Assembly: GCA_028873845.1 (NCBI GenBank)
Contig: JAPPNO010000042.1
Coordinates: 1 to 64,000, forward strand
DNA: 64,000 bases
Origin: Gemmatimonadota bacterium
GTDB taxonomy: Bacteria > Gemmatimonadota > Gemmatimonadetes > Longimicrobiales > Gaopeijiaceae
Direction: 5' to 3'
The notes under the pieces were generated by a model. That model saw only the letters and a program-made list of their open reading frames with translations, made no database searches and had not been told where the DNA came from. Position 1 is the first letter of the stretch. Every line of letters begins with the position of its first letter. The translations under genes and the position numbers were made by a program. Shown piece after piece: positions 1 through 64,000 of the stretch.

Positions 1-53
1 CGGCGACCCCCTGAACCCCATTCAGGTGCGCTACCGGACTGCGCCACGTCCCG
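1..53 (-). tRNA. tRNA-Pro (anticodon GGG), 3' part truncated by window edge
   Basis: Reverse complement reads CGGGACG-TG-GCGC-AGTCCGGTA-GCGC-A-CCTGA-ATGGGGT-TCAGG-GGGTCGCCG: acceptor 5' strand, D arm, anticodon stem CCTGA/TCAGG with loop ATGGGGT (anticodon GGG). Confidence 0.88.
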
Positions 54-65
54 AGGGTCATGAAG

Positions 66-1055
66 CTAAACCTTCCGTACGCGGTGGGGAAGCGCCGCCC
101 TCATCCGCCGGATGTCCTCCGGCCCGACGCGGCAGCAGCCCCCCACCCCCACCGCCCCCGCCGCAATCCAGCTCCGGCACGCGTCTCCCCAGTCGGGAAC
201 CTCCTCCGCACGGCCCCAGCGCTTCACTTCGGCGTCCCAGTCCCCGCCGGCGTTCGGGTAGACGATGACCGGCTTGCGGGTCCCGGCCCCGAGTGCGCCG
301 ATCAGGGCGGGCACGAATTCGGCCTCCGTACAGTTCACCCCGACGGCGCTCACCCCCGGGGTGTCCTCCGCCCAGCCGGCCACCTCGGCGATCGGAGTCC
401 CGTCACGGAGGTGGCCATCGTCACGGCAGGAAAAGCTGTACCAGGCCGGTCTTGCAACCGTCTCCCCCGCCAGTGCCGCCAGGACCCGTGCCTCCTCGAG
501 GGAGGGCAGCGTCTCGCACGCCAGCACATCGGCGGGACTCTCCGCGAGAAGGTGCAGGCGCCGGCGATGGAAGCCGGCCAGGTCGGCCGCACCGATCCCG
601 TAGTCGCCGCGGTACTCGGAGCCGTCGGCCAGGAACGCCCCGTACGGCCCGATGCCGGCGGCGACCAGCGGCCCGGGACGCCCGTCGGCCTTCGGTCGGC
701 TGTTTCGGAACCGGTTCCGCGCCCGAACGGCCAGCTCCACGGCCCCCAGCAGGATCTCCTCCGCGCGGGCGCCACCGATGCCCCGTGCGGCAAGGCCCTG
801 GAAGGTGGCCTGGTAGGTAGCGGTGGTCACGCAGTCGGCCCCCGCCTCCAGGTAGGCAAGGTGTGCGGCCATGATCGCGCCGGGGTCTTCGATCAGTACC
901 TTCGCGGACCAGAGCGGATCGTTCAGGTCATGGCCCCGCCGCTCCAGCTCCGTCGCGAGTCCCCCGTCGAGCAGGATGAACCCCTGGCGGGCAAGGAGCG
1001 TCGAAAACCCTGACGGTGTCTCTTCGCCGGCGAACGCCGGAGGGATTCTCCCCAC
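66..1055 (-). CDS. mmuM: homocysteine S-methyltransferase family protein
   Basis: 329 aa; ILLDGGLATELERRG N-terminus, GVNCTE and C-terminal GGCCRVGPEDI zinc-ligand motif. Confidence 0.85.
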   Translation of the reverse strand: MGRIPPAFAGEETPSGFSTLLARQGFILLDGGLATELERRGHDLNDPLWSAKVLIEDPGAIMAAHLAYLEAGADCVTTATYQATFQGLAARGIGGARAEEILLGAVELAVRARNRFRNSRPKADGRPGPLVAAGIGPYGAFLADGSEYRGDYGIGAADLAGFHRRRLHLLAESPADVLACETLPSLEEARVLAALAGETVARPAWYSFSCRDDGHLRDGTPIAEVAGWAEDTPGVSAVGVNCTEAEFVPALIGALGAGTRKPVIVYPNAGGDWDAEVKRWGRAEEVPDWGDACRSWIAAGAVGVGGCCRVGPEDIRRMRAALPHRVRKV

Positions 1056-1058
1056 GGT

Positions 1059-2489
1059 CTAGTCGGGCGCGCGCCGCAGGAAGAGGACCACGTGCAGCAC
1101 CACCACCACCGCCGACCACCCCAGGAATGCGACCGGGTTGCCCATTCCCGCGCCCAACGCACCGAGCAGCACCAGGGACACCGCCACCGGAATCACAAAA
1201 CGGATCAGGGGCCGCCACCACCCGCTCACGATGACGGGTCCCGCCGCCCCCCGGTTGGTCTCCTCGCGGAAGGCGCTCCACCCCCACTTCGACGCCACGT
1301 ACAACGCGGTGAGCAGCCCCACCACCGGCAGGAGGTAGTCGCCCGAAACGCGGTTCGCGAAGTCGAAGAGGTTCATGTCCGCGACGAGGAGATCCGACCA
1401 CGGTCCCAACGACAGGACGACGGGCACGCAGAGGACGAACGCTCCCACGGCGCAGAGCACGACGGACCGCATGCGGCTCATGCCCGTGGCATCGGTGACT
1501 GAAGCGACCAGGACCTCGAAGACGGCGACCTGCGAGGTGAACCCGGCGACGACCAGGAAGAAGAAGAAGGCCGCCCCGAACAGCCCGCCCCCGGGCATCT
1601 CGTGGAAGAGCGCGGTCATGGTGACGAAGAGGAGGCCCGCGCCCTGGTCGGGATCCATCCCGAAGGCGAAGAGGGCGGGGAAGAGGACCAGTCCCGCCAC
1701 CACCGCCACCCCCGTATCGAATGCGACCACCATCGAGGCGTTGCCCGGCACGTCGCTGTCGCGGGGGTCGAGATAGCTGCCCAGTCCGAACGCCGCCGCC
1801 ATCCCGATCCCGATCGAGAAGAACGCCTGGCCCAGCGCGGCGAGAACGGCACCGCCGCTCAGCGCCGAGAAGTCGGGTGTGAGGTACCAGGCCAGACCGG
1901 CGCCCGCGCCGGGCAGGGTCATGGCGCGCACGGCCATGGCGACGAGCAGCACGACGAGGACCGGCATGAGGAACCTGGCCGCGCGTTCCACGCCGCGGGT
2001 CACGCCCCGGCTCACCACGAAGGCGATCAGCGCGACGACGGCCGCGGCGTAGCCGACGACCGGGCCGGGCGTGGCGACGAAACGGTCGAAGGCGGCCCTG
2101 GTCTCGCCGGGCGTGCCACCCATCCCTCCGCCCCCGGCGAAGGTGACGAAGTAGGCCGCCAGCCATGCGATCAGCATGACGTAGTACGCCGTGATCAGCA
2201 CCGCGGTGGCCACGCCGAGCCAGCCGATCAGGTTCCACGGACTCGTGCGGGACCCGGTCAGCCGGCGCATGCCCGCGATGGGTGTGAGGCGCGCCTTGCG
2301 GCCCAGGCTCAGCTCGGCGGTCAACAGGGGGATCCCGATCAGGATGGCGAAGGCGACGTAGACCAGCATGAAGGCGCCGCCCCCGTTTTCTCCGGCCAGG
2401 GAGGGGAAGCGCCAGATGTTTCCCAGACCGATCGAGAAGCCGGCGGTGGCCAGGACGAACCCGATCCTGCTGCTCCATTGTTCGCGCAT
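1059..2489 (-). CDS. sodium-dependent transporter, neurotransmitter:sodium symporter (SNF) family
   Basis: 476 aa; EQWSSRIGFVLATAGFSIGLGNIWRFPSLAGENGGGAFMLVYV is the typical SNF TM1; multiple TM helices. Confidence 0.93.
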   Translation of the reverse strand: MREQWSSRIGFVLATAGFSIGLGNIWRFPSLAGENGGGAFMLVYVAFAILIGIPLLTAELSLGRKARLTPIAGMRRLTGSRTSPWNLIGWLGVATAVLITAYYVMLIAWLAAYFVTFAGGGGMGGTPGETRAAFDRFVATPGPVVGYAAAVVALIAFVVSRGVTRGVERAARFLMPVLVVLLVAMAVRAMTLPGAGAGLAWYLTPDFSALSGGAVLAALGQAFFSIGIGMAAAFGLGSYLDPRDSDVPGNASMVVAFDTGVAVVAGLVLFPALFAFGMDPDQGAGLLFVTMTALFHEMPGGGLFGAAFFFFLVVAGFTSQVAVFEVLVASVTDATGMSRMRSVVLCAVGAFVLCVPVVLSLGPWSDLLVADMNLFDFANRVSGDYLLPVVGLLTALYVASKWGWSAFREETNRGAAGPVIVSGWWRPLIRFVIPVAVSLVLLGALGAGMGNPVAFLGWSAVVVVLHVVLFLRRAPD

Positions 2490-2568
2490 CGGTGTCTCCG
2501 TTCCGCCGGGTCGGATCAGCCCGCCTGGAACCCGGGAAACAACGCAGAGCGTAGCCCTGCGAACCCAA

Positions 2569-2597
2569 TATGTACACTACACATTACATAATGGAAA
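2569..2597 (-). promoter_or_regulatory. candidate sigma70-type promoter upstream of the SNF transporter
   Basis: Reverse strand TTTCCA-N17-TACATA, with GTGTAGTGTACATA spanning the -10; AT-rich island in GC-rich DNA ~80 bp upstream of the start at 2489. Confidence 0.45.
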
Positions 2598-2681
2598 CTA
2601 CACATAACATTACGGGGATACGAACCGAAGCCGACACAGATGCAACGCCGCTCAGGATCGGGGGATTCCTGCACGGGCCTG

Positions 2682-3074
2682 CTACAGCTGATACAGGGGT
2701 TCCGATCCCCTGTCCCCGTCCCGGACCAGGGTCAGAATGGCCGCCTGGGGCACGACGAGGTACTCCTTGCCCTCGAAGCTGATCTCCACGGCCGCCTTGC
2801 GGAAGAAGATCGCGAAATCGCCAACCCGGGCCTGCACCGGCAGGTAGCGCGCCTCTCCCGACCCGATCTTCCAGGGTTCCTCATCCAGTTCGGTGGGCGC
2901 TCCGATCGGGGTGCCCGGGCCGGTCGCCAGCACCCGGCCCCCCTGCACGGACTGCCTGTCCACCGCCGACGCCGGCAGATAGAGCCCGACCTTGGTGCGC
3001 TCCTCGCCTTCCTCCGGTTCGATCAGGACCCGGTCGCCGACGACGATCAGCTGTTTCCCACTCTCGCCTTCCAT
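2682..3074 (-). CDS. GroES-like co-chaperone (stand-alone)
   Basis: 130 aa from MEGESGKQLIVVGDRVLIEPEEGEERTKVGLYLP...; GDRVLI and VGDFAIFFRKAAVEISFEGKEYLVV match GroES. The longer ORF to 3791 is an upstream read-through. Confidence 0.75.
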   Translation of the reverse strand: MEGESGKQLIVVGDRVLIEPEEGEERTKVGLYLPASAVDRQSVQGGRVLATGPGTPIGAPTELDEEPWKIGSGEARYLPVQARVGDFAIFFRKAAVEISFEGKEYLVVPQAAILTLVRDGDRGSEPLYQL

Positions 3075-3232
3075 CCTGTGCTCCTCGAAATGGCCAGCGG
3101 GCGTTTCGTGACCAATGTCGTCGCTCGTGTCTGTCCGGACAACCGCGGCTGCGGCGCTGGAACGCTTGGGGGAGGGAACCCGACACCGGGGCGGCCGGCG
3201 AGGGCGGGCCAGTCTGGCCGGGCCGTCCGTAG

Positions 3233-4357
3233 CTAGGCTAGACCTGCCAGCGCGCCGCGAAGCGCATCGGCCACGGTGCGGATCTGGCCCGTGGTCAGTT
3301 CCGGATAGATGGGCAGCGCAATGGCTCGATCGGCCGCGCGCTCGCTCTCGGGCAGGTCGCCCCTGCGGTATCCGAGAGCGGCAAGGCACTCCTGCAGGTG
3401 GAGGGGCCGCGGATAGTAGACGGCGGTGCCGATACCGGCGGCCGCAAGCTCCTCCCGCACCCGGTCGCGATCCGTCACCCGAACCGCGTACTGGTTGAAG
3501 ACGTGCCTGTCGGTGACGATTCCGGGCAGGGTCAGAAGCGGGGGTTCCCGGTCTGCGAGGTCCCCCAGGAGGCGCGAATAGAGGGCCGCATTCGCCCGGC
3601 GCGCGTCGATCCAGCCGTCCAGGTGTGGCAGCTTGGCCCGGACCACCGCGGCCTGCAGCGCATCGAGGCGAAAGTTCCCGCCCACGATCCGGTGATGGTA
3701 CTTGACGTCTTCGCCGTGGACGCGCAGGGCCCTGACCCTGTCCGCCCGCGCGGCGTCGTTCGTGACCACCATCCCGCCGTCCCCGAAACACCCCAGGTTC
3801 TTGGACGGAAAGAACGAAAAGCAGCCATAGTCCCCGATCGATCCGGCGCGCCTTCCTCCGTGTTCGGCCCCGATCGCCTGGGCCGCGTCCTCGATGACGG
3901 CCAGTCCGCGCGACCGTGCGATCTCCATGATCGGCGCCATCTCGGCCATCTGCCCGAAGAGGTGCACGGGTATGACGGCGCGGGTCCTCTTCGTGACGCT
4001 GTCGGCCACCCGCGCGGGGTCGAGGTTGAGGGTGACCGGATCGATGTCCGCGAACACCGGCGTGGCTCCGACGCGCGCGATCACGCCGGCGGTGGCGAAG
4101 AAGGAGTACGGGGTGGTGACGACCTCGTCCCCGGGACCGATGCCCTCGGCCATGAGGGCGACGAGGAGCGCATCGGTCCCCGAGGATACCCCGATGGCAT
4201 GGTCACTGCCGACGTAGCGGGCGATCGCGTCCTCGCACGCTTCCACCGCCGCGCCGAGAATGAAACGCTGGGAAGTGACGACCTCGGCCATCGCGGTGTC
4301 GATCTCGTCCCTGATCGACGCGTACTGCGCGGTGAGGTCCAGAAGGGGTACTTTCAT
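3233..4357 (-). CDS. DegT/DnrJ/EryC1/StrS family aminotransferase
   Basis: 374 aa; GVSSGTDALLVALMAEGIGPGDEVVTTPYSFFATA, EDAAQAIGAEHGGRRAGSIGDYGCFSFFPSKNLGCFGDGGMV (PLP Lys motif). Confidence 0.95.
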   Translation of the reverse strand: MKVPLLDLTAQYASIRDEIDTAMAEVVTSQRFILGAAVEACEDAIARYVGSDHAIGVSSGTDALLVALMAEGIGPGDEVVTTPYSFFATAGVIARVGATPVFADIDPVTLNLDPARVADSVTKRTRAVIPVHLFGQMAEMAPIMEIARSRGLAVIEDAAQAIGAEHGGRRAGSIGDYGCFSFFPSKNLGCFGDGGMVVTNDAARADRVRALRVHGEDVKYHHRIVGGNFRLDALQAAVVRAKLPHLDGWIDARRANAALYSRLLGDLADREPPLLTLPGIVTDRHVFNQYAVRVTDRDRVREELAAAGIGTAVYYPRPLHLQECLAALGYRRGDLPESERAADRAIALPIYPELTTGQIRTVADALRGALAGLA

Positions 4358-4388
4358 GGGTCCCCCAAGCTAAACGGTCGAGGAAGCG

Positions 4389-6365
4389 GTGGATATGTTG
4401 TCCTTCCGCGGTGAACAGGTGGAACGAAGCGGTCCGGTGCTGAAGCGCCGCCGCACGAAATCCCGGGGCACTCCGTCCGCGCCCGCCCGGCCCCTTGCGC
4501 GCTTGCGGCGCCTCGCGATTCTGGCATGCACCGCCGTCGTGACGTTGATGCTCTCCGCGGCGCTCCTGGTGCGCGGCGGTGGCGGCGGACCCTTCCACAC
4601 GGTGGACGCCGCCGTGACGCCGACGGTGGAGACGGAGGGGTTCCCCGCGCCCGATTACGGGACGGGCGCCGCCGAGCTGGCGGATGTCGACCGCCTCGTG
4701 CGCACGACCCTGGCCCTCGTGCTGATGGCTGGCGTGACCGCACTGGTCAGCCTCCTGGGCGTCATCGCGGCCGACAACCTCGCGCTGGAGGGACGGCGGG
4801 TGGTCGAGGTCATGCTGGGCGCCCCCCCGGGCCGAATGATGGGCGGAGCGGCGAAATGGTGGGGCCGGTGCCTCCTGTGCAGCCTTGCTGTCGGAGCCGC
4901 GGTCGCGGCGGGCGCGGCCGTCGTGATGACGGGTCTGGCACCGCCCGGGATTTCCTTTGCCACACCGTCCTGGCTGAGCGGACTCGGCGGGCTTCTGGTG
5001 CTCGCCGGTCTCCTGGCAGCGGCGGCGGTCCTCCCGGTCCGGAGCCTGTACGGTCCCTCGCGGCCGCTGGTGCAGGAAGCGGAGAGCCAGCACCTCACCG
5101 ACCCCCGGCCGAGGCGTTTCAACCGCGTGCTCATGATCACCCTGCAGCTCTCGGTGGCGGTGACGATCGTGGCCGCATCGGGCCTCTTCCTGTTGTCGCG
5201 CGGGGGGGATCCGTGGGGCGTGGCAGGCACCTCCGGTCCCGGGGCCGCGGACGCCCACCCGGTTCTCGGCGTGCTCACTCCCACTGGCAGCGCGGCCGGG
5301 GACGGGGCTGCCCGAGCCGCCCTCTACGCGTCGGCGCTCGCCACGGTCCGGCGCGCGCCCGAACTCGTTGCCGAGTCGCTGGCGACACCGGGGGCGTGGA
5401 TCGGACGCGGTCCGGAGGTGCGCACCGCGAACGAGTGCGGCAGGTGCTCGAACGGCGGGATGCCGCACCCGATCCATGTCGCCATCGTCAAGCACCACGC
5501 CGTCATGCCGGGCTTCTTCGCGGAGCGCGGGCTGCCTTTCGTTGCCGGACGCGGCTTCGGCACGGAAGGCACCCGGGCGGAGGGAACGGGCGAGGTGGTC
5601 ATCAACCAGGCGTACGCCAGGGCGCATTTCCTGGAACCCCCGGTCATCGGGCGACGGGTGGCGCTCGGGGGACTGCGAGGGGAGTGGCACGTCGTGGTGG
5701 GCGTGGTGCGCGACGGCGGCGGCCGGGGACTGGGCGCCTCCGGATCACCGCACTCGGTCTACTTCTCCGCGCTTGACCACCCGCCCGCCCGCATCGAGCT
5801 GGTGGCATCGGTGCCCGCCGTTTCGGCAGCGGACGAGGACGACTCCGTGCGCATCGTGCGCGAGTCGCTGGCCGGTCTGCCCGGAAGCGGGCTGGCGCTG
5901 ACCGGGCTGAGACCCGCCACCGAGGAACTGGAGCGGGTGTACGGAACGTCCGTCTGGCTGGGTGGCGCGTCGCGAGGTGCCGGACTCGTCGCCGCGCTGG
6001 TGGCCGTGCTGGGCATGGTGGGAACGATGCGGACGCACGTCCGGTCCCGGTTGCGTGACATGGGCATCCGGTCGGCGCTGGGTGCCGCGCCGCGTGCGCT
6101 CAAGCGGCTGATTCTGCGTGAGGCGCTGAGGATGGGGGTGGCGGGGGTGGGGATGGGTCTTTGGGGCGCGATGCTGGTGGTGGGCGTCCTGGCCCCGCCG
6201 GGCGTGGATGTCTTCAACGCGCCGCTGTTCCTGGCCATCGCCGTGATCTTTGTGGGCGGGTCGGTCGCCGCGGCCGTGCCGAGTGCCCGGCTGGCGGCCA
6301 CGGCGGAGCCGCGTGAGGTGATGGACGCATGGGCAGTGGGCAAACCGCCTTCGGCATCCATGTAG
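4389..6365 (+). CDS. FtsX-like/MacB-type ABC transporter permease (no ATPase beside it)
   Basis: 658 aa; C-terminal FtsX domain (LRDMGIRSALGAAPRALKRLILREAL...), MacB-type periplasmic segment with VINQAYARAHFLEPPVIGRRVALGG. Confidence 0.8.
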   Translation: MDMLSFRGEQVERSGPVLKRRRTKSRGTPSAPARPLARLRRLAILACTAVVTLMLSAALLVRGGGGGPFHTVDAAVTPTVETEGFPAPDYGTGAAELADVDRLVRTTLALVLMAGVTALVSLLGVIAADNLALEGRRVVEVMLGAPPGRMMGGAAKWWGRCLLCSLAVGAAVAAGAAVVMTGLAPPGISFATPSWLSGLGGLLVLAGLLAAAAVLPVRSLYGPSRPLVQEAESQHLTDPRPRRFNRVLMITLQLSVAVTIVAASGLFLLSRGGDPWGVAGTSGPGAADAHPVLGVLTPTGSAAGDGAARAALYASALATVRRAPELVAESLATPGAWIGRGPEVRTANECGRCSNGGMPHPIHVAIVKHHAVMPGFFAERGLPFVAGRGFGTEGTRAEGTGEVVINQAYARAHFLEPPVIGRRVALGGLRGEWHVVVGVVRDGGGRGLGASGSPHSVYFSALDHPPARIELVASVPAVSAADEDDSVRIVRESLAGLPGSGLALTGLRPATEELERVYGTSVWLGGASRGAGLVAALVAVLGMVGTMRTHVRSRLRDMGIRSALGAAPRALKRLILREALRMGVAGVGMGLWGAMLVVGVLAPPGVDVFNAPLFLAIAVIFVGGSVAAAVPSARLAATAEPREVMDAWAVGKPPSASM

Positions 6366-6372
6366 CCCCGGC

Positions 6373-6915
6373 TCAAAAGAGGCTCGTCTGCAGTCCCCCC
6401 GCCTCCAGATCGAGAAGGCGCCGCTTGCGGCCCAGGCCGCCCCCATAGCCTCCGAGATCGCCGTTGGCGCGGATCACCCGGTGGCAGGGCACCACGATCG
6501 CGATCCGGTTGTCGCCATTGGCCCTCCCCGCCGCGCGCGACCCGCCGGGCGATCCGGCCTGCCGCGCCAGCTCATCGTAGCTGATCGTTCGTCCGTAGGG
6601 GATCCCGAGCAACCGGCGCCAGATCCGCTCCTGGAATCCGGTCCCCGCCAACACCAGCGGAATGTCGAAGTCGCGCCGCGTGCCGGCGAAGTACTCGTCC
6701 AGCTGCGCGTCCAGCCGATCGAGGTGCGGATGGCTCCCGGCCGTCGGCGGTCCGACCCGCTCCTCGATCCGCGCGAGCTGGGCCGGAAGCAACGGCCGGT
6801 CCGCGAACTCGAGCAGACATACGCCCTCGGCGGTGGCTCCGGCCAGCATGGGTCCGAGCGGGGTATCGAGTCGTTGCGTGACCACGGGAGTTCGACTGGA
6901 GGTCATGTCCGCCAA
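6373..6915 (-). CDS. ogt: methylated-DNA--protein-cysteine S-methyltransferase
   Basis: 180 aa; IPYGRTISYDELARQAGSP and active-site IVVPCHRVIRANGDLGGYGGGLGRKRRLLDLE. Confidence 0.95.
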   Translation of the reverse strand: MADMTSSRTPVVTQRLDTPLGPMLAGATAEGVCLLEFADRPLLPAQLARIEERVGPPTAGSHPHLDRLDAQLDEYFAGTRRDFDIPLVLAGTGFQERIWRRLLGIPYGRTISYDELARQAGSPGGSRAAGRANGDNRIAIVVPCHRVIRANGDLGGYGGGLGRKRRLLDLEAGGLQTSLF

Positions 6916-6917
6916 CG

Positions 6918-7550
6918 CTACCCCTCCTTCGCCTCATCGCACAGCCGGTACAGCACCCAGGTGGCCACCGAACGCAGCGGTCGCCACGGTTCGGCGCGGT
7001 CGAGCACGGCCCCCGGCGACGGGCGCTCTTCCAGGCGGTCCAGAATGCGCGCCCCTTCCCGCACCCCGAGGTCGCCCGCCGGCATCACGTCGAGGCGCCC
7101 CAGGCGAAACATCAGAAACATCTGAGCCGTCCACTCTCCGACTCCCCACACCGAGGACAGCATTTCGACCACTTCATCGTCGGACATGCGCGATACGCTG
7201 CGGAGCCGCACCGAACCGGCCGCGCACCGGGCGGCCAGGTCCTTCACGGCGCGGGTCTTCGCGGCGGAGAACCCGGCCCCCCGAAAGCTCTCGTCCGGTA
7301 GCTCCAGACATTCCTTCACCTTGGGAAACCCGGGTCCGGGAGTGAGAGCGCAGACACGGCCGTAGATCGTTCGCGCGGCGGCCCCGGCCAGCTGCTGGTA
7401 GGCGATCGACCGCGCTATGGCCTGGAAATGGGAGCCGCGGGCGAGCGGTCCCGCGGGGAAGCCCGGGAAGGGCGCGACACGTTCCATCGCGACCCCCAGA
7501 ACAGGGTCGCGGGCGGCGAGTTCGCGGAGTTGGGCGGCTGTGGGTTTCAT
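6918..7550 (-). CDS. alkA: DNA-3-methyladenine glycosylase II (HhH-GPD)
   Basis: 210 aa; IAYQQLAGAAARTIYGRVCAL, VWGVGEWTAQMFLMFRLGRLDVMPAGDLGVREG (HhH-GPD with catalytic Asp). Confidence 0.93.
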   Translation of the reverse strand: MKPTAAQLRELAARDPVLGVAMERVAPFPGFPAGPLARGSHFQAIARSIAYQQLAGAAARTIYGRVCALTPGPGFPKVKECLELPDESFRGAGFSAAKTRAVKDLAARCAAGSVRLRSVSRMSDDEVVEMLSSVWGVGEWTAQMFLMFRLGRLDVMPAGDLGVREGARILDRLEERPSPGAVLDRAEPWRPLRSVATWVLYRLCDEAKEG

Positions 7551-7574
7551 GCCAGGCGGGACGGGACGGCGGAC

Positions 7575-8771
7575 TCAGCCACCGACAAGCCCCGGGATTC
7601 CGACCAGCGGATCGACCTCGGCGCCGTAGTCCACCCCCGGCACCTCGAAGCCGAAGAGTTGCAGGAAGGCCGACCGATAGCCGTCGAAGTCGGACACGTC
7701 GCGCAGGTTCTCCGTCGAGATCGAGTCCCACACCTCCAGCACCGCGGCCTGCGTCTCCGGTTTCATCTCGAGATCGTCCAGGCGGATGAAGCGGTCCTCG
7801 TCGGTCTCGATGCCACCGGGACCGTAGACCTTGTCGCCGAAGAGCCGCCGCGCCTGCTCCATCGGGCCTTCATGGTCGCCCTTCTCCTTCATGATCCCGT
7901 ACAGGATGGACACGTAGAGCGGAACGACCGGGATCGCCGCGCTCGCCTGCGTCACCACGGCCTTCATGATCGCGATATGGGCTCCGCCTCCCGTCGCGGC
8001 CAGTTCCCTGTCGAGCTCGTCCGCCGTGCGGTGAAGGTCGGACTTGGCGCGCCCGATCGCCCCGTCGCGGTAGATCGGCCAGGTCAGTTCGGGTCCGATG
8101 TAGCTGTACGCGAAGGTGCGGCATCCGGGCGCCAGAACACCTCCGTCGCGCAGCGCGTCCATCCACAGCCGCCAGTCCTCGCCCCCCATGACCGCCACGG
8201 TCGCGTCGACCTCCTCGCGAGTGGCCGCCGCCAGCTCCACATCGGTGACCTCGGCCTTGTCCGTGTTCAGCGTCTTCGACCGGTACACGTCCCCGATCGG
8301 CTTCAGCACCGAGGTGAACCTCTCGCCGGTGTCCGGGTGGGTGCGCCGGGGAGCCGCCACCGAGTTCACCACGCAGTCGACCGGGGGAAAGTCCCGCCTG
8401 AGCGCGTCCACCACCCTGGCCTTCGCCTCGTGCGAGAATGCGTCGCCGTTGTACGAGGCCGACTGGAGCCCCGCCCGCGCGGCCGCCTCCTCGAAGGCCG
8501 CCGTATTGTACCACCCCGCCGTTCCCGGCCGCCGCGCCCTGGGAGCACGGTCGAAGAAGACGCCGAATGTGGCCGCCTCCCCGCCGAAGGCCAGCGCGAT
8601 CCGCGACCCGAGGCCGTAACTGGTCGAGGAGCCCAGCACGAGGACCGAACGCGGCGGGTTGGCAATGGGGCGGGCGCGGGCGTGCGCGATCCGGGTCTCG
8701 ACGTTGCGGGCGCAACCGGTGGGGTGCGTGGTGACGCAGACGAAGCCGCGAACTCGTGGGCGGATGATCAT
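7575..8771 (-). CDS. fabV: FabV-type enoyl-[ACP]/trans-2-enoyl-CoA reductase
   Basis: 398 aa from MIIRPRVRGFVCVTTHPTGC; SVLVLGSSTSYGLGSRIALAFG, VDCVVNSVAAPRRTHP, TFAYSYIGPELTWPIYRDGAIGRAKSDL. Confidence 0.95.
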   Translation of the reverse strand: MIIRPRVRGFVCVTTHPTGCARNVETRIAHARARPIANPPRSVLVLGSSTSYGLGSRIALAFGGEAATFGVFFDRAPRARRPGTAGWYNTAAFEEAAARAGLQSASYNGDAFSHEAKARVVDALRRDFPPVDCVVNSVAAPRRTHPDTGERFTSVLKPIGDVYRSKTLNTDKAEVTDVELAAATREEVDATVAVMGGEDWRLWMDALRDGGVLAPGCRTFAYSYIGPELTWPIYRDGAIGRAKSDLHRTADELDRELAATGGGAHIAIMKAVVTQASAAIPVVPLYVSILYGIMKEKGDHEGPMEQARRLFGDKVYGPGGIETDEDRFIRLDDLEMKPETQAAVLEVWDSISTENLRDVSDFDGYRSAFLQLFGFEVPGVDYGAEVDPLVGIPGLVGG

Positions 8772-8935
8772 GGTGGGGTGCGTTGAGGTGGTTGTGTAGC
8801 TGTTTCGATGAGCCGCCGGGGGTCCCTGGCGCCCGAAGGCACGCGCCCCGGGGCCGGAGCGCGTATCATCGTAGGCGGGTCCTCGAGTGAAGGCGCCCTG
8901 CAATGCTAACGCATGGACGGGAAAGGTGAACACCG

Positions 8936-9850
8936 GTGCCCGAACTGCCCGAAGTCAACCTTTACCTGCACGCGCTCCGCCCCCGCATCCTCGGGGAGCG
9001 GATCGAGCGGGTTCGGATCGTGTCTCCCTCCCTGCTCAAGACCTTCGATCCAACCCCGGCCGAGCTTCACGGAAGGTTGGTGGAGACCCTGTCACGGCTC
9101 GGCAAGCGCATCGTGCTGGGACTGGAGGGCGACCTCTTCGCCGCCGTCCACCTCATGATCGCGGGGCGCTTCCAGTGGCGGACGCCCGGCGCGCCGGTCC
9201 CCCGCAAGCGAGGCCACGCCGCCTTCGACTTCGCCCGGGGCACCCTCCTCCTCACGGAAGCAAGCACGCACAAGCGCGCCTCCCTGCACCTGCTCCGGGG
9301 CGAGGCCGCGCTCAGGGAACTCGATCCCGGCGGCATCGAGCCGCTCAAGGCGCCGGCCGACCTCTTCGCGGCCGCCATCCGGCGCGAGAACCGCACTCTG
9401 AAGCGCGCTTTGACCGATCCGCGCATCCTGTCCGGGATCGGCAACGCGCACTCGGACGAGATCCTGCTCAGGGCCCGCCTGTCACCGGTACGGCTCACCC
9501 GGCACCTGAGCGACGAGGAGGTCGAACGCCTCCGCGCGGCCACCCGGTCCTCGCTCACCGAGTGGTCGGCGCGGCTGATCGAGGAGGCGGGAGACGACTT
9601 CCCCTCGAAGGTGACGGCCTTTCACCCCGCCATGTCCGCGCACGGCAAGTACCGCGAACCCTGCGGCCGGTGCGGAACCCCCATCCAGCGCATCGTCTAC
9701 GCCACCCGCGAGACGAACTACTGCCCCGCGTGCCAGACGGGGGGACGGCTGCTCGCCGACCGGGCGCTGTCGAGGCTGCTCGGACGCGATTGGCCGCGCA
9801 GCGTGGAAGAACTGGAGGGGCTCAGGCGGGCGCCCGAGCCGGAATCATGA
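8936..9850 (+). CDS. Fpg/Nei family DNA glycosylase
   Basis: 304 aa; MPELPEVNLYLHALRPRILG N-terminus; C-terminal zinc finger CGRCGTPIQRIVYATRETNYCPACQTGG. Confidence 0.93.
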   Translation: MPELPEVNLYLHALRPRILGERIERVRIVSPSLLKTFDPTPAELHGRLVETLSRLGKRIVLGLEGDLFAAVHLMIAGRFQWRTPGAPVPRKRGHAAFDFARGTLLLTEASTHKRASLHLLRGEAALRELDPGGIEPLKAPADLFAAAIRRENRTLKRALTDPRILSGIGNAHSDEILLRARLSPVRLTRHLSDEEVERLRAATRSSLTEWSARLIEEAGDDFPSKVTAFHPAMSAHGKYREPCGRCGTPIQRIVYATRETNYCPACQTGGRLLADRALSRLLGRDWPRSVEELEGLRRAPEPES

Positions 9851-10537
9851 ACCGGAGGACTCGGCCTTGTCCGCCTTGTCCTTTTCCTCTTCCTTGTCCG
9901 GCTTTTCCTCATCGACGATGAGTTCGGGGCGGGGCCGGCAGATCTTTCCTCCGCCGAAGCCGAGTTTCCTGCCCAGCCGATCCCACCAGTTCTCCTCTTC
10001 CCGGCCGTCTCCCTCCCCGTGATCGTGGCCCGCGTGCGGGTCCAGCATTGCAACGGGTTGCCGGGCCGACTCGGGAAGTTCCCTCAACATGCCGAAGCGC
10101 GGCTTCAGGGATAGGGCCAGCCGGGCCGTGGGACCGGCGTCGGCCGGCGATGTGGTAGAGGGGAAGGCGTCGCCCACGGCATGGACGTCGACACCGGTGA
10201 CGGCATCCGAGGGGGGCGTGTCACCGGCTTTCGCCACCGACACGTCGCCGGGCGCCGGTTGTGGCAATTCCTCCGGGGTGGGAGTCGCCAGGGCGGGACG
10301 CGCCTGGACGTGGATCGGTTCGAGCTCGATCGGTTTCCTGACTTCTTCGATCTGAACGACTTCGATGGCGTCCAGGAACGCAAGCGGGTCCGTCGTGCCG
10401 GCGGGCGACTCGGAGGGCGGCTGCGGCACCTGGAAGTTGAGGGCGCCGAGCAGGACGCCGTGCACGGCCGCTGAAACGGCTAGGCTCACGCCCACGGCCA
10501 TCCGGTTCTGCCTGTTGCGGATTCGACGAGTGCTCAC
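9845..10537 (-). CDS. TonB N-terminal-like membrane-anchored protein, no recognisable C-terminal domain
   Basis: 230 aa; MAVGVSLAVSAAVHGVLLGALNFQ anchor then Pro-rich linker; tail acidic/lysine-rich (DEEKPDKEEEKDKADKAESSGS). Confidence 0.5.
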   Translation of the reverse strand: MSTRRIRNRQNRMAVGVSLAVSAAVHGVLLGALNFQVPQPPSESPAGTTDPLAFLDAIEVVQIEEVRKPIELEPIHVQARPALATPTPEELPQPAPGDVSVAKAGDTPPSDAVTGVDVHAVGDAFPSTTSPADAGPTARLALSLKPRFGMLRELPESARQPVAMLDPHAGHDHGEGDGREEENWWDRLGRKLGFGGGKICRPRPELIVDEEKPDKEEEKDKADKAESSGS

Positions 10538-10624
10538 CGCACCCTCCCTTTTCCTGCGGGACTCCTGTGCTCACATCCAATGTACACCATCATATACCGG
10601 TGCGCACGGCCTCGTGTTCCGGTT

Positions 10625-11398
10625 TCAGAGGTCGAAGTCGGCCACGACCGGGGCGTGGTCCGAGGGCGTATCGTGTTTCGGCCCCTTGCGCTGGTCGCGG
10701 TCCACCCAGGCCGCCGTCGAGGTCTCCGCGACCGGAAGGGTGGCGAAGATGTGGTCGATGCGCAGCCCGTCGTTCCGGGGAAACGCCAGCCGCCGGTAGT
10801 CCCACCAGCTGTAGACGCCTCCCTGCGGGTTGTGTTTCCTGACCACGTCTACCAGTCCCCAGTCGCGGATCCGCTCGAGGGCGTCGCGGGCGTCCGCATG
10901 GCACAGGACGCTCGCGGCCCACTTCTCCGGGTTCGCGGCGTCCTGGTCGTCTGGGGCGACATTGAAGTCCCCCGTGAGGACCACCGCGTCGCGGGGATCG
11001 TGGCGTGTTTCCAGGAGGTCCAGAAGGCGGCCCATCCACGCCAGCTTGTACGCGTAGGACTCCGAGCCGACGGTGCGCCCGTTGGGGAAGTAGGCCGAAT
11101 ACACCGTGACACCATTCACGTTGCCCGCGATCAGCCGCGCCTGCGGGTCGTCGTCGCCTGTCCCCCGCGTGACCTGGGTGATGGGGTGGGGACTCAGCAG
11201 CGCCACACCGTTGTAGGTCTTCTGGCCGAAGACGGCCGAGTCGTAGCCCTCTTCCCGCACGGGCTCGGCGGGGTACGTCTCGTCGAGCGTCTTGATCTCC
11301 TGCAGGCAGAGGGCGTCGGGGCGGTGGTCGCGCAGCCACTTGAGCAGCCGCGCCTGCCGCGCCTTGACCGAGTTCACGTTCCAGGTTGCGATGCGCAT
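10625..11398 (-). CDS. xth: exodeoxyribonuclease III
   Basis: MRIATWNVNSVKARQARLLKWL, LCLQEIKTLDETYP, VVLTGDFNVAPDDQD, GLRIDHIFATLPVAE, DHAPVVADFDL. ORF extends upstream but homology begins at 11398. Confidence 0.95.
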   Translation of the reverse strand: MRIATWNVNSVKARQARLLKWLRDHRPDALCLQEIKTLDETYPAEPVREEGYDSAVFGQKTYNGVALLSPHPITQVTRGTGDDDPQARLIAGNVNGVTVYSAYFPNGRTVGSESYAYKLAWMGRLLDLLETRHDPRDAVVLTGDFNVAPDDQDAANPEKWAASVLCHADARDALERIRDWGLVDVVRKHNPQGGVYSWWDYRRLAFPRNDGLRIDHIFATLPVAETSTAAWVDRDQRKGPKHDTPSDHAPVVADFDL

Positions 11399-11543
11399 GG
11401 TGGGTAACGGTAGGCACACGACGAGCGTGTGGGAAGTTCCGCGACCTGTGTCCGGTGAATCTGTGGCAGCGCACGTATTGCCCGGTCGCACGATTGCCCC
11501 GCAAGTTCGCAAGCCCGCAATCCCCCCCACCCCCATGACCCCC

Positions 11544-13142
11544 ATGCGAAACCTCAACATCGCCATCCTCTTCGCCACCACCCTGGCGCCCACCCCCACC
11601 CTCCTCCCCGCCCAGCGCTACGACGTCCTCATCACCGGCGGCACCATCGTCGACGGTACGGGCGCCGACCGCTTCGCCGCCGACGTGGCGGTCGCGGACG
11701 GCCGCATCGTCCTCGTCTCCCGCGACCCCCTCGACCCCGCCCTCGCCGCCACCGTCATTGACGCCACGGGACAGGTTGTCACCCCCGGCTTCATCGACAA
11801 CCACGCGCACGTGCAGCAGACGATCGCCGACTACCCCCTGGCCGAGAACTTCCTCCGCCAGGGCATCACCACGCTGATCGCGTCGCTGCACTCGGGCGAC
11901 CAGCCGTGGCCGCTCGAGGAGTTCGCGTCCGGGCTGGAGATGGTCCCCAACGTGGGATTCTTCGCGGGACACACCTGGACGCGCAAGCAGGTCCTCGGCA
12001 TGGAGAACCGGGCGCCGACCGCCGAAGAACTGGAAGAGATGAAGGCCCTCGTCGACAGGTCGATGCGCGAGGGGGCGCTGGGGCTCTCGACGGGGCTGCT
12101 GTACGTGCCCGCCAACTTCGCCGAGACCGAGGAGGTGATCGAGCTTGCGAAGGTGGCGGCGGCGCACGGCGGCATCTACGTGAGCCACATGCGCAACGAG
12201 GCCAGCGGGCTTCTCGAGTCGGTGCGCGAAGTGATCCGGATCGCGGAGGAGGCTCGGATCCCGGCGCAGATCAACCACCACAAGGCTGCCGGGGCGGCGC
12301 AATGGGGATGGAGCGAGCACAGCCTCGCGCTGATCGACTCGGCCAACGCGGCCGGGCTCACGGTCACGCATGACCTGTATCCGTACGCGGCTTCGAGCAC
12401 CGGGTCCTCCATCCTGTTCCCGCAGTGGGCGCTGGCGGGCGGCGCGGAGGACTTCGCCGCGCGGGTGGCCGACCCGGAGACGCGGGCGCGCATGGAGGCC
12501 GACATGCGCACCATCTTCATGACCGACCGGGTCGGGGCCGACATCTCGCGCATCCAGTTCCGCGTGCTCCGCTCCGACGAGTCCTACAACGGGAAGACCC
12601 TTGCCGACTACGCCGCCGACCGGGGCCTCCCGAACGATCTCGACACCGGGATCGCGCTGGCGATCGAGCTGCAGCTCCAGGGCGGATTCAGCGCGATCTA
12701 CCATGCAATGGATGAAGGGGACGTGATCCGCATCATGCAGCACCCGCTGGCGATGATCGAGACGGACGGGGACGCGGTGGGGTACGGCATCGGGTACCCG
12801 CACCCGCGCAGCTACGGCGCCTTCCCCCGAGTGCTGGCGCGCTACGTGCGCGAGCTGGGGGTCATCACCCTGGAGGAGGCCGTGAAGAAGATGACCTTGA
12901 TGCCGGCCCGGTGGCTCGGCCGCGAGGACATGGGGGTGATCGCCGAGGGGATGCGCGCCGACATCGCGGTTTTCGACCCGGAGGTGATCGCGGACCGGGC
13001 GACCTTCGCCGACCCGCACCAGTACAGCGTGGGGATCACCGACCTGCTGGTGAACGGGGTGCCGGTGATCCGCGACGGGGGCATCACGGGCGAGAAGCCG
13101 GGGCGGTGGATACGGGGGCCGGTGCGGAAACCGGTGAGCTGA
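11544..13142 (+). CDS. D-aminoacylase/N-acyl-D-amino-acid deacylase family amidohydrolase (secreted)
   Basis: MRNLNIAILFATTLAPTPTLLPAQRYDVLITGGTIVDGTGADRFAADVAV, VTPGFIDNHAHVQQ, ADIAVFDPEVIAD; signal peptide. Confidence 0.92.
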   Translation: MRNLNIAILFATTLAPTPTLLPAQRYDVLITGGTIVDGTGADRFAADVAVADGRIVLVSRDPLDPALAATVIDATGQVVTPGFIDNHAHVQQTIADYPLAENFLRQGITTLIASLHSGDQPWPLEEFASGLEMVPNVGFFAGHTWTRKQVLGMENRAPTAEELEEMKALVDRSMREGALGLSTGLLYVPANFAETEEVIELAKVAAAHGGIYVSHMRNEASGLLESVREVIRIAEEARIPAQINHHKAAGAAQWGWSEHSLALIDSANAAGLTVTHDLYPYAASSTGSSILFPQWALAGGAEDFAARVADPETRARMEADMRTIFMTDRVGADISRIQFRVLRSDESYNGKTLADYAADRGLPNDLDTGIALAIELQLQGGFSAIYHAMDEGDVIRIMQHPLAMIETDGDAVGYGIGYPHPRSYGAFPRVLARYVRELGVITLEEAVKKMTLMPARWLGREDMGVIAEGMRADIAVFDPEVIADRATFADPHQYSVGITDLLVNGVPVIRDGGITGEKPGRWIRGPVRKPVS

Positions 13143-13284
13143 GGGCGGGGGACTGCCGGCCCGGCGCCGCACCGCCCTGCATGACTCAGGGTGGCGTTGT
13201 CTACGCACGGCTGACGGCGAGTGGGCTGACCATGTCCCCGGAGCTCACAGACAGATTATACGGCGAATCTGTCCCTGCGGGTCG

Positions 13285-13308
13285 CTGAAGGCACTCTTCA
13301 GGCCTTTT
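13285..13308 (+). terminator. candidate intrinsic terminator
   Basis: CTGAAG-GCACT-CTTCAG stem-loop followed by gccTTTT, in the convergent gap between 13142 and 13430. Confidence 0.4.
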
Positions 13309-13429
13309 GACGGGATCGTTTGGCGGAGCTGGTGCCAGATTCTACCCTCAATCTGTCACGGAATCGGTCACAAGTTGTCAGGTGATTCTCTGTCGACTCG
13401 TGGCCACGTGTGGTCGGACCTCGCAGCCA

Positions 13430-15490
13430 CTACCCGTCCGCCGCCGGCTTCACCGGCCGCAGATACTTCTCGAACCACGTCAGAATCCGCTCCGACACAT
13501 CCATGAGAAACTTGGGCTCGCGCGGCCCGTGCGGGGTGCGCGGATACACCACCATCTCCGTCTCCACTCCAAGCCGCCTCAGCGAGTTGAAGAACTCCTG
13601 CCCCTGCGTGAAGGGCACCCGCAGATCCTGCGCTCCGTGGATGACCTGCGTGGGCGTCGTGACGTTGCCGATGTGGTAGATGGCCGAGTGGCGCTCGTAG
13701 GCCTCGTAGTTCTCGAAGTACTCCTCGCCCATGTGGCCGACCAGGTAGTCGCCGATGTCGGTGGTGGTCACCATGCTGATCAGGTTGGGGAGTCCGGCGC
13801 CCATCGAGGCGGCACGGAACCGGTCGGTCTGCGTGACCGCGAAAGAGGTCATGTAGCCGCCGTAGCTCCACCCCATGAGGAGCAGGCTGTCGGGGTGCGC
13901 GACGCCCATCCCGATCACCTCGTCGACGCCGGCGAGGAGGTCGGAGAGGTCGCCGTAGCCCCAGTCCATGTAGTTGGCGTAGCGGAACTCCTTGCCGTAG
14001 CCGGTGCTGCCGCGTGGGTTGGGGCGCAGAACCGCGTAGCCCTCCTGCGCGAAGTACTGGATCATGTAGATGCTGGGCGAGCCGGTGAACGACTGCGAGT
14101 AGACGCCCGCGGGGCCGCCGTGGACGTTCAGGATGAGTGGGACTCGGGAGCCCTCGTCGTAGCCGACGGGGTAGGTCAGCAGCCCCTCGACGGGGGTGCC
14201 GTCGGGGGCGTGCCAGGCCAGCAGCTCGGTGCGGCCCATGGGGGGGCGGGGGACATCGGCGTTGATTGCGGTGACGGGGGTGGGGGCGAAGGCGTCGAGT
14301 CCGGTCAGGTAGACCTCGGCGGGCTCGCCGGAGGTCTGCCAGGTCATGGCCAGTCGACCGGCCTGTGCCGCGATTGCGGTCGAGCCTACGACGCCGTCTC
14401 CCTCGGTGACATGCCGAATCCGTCCCCCGCCGACGGGCACGGCAATGACGTGGCGGGTCGTCCCAAGCGACTCGTTCAGGAAGACCTCGTCGGAGTCCGC
14501 CGACCAGCCGAGGATCGAGACGCTACGGTTCGGGGTCTCGGGGAGCATGCGGGACTGGCCGGTTGCGGGATCGAGGACGTAGAGGTCCGCCAGGCCGATC
14601 GGCTCCGGCTGGTCGCCGGTCGAGGCGTAGACGATCAGCGACCCGTCGGGGGACCAGCGCGGGGACGACTCGATGCCGGCGCCGGTCAGGAGTTGGATGG
14701 CTTCGCCTCCGGACGCGTCGACCAGCGCGATGTCGCCCGAGAGCCGGCCGGTGTTGATGCGCGGATCCGCCTGGTGGGCGAATGCGAACCGCCGCCCGTC
14801 GGGGGACCAGTCGAAGCTGGTGACGTGGAAGTCTCCTTCGGTGACGCGGGTGGCCTCGGCGGTCTCGGTGGCCGCCGGGTCGAAGGGGACCGTGTAGATG
14901 TGGCCGTACTTGAAGTTCTGGTCCACGAGGATGACGTCGCGCTTCTCCTTGGCGGCCTTCTCCTCCTCCTCGGTCTGCGGGTCGCGCATGAGGAAGGCGA
15001 AGGCGCTCCCGTCGGGCGACCAGCGGTACTGTCCCACGCCCGGTTTCGCTTCCGTTACCTGGTGGGCTTCGCCGCCGTCGAGAGGCAGGACCCAGATCTG
15101 GTTGCTCCCCGAGCGGGAGGTGGTGAAAGCCAGCCAGCGGCCGTCGGGGGAGAAGGACGGGCCGGAGGCGGACGACTCGCCGCGGGTGAACTGGACGCGG
15201 CGCCCGCCGTCGGCGTCGGCCACCCAGATGTGGCTCCGGTACTCGGACTTTTCGCCCTCCATGAGGGGTTCGCGCACCACGTAGGCGATGCGGGAGCCGT
15301 CCGGGGAGATTGCGACACCGGAGGGCTGGAGGTAGCGCATGCTGAGGGCGGGGGTCCAGCGGTCTTCGGGTGGCGGGTCTTCGGCGGGTGTCTGGGCGGC
15401 GGCGGGGGCCGCGGGCGTCGCGAGCGGGAAGGCGGCGAGCAGCAGGGCGGCCCAGGTCGGACGGGGGTGTCGGGGGGGCGAGTGGGGCAT
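13430..15490 (-). CDS. S9 family peptidase (prolyl oligopeptidase/DPP-like), secreted
   Basis: MPHSPPRHPRPTWAALLLAAFPLATPAAPAAA signal; WD40-like/PD40 propeller (SPDGSRIAYVV, WSPDGSAFAF); catalytic GWSYGGYMTSFAVTQ, GAQDLRVPFTQGQEFF. Confidence 0.95.
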   Translation of the reverse strand: MPHSPPRHPRPTWAALLLAAFPLATPAAPAAAQTPAEDPPPEDRWTPALSMRYLQPSGVAISPDGSRIAYVVREPLMEGEKSEYRSHIWVADADGGRRVQFTRGESSASGPSFSPDGRWLAFTTSRSGSNQIWVLPLDGGEAHQVTEAKPGVGQYRWSPDGSAFAFLMRDPQTEEEEKAAKEKRDVILVDQNFKYGHIYTVPFDPAATETAEATRVTEGDFHVTSFDWSPDGRRFAFAHQADPRINTGRLSGDIALVDASGGEAIQLLTGAGIESSPRWSPDGSLIVYASTGDQPEPIGLADLYVLDPATGQSRMLPETPNRSVSILGWSADSDEVFLNESLGTTRHVIAVPVGGGRIRHVTEGDGVVGSTAIAAQAGRLAMTWQTSGEPAEVYLTGLDAFAPTPVTAINADVPRPPMGRTELLAWHAPDGTPVEGLLTYPVGYDEGSRVPLILNVHGGPAGVYSQSFTGSPSIYMIQYFAQEGYAVLRPNPRGSTGYGKEFRYANYMDWGYGDLSDLLAGVDEVIGMGVAHPDSLLLMGWSYGGYMTSFAVTQTDRFRAASMGAGLPNLISMVTTTDIGDYLVGHMGEEYFENYEAYERHSAIYHIGNVTTPTQVIHGAQDLRVPFTQGQEFFNSLRRLGVETEMVVYPRTPHGPREPKFLMDVSERILTWFEKYLRPVKPAADG

Positions 15491-15850
15491 GATCGGTTCC
15501 TTCGGGGAGCGGACGGTGCGGGCGGTTTCCGTGCTGGCATTATGGGCGGGTGGAGCGGTGCCAACAAGGTGGTTTGCGGCGGGTCGGGATTGTGGGCGCG
15601 CCACGGTGCTCCCACCATGTCAGGCATGCAACAGAGACCGATTCGCTCCGCCTGCGGGAGCCGACACGGGGGCCACGCCGCCGCGATCCTCGTGAGCGGG
15701 ACGGCCGCGCTGGCGGCGTGGTATGAACTGGGCGGAACGCGGATCCAACTCTACGACCTGGACTTCGCGGATCTCACGGCGCAACCCGTCTTCCGGCCGG
15801 TCGGCCGGGACCGCCAAGACCCCTGACACCAGCGAAAGGCCATCGAGGAA

Positions 15851-16735
15851 ATGCCCGCCGACGCCTGGGATCCCGAGTCCCACCTGCGGCAACCGCGACT
15901 CACCGCCGTACGCCTCGGCAACCCCCCCGGCCGCGACCGCGACCGCTTCCCCTTCAACATCCCGGCGCTGCAGGGTCTCCACGAGATCGGACTGCCGGGT
16001 CCGGTCACCTTCTTCGCCGGCGAGAACGGCTCGGGCAAGTCGACGCTGCTGGAAGCTCTCGCGATCGCGACGGGCCTCCCGGCGGTGGGCAGGGCCGACG
16101 CTTCAACGGACGACTCGCTGGTCAGCCAGCGGAGGCTGGCAGGGTTGCTGAGGACGGTGTGGCGAAGGCGGGCGCACCGCGGGTTCTTCCTGCGGGCGGA
16201 GGACTTCTTCGGCTTCGTGCACCGGCTGCAGCGCGACAGAGCCGAGATGGAGGCACGGATCGAGCAGGTGGAGCGGGAGTACGAGGGGCGGTCCGAACTG
16301 GCGAAGCGGCTCGCGATGGGGCCCGCCGCCGCGTCGCTGGGCGCGATGGAGGCCACCTACGGCCGCAATCTGGACGCGAATTCGCACGGTGAGAGCTTTC
16401 TGCGCCTCTTCCGGGGCCGTTTCGTCCCGGAGGGCCTGTACCTGCTCGACGAGCCGGAGGCGGCGCTGTCGGTGCAGAGCCAGCTGGGGTTCATCGCGAT
16501 GATGAGGGAGATGGTCGAGCAGGGGGGTCAGTTCATCATCGCGACCCATTCGCCCGTGCTGATGGCGGTGCCCGGAGCGACGATCTACAACTTCGACGAG
16601 TCACCGCTCCGGGAGGTGGCGTACGACGCCCTCGAGGGAGTTCAGCTCGTCAAGGCGTTTCTGCAGGCGCCACAGCGGTATATGCGGCACCTGTGGCGGG
16701 AGGAACCCGGGGGTTCCGGGGACCTCCCTGGCTAA
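15851..16735 (+). CDS. AAA family ATPase (ABC-type fold, OLD/RecF-like single-domain)
   Basis: 294 aa; Walker A AGENGSGKSTLLEAL, signature-like QLGFIAMMREM, Walker B GLYLLDEPEAALS, IATHSPVLMAVPGA. Confidence 0.9.
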   Translation: MPADAWDPESHLRQPRLTAVRLGNPPGRDRDRFPFNIPALQGLHEIGLPGPVTFFAGENGSGKSTLLEALAIATGLPAVGRADASTDDSLVSQRRLAGLLRTVWRRRAHRGFFLRAEDFFGFVHRLQRDRAEMEARIEQVEREYEGRSELAKRLAMGPAAASLGAMEATYGRNLDANSHGESFLRLFRGRFVPEGLYLLDEPEAALSVQSQLGFIAMMREMVEQGGQFIIATHSPVLMAVPGATIYNFDESPLREVAYDALEGVQLVKAFLQAPQRYMRHLWREEPGGSGDLPG

Positions 16736-17388
16736 TCGCTGCTCGCCTCTTCGGCCTCCGCGGGATCGCCGGCATCACCGCCGCCGCGCGATCCGGCCGC
16801 CTTCTCGGCGCGCCAGCGCTCGCGGGCCTCGTCCCAGGCGGTGTCCATGTCCTTCACCGCGCGGTCCAGCACCGCCTTCATGTCCTTGAACAGCTGTTCG
16901 TCCTCGATCCAGCCCAGCGCGCTCTGGAAGGTGGTGCGCGCCAGGTGGGAGAACTTGCGCGACAGCTCGGCCATGTCCCGTCCGAAGAGGCGGTCGCTGA
17001 AACGCGAGACCCGCTCGAAGATGCTGTTGACGTGATCCCGGTTCTCGTCCAGGTGGGCGCGCCCGTCATCGGTGATGGTGTAGATCTTCCGGCCTCCGTG
17101 GTCGCGCGACGTCACAAGCCCCTGGTCCTCGAGGAGCTGCAAGGTCGGATAGACGGAACCGGGGCTGGCCCGGTAGCAACCGGCGGACTGTGCTTCCAGC
17201 TCCTGCATGACCTCGTAGCCGTGCATGGGCTTCTGTTCGATGAGCCCGAGGATGGCGAACTTGAGGTCGCCGCGCTCGAACCACTTCCAAGCGCGTCCGC
17301 CGCTGCCGCTGGCGGCGCTGCCAGGGGGGCGAGCCCGTGCCGAAGGCCAGGGAAAGGCGTCGAAATCCAGCAGATCGTCGAATCGCAT
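16732..17388 (-). CDS. PadR family transcriptional regulator
   Basis: MRFDDLLDF...FERGDLKFAILGLIEQKPMHGYEVMQELEAQSAGCYRASPGSVYPTLQLLEDQGLV; PadR wHTH. Confidence 0.93.
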   Translation of the reverse strand: MRFDDLLDFDAFPWPSARARPPGSAASGSGGRAWKWFERGDLKFAILGLIEQKPMHGYEVMQELEAQSAGCYRASPGSVYPTLQLLEDQGLVTSRDHGGRKIYTITDDGRAHLDENRDHVNSIFERVSRFSDRLFGRDMAELSRKFSHLARTTFQSALGWIEDEQLFKDMKAVLDRAVKDMDTAWDEARERWRAEKAAGSRGGGDAGDPAEAEEASSD

Positions 17389-17640
17389 GGTATGAAATCC
17401 TCCTGTCTGTGTTCTGTTGGCCGGGATGATGTGCCGCACCGCCTCGGAGGCGAATCGGCGATTGGCGAGCCAAGCGTTGTTATTCGATATATCAACAAAT
17501 GTCGCGAAAGATTCAAGGTGGGAAGGAGGGACGCGGGGAACGAGCCCCGGGGGAGGCGTCGGGGGGCGGTTCTTGTCGCCGCTCCGCGCCCGGCGCCCGG
17601 CTGTGGAGAGAGCCGTGGACGGATCTGCGGGGGTAGACGG

Positions 17641-18948
17641 GTGATCGGCCGGAGTGTGAAGCCACCGTCCTCCCTTGCTCCGGCCGAGGCCGCGGTGCTG
17701 GACGCCATCGACGAGTCGTGGCTGCTGGAGACTCTGGCGGGCCTGATCGCGATCCCGAGCTGGGGAGGGCGCGAACGCCGCGCGCAGGAGTACGTGGCCG
17801 CCGCGATGGGCGGGTTGGGGATGGAGGTCGACATCTGGGAGGTCGACGAGGGCGGGCTCGCGCGGCACCCGGACTACACGACGGAGATCGAGCGGGTGGA
17901 CCCCCTGGGCGTGGTCGGGAAGGTCTGCTGGGGCGACGGGGGACCGACGCTCGTGCTGAACGGCCACGTCGATGTCGTGCCGCCGGGAGATGCTTCGCGC
18001 TGGGCCACGCCGCCGTTCGAGATGGTGCGGAAGGGCGGGCGGGTGTACGGCCGGGGGGCCGTGGACATGAAGGGTCCGCTCGTGGCCGGACTGGCCGGGG
18101 TCGGGGCGGTGCTCGCAAGCGGGATCCCGCTCCGGGGATCGCTGCTCTTTCAGAGCGTCATCGGGGAGGAGGACGGGGGCCTTGGGACGCTGGCATCGGT
18201 GCTGCGCGGGCATGTGGGCGACGGAGCCATGGTGCTGGAGCCCACGGGGCTCTCGGTGGCGACGGCCCAGGCCGGGGCGCTCAACTTCCGCCTGACCGTG
18301 CCGGGACGCGCGGCCCACGGGGCCCTGCGGCACCAGGGCGTGAGCGCGCTGGAAAAGTTCATGCTGGTGTACCGGGACCTGGTCGGCTTCGAGCGGGAGC
18401 GGAACCGGGGGGTGGACGACCCGCGCCTGAGCGCCCTTTCCGTGCCCTATCCGATCTGCGTGGGGACGGTCCGGGGTGGGGAGTGGGCCTCGACGGTGCC
18501 GGAATCGATCCGGGCGGAGGGGAGGTTCGGGGTCGGTGTGCGGGAAGATGTAGCCGCGGCGCGGCGGGCGCTGGAGGACCGGGTGGCGGCGTGCTGTGCG
18601 CGCGACGGTTTTCTGCGCGAGAACCCGGCGGTGGTGGAGTGGTGGGGGGGCCAGTTCGCCCCCTGCGAGACGTCGGACAATGCTGCGATCGTGAAGGTGG
18701 CCCGTGGCGTGGCTCGCGATCTGCGGGTGGGGTGTGAAGAGGTCGTCGGGGTGCCGTACGGCTCCGACCTGCGCCACCTGGTCAACGCGGGGGGGACTCC
18801 GGGCGTTCTCTTCGGGCCGGGTGACGTCTCCGGGGCGCACCGCGAGAACGAGTCGATTGCGGTTGGAGAGCTGGTGGACGGCGCGCGGGCGGTGGCGCTC
18901 TGCGTGATGAGGTTTCCGGGAGAGCTCAGTTCGATCGAACCGCCGTGA
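17641..18948 (+). CDS. M20 family metallopeptidase (ArgE/DapE/ACY1)
   Basis: LNGHVDVVPPGDASRWATPPFEMV, GRGAVDMKGPLVAG, VIGEEDGG; GTG start 17641 is the likely start inside a longer ORF. Confidence 0.9.
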   Translation: MIGRSVKPPSSLAPAEAAVLDAIDESWLLETLAGLIAIPSWGGRERRAQEYVAAAMGGLGMEVDIWEVDEGGLARHPDYTTEIERVDPLGVVGKVCWGDGGPTLVLNGHVDVVPPGDASRWATPPFEMVRKGGRVYGRGAVDMKGPLVAGLAGVGAVLASGIPLRGSLLFQSVIGEEDGGLGTLASVLRGHVGDGAMVLEPTGLSVATAQAGALNFRLTVPGRAAHGALRHQGVSALEKFMLVYRDLVGFERERNRGVDDPRLSALSVPYPICVGTVRGGEWASTVPESIRAEGRFGVGVREDVAAARRALEDRVAACCARDGFLRENPAVVEWWGGQFAPCETSDNAAIVKVARGVARDLRVGCEEVVGVPYGSDLRHLVNAGGTPGVLFGPGDVSGAHRENESIAVGELVDGARAVALCVMRFPGELSSIEPP

Positions 18949-19306
18949 AGGTGCCGGTCGCGTCTCCCATCGCCCAGGTGCCCTCCAGTCCGGTGTCGGT
19001 GACGGTAAGAGCGATCGTGAGCGGTCCCTCGGGGCCGTCGGCGAGGATGGTCACGGTCTGGTCGACGACCTCCACTGCGGCGATGGGGGCGGGCGGCATG
19101 GGGACGGTCTCGGCCGTCAGGATCCCGGTGTAGCCGTCCTCGTCCGCTTCGATGGTCATGGTTCCCGTGATGGTCTGGCCCTCCGCCACGGCGGTGAACG
19201 CGTAGGTACCCACCGGGTCGTAGGGCGGTGGTCCCGAAGGGCCCGACGCGCAGGCGGTGAGCATGGCGGCGGCTGTCAGGGAGACGGTCAGGTGTCGGAT
19301 GGTCAT
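18926..19306 (-). CDS. small lipoprotein, unknown function
   Basis: 126 aa; MTIRHLTVSLTAAAMLTACASGPSG lipobox; beta-rich DPVGTYAFTAVAEGQTITGTMTI. Confidence 0.65.
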   Translation of the reverse strand: MTIRHLTVSLTAAAMLTACASGPSGPPPYDPVGTYAFTAVAEGQTITGTMTIEADEDGYTGILTAETVPMPPAPIAAVEVVDQTVTILADGPEGPLTIALTVTDTGLEGTWAMGDATGTFTAVRSN

Positions 19307-20127
19307 TCGCTCTCCAGGTTGTGTTGGGCTCTCTGCCATGTTGGCACAGTGGCGGGATCCACGCCATGGCCCCGTGCGAAATCGTCGATCAGCGCCCGGG
19401 CGATGCTGTAGGCGGGGGGGACGGGGGGGAGCGCGTCGGCGGTGAACCATGCGACGTCCTCGAGTTCGTCGTCGCGGTTGACGATGGTGCCGTCGCCGTC
19501 GCAGGTGGCCGTGAATCCCACCATGAGCGAATCGGGGAAGGGCCAGGGCTGGCTGCCGAAGTAGCGAATGTCGCGGACCCGTATGCCCGACTCCTCCTCC
19601 ACTTCGCGCCGCACCGCGTCTTCAAGGTTCTCGCCGGGGTCCACGAACCCGGCCAGGACGGAGTAGGAGCCCTGTGGGTGGCGCCGCGAGCGGCCCAGCA
19701 GGATCCGGTCGCCCCGCGTGACCTGGACGATTACCGCGGGCGAGATCTTCGGGAAGGCGAGGTGGCCGCAATCGGGGCAGACCCTGGCCTGGTGATGCCG
19801 CGAGGGAACGGTGGCCGTGCCGCAGACGCCGCAGAAGCGGGAGGTGCGGCGCCAGCGCGCCAGGTGGGCGGCGGTGAGGGCGAGGCCGGCTTCAGCTTCG
19901 GGGAGCAGGGACAGGACCGTGCGCAGGGTGACCGTTGATACGCCGGGAGGTGGGGTCCACGTCGCACCGGCTACCGCGGCGGCACCGCGCACATGCTGGC
20001 CGCGCCGGCTCACCCGGAACCAGTCGACCCTCCCCGGATTCCATGCCCGCGCCTGGTCGAGCGAAGGCAGGTGGACCGCGCCATCGGCGAGGGCAAGGCG
20101 GTTGCGGGCGAAGAGGCAGGCTCTCAT
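19303..20127 (-). CDS. nudC: NAD(+)/NADH pyrophosphatase, NUDIX
   Basis: Zinc ribbon CGVCGTATVPSRHHQARVCPDCG; Nudix box GFVDPGENLEDAVRREVEEESGI; SQPWPFPDSLMVGF motif. Confidence 0.95.
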   Translation of the reverse strand: MRACLFARNRLALADGAVHLPSLDQARAWNPGRVDWFRVSRRGQHVRGAAAVAGATWTPPPGVSTVTLRTVLSLLPEAEAGLALTAAHLARWRRTSRFCGVCGTATVPSRHHQARVCPDCGHLAFPKISPAVIVQVTRGDRILLGRSRRHPQGSYSVLAGFVDPGENLEDAVRREVEEESGIRVRDIRYFGSQPWPFPDSLMVGFTATCDGDGTIVNRDDELEDVAWFTADALPPVPPAYSIARALIDDFARGHGVDPATVPTWQRAQHNLESE

Positions 20128-20322
20128 GGGAGTTCCTTGCCATTGGCCGGGACGCGGCGGCCGCGGAAGAGGACCCGGGCCATCACCCACGGCCCGTGCC
20201 CTCGGCCGCAACAAGACGATAGCGGGCGGTTTGCGGACATCGAGCCCGCAAGGTATCGATTTCGCGGCGCCTTGGCGCGGGGTGCCTGTTCGGGAAGCGC
20301 CCGTCTTTCTATTGTCAAAGAC

Positions 20323-21852
20323 ATGGAACCGGTGAACGGCGCGTCCCGCCCCGCGTGGGCCAAGGTGGTCGACCAGACCCGGTGCATCGGCTGCCACGCC
20401 TGCACCACGGCCTGCAAATCCGAAAACGAAGTTCCCCTCTCGGTGACGCGCACCTACGTCAAGTACGTCGACACCGGGCTCTTTCCCGAGGCGCGCCGCT
20501 CCTTCCAGGTGACGCGCTGCAACCAGTGCGCCGATCCACCATGCGTGGAGGCGTGTCCCACCGCGGCCATGTTCCAGCGCGCCGACGGGATCGTCGACTT
20601 CGACAAGAGCGTGTGCATCGGGTGCAAGGCGTGCATCGCGGCGTGTCCGTACGACGCGATCTTCATCAACCCCGACGACCACTCCGCCGAGAAGTGCAAC
20701 TTCTGCGCGCACCGCATCGACATCGGGCTGGAGCCGGCGTGCGTGGTGGTCTGTCCGACCGAAGCGCTCCTGGTGGGCGACATGAACGACCCGTCGTCGA
20801 AGGTGGCGGGGATCATCAACCGGGACCCGGTGGCGGTGCGGCGGCCGGAGAAGGAAACGCGGCCGAAGCTGTACTACAAGGGCGCGGACCAGGTGACGCT
20901 CGATCCGCTGGCGGCGCAGCGACCGGGTGGCGGCCTCTTCATGTGGAGCGAGCAGGGCGAGGTGGATCACGGGGTCCCCGCGGGGCATCCGGGGCCGTGG
21001 AATTCGTCGGCGGCGGCGGTGCTCAGCTACGACATTCCGCACACGGCGCCGTGGGACTTTCGCGTCTCGCTGTATACGTGGACGAAGTCGATCGCGGCGG
21101 GGGCGTACCTGGTGCCGCTGATCCTCCTGGTGTTCGGCGCGATCGAGAGCGCCAGCCCGCTCTGGACGTGGGCCGCGCCTGTCCTGGCCGGTGCCTTCCT
21201 GGCCCTCACCGGCGCCATCCTGATCTGGGACCTGGAGCACCCCGAACGCTTCCACCTCATCTTCCGGCGCCCCCAGTGGCGAAGCTGGCTGGTGCGGGGC
21301 GGCTTCATCATCGGGGCGTACGGGGCGGTGCTGGCCGCCCACTTCGCGGCCTCGCTGACCGGCGCCTCGCCACCCCCCTGGCTCGGCTGGCTCGGCGGCG
21401 GCCTCGCGGTCCTCACCGCCGTCTACACCGCTTTCCTCTTCGGGCAGGCCAAGGCGCGCGACATGTGGCAGAACCCGCTGCTGCCTGCGCACTTCGCAGT
21501 CCAGGCGGGCGTCGCGGGAGGGGGCGCGACGGTGCTCGCGTCTCTCGTGCTCGGTGCGCCGGCAGCAGTCACCGATGCCGCGCTGGTGGCCTTCGCCGTC
21601 TCCAGCGCGGCCCACGCCGTCATGATCGCCGGCGAGGTTTTCATGCCCCAGCCCACCGCCCACGCCCGCCTCGCCGAACGCGAGATGACCCACGGCCGCT
21701 TCAGGCGCTGGTTCCTGTTGGGCGTGCTCGGGGCGGTCCTCGGCGCGGCCGCCCCCTGGCTGGGGTGGGCCGTCGTTCCGCTGGGACTCCTCGCCCTGCT
21801 CGCGTATGAGCATGCGTATGTGCAGGCGGGCCAGTCGGTGCCGCTGGCATGA
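20323..21852 (+). CDS. fused 4Fe-4S dicluster electron-transfer subunit + NrfD/DmsC-like membrane subunit
   Basis: N-terminal CIGCHACTTAC, CNQCADPPCVEACPTAA, CIGCKACIAACPYDA, CNFCAHRIDIGLEPACVVVCPTEA; C-terminal multi-TM region (FRLIFRRPQWRSWL-type NrfD loops). Confidence 0.92.
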   Translation: MEPVNGASRPAWAKVVDQTRCIGCHACTTACKSENEVPLSVTRTYVKYVDTGLFPEARRSFQVTRCNQCADPPCVEACPTAAMFQRADGIVDFDKSVCIGCKACIAACPYDAIFINPDDHSAEKCNFCAHRIDIGLEPACVVVCPTEALLVGDMNDPSSKVAGIINRDPVAVRRPEKETRPKLYYKGADQVTLDPLAAQRPGGGLFMWSEQGEVDHGVPAGHPGPWNSSAAAVLSYDIPHTAPWDFRVSLYTWTKSIAAGAYLVPLILLVFGAIESASPLWTWAAPVLAGAFLALTGAILIWDLEHPERFHLIFRRPQWRSWLVRGGFIIGAYGAVLAAHFAASLTGASPPPWLGWLGGGLAVLTAVYTAFLFGQAKARDMWQNPLLPAHFAVQAGVAGGGATVLASLVLGAPAAVTDAALVAFAVSSAAHAVMIAGEVFMPQPTAHARLAEREMTHGRFRRWFLLGVLGAVLGAAAPWLGWAVVPLGLLALLAYEHAYVQAGQSVPLA

Positions 21853-24791
21853 GCGGGCGCTCCTCCCTGGACGACCTCGAGCGCCGCGTCTCGGCCGCGC
21901 GCGCCGAGACGGAAGCCCGTGGCGAGACCTTCTACCCGGGCGCCAGCCGTGTCCACCTGGCCGCCTTCCCCCCGAAGGAACGCTGGAGCGACTGGGTCGA
22001 GCTCGACTCGAAGGCGTGGCCCGAACGCGTCGAACGCCGCTACATGCTGGTCCCCACCACCTGCTTCAACTGCGAGTCGGCGTGCGGGCTGCTCGCGTAT
22101 GTGGACCGCGACACGCTCGAGGTGCGCAAGTTCGAGGGCAACCCGGAGCACCCCGGGTCGCGCGGGCGGAACTGCGCGAAGGGGCCGGCCACCGTCACCC
22201 AGCTTACGGATCCCGACCGGATCCTACACCCGCTCAAGCGCGTGGGGGAGCGCGGGGAGGGGAAGTGGGAGCGGGTCGGCTGGAACGAGGCGCTCGACGA
22301 CATCGCCGCTCGCATCCGGGCCGCCATCGACGAGGACCGGCACGCCGAGGTCATGTACCACGTCGGCCGCCCCGGCGAGGACGGCTTCACCGAGCGGACT
22401 TTGGCCGCCTGGGGCGTGGATGGCCACAACTCACACACGAACATCTGTTCCTCGGGCGCGCGCGCCGGGTACCACTTTTGGATGGGGATGGATCGGCCCA
22501 GTCCCGATCACGAGAACGCCGAGGTCATCCTCCTGGTGAGCAGTCACCTGGAGGCCGGCCACTACTTCAACCCGCACGCCCAGCGCGTCATGGAGGGCAA
22601 GCAACGGGGCGCGAAGCTGATCGTCTTCGACACGCGTCTCTCCAACACGGCGACCCACGCCGACCACTGGCTCTCGACCTACCCGGGCTCCGAGGCGGCG
22701 GTGCTGCTGGCGATCGCCAATCACCTGATCGCCACGGGCCGCTACAACCGCGCGTTCGTGAAACGGTGGTGGAACTGGCGCGAGTACCTGGAGGAGAACC
22801 ACGCCGGCGAGCCTGTGACCTTCGAGACCTTCGAGCGCGCGCTGCGCGATCTCTACGCCGACTACACCTTCGACTTCGCGGCGGCCGAGAGCGGCGTTTC
22901 AGCTGAAACGCTTGCGGCGGTGGCGGAGGTCGTCGCCGGGGCCGGCACCCGGCTCTCCACCCACAACTGGCGGTCGGCCGCCGCCGGCAACCTGGGTGGA
23001 TGGCAGGTGGCGCGCGCCCTGTTCATGCTGAATGCCCTTCTCGGCGCCATTGCGGTGCCCGGCGGAACCTATCCGAATTCGTGGAACAAATTTGTTCCAC
23101 GGCCGATCCGCATGCCGCCCAGGCACCCCAAACACTGGAACGACCTCACCTGGCCGGCCGACTACCCGCTCTCCCTGATGGAGATGTCCTTCCTGCTGCC
23201 GCACCTGGTCCGTGAGCAGGACCGACGTCTGGAGGTCTACTTCACGCGCGTCTACAACCCCGTGTGGACCAACCCCGACGGCTTCTCGTGGCTCGAGATG
23301 CTCACCGACCCCGGGCGGATCGGGCTGCACGTGGCGCTGACCCCGACCTGGAACGAGACCGCCTTCTTCGCCGACTACGTGCTGCCGATGGGCCACTCCT
23401 CGGAGCGCCACGACCTGACCTCGTACGAGCAGTACGACGGGCTCTGGGTCGGATTCCGGCAGCCGGTGCTGCGGGCGGCGCGTGAGCGGTTGGGCGAGGA
23501 GGTCAGGTCCACCCGCGACGTCACCCCCGGTGAGGTGTGGGAGGAGAACGAGTTCTGGATCGACCTGACCTGGCGGATCGACCCGGACGGCAGCCGCGGG
23601 ATCCGCGAGTTCTTCGAGTCGCGCGCGCGTCCGGGCGAGAAGATGACAGTGGACGAATACTACGGGTGGATTTTCGAGAACTCGGTGCCGGGGCTGCCCG
23701 AGAAGGCTGCGCGGGAAGGCCTCACGCCGCTGGAGTATATGCGCCGCTACGGCGCCTTCGAGATCGACGCGAAGATCGGGGCGCTCTACGAGGAGCGGGT
23801 GCCGGACGGCGAGCTGGACGATGTGCACGTGGACGCGGCCGGGCGGGCCTTTACGAGGGCCGGGGCACCGCCGGTGCTGAATGTGGTGCCGCTGCCGCCG
23901 CTCGATGGCGACGGGGAGGGGCGGCGGCGGGTGGGGGTCGAGGTGGAAGGGGTGGTGCGGCGGGGCTTTCCGACGCCGACGGGACGGCTGGAGTTCTGGT
24001 CGAGAACGCTGGCCGAGTGGGGATGGCCGGAGCTGGCCGTCCCGGGCTACGTGCGCAGCCACGTGCACAGGTCGAAGCTGGACGGGGACCGGATGTGCCT
24101 GATCTCGACCTTCCGGCTCCCGGTGCAGATCCATACCCGCAGCGCCAACGCGAAGTGGCTCAACGAGATCGCGCACACCAACCCGCTCTGGCTCCATCCG
24201 CTTGACGCGGCGCGGGTGGGGGTGGGGACGGGCGACCTGGTGCGGGTCGAGACCGGGATCGGGCACTTCGTGGTGAAGGCGTGGGTGACCGAGGGCATCC
24301 ATCCCGGGGTCGTGGCGTGCTCGCACCACATGGGGCGGTGGAAGACGGGGGACGGGCCGCGCCAGGCGATGGCGACGGTGTCGCTCAACCGGGAGGGGAG
24401 CGGGTGGGGGATCGAACGGAAGCGGGGGACGGGGCCGTTTGAGTCGGACGATCCGGACACCGCGCGGATTTGGTGGACCGACGTGGGCGTCCATCAGAAC
24501 ATGACCTTCCCCGTGCAGCCCGACCCGGTGTCGGGGGCGCACTGCTGGCACCAGGCGGTGCGGGTGACGAGGGCGGGGGCGGGCGACAGCTACGGGGACA
24601 TCGTGGTCGACACGGCGAAGTCGCGGCGGGCGTTTCGGAGGTGGCTGGAGTTGACGCGGTCAGCCACGCAGCATTCTCCCGATGGGACGCGGCGGCCATT
24701 CTGGCTGCTCAGGCCGGTGAGGCCCGAGCGGGAGGCGTTCCGGTTGCCGGTCGAAGTGGGCAATGGTGGCCGGGATGCGGCCGATATGTAA
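21849..24791 (+). CDS. molybdopterin-dependent oxidoreductase catalytic subunit (DMSO reductase superfamily)
   Basis: 980 aa; CFNCESACG...CAKG FeS ligands, TNICSSGARAGYHFWMGMDRPSPDHENAEVILLVSSHLEAGH, C-terminal molydop-binding domain. ATGA overlap with upstream gene. Confidence 0.93.
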   Translation: MSGRSSLDDLERRVSAARAETEARGETFYPGASRVHLAAFPPKERWSDWVELDSKAWPERVERRYMLVPTTCFNCESACGLLAYVDRDTLEVRKFEGNPEHPGSRGRNCAKGPATVTQLTDPDRILHPLKRVGERGEGKWERVGWNEALDDIAARIRAAIDEDRHAEVMYHVGRPGEDGFTERTLAAWGVDGHNSHTNICSSGARAGYHFWMGMDRPSPDHENAEVILLVSSHLEAGHYFNPHAQRVMEGKQRGAKLIVFDTRLSNTATHADHWLSTYPGSEAAVLLAIANHLIATGRYNRAFVKRWWNWREYLEENHAGEPVTFETFERALRDLYADYTFDFAAAESGVSAETLAAVAEVVAGAGTRLSTHNWRSAAAGNLGGWQVARALFMLNALLGAIAVPGGTYPNSWNKFVPRPIRMPPRHPKHWNDLTWPADYPLSLMEMSFLLPHLVREQDRRLEVYFTRVYNPVWTNPDGFSWLEMLTDPGRIGLHVALTPTWNETAFFADYVLPMGHSSERHDLTSYEQYDGLWVGFRQPVLRAARERLGEEVRSTRDVTPGEVWEENEFWIDLTWRIDPDGSRGIREFFESRARPGEKMTVDEYYGWIFENSVPGLPEKAAREGLTPLEYMRRYGAFEIDAKIGALYEERVPDGELDDVHVDAAGRAFTRAGAPPVLNVVPLPPLDGDGEGRRRVGVEVEGVVRRGFPTPTGRLEFWSRTLAEWGWPELAVPGYVRSHVHRSKLDGDRMCLISTFRLPVQIHTRSANAKWLNEIAHTNPLWLHPLDAARVGVGTGDLVRVETGIGHFVVKAWVTEGIHPGVVACSHHMGRWKTGDGPRQAMATVSLNREGSGWGIERKRGTGPFESDDPDTARIWWTDVGVHQNMTFPVQPDPVSGAHCWHQAVRVTRAGAGDSYGDIVVDTAKSRRAFRRWLELTRSATQHSPDGTRRPFWLLRPVRPEREAFRLPVEVGNGGRDAADM

Positions 24792-24798
24792 TGATTAG

Positions 24799-24827
24799 TT
24801 TACAGTGTGTAAAGTGTAGTATACATT
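24799..24827 (+). promoter_or_regulatory. candidate internal promoter upstream of torD-like gene
   Basis: TTTACA-N17-TACATT with AAGTGTAGTATAC at the -10, in the ~150 bp gap between 24791 and 24940. Confidence 0.5.
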
Positions 24828-24939
24828 GGGCCATCGCGGGGGGGCTGCGCCCTGCTTGTCCCGACTTGCCATCCCGGCACCTCGCCACGCCCGCTGCTCA
24901 GGCGATTCCGAGACTCCACCCCGCGCGGGTGTTCGACCG

Positions 24940-25929
24940 ATGGAACTCTTCCGCGCACTCGCTTCGCTGATCGAGGCCCCCTCCCCGGAGCACACACGGG
25001 TCGCGGCGGCGCTGGGGCTTCCGGCGGCACCCGCACCGGCGGAACACGGGCGAGTGGTGGCGCAACAGCGCTATCCGTATGCGTCGGTGTACCTGGGGGC
25101 GGAAGGGATGCTGGGGGGGGAGGCGCGCGACCGGATTGCGGGGTTCCGGCGGGCGTTGGGACTGGAGGCGGAACCGGCGGGTCCCTCTGAGAGCGGTGAC
25201 GGATCCTTCACCGGCACGATCCCGAGCCGGGAACCCGACCACCTGGCTGCGCTGCTCGGTCTGCTGGCCGCGCTCGAGCGGTGGCGCAGCGAGGAAGCGG
25301 ACCCGGCGCGGAAGGCCCTGCTCACCCAGGCCCGGACCACCCTCTTGTGGGAACATCTCACCTCCTGGACCGGACCGTATCTCGCAGCCTTCGAGCGGTG
25401 CGATTCCTCGTTCCATCGGCGGTGGGCGTCGCTGCTGGAGGAGACCCTGGCCCACCTGTGCGCCGATGTCGAGTTCCCCGACTATCTCCCGGCCGCGTTA
25501 CGCGCCGCTCCCGGTTTCGCGGATCCCCGCCGGGAGAGTGGCGCCGCGTTCATCGCAGCGCTGCTGGCGCCCGCACGCTCGGGCGTGATCCTCCTGCGGG
25601 ACGACCTGGAGCGGCTCGGGGGCGACCTGGGGCTGGCCTGTCGCGCCGGCGAGCGCCGATACGTTCTGAACGCGTTCCTGGCGCAGGACCCCGGGCGGAC
25701 GCTGGCGTGGCTGGCGGACCACGCCGCCGAGTGGAGTCGCAGGGTTGCCGCCAAGGGTCCCGCCCCGATTGCGGCATGGTGGTCGAAACGCGCGGCGGAC
25801 ACGTCTGCCCTGCTGAAGGAACTTGCCGCCGAGGCTCAGCCCGGGTTCATCGCGCGTTCGCCGGATCCGGCAATGGACGACGCCGGGAGCCGTGGTGACC
25901 GCCCGGCCGGCACCCGGACCGTCCCATGA
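24940..25929 (+). CDS. torD: TorD/DmsD-family molybdoenzyme chaperone
   Basis: MELFRALASLIEAPSPEHTRVAAALGL...; Y(A)SVYLGAEGMLGG, PDHLAALLGLLAALE, LWEHLTSWTGPYLAAF; position after a Mo catalytic gene. Confidence 0.85.
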   Translation: MELFRALASLIEAPSPEHTRVAAALGLPAAPAPAEHGRVVAQQRYPYASVYLGAEGMLGGEARDRIAGFRRALGLEAEPAGPSESGDGSFTGTIPSREPDHLAALLGLLAALERWRSEEADPARKALLTQARTTLLWEHLTSWTGPYLAAFERCDSSFHRRWASLLEETLAHLCADVEFPDYLPAALRAAPGFADPRRESGAAFIAALLAPARSGVILLRDDLERLGGDLGLACRAGERRYVLNAFLAQDPGRTLAWLADHAAEWSRRVAAKGPAPIAAWWSKRAADTSALLKELAAEAQPGFIARSPDPAMDDAGSRGDRPAGTRTVP

Positions 25930-27503
25930 GCGCCCCCACGCCGCGCCACGGCCGCAACGGCGAAGATCCGGTCGTCGGAGCCGAGGCCTGGACCGGACGC
26001 CGCTTTTCGTCGCGGGATGTGGTTGCCGGGCTGAGCGTCACCCTGCTCATCATCCCTCAGAGCATGGCCTACGCCGAACTGGCGGGCCTTCCGAGCGTTC
26101 ACGGCCTCTACGCTTCCGCGCTGCCGCTCCTCGCGGCGGGCCTCTTCGCGTCATGCCCCTACCTGCAGTCCGGCCCCGTCGCCCTCACCGCGCTGCTGAC
26201 CCACGGCGCCCTCGTCACGATCGCCGTGCCCGGGAGTCGCGAGTACGTCGCAGCCGCCGCCCTCCTGGCCCTCATCGTCGGGGTGACCCGTCTGGCCATT
26301 GCCACGGTGCACGCGGGCAAGGTCACCTACCTCATGTCGCAGCCGGTCGTGCGGGGCTTCACCTCGGGAGCGGCCATTCTGATCCTGCTGTCCCAGTTCC
26401 CCTCCACCCTCGGCATGACCGCCGCGGGCGAGAGCGGGCTCGTCGGAAACATGATTCGCGTGCTGGGCACCCCGGGTTCATGGAATCTCGCCGCCCTCGT
26501 GCTGACCATCCTGACCGTGGCGATCACCCTGCTGGCCCGCCGGATCCACCCCCTCTTCCCGGGGGCGCTGGTCGCTGTGCTGGGTGGGGTGCTCTTCTCG
26601 GTGCTGGCCGACTACGGGGGCCCCATCGTGGGCGAAATCCCGGGATCACTGCCTCCCATCAGCCTCGGCCTGCCCTGGGGGATGCTTCCCGCGCTCGTCG
26701 TGCCGGGCGTGGTGATCGCGCTGGTGGGCTTCGCCGAGACCACGGCCATCGCCCGCAACTTCGCAACGAATGACCGGGCCCGCTGGAGTCCCGACCGCGA
26801 GTTTCTGGCGCAGGGCGCGGCCAACCTCGTCTCGGGGGTGTGCGGCGGCATGCCCGCCGACGGATCGCTTTCGCGCAGCAGCCTCAACCACCTGTCCGGC
26901 GCGGGGTCTCGGTGGTCGGGGGCCATCACGGGACTCGCGGTGCTCGTCTTTCTGCCCTTCGCCGGGGTGCTGACGGCGCTCCCGAAGGCGGTGCTGGCCG
27001 GAGTCGTCATCGCGGCGGTGGGCGGACTGGTCCGGCCCCGCCTGCTGCTGAACGTGTGGACGCTGTCCCGGATCCAGGCGCTGGTGGTGTGGCTCACCCT
27101 GGCGCTGTGCCTGCTGCTGGCACCGCGAATCGAACAGGCCCTGCTGCTCGGGATCCTCATGTCGCTCGCCATTCACGTCTGGCGGGAACGCCGGGCCGGA
27201 TTCCACAGCTGGATGGAGGGTGACGTTCTGCACCTGGAGGTCACGGGCATACTCTGGTTCGCCTCGGCGCCCCGGCTGGAGGAGGCGCTCATGGGCCGGC
27301 TGACCGACGCGGGCGGCGTGTCCGAGGTGGTCATTCACCTCGAAGGCCTCGGGCGAATCGATCTGACCGGCGCATTGGTGCTCAAGCGCGCGGTGGACGA
27401 GATGCGGACGCTGGGAATCCCTTCCTCGCTCAAGGGCGTGCCGCCCCACGCGCGCGAACTGATCGACAACATCTTCGGGATGCCGCCGACGACGTATCTG
27501 TAG
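25926..27503 (+). CDS. SulP family inorganic anion transporter with STAS domain
   Basis: 525 aa; DVVAGLSVTLLIIPQSMAYAELAGLPSVHGLYAS; C-terminal STAS VVIHLEGLGRIDLTGALVLKRAVDEM. ATGA overlap with torD-like gene. Confidence 0.95.
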   Translation: MSAPTPRHGRNGEDPVVGAEAWTGRRFSSRDVVAGLSVTLLIIPQSMAYAELAGLPSVHGLYASALPLLAAGLFASCPYLQSGPVALTALLTHGALVTIAVPGSREYVAAAALLALIVGVTRLAIATVHAGKVTYLMSQPVVRGFTSGAAILILLSQFPSTLGMTAAGESGLVGNMIRVLGTPGSWNLAALVLTILTVAITLLARRIHPLFPGALVAVLGGVLFSVLADYGGPIVGEIPGSLPPISLGLPWGMLPALVVPGVVIALVGFAETTAIARNFATNDRARWSPDREFLAQGAANLVSGVCGGMPADGSLSRSSLNHLSGAGSRWSGAITGLAVLVFLPFAGVLTALPKAVLAGVVIAAVGGLVRPRLLLNVWTLSRIQALVVWLTLALCLLLAPRIEQALLLGILMSLAIHVWRERRAGFHSWMEGDVLHLEVTGILWFASAPRLEEALMGRLTDAGGVSEVVIHLEGLGRIDLTGALVLKRAVDEMRTLGIPSSLKGVPPHARELIDNIFGMPPTTYL

Positions 27504-27630
27504 GGGGCCTGCCGGAGGTTCCGGCTGGACATTGGTTCTGGCGCCGAGAACGCGAGCTCGTGGAGACGGAACATAGAGATCACCCATACTGGACAGGGCA
27601 TCTTGCATTCGTTGAATTGCACGTGACACA

Positions 27631-29571
27631 TTGGCATGGATGACACCTTCCGCACGATCCCTGCAAGACACGCCGCGGCTTGGCCTTAGCGGCGAAAGCA
27701 ACGTGGTGGACGAGAAGGCTCGAACGCCGGGGAACCGCAGAGCAGCTGTCCCGTGGGTGGCCTTCATCTTGTGCCTGTGCATGAGCTGTGGAGAGGAGGC
27801 GCCCACCGCGCCGCCGCCGGCGGCCACCACGGTGATCGTGGCGCCATCGGCTGTGACACTGTCCGCATTGCGAGATACGACTCGACTCACCGCGACCGTG
27901 CTCGACCAGAACGGTCAGGTTATGACCGGGTCCCTGGTGGCGTACTCGTCGAGCGCGGATTCGGTGGCGACGGTGGACGGTTCCGGCCTGGTAACCGCCG
28001 TGGGCAACGGGACCGCAGTGGTGACGGCCACGAGCGGTGAGGCGTCCGGGAATGCGACGGTGACGGTGGAGCAGAAGGTGGCGGAGGTGCGCGTGTCGCC
28101 GGACTCGGTGACACTCGTTGCGTTCGAGGATACGGTACGGGTGGTGGCGGACGCGCTGGACGCGAATGGTCACGAGGTGGCGAGCGCCGAGTTCGCATGG
28201 TCGAGCGCGGGTTCGGTGGCGACGGTGGACGGCGCCGGCCTGGTAGCCGCCGTGGGGAACGGGATCACCGTAGTGACGGCCACGAGCGGTGAAGCGTCCG
28301 GGAGCGCCACCGTGACGGTGCAGCAGAGGGTGGTGGCGATGCGAGTCTCACCCGATTCGGTGACGCTCGTTGCGGTTGGGGACACGGTGCGATTGGCCGC
28401 CGAGGCGTTGGACGCGAATGGTCACGAGGTGGCGAGCACCGAGTTCGCATGGTCGAGCGCGGATTCGGTGGCAACGGTGGACGCCTCCGGCCTGGTGACG
28501 GCCGTGGGCAACGGGATTGCCGTGGTGACAGCCACATGCGGTGAAACCTACGGGAGCGCAACCGTGACGGTGCAGCAGAGAGTGTTGGCGGTGCGCGTCT
28601 CGCCCGATTCGGTAACACTCTTCGCGATCGGCGACACCGCGCGCCTGGCGGCCGAGGCCCTGGACGCAAACGACCATGCAGTTACGCGCGCCGAGTTCGA
28701 CTGGTCGAGCATCGATTCGGTGATGACGGTGGACACGACGGGACTGATCACCGCCGTCGGCAACGGGTCGGCGGTTGTGACGGCCACGAGCGGTGACGTG
28801 TCCGGGAGCGCGACGGTGACGGTGGAGCAGAGGGCGGCAGAGGTGCGTGTCCTTCCGGAGTCGGCAATGCTCTTCGCGATCGGCGACACCGCGCGCCTGA
28901 CGGCCGAGGCGCGGGACGCAAACGGCCATCCAGTTGCGCATGGAGGGTTCGACTGGTCCAGCAGCGCGCTCGGAGTACGCGTGGACGACTCCGGCCTGGT
29001 TACCGCGGTAAGCGAAGGAAACGCAGTGGTGACGGCGACAAGCGGCGAAGCGTCCGGGAGCGCTGCGGTTCGGGTCACCGTCCTCACCGGTCCCGCCAGG
29101 GACCGGGCCATACTGGAGACCTTCTACGAAGCGACCGGTGGTCCGTCGTGGACGAACGACGACGGTTGGCTCACGGATGCGCGGTTGGACAATTGGTACG
29201 GTGTCCGCACCGACCGGGAAGGCCGGGTAGTGGAGCTGGAACTCATCGCCAACAACCTGGAGGGCCACATTCCGGCCGCGCTCGGCCGGCTTGATCGGCT
29301 CAGGAACCTTGAACTGAGCGGAGCACCCGCCTTCGGTGCGTGGTGTTCACTCACAAGGGCAGGGAAGGGGGCCGGTGCCGGTTGGCCCGAATCCGCGAGC
29401 GAGGTGGACGACTACTACCTGCGCTCGGAGGTCACGCACAGCGTTGTAGACCGTACGCCAGGAGCCGACGATGTTCCGCCGCGTGCACTCGCGAGTCCAG
29501 GTGCCAGCGTTCAAGGTCCCGGCAACCGATTGATCGGCCGAATTCCACCAGAACTATGGATGATTTCGTAA
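27631..29571 (+). CDS. Big2 (Ig-like) repeat lipoprotein with truncated LRR tail; probable N-terminal half of a disrupted Big2-LRR-metzincin gene
   Basis: Signal/lipobox WVAFILCLCMSCGEEAPT; five ~83-aa Big2 repeats; LRR cap AILETFYEATGGPSWTNDDGWLTDARLDNWYGV; ends NRLIGRIPPELWMIS. Confidence 0.75.
   Translation: MAWMTPSARSLQDTPRLGLSGESNVVDEKARTPGNRRAAVPWVAFILCLCMSCGEEAPTAPPPAATTVIVAPSAVTLSALRDTTRLTATVLDQNGQVMTGSLVAYSSSADSVATVDGSGLVTAVGNGTAVVTATSGEASGNATVTVEQKVAEVRVSPDSVTLVAFEDTVRVVADALDANGHEVASAEFAWSSAGSVATVDGAGLVAAVGNGITVVTATSGEASGSATVTVQQRVVAMRVSPDSVTLVAVGDTVRLAAEALDANGHEVASTEFAWSSADSVATVDASGLVTAVGNGIAVVTATCGETYGSATVTVQQRVLAVRVSPDSVTLFAIGDTARLAAEALDANDHAVTRAEFDWSSIDSVMTVDTTGLITAVGNGSAVVTATSGDVSGSATVTVEQRAAEVRVLPESAMLFAIGDTARLTAEARDANGHPVAHGGFDWSSSALGVRVDDSGLVTAVSEGNAVVTATSGEASGSAAVRVTVLTGPARDRAILETFYEATGGPSWTNDDGWLTDARLDNWYGVRTDREGRVVELELIANNLEGHIPAALGRLDRLRNLELSGAPAFGAWCSLTRAGKGAGAGWPESASEVDDYYLRSEVTHSVVDRTPGADDVPPRALASPGASVQGPGNRLIGRIPPELWMIS
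27826..29085 (+). repeat. five tandem ~250-bp coding repeats (Big2 domains)
   Basis: Repeated VRVSPDSVTL-A-GDT-RL-AEALDANGHEV--(A/T)EF-WSS--SV-TVD-SGLVTAVGNG-AVVTATSGE-SGSATVTV-Q. Confidence 0.88.
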
Positions 29572-29722
29572 GCTGGTATGTATCAACGTGTTACATAGCA
29601 TATGGCTATGCCCGTACCACTTACAGTATGCAGGAATGAGCGGGATTTCATGCGACGGCATCGGAAGTCAGCGGACGGTTTTCGGGCCATTGCACGCTGC
29701 TTCGGACGGGACACGTTGACGT

Positions 29723-31054
29723 TCAACGAACCTCCGCCGGGAGCCGCCGCACCACCACGCTGGCCACATCGAACTCGTCCAACTCGATGAACGCCGCCAG
29801 TCCGCCCGGGCCGAAGGCGTCCGGCATCTCGGTCGCATCGGTCGCGTAGGTGCCGACGTAGGTCCCTTCCGCCGTCAGGACATCGATGGGGCCGTCGCTA
29901 TCGGGTTCCTCGCCACCGCGCCGCACCCAGATACGTCCCTCCCATGTGGTGGCCAAGTCGCGCAGCACGGGAATCTCGTGGTAGAAGCGGTCCTCCAGAT
30001 CGAACGTGGCCTCCGACCGAGGGCTGTTTCCCCGGGCGCCCCCGACCAGCATGAGGCGTCTTGTACCGGTTCCGCCGAGTGCGCGCCGGGCCTCCGCCGT
30101 CCTCTCCTCGTACGCCTCCCGGACCGATTCCGTCACCGGCTCGGGATCGAAGGGCCGCCGGATGATGCGTGCGGCTTCGCGCGCACCCGGCGGCGTGACC
30201 TTCAGCGCGTACGCGGACGAGTCCGAGTGAACGATGCCGCCGTCGGGGAGGACGGCCACAAGGAAACCGGGCTCGAACACGGTCGGCATGGTCATGCTGC
30301 GAAGCGCGTCGCGAATCTGGGCGGGGACGGGGCTCGTCGCGAGACCCTCAAGGTCGCTCCGCGGGGGCAACCATCCCTCCGCTACCGTATCGGTGCGTGC
30401 GGCTTCGCCGTCGAGTCCGACCCGCAGCACCGGGCGGGAGGTGGGCGGATCCGCCGCGCCGCCCGCGCCCATGACGATGGAGCGGGAGCCCCCACCGGCA
30501 AAGACCGCCCCGCCGCGAGGATCCGGCTGAATGTCGTGGGCCGGGATCGCCACCGGGTTGGACCCGTCATCCGCCCGGACCATGCGCAGAAAATCGCCGG
30601 AGGCGTCGAAGAGCTGGTAGGCGCGGTGGCCGACATCGCTCACCACCACGGTGCCGTCGCGCAACACCGCGAATCCCACGGGCTGGTTGAACTCGCCGGG
30701 ACCGCCGCCCGAAGATCCGAATTCCGTAACGAAACGCCCGCCCGCGTCGAACACGAGGACCCTCACCGCGCCGCCGCGCGTCAGACGCATCCCCTCGACA
30801 CGCATCCCCCCGGTCGTCCCGTCGAAGATGTACAGGTTGCCCTCCGCGTCGAAGGCGACCTGGCCCACCGAGGCGAACATCTCCCAGGACTCGCCTTCGA
30901 GGACGCCGACCCGGTAGACCTCCTCGAACGCGGGCTCGATCGGACGGTCCCGCCCCGTGACCTCGACGATCTCCTGAGCGGGGAGAGTGGAGGGGGCGGC
31001 CAAGACGGCCATCAGAAGGAGCGATTGATTAGGGGCGAACCTGCTGGCGTTCAT
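29723..31054 (-). CDS. secreted 6-bladed beta-propeller protein, paralog 1
   Basis: [75 protein letters not shown]-terminal [21 protein letters not shown]. Confidence 0.85.
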
Positions 31055-31379
31055 CGAGGACCTCTCTGGTGAGTCGAAGGTGGCGAGCCGCAACCGGGCC
31101 ACGGGTTGGATGCGCGACCGTACCGCGAAGGTTGTCCACCAACGTGCATCCACGCTTGATGGCCGTCCAGCGTCCACTTGGGGACTTCTCGGGCGGAAGG
31201 GCTTGGTGGACTCCGGGCCGCGCGGCAGGGGAGCGCGGCCATTACAAAGGCGCAACAGGCTGCCCCGTCGCCCTCGCCGCACGTGAGGCCCGCGATCAGC
31301 GGGCGTTGGCGGGCTCCTCGGAGGACCGGCCAAAGCGTCTCGGGCGGCGTCCGGGAGCGTCTCACGGGCGGTCGCCGTG

Positions 31380-31412
31380 CTGGCTTGAGCCACGCTTCGG
31401 TGGTCAAGCCAG
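31380..31412. terminator. strong stem-loop between propeller genes (possible terminator)
   Basis: CTGGCTTGA-g-CCAC-GCTTCG-GTGG-TCAAGCCAG followed by TTTACC on +. Confidence 0.5.
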
Positions 31413-31529
31413 TTTACCCTCCGTATTACACGGCGGGGCTGGCGGGGGGCTCCGCCCCCTCGACCCCGAAGACATCCCGCGCCCGAAGCGCGCAAGCCAC
31501 ATCGGCGGCGTCAATCCTTCGGCAGTCTG

Positions 31530-32855
31530 CTACGGACTCCGCGACGCCCGCCGCAGCCGCTTCACCACCACCGTCTCCACATCCATTTCGTCCGTTTCGA
31601 TGAACGCGGCCAAGCCGTCTGGACCGAAGGCGTCCGGCAGCGCGATCACACCCGCCGGATAGGTCCCGAAGTAGCGCCCGTCCATGGTCAGAACATCGAT
31701 GGGGCCGGCATCGTCGCCCGGCTCCTCCCCGCGCCTCTGCACCCAGATCTCGCCGTTCCAATTCGTTCTCAGTCCCCGGACAATCGACACCTCGTTGAAG
31801 ACCCCCACCCTGTCTAGACGATTGACCTGCGGGACGTACTCCACGCCGTTGACCACCATCCTCGGCCCTCGGCCCGCCGCCGCGAGTGCCGCGAGCCGTT
31901 CTCGCTCGTTCTCGATCATCCGGTCGGTGACCCGCGTCGGCCGGAAGGGCCGCCGCAGGATTCGGAGGACCCCCGCCCCAGGACGTGCGATCTTGATCGC
32001 ATACGCCGACGAATCGGAAAACGCCGCGGTCCCGTCCGGAAGCACTGCGGCCAGCATCATGGGCCCGAACACCTGACGGGGCGGGTGGTCGAAGCTGGGC
32101 CGACCGCCGACCGGCAGCCCCGATAGGTCTCCGCCCTGTGGCAGCCAGCCCTCGGCGACGGTGTCCTTGACCGCCACGTCGCCGGTCAGGATGATGCGCT
32201 CGACCGGGCGCGACGTGGGCGGAGTCGTTCGCGCCGTGGTGCCGGAGCCGCTGCTCAGCATCTGCGCCCCCACGGCGGAATACACGGCTTCTCCCCGCGG
32301 GTCGGGCAGGAGATCCGTCATTCGCGCGGTCCCCGGCTCGGGTGCCATCCGCACCATGCGCTCGAACTCTCCGTCCGCGCCGAAGATGTGGTAGCTGCGG
32401 TGGCCGAGATCGCCCATCACGACGCGCCCGTCCCGCATGACCGCGAAGCCGTCCGGACTCCGGAACTCGCCCGGCCCATCCCCTTTCCGCCCGAAGGCCC
32501 GTCGGAACCCGCCGGCCGCACCCACCACGATGACTCGACCCGTTTGTTTGTCGAAAACGTACAGCTGACCCGCCGCATCGAACGCCACGCGGCGCACGTT
32601 GCCGAACTGTTCCCAGTCCTCGCCCAACACGGAACCGACCCTGTAGACCTCGTCGAAGTCCAACGCCGGATCCAACCGGCGATCATCGCCCGGCAGGTCG
32701 ATGACCTCCTGGGCCGCCGCTGGACCGACCGCCGACCCGGTAACCACCGCGAGTATCCCGATCAGGTTGAAGACGCGAGGGAATCCGGGCCGGGGATCCG
32801 TAGCCCTGCTTCGGGACACGTTCGCCGCAACGGGGGCGGGGACTCTAACGGACAT
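31530..32855 (-). CDS. secreted 6-bladed beta-propeller protein, paralog 2
   Basis: [97 protein letters not shown] can extend to 32891. Confidence 0.83.
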
Positions 32856-34095
32856 TCTGCGGCAATCGCATGACGGTGATGACCGGGACATCGAACTCGT
32901 CCGTTTCGAGGAAGGCAGCTAGACCGTCGGGACCAAAGGCGTCCGGCATTTCGAGCCGTCCGGCCGGGAAAGTGCCAATGTACCGCCCGTCCGGTGCGAG
33001 CACGTCGATGGGACCCGGCTCGCCTTCACCGGGCTCCGTGCTCCGCTCGACCCACAGGTTGCCGTCCCAAGTGACGCGCAGAGCCGCGATCACCGGCACT
33101 TCGGGGAAGAATTGCATGTTCTCGATCGCTTCCAAGTGAACAGATCGAAAGCGGTCAAGGATCGCTTGGGCCGTTGGCGGCACTTGTTGTCCTGCGGGGA
33201 CCGCAACCTCCTGATTGCGACGCGCTTCGAGGCGGCGCTCGCGCTCTGCGCGTCTAGTCTCCTCGGTCACCGGCAGGGGTCGCATAGGTCGCCGAAGGAT
33301 GTGAGAGACCTCGCCGAGAGTGTCCGCGAGCTTGATGGCCCAAGCGGAGGAATCCGCAAACGCGACACCGCCCGCCGTCAGCGCATCGTACAGCACTTCG
33401 GGTTCGAATCCCCACACCTCGCCCACCACATCCTCAATGTCTCCGAATCGGGGGCCTTGGTCCTCCCGGCCTGCGGGCGTCCAAGCCTCCAGCAAAGTCC
33501 GCTCCGCCAAGTCGTCCGAAGACATGTTGACATGTACGATGGAGCGCCCGCTCCGGCCAATCAGCGTCCAAGCGTCGGTCCTCTGCGGGCGGAGGCCCGG
33601 GCGGGTCGTGATTCCGAAGCCCGCACTCACTTCGCGCACCATGCGGTCGAAATCGCCATTGGGATCGAACACGTGGTATGCCTGATGCATCACGTCTTCG
33701 ACCGCGGTGCGGCCGTCCGCCCACACGATCAACTGCACGGCCGCCCGGAACTCCCCCGGCCCCTCACCGATACGGCCAAAGTCACGCACGTGCCTCCCGG
33801 TGGCGTCAACGACAACGACTCGCCCACCGCCCCCAGTCCCTGGGGCGTCCAGCAGACGGAGGTTTCCCGCACCATCGAATCCCATGCTCCGGATGGTGGA
33901 AAACTCCTCCCATCGGGCCGCCGCATCCGCCGAGCCAATTCGGTACACCAACTCGAAGTCCGCCGGGAGCGGAAGGTCCTCGGCTGGCAGATCGACAACC
34001 TCTTGGGCGCGGATGCCGGTGGCTCCCGCAATGGCGAGGACCACCCCGACCGCCCCCATTGCCCCGATAGCCGATGGCCTGAGTCTCTGATGCAT
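32845..34095 (-). CDS. secreted 6-bladed beta-propeller protein, paralog 3
   Basis: [112 protein letters not shown]. Confidence 0.83.
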
Positions 34096-34338
34096 CTCGG
34101 TCCCGCCGCCACATGGTTCAGGTTCGCGTCAAGCCCGACTTGGCCACTGACTATGGAAGTCGTAGATGCGTGGACGCAAGCTACCACTGCGCGTACGCGG
34201 ATGGGCTCTACGCCCGTTCACGACGGGGGCATTGCCGCATCCACGGCAAGTCTTTCGGTGCTGTCGGCAGCACCGGATACGGGGAAGCCGGCGGAGCGCG
34301 GCGCACCGGGGGTTCCAAGGGGAGCGGAAGCGCCCCTG

Positions 34339-34371
34339 GCCAGCGCCACGTTCAACGTGGCGTGTGCTGGC
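34339..34371. terminator. strong nested stem-loop near the integrase 3' end
   Basis: GCCAGC-GCCACGTT-C-AACGTGGC-gtgt-GCTGGC. Confidence 0.45.
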
Positions 34372-34414
34372 TGACGGACGTTACGGACGTGAGCCAGCCC
34401 CCGCCGATGGCGGC

Positions 34415-35247
34415 TTACCGCGTCGTGACGTAGTCACGCCAAGCCTGTAGAACCTCGGCACGGCGCTCCAGCAGGTCCGAGCGCTGATACGCCTGCACGA
34501 CCCGGCTCTTCGGGACGTGGGCGAGGCATGCCTCGGCGACCTCCGCCGGGATACCGGACTCGGCCATCCACGACCGGGCGCTCGACCGGAAGCCGTGAAG
34601 CGTCGAGTCCACCCCGGCGATCTGGAGTACCCGAGACACCGTCTTCGGCGCAAGCGTCCTGCCAGTCCGCGAAGGAAACACGAGCGGCGACTTGTCCGAC
34701 AGCTTGCGCGCCTTCTTCAGCACGTCCAAGGCGCCGGTGCTGAGCGGAACGGCAAACTCACGGCCCGCCTTCATCCTTTCAGCCGGGATCGTCCATGTCG
34801 CCGCGTCCATGTCGATCTCATCCCAGAGCGCGCCACGGGCCTCGCCGGGACGAACCGCCGTGAGCACCATCAGTTCGACGCACAACGCAGCCGGACTCCC
34901 GCCCCCCACCCGGCGGATGGACCGGAGCGCCGCCGCGATCTCGCCATGCGGCAGGGCGCGGTGATGGCCCGCCGCGCCGCCGTTCGGCTTCGGCAGCGCC
35001 TCCGGCTGTTGTCCAGCGCCTTTTCCCGGGCATCGGCGAGTGTGACCTCGGGGTACGGCCCGAGCCCGATCGAGGTGAGCCGCCCGTCGATCCTGACGCG
35101 CTGCCGCCATGTCTTGGTGATCCTCCCGTTGGCCGTCCGGTACACCCGGAGGCTCAGCCCTCGCCCGCCCCGTCCGTCGCCGTAAACGCCGGGGCGGCCG
35201 ACCGTCCGCACGAAGGCGGCGGTGAGCGTCCTGGGTCGCTTGGTCAT
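34415..35247 (-). pseudogene. P4-type tyrosine recombinase (integrase), frameshifted and internally deleted
   Basis: N-terminal arm domain MTKRPRTLTAAFVRTVGRPGVYGDGRGGRGLSLRVYRTANGRITKTWRQRVRIDGRLTSIGLGPYPEVTLADAREKALDN in one frame. Catalytic part AALRSIRRVGGGSPAALCVELMVLTAVRPGEARGALWDEIDM...STLHGFRSSARSWMAESGIPAEVAEACLAH in another. Most of the SAM-like core-binding domain is missing. Confidence 0.88.
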
Positions 35248-35265
35248 GCAGTTCCTTCCGTAGGT

Positions 35266-38200
35266 GTGTATCACATTCCAAATCACTTCACGAGGAAGAA
35301 TACACGGGACATCGGCGGACGGCAAGAGACGATGAGATCCGGCAATACTCGCGAAACCGATTGTCCAATAACGTGTTATGAACGCACTGGTGTACGCCTC
35401 TGGACTACACGGAACCTTCGATATCTAGTTCCACCGGAACTTGGCAACCTGTCCAACCTGGAATGGCTTGGCCTCGGCGTGAACGAACTTTCCGGGCCGC
35501 TCCCGCCCGAGCTGGGCAAGCTCGTCAAGCTGACAAAGCTGTGGCTCCCGGGGAACCGGCTGACCGGCTCACTCCCACCCGAGCTCGGCAACCTGACCCG
35601 CCTTGAGCGGCTGGTCCTCACCGTAAGCTACGACCGTTCACTTGACCCCCGGGGCCCGCGGGCGTTCCTGTCGGGGCAGCTCCCGCCGGAGTTCGGGCAA
35701 CTGGTCAGCCTTCGGGAGTTGGACCTCTTCGGACACAAGTTGACGGGAGAGGTCCCGCCTGAATTCGGAAAGCTGGTGCAACTGCGAATACTGCACCTCG
35801 CCTGCAATCGGACTACCGGCACCCTTCCGTCCGAACTGAGACAGCTCCGCGATTTGCGCTTCCTGAGTCTGTTCGGCAACCGACTCGACGGGGAGTTTCC
35901 CGAATGGCTCGGTGAGCTCACCAACCTGGAGTATGTCGATATCAGTGGTAACCCTTCCTTGACCGGGAAGATCCCCACGGGCATTGGCGCGTTGACCAAA
36001 CTGGTCAAGCTGTTCCTCTCGGAAAACCGGCTCTCCGGCCCGATCCCGGCAGGAATCGGTCGCTTGGCCAGCCTGGAAAAACTCAATGTGGCAGTGAACC
36101 GACTGTCCGGCCCGCTTCCGTCCCAAATCGGGGACCTGACGAATCTGAGGAGTCTGTCGGTGTTCTGGAACGCCGGCCTCACCGGGCCACTCCCCCGGGA
36201 AATCATGCGGACTCCACTGGAGGAGTTCTATTGGGACGGCACCAGCCTATGCGCCCCGCGGGATCGTGGGTTTCAGACGTGGCTGGCGGGAATTCGATAC
36301 CAATACGGTGCCGGGAAATGCAGAGTGACACCGCGAGAGGTTCTCACTGCGTTTTTCGAGGCCACCGGAGGTTCGAGTTGGACAAGCAATGCGAACTGGC
36401 TCACGGATGCGCCGGTCTCATCCTGGTTCGGGGTGACCGTGGAGGACAGTCTGGTCACTGCACTGGAACTTCCCGGCAATGGACTCTCGGGCACGCTCCC
36501 CTCCGCGGTGCGCGATTTTGGGGATCTCAGGCGTCTCGACCTGGAAGGCAACGCACTGACGGGCGGTCTTCCCAGCGACCTCGGCGACTTGGTTGAACTC
36601 GAGGCACTCGACCTCTCGACCAACCGCTTCTCGGGCCGGCTCCCGCGAGAAATCGGGCGCCTCGAAGCGCTGGAGCGCCTGGACCTGTCCGACAACCAGC
36701 TGGAGGGCGCGCTGCCGGGAGATTTCGTCAGCCTGCAGTCGCTTGGCGACCTCGACTGGAGTGGGAGCGGCGCGTGCGCCCCCGAGGCCGCGTGGTTCCA
36801 GACCTGGCTCGGTTCGGTGGCGACCCGCTCCGGCCCGACGTGTGGCGGGCTCTTTTCGCTGTCGGTTGCGGCCGCCCACCTGTCGCAAGCGGCCCAGAGC
36901 ATCGGTGGCGCGGTACCTCTCATCGCGGGGCGGCCTGCGCTGGTACGGATTCTCGCGACCGCGGACCGGGCGAACGATCTCAGGCCGAATGCCCGGGCCG
37001 GGTTCCTCCTCGATGGCCGCGAAGTCCACATGGCCGAAATGGTGCTCGGTTCCCCCCGTGGCCTGGCCGAGCAGCTTCCAGGGCGGCTGGACCAGTGGTA
37101 TCACGCGGTGATTCCCGCCGAGCTGCTACGTCCCGGGCTCGAGATGGCCGTGCAGGTCGATCCCGACAGCATCGTCCCCAGACACCCGTTGGACGATGTG
37201 CACGTGCCCCTCGACGTGCGCCAGATGCCACCCATGGACCTCACGATCGTGCCCGTTGTGACTGGATCCAGCGGTGACACCGCCGTGCTGAATTGGATCC
37301 GGAGCGCCGACGATTCGCCGGTGCGGTTCATGCGCGCGGTGCTACCGGTGGGCGAACTGGATCTGACCATCCGCGAGCCGCTCACCATCGCTTCCGCGCC
37401 GGAAGCAGCAAGCTTCGACGACTGGCTGGCTCTCCTCGAGGACATCGCATTGCTGCGGGCGACGGAGGACGGAAAGGGGTACTGGTACGGCGTTGTGAAT
37501 CGGGAGGGTGACGCGGGCATTGCCGGGATTGCCTTCGTGGAGGGCCGGGCGGGCGCCGGCATTCCCGACGCCGAGGTGTTCGCGCACGAGCTGGGCCACA
37601 ACATGAGCCTCACCCACGCGCCCTGCGGGTTTCCGAGCGGGGTGGATCCGGACTTCCCCTATCCCGATGGCAATATCGGCGTCCTCGGCTACGACCCCCG
37701 ATCCGGGACAATGGTGGATCCCGCGACACCCGACCTGATGTCCTACTGTCGTCCCCAGTGGATCAGCGACTACAACTTCGCGAAGGCGCTGGAGTACCGG
37801 ATCCGGGAAGAGGCACAGCCTCGTGCCCCGGCGGCCCAGGTCGAACCTGGTGGCAGCCGGCTGCTGCTGTGGGGCCGCGTGACGGCGGACGGCGCGCTTC
37901 ACCTCGACCCCGCGTTCGCGCTCGACGCCCCGGCGCAGCGGCCATCGCGCCCCGGCCCGTACCGCGTCGAGGGCTTCGGAGGGGATGGCAACCGTGCGTT
38001 CGCGCTCGACTTCGACATGGAGACGGTGTCGGAGGGAGGCGGCGGCTTTCTCTTCCTGGTCCCACTCGCCGAGGACCGGATTGCGTCGCTGGAGCGCATC
38101 GTGCTCACCGGGCCGGAGGGCTCCACGGCGCTGGATCGGGAGACACGCGCGTCACCGGTGGCCATCGTGATCGACCGGGAGACCGGGCGGATCCGGTCCA

Positions 38201-38313
38201 TCCTGCGCGGCGATGCGGCTGGGGCGGCTATGTCCGCCGCCGCAGTGGACGTGTCCTCGGAGCGGGAGCGGTTGGTGGTCAGCTATGGATTGCCGCAGGT
38301 GGACCCGTGGTAG
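35266..38313 (+). CDS. LRR + metzincin-type metallopeptidase, lacking its own signal peptide and N-terminal cap (probable C-terminal half of a disrupted gene)
   Basis: Plant-type LRRs (NELSGPLPPELGKLVKLTKLWLPGNRLTGSLPPELGNL) begin abruptly at ~35415; second cap EVLTAFFEATGGSSWTSNANWLTDAP; zinc site AHELGHNMSLTHAPCG; Met-turn DLMSYC. Confidence 0.82.
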   Translation: MYHIPNHFTRKNTRDIGGRQETMRSGNTRETDCPITCYERTGVRLWTTRNLRYLVPPELGNLSNLEWLGLGVNELSGPLPPELGKLVKLTKLWLPGNRLTGSLPPELGNLTRLERLVLTVSYDRSLDPRGPRAFLSGQLPPEFGQLVSLRELDLFGHKLTGEVPPEFGKLVQLRILHLACNRTTGTLPSELRQLRDLRFLSLFGNRLDGEFPEWLGELTNLEYVDISGNPSLTGKIPTGIGALTKLVKLFLSENRLSGPIPAGIGRLASLEKLNVAVNRLSGPLPSQIGDLTNLRSLSVFWNAGLTGPLPREIMRTPLEEFYWDGTSLCAPRDRGFQTWLAGIRYQYGAGKCRVTPREVLTAFFEATGGSSWTSNANWLTDAPVSSWFGVTVEDSLVTALELPGNGLSGTLPSAVRDFGDLRRLDLEGNALTGGLPSDLGDLVELEALDLSTNRFSGRLPREIGRLEALERLDLSDNQLEGALPGDFVSLQSLGDLDWSGSGACAPEAAWFQTWLGSVATRSGPTCGGLFSLSVAAAHLSQAAQSIGGAVPLIAGRPALVRILATADRANDLRPNARAGFLLDGREVHMAEMVLGSPRGLAEQLPGRLDQWYHAVIPAELLRPGLEMAVQVDPDSIVPRHPLDDVHVPLDVRQMPPMDLTIVPVVTGSSGDTAVLNWIRSADDSPVRFMRAVLPVGELDLTIREPLTIASAPEAASFDDWLALLEDIALLRATEDGKGYWYGVVNREGDAGIAGIAFVEGRAGAGIPDAEVFAHELGHNMSLTHAPCGFPSGVDPDFPYPDGNIGVLGYDPRSGTMVDPATPDLMSYCRPQWISDYNFAKALEYRIREEAQPRAPAAQVEPGGSRLLLWGRVTADGALHLDPAFALDAPAQRPSRPGPYRVEGFGGDGNRAFALDFDMETVSEGGGGFLFLVPLAEDRIASLERIVLTGPEGSTALDRETRASPVAIVIDRETGRIRSILRGDAAGAAMSAAAVDVSSERERLVVSYGLPQVDPW

Positions 38314-38414
38314 GCACCGGTGGAGGGAACACCCCATGCGCACCTGATTGGGGCCGCACGGAGAGTCGGATGTCAGCCATGCTTTACAGAATGGAAACTG
38401 GAGTGCACATCACG

Positions 38415-41400
38415 ATGGATCCAGTGACCCGGTCTCGCAGCGTTGCCTTCGCCATGGCGGCGATGTTGTTGGCATGCTGGACCGTCGGATGCGGCGACAC
38501 CGAACCCCCGCCCCCTGCGCCCCGTCCAACGACGGTGACCGTGAGCCCGGCGAGTGTCAGGCTTGCGGCCTTGGAGACTACCGTTCAGCTCGCGGCGGAA
38601 GTGCACGACCAGTACGGGCAAGTGATGACCGGGGCCGCAGTGATCTGGACGAGCGGCGATGCCACGGTGGCGAGTGTGGACGGATCGGGGCTGGTGACGG
38701 CGGTGGGCGAGGGGGTGGCGACGATTGCGGCGACGGCGGGAGATGCCCAGGGAACATCGGAGATCACGGTGAGCGACCCGGACAACCCGGACCGGGCGGT
38801 GCTGGTGGCGCTCTACGAGGCGACGGACGGGCCGAACTGGGTCGACAACGAGAACTGGATGACGGATGCGCCGCTACGAGAGTGGTACGGAGTGGAAACG
38901 GACGGCAGGGGCCGGGTCGTCCGGCTTGAGCTCGCCGGCCGGTGGGATGGGGAAGCGCAAACGTATGTGCCGCACGGCCTCTCGGGACCAGTCCCGCCGG
39001 AACTGGGCAGCCTCGCCAACCTGACGTGGCTGTACCTCCCCGGGAACGAACTCACCGACCCGATCCCGCCGGAACTGGGCAACTTGGGCAATCTGGCGGG
39101 TCTCAACCTGAATGCGAACAGGCTCACCGGGTCGATCCCGCCGGAACTGGACAACCTGGGCAACCTGACGTCGCTCCACCTGGGTGGAAACACTCTTTCC
39201 GGCCCGATTCCGCCGGAACTCGGCACGCTCGCCAACCTGTCGGCACTCAACCTGAATGACAACGAAATCACGGGCCCGATTCCGCCGGAATTGGGCACCC
39301 TCGGCAGCTTGTCGGCACTCAGCCCGAATGACAATGAACTCACGGGCCCGATTCCGCCGGAGCTGGGCGCACTCGCCAACCTGTCGGCTCTCAACTTGAA
39401 TGGGAACGCTCTTGCCGGCCCGATTCCGCCGGAGCTGGGCGCTCTCACCAACCTGTCGGCTCTCAACCTGAGTGACAACGAACTCACGGGCCCGATTCCG
39501 CCGGAAGCGGGCACCCTCGCCAGTCTGTCGGTTCTCGATCTGAATGACAACGAACTCACGGGCCTGATTCCGCCGGAACTGAGCAATCTCGCCAACCTGA
39601 CGTGGCTCAACCTGGCTGGGAATGCTCTTTCCGGCCCGATTCCACCCGAACTGGGCGGCCTTGTCAAGCTGCGGCGGCTCTACCTGGGTGAAAACGCTCT
39701 TTCCGGCCCGATTCCGCCGGAACTCGGCAACCTCGCCAACTTGAGGTGGCTGTACCTCTCCGCCAACCTACTCTCGGGCCCGCTCCCGCACAGCTTCCTG
39801 TTGCTCGACCGGCTGGAGCGTTTCTACGCTTCGGCGAACCGTCTCTGCGTCCCCGGCGTCTCCGCCTTCGCGGCATGGCTCAGGAGTATCCGGTCCCGCG
39901 ATTTCACAGTGTTCACTCCCTGCAACACCGCCGACATTGCCGCGCTCGAGGCACTGTACGATGCCGCGGGCGGCGATGACTGGATCGACTCGGAAGGTTG
40001 GCTGAGCGATCGCGATCTGGAGGAATGGCACGGGATCACGATGGACTCCATCGGCCGCGTGACGGAACTCGACCTGGCGAGCAACGGCCTGGCCGGACAC
40101 CTGCCGCCACTGATCGAGGACCTGGCTCGGATGACCGTCCTGCGCATGGGAGACAACGCACTCACGGGCCGGTTGCCGCTAACGCTGACGCGCCTCGCCC
40201 TCTCAGAGCTCCGCTACGCGGGAACGGACCTGTGCGCCCCGTCCGAAGAGTCATTCCAGGAATGGCTGGACGGCGTTTCGTCGCACGAGGGGACGGGTGT
40301 CGAGTGTGCTCCGCTGTCGGACCGCGATGTCCTTGAGGCGCTATACAACTCGGCCGGCGGCCCGAACTGGGCGCGCAAAGACAACTGGCTGACCGACGCA
40401 CCGCTGGGAGAGTGGGAAGGGGTCACGGTGGACAGCGAAAACCACGTAGTCGGTCTGGATCTCAGGCTTAACGGGCTCAACGACCGGATCCCGCCGGAAC
40501 TCGGCAGCCTCGCCAGCCTGGCGGTTCTGACTCTGTCGGGAAACGATCTCACCGGCCGGATTCCGCGGGAGCTGGGCGACCTCGCCAAGCTGACCGGGCT
40601 GCATCTCGGCTGGAACCAACTCACCGGCCCGATCCCGCCGGAACTGGGCACCCTTGGCAAGCTGACGTGGCTCGAGCTGCCTGGAAACACTCTTTCCGGC
40701 CCGATTCCGCGGGAACTGGGCAGCCTCGTCGAGCTTAGGCGCCTCTACTTGGAGGACAACGAACTCACGGGTCCGATCCCGCCGGAACTAGGTGCCCTCG
40801 CCAACCTGACGTGGCTCGAGCTTTCAAGAAACAGGCTGACGGGCCCCATCCCGCGGGAGCTCGGGAGCTTGCCGGGTCTGGTAGTGCTTGACCTCGGGGG
40901 CAATGCGCTCAAAGGTCCGATTCCCGCCGAACTCGGGAATCTGGCCCGCCTTGGCTGGCTGTTCCTATGGGGCAACACCCTGACCGGCCCGATTCCCGGG
41001 GAACTCGGCAGCCTCGCGCGCGTCACCCGCCTGTCGCTCAGCGACAACGAACTTTCCGGCGTCATTCCGGGAGAACTCGGCGGCCTTGCGCGCCTGACGT
41101 CCCTGGCTCTCGACGGCAACACCCTCTCCGGCCCGCTCCCGCCCCGGCTCGGCGAGCTCGCGAGGCTGGAAGCACTGCTGCTCAACAACAACGAACTGAC
41201 AGGTTGGGTGCCCCCGGAGTTCGGCGGCATGGCGAGCCTGCGGGGGCTGTCCGTCGCCAACAACGCCGCGATGTCGGGAGCGCTCCCCGCGGATCTGACC
41301 ACTCTCACCCGGCTCGATGTCCTCGCGGCCGGCGGCACGGACCTGTGCGCGCCAACGGACGACGACTTCCAGACCTGGCTCGAAGGGATTGCCAAGCGCA

Positions 41401-42899
41401 GGGTCCGTCTCTGCGCCGAAGGACTGCCGGCGGCCTACCTGACGCAGGCGGTCCAGTCGCGTGAGTTTCCCGTTCCGCTGGTGGCAGGCGAGCGGGCGCT
41501 GCTGCGGGTGTTCGTGACGGCTGGAAAGGCCACCCGCGAAGGCATACCGCGGGTTGTGGCCCGCTTCTACCGGGACGGCCGGGAGACGCACGTGGAGGAC
41601 ATCCCGGGCAAGTCCGATCCGATTCCGGCCGAGGTGGACCAGAGCCGGCTCTCGAAGTCGGCGAACGCGGAGATCCCGGCGCATGTGATTCAGCCGGGGC
41701 TCGAGATGGTGGTCGAAGTGGATCCGGACGGCACGCTGGACCCGGATCTCGGGGTCCCGCGGCGGATTCCGGCTTCGGGCCGGCTGGCGGTGGAGGTGCG
41801 CGACATGCCGCCCCTCGACCTGACGGTGATTCCGTTCGTCTGGACCGAGACCCACGACTCATCCATCGTCGACCTCGTCGAGGCCATGGCTGCGGACCCC
41901 GAGAACCATGAGATGCTCGGGGACACCCGCACGCTGCTACCGATCGGCGAACTCGAGGTCACGGCGCACGAACCCGTTCTGAGTTCGACCAACAACGGAA
42001 TCGTGCTGCTCTTCCGTACCGGGGCCATTCGGGCCATGGAGGGTGGGGCCGGACATTACATGGGCATGATGGTACCGCCGGTCAGGGCGGTGGGTGGGGC
42101 TTCCTTCGGCCCTCCCGCCAGATCGAGCTTCTCGCAGCCCTATCCATACATCGTGGCCCACGAACTCGGACACAACATCAGTCTCTATCACGCCCCGTGC
42201 GGTGATCCCGCCGGCCTCGACTCCAACTTCCCCTACAGCGGCGGATCGACCGGGGCCTGGGGCTACGACCTCCGCGACGGCGGGAGCCTGGTACGCCCGT
42301 CCACGGCCGACCTGATGTCGTATTGCCGGCCCTCGTGGATCAGCGACTACCATTTCACCAATGCGCTGCGGTTCCGGTTGAGCGACGCGGACAGCGTGGG
42401 GCTGCCGCGTGTTTCGGGACCGACTCGGTCGCTGATGCTCTGGGGCGGGACGGGTGCCGACAGTGTGCCGTTCCTGGAGCCCGCGTTCGTGGTCGACGCG
42501 CCGCCGGCGCTGCCACAAACCGGGGGACCCTACAGGCTCACCGGAAGCACCGCCGGCGATGCCGAACTCTTCTCTCTTCGCTTCGACATGCGCCAGGTGG
42601 CCGACGGCGACGGAAGTTCAGGCTTCTCCTTCGTGCTCCCCGTGGAGCCCGGATGGGAGGGTGCGCTCACCAGCATCGCGCTGTCCGGTCCCGGTGGATC
42701 GGTCACGCTGGACGGTGACAGCGACCGGTCGATGGCGATCCTGCGCGACCCGCGAACCGGCCGGATTCGGGGTATCCTGAGCGACCTGCCCGCGACGGTG
42801 CTGACCCGTTTGGACGTGGTTGCGGCCTTGTCGGCGGATCGGCGGTTCGATGTGCTGTTCAGCCGGGGGATTCCGGACGCTGAGGCGTGGCGAAGGTGA
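38415..42899 (+). CDS. Big2-LRR-metzincin giant lipoprotein (intact paralog)
   Basis: MDPVTRSRSVAFAMAAMLLACWTVGCGD lipoprotein signal, one Big2, three cap/LRR/C-cap cassettes, zinc site AHELGHNISLYHAPCG, Met-turn DLMSYC. ORF could start earlier. Confidence 0.85.
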   Translation: MDPVTRSRSVAFAMAAMLLACWTVGCGDTEPPPPAPRPTTVTVSPASVRLAALETTVQLAAEVHDQYGQVMTGAAVIWTSGDATVASVDGSGLVTAVGEGVATIAATAGDAQGTSEITVSDPDNPDRAVLVALYEATDGPNWVDNENWMTDAPLREWYGVETDGRGRVVRLELAGRWDGEAQTYVPHGLSGPVPPELGSLANLTWLYLPGNELTDPIPPELGNLGNLAGLNLNANRLTGSIPPELDNLGNLTSLHLGGNTLSGPIPPELGTLANLSALNLNDNEITGPIPPELGTLGSLSALSPNDNELTGPIPPELGALANLSALNLNGNALAGPIPPELGALTNLSALNLSDNELTGPIPPEAGTLASLSVLDLNDNELTGLIPPELSNLANLTWLNLAGNALSGPIPPELGGLVKLRRLYLGENALSGPIPPELGNLANLRWLYLSANLLSGPLPHSFLLLDRLERFYASANRLCVPGVSAFAAWLRSIRSRDFTVFTPCNTADIAALEALYDAAGGDDWIDSEGWLSDRDLEEWHGITMDSIGRVTELDLASNGLAGHLPPLIEDLARMTVLRMGDNALTGRLPLTLTRLALSELRYAGTDLCAPSEESFQEWLDGVSSHEGTGVECAPLSDRDVLEALYNSAGGPNWARKDNWLTDAPLGEWEGVTVDSENHVVGLDLRLNGLNDRIPPELGSLASLAVLTLSGNDLTGRIPRELGDLAKLTGLHLGWNQLTGPIPPELGTLGKLTWLELPGNTLSGPIPRELGSLVELRRLYLEDNELTGPIPPELGALANLTWLELSRNRLTGPIPRELGSLPGLVVLDLGGNALKGPIPAELGNLARLGWLFLWGNTLTGPIPGELGSLARVTRLSLSDNELSGVIPGELGGLARLTSLALDGNTLSGPLPPRLGELARLEALLLNNNELTGWVPPEFGGMASLRGLSVANNAAMSGALPADLTTLTRLDVLAAGGTDLCAPTDDDFQTWLEGIAKRRVRLCAEGLPAAYLTQAVQSREFPVPLVAGERALLRVFVTAGKATREGIPRVVARFYRDGRETHVEDIPGKSDPIPAEVDQSRLSKSANAEIPAHVIQPGLEMVVEVDPDGTLDPDLGVPRRIPASGRLAVEVRDMPPLDLTVIPFVWTETHDSSIVDLVEAMAADPENHEMLGDTRTLLPIGELEVTAHEPVLSSTNNGIVLLFRTGAIRAMEGGAGHYMGMMVPPVRAVGGASFGPPARSSFSQPYPYIVAHELGHNISLYHAPCGDPAGLDSNFPYSGGSTGAWGYDLRDGGSLVRPSTADLMSYCRPSWISDYHFTNALRFRLSDADSVGLPRVSGPTRSLMLWGGTGADSVPFLEPAFVVDAPPALPQTGGPYRLTGSTAGDAELFSLRFDMRQVADGDGSSGFSFVLPVEPGWEGALTSIALSGPGGSVTLDGDSDRSMAILRDPRTGRIRGILSDLPATVLTRLDVVAALSADRRFDVLFSRGIPDAEAWRR
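38960..41300 (+). repeat. tandem ~72-bp coding repeats (24-aa plant-type LRRs)
   Basis: Recurrent NELTGPIPPELGxLxNLxxLxLxx; blocks ~38960-39830 and ~40440-41300 separated by cap sequences. Confidence 0.85.
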
Positions 42900-42995
42900 T
42901 CTGACGCACCCAGACGCAGCAAGCCTGCCCCGGGGTTGACCGGATGTCACGATGACGACAGACTAATGTCGCAATTGCGATACAGGAGACTTCGG

Positions 42996-43277
42996 ATGAA
43001 GACACACAGTTCGATGCTCCACGTCCGGATGGACACGGAGATGAAGCGGAAGGCGACGGCAGCTCTCGCAGCGATGGGGATGACCGCCTCGGAAGCCGTT
43101 CGGCTTTTCTTCCACCGAATCGCGGTGGATCAGGCCTTTCCGCTCGAACTCAAGGTGCCGAACGCACAGACCCGCAGGGCCATGGCCGAGTCTGAGGAAA
43201 TGATGAGAAGAGGGACGGCCCGCTTTGCCAGCGCGGACGAAATGTTTGCGGAGCTCGAGGAAGTCGGCGGTCAGTAA
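42996..43277 (+). CDS. RelB/DinJ family type II antitoxin
   Basis: MKTHSSMLHVRMDTEMKRKATAALAAMGMTASEAVRLFFHRIAVDQAFPLELKVPN - classic RHH RelB/DinJ. Confidence 0.92.
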   Translation: MKTHSSMLHVRMDTEMKRKATAALAAMGMTASEAVRLFFHRIAVDQAFPLELKVPNAQTRRAMAESEEMMRRGTARFASADEMFAELEEVGGQ

Positions 43278-43581
43278 GCGGACCCGCCCGCCCAGGCGCG
43301 TGGATTTCACGCGGCGATTCCTCAAGGACTGGGAGCGGCTTTCGCGTTCGGGCCGATACGACATGCATCGGCTCAAGGCGGTCATGCTCGAACTCATCGC
43401 CAACGAGGCCCCACTCGGTCCCGAACGGAGGGACCACGCACTGAGAGGCGCTTGGGCGAATCACCGGGAATGCCATGTCGGAGGGGATTTCCTTCTGATC
43501 TATCAGGTCGATGATTCGCCAAAACCGGGCGGCTCGATCAACTTCGTCCGCGCTGGCACTCACGCCGAGTTGTTCGAATGA
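43225..43581 (+). CDS. YafQ family type II toxin (mRNA interferase)
   Basis: RVDFTRRFLKDWERLSRSGRYDMHRLKAVMLELIANEAPLGPERRDHALRGAWANHRECHVGGDFLLIYQVDD; true start probably internal, overlapping or abutting the antitoxin. Confidence 0.88.
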   Translation: MPARTKCLRSSRKSAVSKRTRPPRRVDFTRRFLKDWERLSRSGRYDMHRLKAVMLELIANEAPLGPERRDHALRGAWANHRECHVGGDFLLIYQVDDSPKPGGSINFVRAGTHAELFE

Positions 43582-43629
43582 GCGGCTACCAAGGAGCATT
43601 CCCCGTCATCCGTAGGCACACTTGGGCAA

Positions 43630-43658
43630 TATGTATACTATATCTTACTTAATGTCAA
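43630..43658 (-). promoter_or_regulatory. candidate promoter pointing into the toxin-antitoxin module (antisense)
   Basis: Reverse strand TTGACA-N17(ttaagtaagatatagta)-TACATA. Confidence 0.45.
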
Positions 43659-43752
43659 GAGTGCATTACATGACAAGAAGCCTAGCGAACTGATCCAAAA
43701 CGGATCCACCGCCGCTCGAATGCAGACGAGTGTGCCGAGGTTGCCAGTCCAG

Positions 43753-45063
43753 TCAGCTCCTACCCATCTCGGTAACGGGGCCGTCGTCGTCGGTCTCCTT
43801 TGTTTCGCCCCCGCCCTCCTCGCCCTCCGCCTCCGCCTCCCACCCCCGCATCCTCTTCTCCATCACCATCCCGTCGATCGTCTCGATCAACGCCCCCCCG
43901 CGCTTGTCCGTGTGCCGGATCACACCCTCTTCATCGAGTACGAAGATCGTCGGCCATCCGTACACACCCCATTCGGTCGCGATCGGCCCATTGGCGGCCA
44001 CCACTTCGGCGTCGGGCTGGCTGTGACCGTCCCACCAGGTCCGGTAGGCGAGGCGCTCCTCTTTCTTCGCCTCAACGATGGTCTCCAGCTCCGCGTCGCT
44101 GTTGACGCCCAGCAGCGCGACGTCCTCCTCGTCGAAGAGATCCAGCATGGCGCGCTGGTAGGGGTACTCGCCGCGGCAAGGCCCACACCACTGCCCGGAG
44201 AAGATCACCGCGACGATCTTGCCGCGGTATTCCTCCAGCTCGAACTCGACGCCCTCGGTGTCCTTGCCGACGATGTTGGGGGCCACCCGGCCCGGCATCA
44301 GGTACTCGATGTGGAACCGCACCCTGGCCAGGGCCTCGGCGGCTGCCGGGTACGACTCCCCGAGCGCCGCCAGCCCCTCTGCCGCGCGCGCCGTCTGCTC
44401 GTCGCTCATCCGGCCCCGCTGCAGACCCCAGCCGATGCCCGAGACGGAAACCTCGACGCCGCGCTCGAGATCGGCGGTCGATTCGGGGAGGGAAAGGGCG
44501 GCGTCGATCGCCGCGAGCATGCGGTCCACCTGGGCATCCGTGAACGCCTCGCCGGGAGCCGGGTATGTGATCAGTCCGGGCCATGACAGGGCGCGGCCGA
44601 CAAAGTCGGGCATCGTCGGCATGGCGGCGGCGTAGTATTCGAGCATGTTCGTGGTCCGCTCGATCATGCCCCGGGCGTCGGGGTGTTGCTCGGCCAGGGC
44701 TTCCAGATAGGCGCCGATCCGCTCCTGCTGCTCCTCGCCGACCTCGGGGATCGCGATGCGCCGCCTGAAGCTCCAGAGATGGAAGTCGGCCTCGCTTTCG
44801 AAGTCGGCCAGCGTCTCCTCGGCGGTCATCGCCGCCTCGAGGGCCGTCATGAGCTCCTCGAAGCTCTCGTCGGAGAGGGGCTTGCCTCCGTTGTCGTACC
44901 GGGCCGCATCCGGGAACCAGGGGCGCTCCGCGGCTGCGGGGAGATTCAGTTCGGTGGATATGACAGCGTCATCGCCGGTGCTGGCGTCCGTGGTCCCCGC
45001 GACCAGCACGCCCAGCCCGAACGAAACGACCACCGCACCGACTATTGCCAGGGATCTACGCAT
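43753..45063 (-). CDS. TlpA-like thioredoxin family protein, paralog 1
   Basis: 436 aa; signal anchor MRRSLAIVGAVVVSFGLGVLVAG; two helical repeats; APNIVGKDTEGVEFELEEYRGKIVAVIFSGQWCGPCRGEYPYQRAM. Confidence 0.88.
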   Translation of the reverse strand: MRRSLAIVGAVVVSFGLGVLVAGTTDASTGDDAVISTELNLPAAAERPWFPDAARYDNGGKPLSDESFEELMTALEAAMTAEETLADFESEADFHLWSFRRRIAIPEVGEEQQERIGAYLEALAEQHPDARGMIERTTNMLEYYAAAMPTMPDFVGRALSWPGLITYPAPGEAFTDAQVDRMLAAIDAALSLPESTADLERGVEVSVSGIGWGLQRGRMSDEQTARAAEGLAALGESYPAAAEALARVRFHIEYLMPGRVAPNIVGKDTEGVEFELEEYRGKIVAVIFSGQWCGPCRGEYPYQRAMLDLFDEEDVALLGVNSDAELETIVEAKKEERLAYRTWWDGHSQPDAEVVAANGPIATEWGVYGWPTIFVLDEEGVIRHTDKRGGALIETIDGMVMEKRMRGWEAEAEGEEGGGETKETDDDGPVTEMGRS

Positions 45064-46391
45064 TATTCCTGTCCTTTCTCGGCTTCGGCCTCCGCTCCGG
45101 CCTCCGGGTCCGCTTCATCGTCCGTCTCCGCGTCGGCCTCCTCCGACTCCACTTCGGCAGCCTCCTGCTCCGCCTGCCACTCACGCATCCTCTTCCCCAT
45201 CACCAGCTCGTCCACGGCGGCGATCAGCGCGCCTCCGCGCTTGTCCGTATGCCGGATCACGCCCTCCTCGTCGAGGACGTAGATCTGGGGCCAGCCAAGC
45301 ACGTTCCACTGCGTCGCGATCGGTCCCTCGGCGGCCACCTGGTCGGCGTCCGGCTGGCTGTGCCCATCCCACCAGGTGCGGTAGGCGAGACCCTCCCTGT
45401 CCTTGGCCTGCACGATCGTGTCGAGCACGGCGTCGCTGTTGACGCCCAGCAGCGCCACATCCTCTTCCTCGTAGATCTCCAGCATGGCGCGCTGGTACGG
45501 ATACTCGCCGCGGCAGGGTCCGCACCACTGCCCCGAGAAGATCAGGGCGACGATCTTGCCCCGGTAGTCCTCGAGCGCGAACTCGACCCCCCCGGTGTCC
45601 TTCCCGACGATGTTGGGGGCCACCTTGCCCGGCATGAGGTTCTCGATCACAAACCGCTGCTGGTCCAGCTTCTCCACGGCGTCCGGATACTTCTCCGCGA
45701 GTCTGTCCATGAAGGCCGACACGTGCAGCGATTGTTCCTCGCTGAGGGTCCCGCGTTGCAGCTGCCCGCCCAGTTGCCAGAGAGGAACCGACGCTTCGTC
45801 TTCGAAGTTGCCCGAGGCCTCGGGGAGGTTAAGCGTGGCCTCGAGCTGCGCGAGCAGCTGGTCCACCTGGGCGTCCTCGAAGGGTTCACCGTCGGTCGGC
45901 AACCCTTCCGGCGTGGGGAAGATCGTGGCGAAGCCGACGAACGACGGCATGGCCGGCATGGGCGAGGCATAGCCGTCGAGGAGCCTTCTGCGCTGGCTGA
46001 TTGCGCGGCTGTCGGGATGCTCCTCGGCCAGGGCGTCCATGTATGCGTTGATCCGCTCCTTCTGCTCGTCGCCGATTTCGGGGACGGCGAGCCGGCGCAT
46101 GAAGTTCCACAGGTGCAGGTCGGCCTCGCGTTCGAAGTCGGCCAGCGTCTCTTCGGCCGTCATCGCGACCTCGAGTGAGGACATCAACTCCTCGAAGCTC
46201 TCATCGGAGAGGGGTTCGCCTTCGTTGTCGTATTGGGCCGCATCCGGGAACCACATGCGGTCCGCGGCGGCCGGGACGTCGAGTTCGAACCCGTCGGCCT
46301 CGGCGTCAGGGGCTCCGATACCTCCGGCCAGGAGCATTCCCAGTCCGAAGGAAACGATTACGGCGCAGACTACTGCCAGGGGCTGCTTCAT
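45063..46391 (-). CDS. TlpA-like thioredoxin family protein, paralog 2
   Basis: 442 aa; MKQPLAVVCAVIVSFGLGMLLAG; FSGQWCGPCRGEYPYQRAMLEIYEEEDVALLGVNSD. Overlaps its neighbour by 1 bp. Confidence 0.88.
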   Translation of the reverse strand: MKQPLAVVCAVIVSFGLGMLLAGGIGAPDAEADGFELDVPAAADRMWFPDAAQYDNEGEPLSDESFEELMSSLEVAMTAEETLADFEREADLHLWNFMRRLAVPEIGDEQKERINAYMDALAEEHPDSRAISQRRRLLDGYASPMPAMPSFVGFATIFPTPEGLPTDGEPFEDAQVDQLLAQLEATLNLPEASGNFEDEASVPLWQLGGQLQRGTLSEEQSLHVSAFMDRLAEKYPDAVEKLDQQRFVIENLMPGKVAPNIVGKDTGGVEFALEDYRGKIVALIFSGQWCGPCRGEYPYQRAMLEIYEEEDVALLGVNSDAVLDTIVQAKDREGLAYRTWWDGHSQPDADQVAAEGPIATQWNVLGWPQIYVLDEEGVIRHTDKRGGALIAAVDELVMGKRMREWQAEQEAAEVESEEADAETDDEADPEAGAEAEAEKGQE

Positions 46392-47731
46392 GGGACCTGT
46401 CCTTTTTCTGCTTCGCTTGCGGGATCGCCCGCGTTTTCGGCTTCGGTTTCGGCGTCCGCGTCGTCAGTGGCCTCTGCCTCGGCCTCTTCGGCCTCCCGCT
46501 CCGCGTCCCACGCGCGCATCCTCTTGTCCATCAACAGCCTGTCCACGGCGGCGATAAGCTCGCCCCCGCGCTTGTTCACATGCCGGATCACGCCCTCCTC
46601 GTCGATGACGTAGATCGTGGGCCAGCCGCTGACGTTCCACTCGGTTGCGATCGGCCCTTCGGTGGCTGCCACCTCGGCGTCGGGCTGGCTGTGGCCGTCC
46701 CACCAGGTGCGGAAGTCCAGGCGTTCCTCCTTCTTCGCCTCGATGGCCGTCTCCAGCAAGGCGTCGCTGTTGACGCCCAGGAGCGCCACGTCCTCATCCT
46801 CGAAGAGGTCCAGCATGGCGCGCTGGTACGGGTACTCCCCACGACAGGGGCCGCACCACTGCCCGGAGAAGATCAGCGCGACAATCTTGCCACGGTAATC
46901 ATCGAGCTCGAACTCGACGCCCTCGGTGTCCGTGCCCACGATGTTCGGCGCGACGTTGCCCGGAATCAGATTCTCGACAAGGAAACGCTGGCGGTCGATG
47001 AACTCCGCGGCGTCGGGGTTCTCCTCCTTGAGTCCCTCCAGATAGGCGACGATCCGCGCGGTCTGTTCCTCGCTGACCTGGCCCAGCTGCAGCCGGTTGC
47101 CGAAGCGCCAGAAGAGGGTGCCGGCTTCGCCCTCGATGTCGCCGGCCACCTCGGGCAGGCTGAGCGCGCCCTCGAGCGTGCCGAGCATCCGGTCCACCTG
47201 GGCGTCCTCGAAGGGCTCGCCTTCGTTGTCGTATTCGTCGGCCATGCCGAAGAACATGACGCTGAGTGTGGCGGGCGGGGCGCTGGGCATCGAAGCGGCG
47301 TAGGAGTCGAGCAACTGCCCGCGCCGCTCGATGACCGTGCGATGGTCGGGATGCTGCTCGGCCAGCTTCTCCAGGTACTCCGTGGCCCGCGCCTTCTGCT
47401 CTTCGGTGACCTCGGGGACCGCGAGGCGGCGGACGAAGCTCCAGAGCTGCGCGTCCGCCTCGGTCTCGAAGTCCGCCAGGGTCTCGTCGGCGTTGAGCGC
47501 CGCATCGAGGTGCGAGAGGAGCTCGTCGAACTGCTCGTCGGAGAGTGGCTCGCCCCCGGTGTCGTAGTCGGCGATGGGGGGGAACCACATTTGCTGGAGC
47601 GCGATGGGGACGTGGGCGAGAGGTGGTGGCGATGCTTCGTCCGCGTCGGGGGCGCCGCGGCTGCCGGCCAAGAGCATTCCCAAGCCGAATGAAACGACTA
47701 CTGCGCACACTACTGCCAGGGGCTGCCGCAT
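46388..47731 (-). CDS. TlpA-like thioredoxin family protein, paralog 3
   Basis: 447 aa; MRQPLAVVCAVVVSFGLGMLLAG; FSGQWCGPCRGEYPYQRAMLDLFEDEDVALLGVNSD. 4-bp overlap with paralog 2. Confidence 0.88.
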   Translation of the reverse strand: MRQPLAVVCAVVVSFGLGMLLAGSRGAPDADEASPPPLAHVPIALQQMWFPPIADYDTGGEPLSDEQFDELLSHLDAALNADETLADFETEADAQLWSFVRRLAVPEVTEEQKARATEYLEKLAEQHPDHRTVIERRGQLLDSYAASMPSAPPATLSVMFFGMADEYDNEGEPFEDAQVDRMLGTLEGALSLPEVAGDIEGEAGTLFWRFGNRLQLGQVSEEQTARIVAYLEGLKEENPDAAEFIDRQRFLVENLIPGNVAPNIVGTDTEGVEFELDDYRGKIVALIFSGQWCGPCRGEYPYQRAMLDLFEDEDVALLGVNSDALLETAIEAKKEERLDFRTWWDGHSQPDAEVAATEGPIATEWNVSGWPTIYVIDEEGVIRHVNKRGGELIAAVDRLLMDKRMRAWDAEREAEEAEAEATDDADAETEAENAGDPASEAEKGQVP

Positions 47732-47929
47732 GGGGGACCTCTTTCTCTACGGGGATTGCGGATGCGGCTCTGGGGGGACCGGGGTGCGGTCCCATACTCA
47801 GATTACGGTACTGTTGGCGGACCTGCAAATGGCGTCGGGGGTTACGACGATCGCTGAGGGGCAGACCCAGAGGCACTTCGGGGCCGGTTCAGCCACGGAC
47901 GCGCCATAAAGCGGTGGCCTCTCCGGCTC

Positions 47930-48235
47930 CTACAGGCCCTCAGGAGAAGAAACGGCGCAATGACCGTAGGAGGCCATCTTCTCGGTCCTGATGTTACCGA
48001 TCCGCTTGGCGATGAGCGAGGAGTGCATCGTGAATAGCTCGGTTACCTTCACCATCGATGGCTTGGGAAGCCTACCTACCGCGAAGTCGCTGCGCCAGAG
48101 GCGCACCGCGTTCGGGTGCTCGGTGATGTGGGAGGTCACCGCCGCCAGCACGAGGTCCTCTCCAGCGGCGTTTAAGGAATCCGAGGACAGGACCAGCGCG
48201 GGCGTCTCTTGGATGAAATCAGATCGGTGAAGGGG
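47930..48235 (-). pseudogene. MazF/PemK-like toxin fragment (N-terminus missing)
   Basis: ETPALVLSSDSLNAAGEDLVLAAVTSHITEHPNAVRLWRSDFAVGRLPKPSMVKVTELFTMHSSLIAKRIGNIRTEKM resembles the PemK/MazF C-terminal two-thirds; no RGDVW-type start. Confidence 0.6.
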
Positions 48236-48278
48236 ACGGAAGACACCGGGGGCGAAGAGGCGTCCTCCAAGCCCAGGG

Positions 48279-48845
48279 TCAGCTGTTTCCAGCCTCCGAT
48301 CCGTCCTCGGTCTCCAAACCGCCGCCCGCATCGTCCATCCCCGTCTCCTCCCCCACCTCTTCCGCCGGAGCCGCCGGCGTCATGCCCACCGGCCCGGAGG
48401 CCTCATAGTCCCGCATCAGCTTCTCCATTCACAATCTCAAGAGCGGCGATGGACTTCCCCCCGCGCTTGCCCAGTACCGGATCACGCCCTCTTCATCGAG
48501 GATGTAGATCTGCGGCTATCCCGTCATTTCCAGCCGGTTTCGATCGGCCCCTCGGCGGCCGCCGCATCGGTAGGGGCGCACCACTGCCCGAAGAAGATGA
48601 GGATGACGATCTTGCCCCGGCAGTCCTTCGAGCGCAAACTCGACGCCCTCGGTGTCGGTACGCACGATGTTCGGCGCAACGTTGCCCGAGGTCAGACGTT
48701 CGACCAAGAAGCGGTGCCTGTCGAGGAAACCTCTCGGCGTCGCCATGCTGCTCGCTGAGATCCTCCAGAAATCCACGATTCGCGCGCTCTGCTCATCGCT
48801 GATCTGTCCCGACTGGGTCGGTGCCCAGTGGGCCTGCCGCCTCGT
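48279..48845 (-). pseudogene. decayed TlpA-like paralog (closest in this window to the copy at 51304-52638)
   Basis: Fragments in several frames: ISDEQSARIVDF, FLDRHRFLVERLTSGNVAPNIVRTDTEGVEFALE, LLRAVVRPYR, LMRDYEASGPVGMTPAAPAEE; 3' end shares gggtcagctgtttcc with the 51304 gene. Confidence 0.8.
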
Positions 48846-48846
48846 T

Positions 48847-48879
48847 CGAAAAAGGGTGACACGATGTCACCCTTTTTCG
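48847..48879. repeat. perfect inverted repeat (15-bp arms, 3-nt loop)
   Basis: CGAAAAAGGGTGACA-CGA-TGTCACCCTTTTTCG read directly. Confidence 0.95.
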
Positions 48880-49088
48880 TCGCCGCAGGCCTATGAGCCG
48901 GCGTCCACCGGGACAAAAGGGGATGGCGGAAGAAAACTCCAATTTGGCCATTTCCACTTCTTCTGTTTCCATGAATGCCAACCTCGCATTCGTGACTATA
49001 TTCGGCTAGAGAATGGGTGTATGAAATGAAAGGCGCGACCGCACGTCGTTACGACGGCTTCTGGGGCACTTCGACGGACACGAGGGCG

Positions 49089-49421
49089 TCATTCATGGCT
49101 TGGTCCCGCAGATTGCTGTTCGTTGATCCGCCCAGTCTGGAGCTGGCCCCTGAACCTCCCGAAGGCAGGATCGGTCTGGTACTCAATGTCGGCGGGCACA
49201 TCGGGCACACGCAGGATGGTATCGAGCGTGGCGAGCATCCCGACGACCTGCCCGTCGTCGAATGGCTTGCCGTCGTTGGCGGATCGAAAGGCCGTCTGGA
49301 CGATCCAGCCGGGCATCGTGGTCCGCTTCGCCATGGCCCCCTTCAGCAACGTACCGCCCCCCCTGCTGGTTCGCGCACCCACTTCTCGGTGTGGACCGGC
49401 CATCCCGTTTGTTTCCAACAA
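49089..49421 (-). pseudogene. second TlpA-like N-terminal-module fragment
   Basis: SANDGKPFDDGQVVGMLATLDTILRVPDVPADIEYQTDPAFGRFRGQLQTGRINEQQS aligns with the second helical repeat of the family. Confidence 0.7.
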
Positions 49422-49425
49422 CCTC

Positions 49426-49454
49426 TTGCACTGACGGGTTGCATACTATATAAT
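49426..49454 (+). promoter_or_regulatory. sigma70-type promoter upstream of 49516
   Basis: TTGCAC-N17-TATAAT. Confidence 0.6.
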
Positions 49455-49515
49455 CCACATATCCGAAAACTGACGCGTACCACCCTACGGTTACCCTAAT
49501 GAAGGGACAAACACC

Positions 49516-50013
49516 ATGAAACGGATCCTCACCGCCCTCGGTATCGCAGCCCCAGCCACGATGGCGCTCGTCGCTTTGATCGGAGCCACCAGTCCTCGGG
49601 GGGGCGACGCCGCAGCAATGATCTCGGCACTTCTCGACTACGATACCGGGGATTGTACGATGAAATGTATGCCTGAGGCATGCGACGATGGCCACGCACT
49701 CTGGAAGGGCAGCCAAAACGAAGACAACTACGGTACAGGGACTCACAAGTGCTATGAGCGCGCCAGATGTGGTAAGTATGTCCACCCCCGTTGCTCACCC
49801 GGCGGGTCTGGCCTCAGTGACCTTGAGACCGTGCTCGAATTAGTCTCGGAGATGCCCGTGCGGGAAGTCATAGCGATGCACGAGACGGAACCCAACCTCT
49901 TCTTTCACTCCACACGGCAAGCTGTTCAGGTGCTGGGTTGCGGAGGCCTTGTCGTGGCCATGATAGAGCTGACAGCCAGCCAAAAGGCTGACTTGGAGGC
50001 CATTGCCGAGTGA
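49516..50013 (+). CDS. secreted Cys-rich small protein, unknown function
   Basis: 165 aa; MKRILTALGIAAPATMALVALIGA signal; CTMKCMPEACDDGH...HKCYERARCGKYVHPRC; own promoter. Confidence 0.6.
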   Translation: MKRILTALGIAAPATMALVALIGATSPRGGDAAAMISALLDYDTGDCTMKCMPEACDDGHALWKGSQNEDNYGTGTHKCYERARCGKYVHPRCSPGGSGLSDLETVLELVSEMPVREVIAMHETEPNLFFHSTRQAVQVLGCGGLVVAMIELTASQKADLEAIAE

Positions 50014-51154
50014 CCGAATCGTCGTCGGATCCACTCAGGTCGGATGCTCGTAGACGACAGGCCTTCGCTTTGTTTGGATTGGTGAGTCTCGGTCTGGTGA
50101 GCGTGGCTTGCAGTGCTTCCGCAGTTTCGGGGCAAAAGGTCGCACGCTGGGAGGACTTCTGGTTCTGTGACGGTTGTGAGTTGGATTTGGCCGAGATCGT
50201 CCGGCTGGGGGACCCGGACGGCGAAGGAATCGTCGAGAGCGATCTGGAGCAGGTGACCTGGAGTCAGGATCTCGGGTATCTTTTGTTTCATCTCGCAGGA
50301 TCGACTGTGAAGCTGTTTGACCATAGCGGACAGTTCTCATGGTCCATCAGTCGCTCAGGTGGGGGCCGGGTGAGTTCTCTGAGTCAATCTTCAGTGTACT
50401 AGCGATCAATGGCCGGATTGTCGTAAACGATTTTCACAAGAGGGCGTTCGCAGTCTTCAGTGCTGCGGGAGAGTATGTGGATCTGCGTCCTTATGGCTTC
50501 GCGCCAGGACCGTTCGTGCATATTGGGGGGGGGCAGGTTGTGATCTTCTCAATGGACCGGCAGCGGGATCTGGCAGGCTACCCCCTTCACCTTGTGGACA
50601 TTGAGTCTGGAGTGGCTTCCCTGCATTTTGGTTCTGAGGATCCGAACAATTGGTCGGCGGCCGAGTTTGGGGGCGACGTGCTTACCGGGAGTGTCGTGGG
50701 TTCGCCCGGTACCGTTTGGTGGGGAAGGCGATCGGAACCGACTATTGAGGAGTGGTCGGTCAACAACGAGTTGTTGAGGAGAATCGAGGGCGAACTCCCG
50801 TGGTTTCCCAAACCGAGCGAAACGGAAGGCCGTAGTGGGAAGCCGGCTCCCAGGCTTAGGGGCCTTGCCTTGGATTCGCAGGATCACCTCTGGATGCTTA
50901 CTCATGTGGCTGACCGCAATTGGCGAGAGGTAAAGCGCATTGAGGGTGGAGTCCTGCCTTCAGACTTGTACGATTTCTCGGATGCGCGCCTTGATGTCTT
51001 CGACCTCCGAGAGCAACGTCACGTCGGTCGATACATTTGGGATTCAGTTTCGGTCAGACTGTTGGAGTACGAAGGTAAGCCGGCGGTTAGCGTTGTCGAG
51101 GAGACCGAAGCTATGGTCCCTCAAGTTGTTGTCTATCAGGTCGGTTGGGAATGA
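50010..51154 (+). pseudogene. 6-bladed beta-propeller-like secreted protein, frameshifted at a G-run (ORFs 50010..50402 and 50339..51154)
   Basis: First ORF ends ...LFDHSGQFSWSISRSGGG; second supplies GPGEFSESIFSVLAINGRIVVNDFHKRAFAVFSAAGEYVDLRPYG. The GPGEF motif is regenerated by one extra G in ggtgggggccgggtgag. Confidence 0.65.
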
Positions 51155-51303
51155 CTTGGGATGGTGTCAGCCTCGGCGCGTCAGACCTTCGATGCCCTGC
51201 TCCCGTCAGGCGGATCAAGCACGCCAACCCGCTGGCGCTCGGCCACAGCGTCGCATAGCTCCACGGACCTACGGACCCTCCCGCCGTTCATGGTCCGCCA
51301 GGG

Positions 51304-52638
51304 TCAGCTGTTTCCGTCCTCGGCCTCGGGCTCGGCGCTCCCATCGTCCGTTTCCGTCTCAGCCCCCTCCGCCGGCGCCGCAGGCGTCATCCCCACCGGC
51401 CCGGACGCTTCATAGTCCCGCATCAGCTTCTCCATCCACAGCTCGTCCAGCGCCGCGATGAACTCGCCCCCGCGCTTGCCCACGTACCGAATCACACCCT
51501 CCTCGTCGAGGATGTAGATCTCCGGCCATCCCGTCACGTTCCAGCGGGTCGCGATCGGCCCCTCTGCGGCCACCACGTCGGCGTCCGGCTGGCTGTGGCC
51601 GTCCCACCAGGTGCGGTACGGCAGCCGCTCGTCGATCTTGGCCTGCTGGATGGTCTCGAGCTTGGCGTCGCTGTTGATGCCCAGCAGCACGATCGGGCGG
51701 TCCTGGTAGTTCTCCAGCACGAAGCGGTGATAGGGGTATTCGCCCCGGCACGGCCCGCACCACTGCCCCGAGAAGATCAGGGCCACGATGTTGCCCCGGT
51801 ACTCCTCGAGCTCGAACGCGACGCCGTCGGTGTCCGTTCCGACGATGTTGGGCGCGACGTTGCCCGGAACGAGGTTCCGCACGACGAAGATCTTGTCGTC
51901 GATCATCTCGGCGGCTTCGGGGTGCTTCTCCTTGAGACCTTCGTAGTAGCCCGCGACTCGCTCGACCTGCTCCGGCGACAGGCGTCCCTGCTGCAGGCGG
52001 CCGTTGAAGCGCCAGAAGTGGAGACGGGCTTCTTCCTCGAAGCTCGCCAGCGTCTCGGGGATGGTCAGGGCGGCGTCCAGCCGGGCCATCATTTCGTCGA
52101 GCATGGCGTCCTCGAAGGGGCCGCCGTCCGGGTTGAATTCGTCCCCCATCCCGAAGAGCATCAGCGAACCGGACAGGGAAGGGGGCGGACGGTCATTGGG
52201 CTCCGAGTAGCTGTCGACAAGCGTTGCCCTGCCGTTGATGATGCCCGCGTGATCGGGGTGCGCCTCGGCGAGATCGGTGAGGTACGCCTTGACCCGCTCC
52301 TTCTGTTCGTCGCTGATCTCGGAGGGCGAGAGGCGGCGGATGAAGTTCATGAGGTGGACTTCGGCCTCGCGTTTGAAATCGGCCAGGGTCGCGTCGGCGG
52401 TCATGGCCTCGTCGACCGCGGTCATCAGCGCTTCGAACTTCTCGTCGTCGAGCGTTCCCCCCTCGGTCGCGTAGTCGGCGATCGGTGGGAACCAATCCTC
52501 CTGGGCCGCGATCGGCAGCTGCCATTCGGATTCGGCGGGGGCCGCGGCACGGGCACCGGGAAGGATGAACTCGGACGCGACCACGCCGAGGATGAACGAC
52601 GCGACCGCGACCATCAGGACTGCCTGGGGCTTCTTCAT
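51304..52638 (-). CDS. TlpA-like thioredoxin family protein, paralog 4
   Basis: 444 aa; MKKPQAVLMVAVASFILGVVASEF; FSGQWCGPCRGEYPYHRFVLENYQDRPIVLLGINSD. Confidence 0.88.
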   Translation of the reverse strand: MKKPQAVLMVAVASFILGVVASEFILPGARAAAPAESEWQLPIAAQEDWFPPIADYATEGGTLDDEKFEALMTAVDEAMTADATLADFKREAEVHLMNFIRRLSPSEISDEQKERVKAYLTDLAEAHPDHAGIINGRATLVDSYSEPNDRPPPSLSGSLMLFGMGDEFNPDGGPFEDAMLDEMMARLDAALTIPETLASFEEEARLHFWRFNGRLQQGRLSPEQVERVAGYYEGLKEKHPEAAEMIDDKIFVVRNLVPGNVAPNIVGTDTDGVAFELEEYRGNIVALIFSGQWCGPCRGEYPYHRFVLENYQDRPIVLLGINSDAKLETIQQAKIDERLPYRTWWDGHSQPDADVVAAEGPIATRWNVTGWPEIYILDEEGVIRYVGKRGGEFIAALDELWMEKLMRDYEASGPVGMTPAAPAEGAETETDDGSAEPEAEDGNS

Positions 52639-52843
52639 GGGGGACCTTTCTTCCCTGTGGGCGACCTGTCTTCAGGTGCCCGGACTGCTTCCGGGTCGGG
52701 AGCGAGCCCAGCCCGGCTTACATTTTCGATTCCTCTGATCTTGCACCCGTTCGCTAACGGCGGCAACGACTTCGGCCTTGGCGGACGTCCCTTCTCGGCG
52801 CGGTCGGCGGCCTGTAGGCCCGCAAGCGGAGAGCCACGAACCC

Positions 52844-54187
52844 CTACAGCGCCCCCTTCAGGAACTCCAGGAACTCCTCGCGATCCCGCGTCAGCCCCAG
52901 AAACGTCGCGATCGTCTCACCCTCGCCGTCCAGCACCGCGTAGAGCGGCAGCGCGATGGTGCCGAACTTCTCCTTCTGGTAGTCCATCTGATCTTCGTAG
53001 ACCTCGCCCTCCCCGTCGGTGAAGAGTCGGGCCAGGACGAAACGCTCAAGCTGCTCCGCGACTTCGGGGATGGTGAACATGTTCGACTCCATCCAGCGGC
53101 AGTTCGTGCAGGTGTAGCCGGTGAAGTCGATGAAGACGCGGTTGCCGCTCTCGCGGGCTGCGGCGAGGGCCCCGTCGAGATCGTTCTGATACCAGTGGAA
53201 GCCGTCGTGTTCCTCGCCCCGTTCGGCCATGGCGAGCGCGCCTGCCGGGGTGTCCTCGAAGCGCGGGGGCAGGAAGGACTCGATCTCGCCGAGCGGACGT
53301 CCGTCGAGGCCGAGGGTGAGCCAGATGCCCAAGGCGACAAAGCCGCCCGCGAAGCCGAGGCGGACGGGCTTGGGCCGGGCCGCCGGTCCGCTCCCGGCGA
53401 CCGCCGCCACGGCGGACCGCGCGCTCAGCAGGATGTAGGCCGCGATCACGACGCACAGCACCGCCCACGACACGAGCACCACCTGGCGGGTGAAGATCCC
53501 CCACCCCAGCACCAGGTCCGCGTTCGAGACGAACTTGAGCGCGGCGCCCAGCTCCACGAGTCCCAGCACCACCTTGACCGACTTGAGCCAGCCCCCGGAG
53601 CTCGGCATGCGCTTCAGCATGCGCGGCGCGAGGGCCAGGAAGAAGAAGGGGACGGCAAAGGTTGTCGAGAAGACGAGCAGCCCAACCACCGGCTGCTGCC
53701 ACTGACCCTGCGACGCCAGCACGAGCAGCGTGCCCACGAACGGGGCCGTACAGGTGAAGGTGGTGACCGCGAAAGTCCCCCCCATCAGCACCGCGCCCAC
53801 GCCCCCCCCGCCGGAGCCCCGCTCACGGCTGACCCGGTCGAGGCGGGTGAGCAACCCGGACGGGATCCGGATCTCGTACAGGCCGAAGAAGTTCAGCGCG
53901 AAGGCCACGAACATGGCCGCGATCGCCATGTTGGTCCACGGACTGGCCGCGAAGCGGGCCATCCCCGCGGCACCGACCAGAATCGAGGTCGCGAGCCCCA
54001 CGGCCGTGAATGTCCCGATAATCCCCCCGCCGAAGAGCAGCGCGTTCTTGACCGCGGCCTGGCGGCTCTCACCCCCGTGCTTCGCGAAGTACGAGGCCGT
54101 GATGGGGATCATGGGGAAGACGCACGGCGTGATGAGCGCGAAGGCCCCGGCCGAGATGGCCAGCCAGAAGAAGGCGCCGTCGATCAT
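52844..54187 (-). CDS. DsbD/CcdA-type transmembrane thiol-disulfide reductase with C-terminal thioredoxin domain
   Basis: 447 aa; ITPCVFPMIPITASYFAKHGG, FTCTAPFVGTLLVLAS TM cysteines; C-terminal FTGYTCTNCRWMESNMF. Confidence 0.92.
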   Translation of the reverse strand: MIDGAFFWLAISAGAFALITPCVFPMIPITASYFAKHGGESRQAAVKNALLFGGGIIGTFTAVGLATSILVGAAGMARFAASPWTNMAIAAMFVAFALNFFGLYEIRIPSGLLTRLDRVSRERGSGGGGVGAVLMGGTFAVTTFTCTAPFVGTLLVLASQGQWQQPVVGLLVFSTTFAVPFFFLALAPRMLKRMPSSGGWLKSVKVVLGLVELGAALKFVSNADLVLGWGIFTRQVVLVSWAVLCVVIAAYILLSARSAVAAVAGSGPAARPKPVRLGFAGGFVALGIWLTLGLDGRPLGEIESFLPPRFEDTPAGALAMAERGEEHDGFHWYQNDLDGALAAARESGNRVFIDFTGYTCTNCRWMESNMFTIPEVAEQLERFVLARLFTDGEGEVYEDQMDYQKEKFGTIALPLYAVLDGEGETIATFLGLTRDREEFLEFLKGAL

Positions 54188-54193
54188 GTGGTT

Positions 54194-54703
54194 CTAGCCC
54201 TTCTTTTTCGGGATGATCTTGACCGGCACCGCGATCTTCTCCGTCTGCGCGGGGAGGCAGACGCGGTTGGTGCACGCCTGGTAGCGGGCGCGAACCTCCA
54301 TCTCGGTGACGTCGGAGCCGGCCTCGACCGACACCTGCACCGGCACCGTGTACGAGACCTTGCCCTCGTGCATCTCCACCTGCATCTGGAAGTTCTGGTC
54401 GAACTTCACCTTGGGCTTCGTGCCCTCGACCTTGCCGGCCACGGTGAAGGGCTGGTCCGAACTCAGCGAGATCTTGCTGGGCACGGGGCCGCCCTCGCCC
54501 TGCGTGATCGAGTAGATGTACCAGCCCGCGTCGATCGTCGCCTTGACGGATACGGTGATTTTCGCACCCGGCGTGAGGCTCTCCTCTTCGATCTCCGCCG
54601 TCCAGTGGACCGGATCCTGGGCCTGGGCGCTGCCCGTCACGAGCGCCGCCGAAACCGCCAGCGCCGGGAACAGCGTCACCAGCGATTTGCTTTTCGATAT
54701 CAT
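54194..54703 (-). CDS. DsbD-alpha (N-terminal DsbD periplasmic domain)-like protein
   Basis: 169 aa; signal; DPVHWTAEIEEESLTPGAKITVSVKATIDAGWYIYS, YQACTNRVCLPAQTEKI. Confidence 0.85.
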   Translation of the reverse strand: MISKSKSLVTLFPALAVSAALVTGSAQAQDPVHWTAEIEEESLTPGAKITVSVKATIDAGWYIYSITQGEGGPVPSKISLSSDQPFTVAGKVEGTKPKVKFDQNFQMQVEMHEGKVSYTVPVQVSVEAGSDVTEMEVRARYQACTNRVCLPAQTEKIAVPVKIIPKKKG

Positions 54704-54770
54704 TTCGCGTCTCCTGAATGGTTTCCCATATGGCCCGTATGGCTCAATATGGGTCGTATGGGTCAGTGAG

Positions 54771-56171
54771 TCATTCGATCCCGAACTTCTTCAGCTCCTC
54801 GCGGAAGATCGGGATCGAGACCCCGTACTTCGAGAAGGCGCTCGCGATCCTGCCCTCCGGATCGATGATGTAGTGCTTGCCGTCGTAGGCGTTGTAGTTC
54901 TCGTAGACTTCGGGCATCGACAGGTAGCCGTAGCCGTTCTCGTCGAGGACGCCGCTCGGGTCGCTCACGATGGGATGCGTGATCCCGTTGTATTCGACGA
55001 GGCGCCGCACGGTCTCCATTTCGTCGTAGGTCACCGTGAGGACCGTCAGTCCCTTGTCGTTCAGCTCGCGGTGGAGCTGCTCGACGTGGGGCATCTCCAC
55101 CCGGCAGCCCGCGCACGAATACCCCCAGAAAACCATCAGCACGGCCTTGTTCTCGGCTGCCAGTTCGGAGAGGGTGACCGTGCCGCCGAGCGACGATTCC
55201 AGGGTGAAGTCGGGGGCCGGGGTCCCGATGGGCAGGTCGGCGTACTTGCCGCTCGAGAGCCCGTGGTCGGGATCGACCGTCCGGCACTCGGCGCCCTCCG
55301 GCGCGTTGAAGGCGAAGTCGGCCGGGTCGGCCTTACCGCCCTCGCGGATTTCGGTGACGAGGTGTTCGGTGTTTGCCGTCGTCCACACGCTGCCGCCCTC
55401 GCCCTCTGTGGTGGTCACGATCCTGCGCGTGAACCCGTCCTCGCCGACGTAGAGACGGCTCTTGTAGAGCGGATCGTCGTCGGGGTAGTTGTAGGCGATC
55501 TTGTAGTGCCAGTCGATCACGTCCACCGGAACCCCGCCGACCTCGTCCTTCCCGACGTAGTCCACCGAGCGCAGCCCCGGGTCCTGCAGGCGCCACTTCG
55601 TGGACCAGTGCCCGGGCACCGCCGAGCGGATCAGCCACGGCCCGAAGTCGAAGAAGCTCCAGTGGATGGTGTTGAAGCTGTCGACCTCGCGCATCCTTTC
55701 CGGGGGCCCCATCTCGGCGGTGGTGCAGTACGGGGCGGGCGCACCCTCGGTGCTCCTGATGCTCCACTTCGTCGTGCCGTCGGAGGCCAGGACGTGGGTG
55801 CTCTTCGACTCCCTGCGCATGAGGGTGGGGTCGTCCGGACCGGTCGGCCCTTCGTACGCGTAGCGGCTCTCGGCGGTGATGTGGAATAGGTTGGGGCGCG
55901 CCAGGCGGAGCACGGTCGCTTCGGCCTGCTCGGAGGACCCCGAGGACCCGTTCATCTCGTAGACCGCGTGGAGGGACTTGCTGTTGGCGAAGGCTTCGTC
56001 GCTGGCTTCGAGGACGGCGACTGCCCTGGAATCGATGCGGGGATCGCCGGGTTCGCCGGTGCCGGTGATGGTGGCGGTCCCGCCGTAGCGGAGGCCCAGA
56101 ACGACGGCCAGAGCGCCCAAAGCCACGATGAGGAACGCACTTCGGGTGGTTCTGCGCGCCAGGTCGGACAT
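54771..56171 (-). CDS. redoxin/TlpA-like protein with N-terminal lipoprotein-carrier-like (DUF2092-type) domain
   Basis: IGTPAPDFTLESSLGGTVTLSELAAENKAVLMVFWGYSCAGCRVEMPHVEQLHREL; upstream beta-rich segment SLHAVYEMNGSSGSSEQAEATVLRLARPNLFHITAE. Confidence 0.85.
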   Translation of the reverse strand: MSDLARRTTRSAFLIVALGALAVVLGLRYGGTATITGTGEPGDPRIDSRAVAVLEASDEAFANSKSLHAVYEMNGSSGSSEQAEATVLRLARPNLFHITAESRYAYEGPTGPDDPTLMRRESKSTHVLASDGTTKWSIRSTEGAPAPYCTTAEMGPPERMREVDSFNTIHWSFFDFGPWLIRSAVPGHWSTKWRLQDPGLRSVDYVGKDEVGGVPVDVIDWHYKIAYNYPDDDPLYKSRLYVGEDGFTRRIVTTTEGEGGSVWTTANTEHLVTEIREGGKADPADFAFNAPEGAECRTVDPDHGLSSGKYADLPIGTPAPDFTLESSLGGTVTLSELAAENKAVLMVFWGYSCAGCRVEMPHVEQLHRELNDKGLTVLTVTYDEMETVRRLVEYNGITHPIVSDPSGVLDENGYGYLSMPEVYENYNAYDGKHYIIDPEGRIASAFSKYGVSIPIFREELKKFGIE

Positions 56172-56253
56172 CGGTGTGCTCCTGTGTGGGCTCCGGGGCA
56201 TTCCACCTACAGATTAGCCGATGGGGCGGATGTGGGGCAAGTTGAGAGCACTC

Positions 56254-56491
56254 ATGGGCAATCTGACGATACGCAACGTGGACGACGCCGTAATCGACCG
56301 GCTCAAGGCACAGGCACGGGCGAACGAACGCTCCCTTGAGGGCGAGGTGCGTTACCTGCTTACTCGGGCGGTGTCCGATCACCTCCGTCTCGCGGAGTTC
56401 CGAGCGGAGGCCAAGACCCTGTCGGCTACCGTGTGGCAGCACGAAGCAGAGGGAAAGCACCCTTCTCATTCGCGAGGATCGGGATCGGTGA
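56254..56491 (+). pseudogene. FitA-like RHH antitoxin, frameshifted near its C-terminus
   Basis: MGNLTIRNVDDAVIDRLKAQARANERSLEGEVRYLLTRAV; a second frame carries ESTLLIREDRDR* (expected FitA tail), ending at TGA 56489-56491. Confidence 0.7.
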
Positions 56492-56606
56492 TTGCGGCCG
56501 TCAACACCGGCGGGACACCCCGGCGAGCAGGGGACGGCGAGAGCCCCCGTTGTCCGCCACCATTGCCCTGAAATGGCCGACAAACCGTGCCGATGCGCCC
56601 CCGAGA

Positions 56607-59120
56607 CTACCCCGATCCCGGCTCCAGAATCGCGTCGATCCTGGCCACGACGTCCTCAAGGTGCGCCCCCGTCACCCGGTCGGCCACGCCCCGATTCACC
56701 CGCCTCGACACCCCGTCCCTCAGCGAGCGCAACTGCTCCCGCACCAGCGGCCGAATGTCCGACGTGCTCACATCCTGCGTAACCGGCCCGAACGGGAAAG
56801 TCGGCGGCTCCTCCGTCATCAGCGACTCCATGCGTTCCAGGTAGGCCCGCTGCAGGGCCCGCCGGTACGGACCGATCTCCGAAACCCGCGCCAGATCCTG
56901 CCACACCGCCGCCCGCACGTCGTCCAGAAACTCGGCGAGCGGATACGCGTCCCCAGGCTGTGTGATCTCAAGCTCCGCCAGCGCCGACATCCGCGACGTG
57001 GAAAGCAACTGGTTCAGCACCGAAGCCTGCAACCGCGAGATGTTCGCCACGCTCGCCCCGTTCGGACCGATCTTCTCCAGAATCGCGGGGTCGTTCAGCC
57101 ATGTCGGCGCCGTGAAGGCCTCGCGCGCCAGCCATTCCATCGCCCGCTTCTGTTCAGCCCGCGGCAACCCGTCAAACACCGCCCCATCCTGGTCCGCAGT
57201 CTTCAGATCCACATGCACACCCCCCACCAGCGTCACGATGTGCCGCACGTACCGCGTCCACTGCGTGACCGCCTCGCCGTAGATCTCGGCCAGGTCGCTG
57301 TAGTCCTCACCCGGCTTCGTGGTCCACGCCACCAGGTTGGGCACGATGCGGCGCAGGTTGTCCATGCCGTAGGTGTTGGCGCGCACCAGGTCGTCGCCCA
57401 TGTCCTCTGTTTGCGCGCGCGGGTCGGTCACCCCGAGCCCGCCCGGCAGGAACTTGTACATGCGGTCGTGCGCGCGGTCCACGATCCACCGGTTGAGGGT
57501 GGGGATCTCGTCCTCGGGCGTTTCGGCGCCGGGGATCACCCGGTACCCCCAGTTCACCGAATGGTGGTCGTAGACCCCGATCCGACGCAGGAAGTCCTTC
57601 GGCTCGAGCCCGTCCTCCGGCTGCGCGATGTAGTTCTGGCGCGCGTAGTCCATGATCGTCGGCGCCACGCCCATCCTGCTCGCGAAGCTCTGCGAGCGTA
57701 GCGAATCGACGGGGTACGACGAACTGGCCACCATGTTGTGCGGCAGCCCGATCGCGTGGCCGACCTCGTGGGTGATGACCTGCTCCATCGCCTCTTCCAT
57801 CAGCTCGTCGGTGAGCGGGAGCTGGCGTGCGTCGGGGTTGGCGGCGCCGGTCTGCACCATCATCCAGTTGCGGTAGGAGCGCATGTGGTTGTGGAACCAG
57901 ACGATGTCGGACTCGATGATCTCACCGGTGCGCGGATCGGACGTGCTCGGCCCGACCGCATTTCGCACCTCGCTGGCCGACCAGCGCGCCACCGAGTAGC
58001 GCACGTCCTCGGGGTCCCAGTCCGGGTCCTCGTCCTTCGAAGGGGCCTCGCGCGCGATGATCGCGTTGCTGAACCCGGCCGTCTCGAAGGCGGCCTGCCA
58101 GTTCTCGATCCCGCGCCTGACCGCATCCACGTAGCGCTCCGGGGTCGCCGGGTCGACGTAGTAGATGATCGGGTTGACGGGGTCGACCACTTCGCCGCGC
58201 GCGTACGCCTCCGGGTCGGAGGGCTCCATGCGCCAGCGGCGAATGAAGGTCTCGGTGGCGGCCTTCTGCTCGTTAAGCCCGTAGTTGATGCGGCTGACGG
58301 TGAAGTAGCCGACGCGGGGGTCGGAGTAGCGGGGACGCATGGGTTCGGCCGGCAGAAGCACGAGCGACTGGTTCATCTCCAGCGACACTGTGTTGGTCAG
58401 CGCGTCGTTGGGAGGCGATCCCGCGTCCCAGGTCAGCGTGTGCCGCACGTTTATGTTGAGCGGGTAGCTGCGCATGCGGCTGATGAAGCTCCGGTCGGCG
58501 TCGAGGCGGCGCACCTGGTAGTCGCGACGCTGGAAGGAGCTGAGGCCCGAGATGGAGGGCGTGTCGCCGCCGAAGAAGTCGGTGACGTCGATGACCGAGC
58601 TGGCCGAGTCGGGGCCGCGCGCCTGGATTTCCCAGGACTCGAGGATGGGCGCGAAGTAGTTCGCCTCGACGGAGGCCGCGATGGCGAGGGTGTCGTCGGC
58701 GACGGCGGTGCCGTAGTGCTTGCGGAGCATGATGCGGTCGCCGCGCCGTTCGAAGCGGAGCATCTGGCGGTTGACGGCTGATCCGGCGGGGGTGAAGCCG
58801 CCCATGCCGTCCATCTTGCCGGCGATGCGGGAGATGAGGAGTAGGTCGCGGCCGAGGAGCGAGTCGGGGATCTCGAAGAGGTAGTCCTCGTCCTTCCTGT
58901 GGACGGTGAAGAGGCCCTCGTCGGACTCGGCGTCCTTGATGACGTCTTCGTAGGTGGTTTGCCGGGACTCTTCCTGGCCGGGGGAGCCGGGACGGTCCGG
59001 TGCGTCCTCGCCGGGGGAAGGGGTGGGGGTGGCCGGTGCGGCGTCGGTGGTGGCGCGTCCGCCGCATGCCGCGGCCAGAGCGATGGAGAGGATGGCGGTC
59101 CAGGTGCGCAGGTGGTTCAT
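56607..59120 (-). CDS. zinc-dependent metalloprotease, DUF5117/DUF5118 family, secreted lipoprotein
   Basis: MNHLRTWTAILSIALAAACGGRA signal; ITHEVGHAIGLPHNMVASSSYPVDSLRSQSFASRMGVAPTIMDYARQNYIAQPEDG (HExxHxxGxxH). Confidence 0.92.
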   Translation of the reverse strand: MNHLRTWTAILSIALAAACGGRATTDAAPATPTPSPGEDAPDRPGSPGQEESRQTTYEDVIKDAESDEGLFTVHRKDEDYLFEIPDSLLGRDLLLISRIAGKMDGMGGFTPAGSAVNRQMLRFERRGDRIMLRKHYGTAVADDTLAIAASVEANYFAPILESWEIQARGPDSASSVIDVTDFFGGDTPSISGLSSFQRRDYQVRRLDADRSFISRMRSYPLNINVRHTLTWDAGSPPNDALTNTVSLEMNQSLVLLPAEPMRPRYSDPRVGYFTVSRINYGLNEQKAATETFIRRWRMEPSDPEAYARGEVVDPVNPIIYYVDPATPERYVDAVRRGIENWQAAFETAGFSNAIIAREAPSKDEDPDWDPEDVRYSVARWSASEVRNAVGPSTSDPRTGEIIESDIVWFHNHMRSYRNWMMVQTGAANPDARQLPLTDELMEEAMEQVITHEVGHAIGLPHNMVASSSYPVDSLRSQSFASRMGVAPTIMDYARQNYIAQPEDGLEPKDFLRRIGVYDHHSVNWGYRVIPGAETPEDEIPTLNRWIVDRAHDRMYKFLPGGLGVTDPRAQTEDMGDDLVRANTYGMDNLRRIVPNLVAWTTKPGEDYSDLAEIYGEAVTQWTRYVRHIVTLVGGVHVDLKTADQDGAVFDGLPRAEQKRAMEWLAREAFTAPTWLNDPAILEKIGPNGASVANISRLQASVLNQLLSTSRMSALAELEITQPGDAYPLAEFLDDVRAAVWQDLARVSEIGPYRRALQRAYLERMESLMTEEPPTFPFGPVTQDVSTSDIRPLVREQLRSLRDGVSRRVNRGVADRVTGAHLEDVVARIDAILEPGSG

Positions 59121-59342
59121 CGTTGGTTCTCGGGGCTCCTCGTGGGCTTCGGGTTGGGGAGGTTCAACATGCCGCGGATCCGCGTTCGGTGAAACCTCGT
59201 CGGGGGATGGGGGCAACCTTTCGACGTGGGTTGGGGGTGCGATAGGTTGCCGTGGCGAGGCTCGCGGGAAGTCTGCTGCATTCGTCTGGCGATGCTTCCG
59301 GGCTTGAACGCTGGACTCGGAGGATCACGATGTCAAGTCGAA

Positions 59343-59371
59343 TGTACAAAATGTCAAGTGTAGTATACTTC
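59343..59371 (+). promoter_or_regulatory. candidate promoter upstream of cupin gene
   Basis: TGTACA-N17-TACTTC with AAGTGTAGTATAC, identical over 13 bp to the 24.8 kb site. Confidence 0.5.
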
Positions 59372-59403
59372 TGATCCCCATAGACTGCTGAAGGATTGCA
59401 AAA

Positions 59404-59934
59404 ATGCCAAGACTGCTCGCACTCGGCCTCGCCGCCTCGCTACTGTCGGTTGCGTGGTTGCTCAGCCCGCCTGGTGACAACCCCGCCGCCATCCACATCT
59501 CCGCCGCCGACATCCTCGCCACGATCGAGAACGCGCCCGCCAACCGCGTTAGCGACCAGCAGATCCGGCACATCGACGCGGGGGGGCACAATGTGGGCGT
59601 GGGTGTCGTGCGGCGCCCGCCAACCACTTCACTCGGCGCGATCCAGCACCACAACCAGACCGAGGTCTACTACGTGGTGGCGGGGCGGGGGACGATGGTG
59701 ACGGGTGGGGAACTCACGAACGGGCGTGAACTGAACCCGGACGGCGTGGTGGTGCGCACGCTCACGGGGCCGAGTGCGGTGGGCGGGATCGAGGGGGGCG
59801 AGAGCCGGGAGGTGGGGCCGGGTGACATGGTGATCGTCCCGGCGGGGTCGCCGCACGGGTTCAGCGAGATCACCGAGACGATCACCTATATCGTGATGCG
59901 GGTGGATCCGGAGCAGCTGGTGGAGTTGAAGTAG
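59404..59934 (+). CDS. secreted cupin-domain protein
   Basis: 176 aa; signal; LGAIQHHNQTEVYYVVAGRGTMVTGGEL...REVGPGDMVIVPAGSPHGFSEITETITYIVMRV. Confidence 0.88.
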   Translation: MPRLLALGLAASLLSVAWLLSPPGDNPAAIHISAADILATIENAPANRVSDQQIRHIDAGGHNVGVGVVRRPPTTSLGAIQHHNQTEVYYVVAGRGTMVTGGELTNGRELNPDGVVVRTLTGPSAVGGIEGGESREVGPGDMVIVPAGSPHGFSEITETITYIVMRVDPEQLVELK

Positions 59935-60048
59935 GGGGTGGCGCAGCCTGCGCGGCTGCCAGCGGCTACCGGAACGTCTCCGGCAGCAACTCCCAGACCA
60001 TGGTGCATCACGGCCCGGCCCGCGAATGGCTACCGCCTGACCGCGGGC

Positions 60049-60225
60049 CTACCGTGATGCCCACCCGCCATCCGCGCCTCTGCGCGCCTCCGCAAGCTCG
60101 TAGCTCGCCTGCGTCCGCGTCCAATGATCAGCCGTGCCCCAGCCAAGGGCTTCCAGCGCCAGCGCCATGTTTGCTGACACACCCGCGAAACGGAACCCCC
60201 TTGCCCTTCGGCCGCCTGTAGCCGA
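60049..60225 (-). pseudogene. HigA-like antitoxin C-terminal fragment
   Basis: Reverse strand reads GVSANMALALEALGWGTADHWTRTQASYELAEARRGADGGWASR*, resembling HigA tails (xISxxMAxxLxxxxGxxxxxWxxxQxxYxLxxAR). Confidence 0.5.
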
Positions 60226-60390
60226 CGCGGGTTACGAAGATTGTCGTTGACAATCGGCGCCCATCCTCCCATTATATACGAGAACCTTCGTGGATCAGGC
60301 AGGAAACCGCCGGTGATGGCCAGCGGAAGAAGTCACGAGGGTTGCCCCACGATGGGACAACCCGGGAATCTGCTCGAAAGGAGATTGAGG

Positions 60391-61158
60391 ATGATGAGCG
60401 AGAAACAAGAGAGGCCGGGCGCGGCCCGCACGGCCATGATCGCGTGGGTGGCGGCGGGCGCGCTGGTGGCGGGGTGCGCCGCGCCGCTGCCGACGGAACT
60501 CGGTGACGCGACCGAGGAGGCGGTGGACGTTCAGGCGCGAGAGGCCAGGGACGACACGCCTGCCCGCTGGGCCGACCGGTTCCAGGACGCCCACGACACC
60601 TACCTGGCCAAATGGTTCGTCTCGGACCCGGCTCCGCTCGTGTTCGTGGACGATGTGCGGGTGGGGCGCTACGGGGACCTGCCCGGATCGGTCCGGCTCT
60701 GGTCCGAGAGCGGCCTCAGGAGAGAAGGGCTGGTCGACCGCGTCGAAGTGATCGGTGGTCCGAAGTCCCGGGAACTCTACGGCGCGGAGGGCGCCGGCGG
60801 CGCGATCCTGGTCTTCACGAAGGACCGTGCCGCGGAAGGGGAGGCTGTCGAAACCGTGGCCCGAAGTGCGGCGGAATCCAGCCGGGCCGATCCGCGGGAG
60901 GGCAAGTTCTCGAGGATGGCCGGGCCGCGTCCGTTTTCTCGCCCCTTTCCGCTCCTCATCATCGAGGGCGTCCGCGTGATAATCCACGGGGACGCACGCG
61001 ACGAGGTCGGCATGCCAAGGCCCTGGCCGGCTGCAACGCCCATGCCGGAGGATCTCAGGGACATCGACAGAATCGAGGTGATCAAGGGCGCAGCGGCCGC
61101 AACGCTCTACGGCCGCGATGCCGTCGGCGGGGCGATTCTGATCTACCTGAAGAAATGA
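60391..61158 (+). CDS. lipoprotein with two tandem TonB-plug-like segments, no beta-barrel
   Basis: VAAGALVAGCAAPLP lipobox; VDRVEVIGGPKSRELYGAEGAGGAILVFTK and IDRIEVIKGAAAATLYGRDAVGGAILIYLKK. Confidence 0.7.
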   Translation: MMSEKQERPGAARTAMIAWVAAGALVAGCAAPLPTELGDATEEAVDVQAREARDDTPARWADRFQDAHDTYLAKWFVSDPAPLVFVDDVRVGRYGDLPGSVRLWSESGLRREGLVDRVEVIGGPKSRELYGAEGAGGAILVFTKDRAAEGEAVETVARSAAESSRADPREGKFSRMAGPRPFSRPFPLLIIEGVRVIIHGDARDEVGMPRPWPAATPMPEDLRDIDRIEVIKGAAAATLYGRDAVGGAILIYLKK

Positions 61159-61356
61159 TCCGCAGGGATTCCCTCGGGTTCATAGGCCGTGCCGGAGAAG
61201 GTCCGGCGGAGTTCATGTGATCCGATTCGCCGCCGCGAGCCAGGGTCAGGTGGGCGGGCGCGCAATCGCTGTGGTTCGTCGAGCTGACGAGCTCGACATC
61301 CGCTCGGTGGCTGGATATGCCATCCGCCGTCCCTGACCTGCTTCATCCACCGACCC

Positions 61357-62631
61357 CTACTCGTTCGCCCGCTTCGCCGGCACCGTCCGCATCGCGGGAA
61401 CGGACTCCACGGTCCTGGAGCGGTCCATCTCACGCGTCCGCATCTCCGTCAACATGTCGCCCACCTTGGCGATCAGATGTCCCCCCCGGTCCCCGATGCT
61501 GCGAATGACCCCCTCCTCGTCAAGCACATAGATCGTAGGCCAGGTCGTCACACCCCAGGCCGTCGCAATCGGCCCGCTCGTGTTCACCTCGGCGTGCCCG
61601 TCCCACCATGTGCGGTACGCCGGCGCCTTCCCGCTCGCCTTCGCGCTGCGGATCGTCTCGACATCGGCGTCGCTGTTGATCCCCAGCAGAACGACCGGAT
61701 CCCCCTCGAACTGTTCCACGATGAAGTGGTGAAACGGATACTCCCCAACGCACGGCCCGCACCATTCCCCCGAGAAGATCAGGACCACGATGTTGCCCCG
61801 GTAGTCCTCCAGCGCGAACTCCATCGCTTCGGTGTCCTTCCCGACGATGTTCGGCGCAACCCTGCCCGGCGTAAAGGAAGCCACCCTGTACCTGTGCTCC
61901 GCCAGCGCCCCGGCGATCTCGGGGTGCCGCCCCTCGACCTCGTCGAAGTAGGCGTCCACGCGCGCGAACTGCTCATCGCTGATCCGGCCTCTCCGGAGCC
62001 GGTTCGCGAAGAGCGAGAAGTGGTGTTCGGACTCCGCCTCGAAATCGGCCTGTGTCTCCGGCAGTTCGAGCATGGCGTCGAGTGAGGCCATGATGCCGTC
62101 GATCTGGGCGTCGGAGAACGGTTCGCCGTCGGCGCTGAACCAGCTGCGGTAGCTGTAGTTGGAGACCTTCGACGAGAAGGTGGGGACCTTCTCCGACGGA
62201 CCGGCGTAGCGTTCGAGCGCGGCCATGTTGGTTTCGACCACCTTGGCGTGGTCCGGGTGCTCTTCCGCGAACGCCGCCACAAACGCCGCTACCGCCTCCC
62301 GCTGCTCCGCGGTGATCCAGGGACTGGCGAACCGGCGGATGAAATTCCAGATGTGCAGCGGGGCCTCGCGGTTGAAACGGGCGAGGGTCTCGCGCGCAGT
62401 CAGGGCCTCGTCCAGCGCGGACATCAGCGCCTCGAAGCGCTCGTCGTCGAGGGGTTCGCCTCCGGTGTCGTAGTCGCCGAGGGGCGGGAACCAGGCCTTG
62501 GTGGCGGCGACGGGGACGTTGATCGGCGGGTGGTCCCGGTCCGCCGCCGTGCCGCCACGCGCGTCGGCGATGACGAAGCCCAGTGCGAAACAAATGACCG
62601 CTCCACCGACGATGGCCAGCGTCTTCTTCAC
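61357..62631 (-). CDS. TlpA-like thioredoxin family protein, paralog 5
   Basis: VKKTLAIVGGAVICFALGFVIADA; FSGEWCGPCVGEYPFHHFIVEQFEGDPVVLLGINSDADVETI; GTG start. Confidence 0.87.
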   Translation of the reverse strand: MKKTLAIVGGAVICFALGFVIADARGGTAADRDHPPINVPVAATKAWFPPLGDYDTGGEPLDDERFEALMSALDEALTARETLARFNREAPLHIWNFIRRFASPWITAEQREAVAAFVAAFAEEHPDHAKVVETNMAALERYAGPSEKVPTFSSKVSNYSYRSWFSADGEPFSDAQIDGIMASLDAMLELPETQADFEAESEHHFSLFANRLRRGRISDEQFARVDAYFDEVEGRHPEIAGALAEHRYRVASFTPGRVAPNIVGKDTEAMEFALEDYRGNIVVLIFSGEWCGPCVGEYPFHHFIVEQFEGDPVVLLGINSDADVETIRSAKASGKAPAYRTWWDGHAEVNTSGPIATAWGVTTWPTIYVLDEEGVIRSIGDRGGHLIAKVGDMLTEMRTREMDRSRTVESVPAMRTVPAKRANE

Positions 62632-62665
62632 GACATGCTCCTCTCGCGTGCTGTGTACACGGCGG

Positions 62666-63958
62666 TTATCCGGTTCCGTCCTCCGTCTCCGTCTCGGCTG
62701 CGGCAGCTTCGACCTCGGCCGCCCGCTCCGCATCGAACCGGGCTCGGCGAATGTCGAGCACCAAATCGTCGAGCGCGGCGATCAACTCGCCGCTACGCTT
62801 GTTGATGTGCAGGATCACGCCCTCCTGGTCGAGGACGTAAACCGACGGCCAGGCGCGCACCTCCCAGGCCGTGGCGATCGGGCCCTCGGTCGCCACGATT
62901 TCGGCGTCCGGCTGGCTGTGGCCGTCCCACCAGGTGCGGTAGTCCGGCGCCTCGCCCCGCGCCTTCGACGCGAGGATCACCTCGGGGTCGGCGTCGCTGT
63001 TGACGCCCAGGAACACGATCGGCTCGTCCTTGTACTGCTCCATGGCGAAGCGGTGGTAGGGGTACTCGCCGCGGCAGGGCCCGCACCACTCGCCCGAGAA
63101 GACGAGCACCACGATGTTGCCGCGGTACTCCTCCAGCGAGAACTCGACCCCGTCCAGGTCCTTGCCGACGACACTCTTGGCCACCCGGCCGGGGACCAGG
63201 TATTCGATGTAGCGGCGCCGATCCTCCACCACCTCCGCCAGTTCGGGGTGCTTCTCCGCGAAGGCGTCCAGGTGGGCCAAAACCCGGTCGGTCTGTTCGT
63301 CGCTGATCCGCCCGTGTTGCAGCCGCTGGGTGAAGCCCCGCAGCAGACTCGCCGCCTCCCTCTCGAAGTCGTTGACCGTTTCCGGCAGCTCCAGCATGGC
63401 GTCGAGTCCGGCCAGCATTCGATCGATCCACGTGTCGTCGAAGATCCCGTCCGGGGGATACAGGCCATCGGCGTATGCGACGGACCGGACCGCTGTCATG
63501 AAGGCGGGCATCACGGGATAGGCCCGGGTGTACATGCCCAGCATCGAGACCTGCCGGTTGATCAGGTCCTCCTGCTCCGGATGCCGCTCAGCCAGGCCCG
63601 TGAGGTAGTGGTTCGCCCTCAGGGACTGATCCTCCGACAGTTCGGGGATCGCGATCCGGCGGAAGAAGCCCTGCACGGCCGGTTCGATGCTGCGTCCGAT
63701 GTCGGCCACGGTCTCGTCGGCGGTCATCGCCTCGTCGAGTGAAGCCATGAGCGCGTCGAAGCGTTCGTCGTCGAGCGGCTCCCCGTCGTTTTCGAAACCC
63801 TGGACCGGAGGGTACCAGCTCTTTAGCGCGACGGCGGGGATGTCGACCGCCGGATCCGTGCCGGCCGCGGTGGCCTCGCCGGTGGATCGCGAAACCACGA
63901 ACCCGATGGCGAAGGCGGCGATGAGCGCAACGGCGGCTGCAGCAGGGGATTTGGGCAT
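62666..63958 (-). CDS. TlpA-like thioredoxin family protein, paralog 6
   Basis: MPKSPAAAAVALIAAFAIGFVVSRS; FSGEWCGPCRGEYPYHRFAMEQYKDEPIVFLGVNSD. Confidence 0.87.
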   Translation of the reverse strand: MPKSPAAAAVALIAAFAIGFVVSRSTGEATAAGTDPAVDIPAVALKSWYPPVQGFENDGEPLDDERFDALMASLDEAMTADETVADIGRSIEPAVQGFFRRIAIPELSEDQSLRANHYLTGLAERHPEQEDLINRQVSMLGMYTRAYPVMPAFMTAVRSVAYADGLYPPDGIFDDTWIDRMLAGLDAMLELPETVNDFEREAASLLRGFTQRLQHGRISDEQTDRVLAHLDAFAEKHPELAEVVEDRRRYIEYLVPGRVAKSVVGKDLDGVEFSLEEYRGNIVVLVFSGEWCGPCRGEYPYHRFAMEQYKDEPIVFLGVNSDADPEVILASKARGEAPDYRTWWDGHSQPDAEIVATEGPIATAWEVRAWPSVYVLDQEGVILHINKRSGELIAALDDLVLDIRRARFDAERAAEVEAAAAETETEDGTG

Positions 63959-64000
63959 TGCGGGGGCCTCCGATGTAGCATCGGGGCGCGCCCGCACCTG

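Follow-up and report, generated by a model that had tools for sequence, protein, structure and literature searches.

Does a helical arm, duplicated in tandem and lying between a membrane anchor and a thioredoxin domain, set client choice in a family of bacterial reductases? The question is raised by the window analyzed here, a stretch of 64,000 nucleotides of Gemmatimonadota DNA, whose minus strand carries six intact paralog genes for proteins of about 425 to 447 residues. In each protein, a hydrophobic N-terminal segment is followed by some 220 residues of helical structure and then, at the C terminus, by a thioredoxin-like domain bearing the motif WCGPCRGEYPY or a near variant. To our knowledge, extracytoplasmic reductases usually lack a distinct part for client binding, and it is poorly understood how one DsbD donor can serve many paralogs without mix-ups. 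Many paralogs, a bounded module, and a donor inherited together with them make up a defined system in which the role of the added arm can be asked about.

Paralog 3 (P0003, 46388-47731) carries the N-terminal anchor, two repeats, and the thioredoxin-like domain (WCGPCRGEYPY) in that order, and its gene is arrayed with those of paralogs 1 (P0001, 43753-45063) and 2 (P0002, 45063-46391), the latter overlapping its neighbors by 1 and 4 bases, as would be expected under translational coupling in an operon. Paralog 4 (P0004, 51304-52638) lies immediately downstream of two DsbD genes, and paralogs 5 (P0005, 61357-62631, starting at the GTG that precedes KKTLAIVGG) and 6 (P0006, 62666-63958, starting at the ATG that precedes PKSPAAAA) stand near the end of the window. 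Just past that end is a seventh copy (L009:2079-2891, contig C133), which starts like a lipoprotein and has a single helical unit ahead of the same thioredoxin domain. A decayed repeat-thioredoxin copy on the same strand (48306-49292), left as fragments at 49107-49292, 48615-48818, and 48306-48536 in broken frames, indicates that genes are born and lost inside the cluster. The 3.5-kb gap that holds it shrinks to about 0.6 kb in a near relative (G013, locus L067).

The initial annotation had described a helical module of about 85 residues, duplicated in the N terminus of every TlpA paralog. In paralog 3, the two segments lie where it placed them, repeat 1 at 47300-47557 and repeat 2, which adjoins the thioredoxin domain, at 46967-47224. 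Their likeness, originally drawn by eye, holds in profile alignment of the six paralogs (hhalign probability 99.6, E 4.8e-24), and in each of the six proteins none of 2000 shuffles reaches the Smith-Waterman score between the two repeats (87-165, versus shuffle maxima of 50-64); the internal symmetry is thus strongly detected. The length was underestimated, since the lead-in (WFPP..Y in one unit, FFGMADEY in the other) aligns as well. With this lead-in and 27 relatives, 98 of 104 columns are matched (E 4.4e-30; reversed control, E 0.31), and predicted secondary structure recurs at exactly 111 residues: 94% of its states are identical at that shift, versus 55-81% at others. The unit, therefore, is about 104-111 residues long. 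The pair is present in all six intact copies of the window, at 44632-44889 and 44299-44556 in paralog 1, 45978-46223 and 45636-45893 in paralog 2, 52207-52464 and 51871-52128 in paralog 4, 62206-62463 and 61876-62130 in paralog 5, and 63530-63787 and 63197-63451 in paralog 6. It does not extend to every paralog, as the next gene has a single unit, a form also found in about 16 relatives elsewhere.

That the module belongs to no recognized domain is borne out by our searches, in which the helical region had no family in Pfam, NCBIfam, or the PDB sequences, no PHROGs family worth naming, and no strong Pfam match. The best score of a Pfam tetratricopeptide repeat (TPR) model on one repeat was that of TPR_14 (E 0.0027, 18.7 bits versus a gathering score of 23.5), and no repeat unit reached the gathering score of any Pfam TPR model. 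Scattered matches at E of about 0.001 to 1 to the unrelated DUF4404, DUF6176, TssG, and HrpA were judged to be chance. AlphaFold2 models the whole protein (35 aligned relatives; mean pLDDT 93, pTM 0.88) and the arm alone (27 sequences; pLDDT 91.9, pTM 0.85) with confidence, and the arm appears in them as two equivalent units of four main helices each, in agreement with the helical character first proposed. When the whole protein was compared by Foldseek, only ResA, related reductases, and other thioredoxin folds were found, and the arm alone gave nothing significant against the PDB (best E 0.23); its insignificant matches, none with E < 0.2, include TPR, armadillo, HEAT, and 14-3-3 proteins. 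The TPR_14 match is one of several weak leads that point toward TPR-like helical hairpins. None of 139 distinct repeat sequences contains a cysteine. The arm is an uncatalogued domain with a confident model and could be registered as a family.

The catalytic domain, in contrast to this uncatalogued addition, belongs to a thioredoxin system of a known kind. It matches PF00578 (AhpC-TSA) and PF08534 (Redoxin) above their gathering cutoffs, and its best fold matches are ResA structures (Foldseek E 5e-10; TM-score over the target, 0.83-0.87). The active-site motif is CGPC in 80 of 85 sequences, and 82 of 85 have a ResA-type glutamate three residues past the second cysteine (CxxCxxE), which we take to be the position of the active-site Glu80 of Bacillus subtilis ResA. 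Glu80 matters for the reductase function of ResA. The name TlpA paralogs, used at first for these proteins, holds in the sense of TlpA/ResA-like, but none of them meets the NCBIfam cutoff for TlpA or ResA. The ResA model is missed by far (41-55 bits versus 170), and the TlpA model, which stands for TlpA proper of the Rhizobiales, gives at most 27.4 bits versus 230. The catalytic domain places the proteins broadly with ResA/TlpA-like reductases but outside the NCBI definitions of ResA and TlpA. Architecture was counted by sequence prediction in about 75 distinct genes: two-unit proteins have a hydrophobic N-terminal anchor without a lipobox (58 of 59), and most single-unit proteins have a lipobox (11 of 16).

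The two same-strand genes immediately upstream of paralog 4 encode a split DsbD. One of them (52844-54187) holds the membrane domain fused to a C-terminal thioredoxin domain of its own (Pfam DsbD_TM, E 7e-29; Thioredoxin_7, E 1e-11), and the other (54194-54703) encodes the N-terminal periplasmic domain as a separate gene (DsbD_N, E 2e-14). The membrane gene adjoins the cluster in the other ten repeat-positive genomes as well, and the DsbD_N partner is likewise present wherever the contig is long enough to show it. In a search of the genus targeted at this split DsbD, the genomes that had it were precisely the 11 with repeats; the 12 others, which may hold more distant DsbD homologues, gave no match. 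On an RpoB tree of 21 of the 23 genomes of the genus, presence and absence of repeats and DsbD require at least four changes; the pairing has therefore held through several gains or losses. Since the genes are adjacent and may move as one segment, this pattern is weaker as independent proof of interaction, and it supports the view that the repeats and the split DsbD are one functional unit. Beside the DsbD genes, an AhpC/TSA-type thiol oxidoreductase without the repeat (54771-56201, minus strand) is often kept; its large N-terminal domain has no Pfam family match.

Mapping the repeat profile across genomes, we found it in 11 of 23 members of the window's own genus, usually as several paralogs per positive genome and up to about 10. 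In a sample of 395 Gemmatimonadota from 138 genera, strong matches came from this genus only, and weak partial matches came from three other genomes, G216, G304, and G321 (E 2e-4 to 9e-4); that in G216 (L092) was dismissed, as the protein has no thioredoxin domain. Among 299 Pseudomonadota, the repeat occurs in one genome only (OY282460, titled Pseudomonadales; locus L057), as a single two-unit gene in a proteobacterial neighborhood of ubiE/ubiB-like genes and a TonB receptor. It is absent from 95 order mates of this genome, and the copy is likely a transfer between phyla. The same gene adjoins a thioredoxin-ankyrin lipoprotein. Plasmids, phages, and viral contigs gave no repeat match. Several source genomes are sponge metagenome-assembled genomes, and for those without jk18x names we presume a sponge origin from their names and general knowledge. 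The repeat-carrying genus appears to be largely sponge-associated, and the jk18x names among its source genomes occur in a study of the Ircinia sponge microbiome (PMC9531527).

When 62 repeats were placed in an unrooted tree, every repeat-1 sequence fell into a single clade with support of 100, and single units lay among the repeat-2 sequences. The alignment is short (86 columns), and we therefore rely only on the strongly supported repeat-1 split. The first unit goes back to one duplication that preceded the multiplication of the genes, and the thioredoxin-proximal unit, from which it would have been copied, is probably the older form. The single-unit relatives are mostly lipoproteins and keep the simpler form. 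Two fusion frames (L069:9137-11824 and L068:3554-6517) encode a two-unit arm with its thioredoxin domain, followed by one more unit and another thioredoxin domain. Among the window paralogs, identity falls from 67% in the thioredoxin domain to 51% in repeat 1 and 43% in repeat 2. The genes are under purifying selection: dN/dS stays well below 1 wherever defined, the thioredoxin domain usually has the lowest value, and this analysis of the paralogs gave no sign of positive selection. Motif positions in the arm are conserved across about 70 genes, and for each paralog an orthologue can be clearly recognized in other genomes, with 91-98% identity in the nearest of them. By these sequence comparisons, the paralogs are old, kept, and most different from one another in the arm.

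How might such proteins work? We propose, with about even confidence, that they are membrane-anchored reductases fed by a dedicated DsbD, with the helical arm selecting their clients. The paralogs would be periplasmic thiol-disulfide reductases of the ResA/TlpA type. Electrons would pass from cytoplasmic thioredoxin to the DsbD membrane part, then to its thioredoxin domain and to DsbD_N, which, as the last carrier, would reduce the CGPC sites of the paralogs; this path is proposed because established DsbD/CcdA pathways work in this way (PMC3884852, PMC3914529). The reduced paralogs could in turn reduce disulfides or other oxidized cysteines of periplasmic client proteins, each held or positioned by the cysteine-free arm between anchor and thioredoxin domain, and the paralogs would differ mainly in the client served. 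The redox part of this explanation is well supported. The sequences show the duplication, the gene content, the active site, the anchor, and the co-inheritance with DsbD, and client selection by the arm is what we infer, together with the direction of electron flow and the different clients of the paralogs. That the arm is folded, conserved, and cysteine-free and differs from paralog to paralog is explained best if it holds the client. Its lack of cysteine suits its place next to a thiol exchanger, and its faster divergence than that of the catalytic domain and the exclusive partnership with one DsbD also fit client recognition, although the faster change is ambiguous because an unconstrained spacer or a scaffold would show the same. 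No gene of the cluster stands out as a client. A wider version of this proposal, which we regard as rather doubtful, is that an undescribed helical recognition module makes a ResA-like reductase into a client-specific periplasmic repertoire for which a single dedicated split DsbD supplies the electrons. In this version, the repertoire would have expanded as a unit within one genus, largely associated with sponges, and would have crossed between phyla on at least one occasion.

Two studied systems come close to the proposed reductases. ResA of Bacillus shares with them the thioredoxin fold, the membrane anchor, the CxxC motif, a Glu80-type residue, and a nearby gene for a DsbD/CcdA-type donor, but it has no helical arm, its NCBIfam cutoff lies far above their scores, and the present family usually has several paralogs per positive genome and is absent from half the genus. 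The CcdA-Etrx-MsrAB2 system of the pneumococcus is a parallel already studied (PMC3914529). There, the thioredoxin-type surface reductases Etrx1 and Etrx2 adjoin the CcdA/DsbD-type donors CcdA1 and CcdA2 and are paralogs with differing specificity; in contrast to the arm proposed here, their specificity lies in the thioredoxin surface, without an N-terminal repeat, and their operon has a methionine sulfoxide reductase, whereas none is seen in the present cluster. Placing an extra periplasmic domain ahead of the thioredoxin domain recalls a third group. In Bacteroidetes TlpA proteins, the thioredoxin domain is preceded by an N-terminal DUF4369. However, the present proteins have no DUF4369 match, and their arm is all helical.

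Some of the same evidence could be read differently. CcdA-ResA acts in cytochrome c maturation (PMC3884852), and a ResA-like active site with a DsbD/CcdA partner has the hallmarks of apocytochrome reduction; the genes could be nothing more than CcmG/ResA reductases for cytochrome c maturation that have multiplied in this genus. But the paralogs and this DsbD are both missing from 12 of the 23 genomes in the genus, and thioredoxin-like genes also exist elsewhere in the genome of the window, which makes it unlikely that the cluster as a whole does housekeeping work; we consider this reading improbable. Still less probable is that the arm is a mere spacer of weakly constrained sequence that keeps the thioredoxin domain off the membrane. 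Its position between anchor and catalytic domain and its faster evolution would suit a spacer, but the confident fold (pLDDT 92), the conserved motif positions, the low dN/dS, the complete lack of cysteine, and the retention of one unit in lipoprotein forms argue against it. The arm could also be an oligomerization or scaffold module that assembles several thioredoxin domains into a complex at the membrane, much as in DsbC, DsbG, and ScsC, which have an N-terminal dimer or trimer module ahead of the thioredoxin fold. Many co-located paralogs could form mixed oligomers, and the fusions already place two thioredoxin domains in one chain. We nevertheless think it unlikely, as no coiled coil or known oligomerization domain was matched, and repeat 2, the most divergent part between paralogs, is not what would be expected of a shared interface.

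A further alternative concerns the origin of the arm and is compatible with client recognition, so the likelihoods assigned here do not sum to one. It holds that the arm is a much-diverged TPR-like domain of the kind found in planctomycete TlpA-like (seleno)proteins, duplicated here, and that the proteins work like those; we treat this as a real though minority possibility. The planctomycete proteins (WUGPCRAMYPHERSLV) are the nearest thioredoxin-domain relatives found outside the family and have a helical N-terminal domain, whose last hairpin aligns in register with that of the arm (p 0.001-0.002). The TPR_14 match on one repeat points the same way, as does a planctomycete TPR-type protein that the repeat profile matches with a per-genome E of 5e-6, or about 1.5e-3 over the 294 searched; apart from this protein and a low-complexity-like match, these 294 genomes gave no repeat. 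Against such an origin, hhalign of the arm to the planctomycete N-terminal domain gives a probability of only 1-21% and covers one hairpin, so that beyond this last hairpin the domain is not detectably the present arm. Likeness to TPRs is likewise limited to helical hairpins and to weak matches of the second hairpin, whereas the present unit has four helices and 111 residues versus two helices and 34 residues in a TPR, stays under every Pfam TPR cutoff, and finds no significant TPR-like solenoid in the PDB.

The planctomycete relatives differ from the present reductases in having methionine in place of the glutamate and, in most of them, a selenocysteine-type TGA at the first active-site position. 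At their loci (L108-L135), 20 of the 25 motifs counted read UGPC, and since the in-frame TGA falls on the first active-site cysteine, these relatives are probably selenoproteins. A 'UGC-containing TlpA disulfide reductase family protein' is named in a recent review (PMC13188914) and could be this group or a different one. Their thioredoxin matches reach E 1e-56 per genome and start at profile positions 36-96, far better than those in the one other Gemmatimonadota family searched (E 1e-20 at best). Within this comparison of planctomycetes and one family, the difference hints that the gene was acquired from elsewhere.

Several other genes accompany the cluster. An Rfam scan of 43000-64000 gave no match, and a scan for promoters and terminators gave no more than chance level. 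A Met-zincin with DUF5118, DUF5117, and DUF4953 (56610-59216) and a divergent cupin gene (59404-59931) are conserved together in most positive genomes, where they separate the cluster into its two halves. The short protein at 60316-61155 has one match to a TonB receptor plug and no barrel, and two plug-like stretches can be seen in it by eye. The gene at 37974-42896 encodes a very long protein of leucine-rich repeats that also has a Big_2 domain and, weakly, matches Peptidase_M66. It is a eukaryote-like repeat protein, and such proteins are reported to be enriched in sponge symbionts (PMC8163846).
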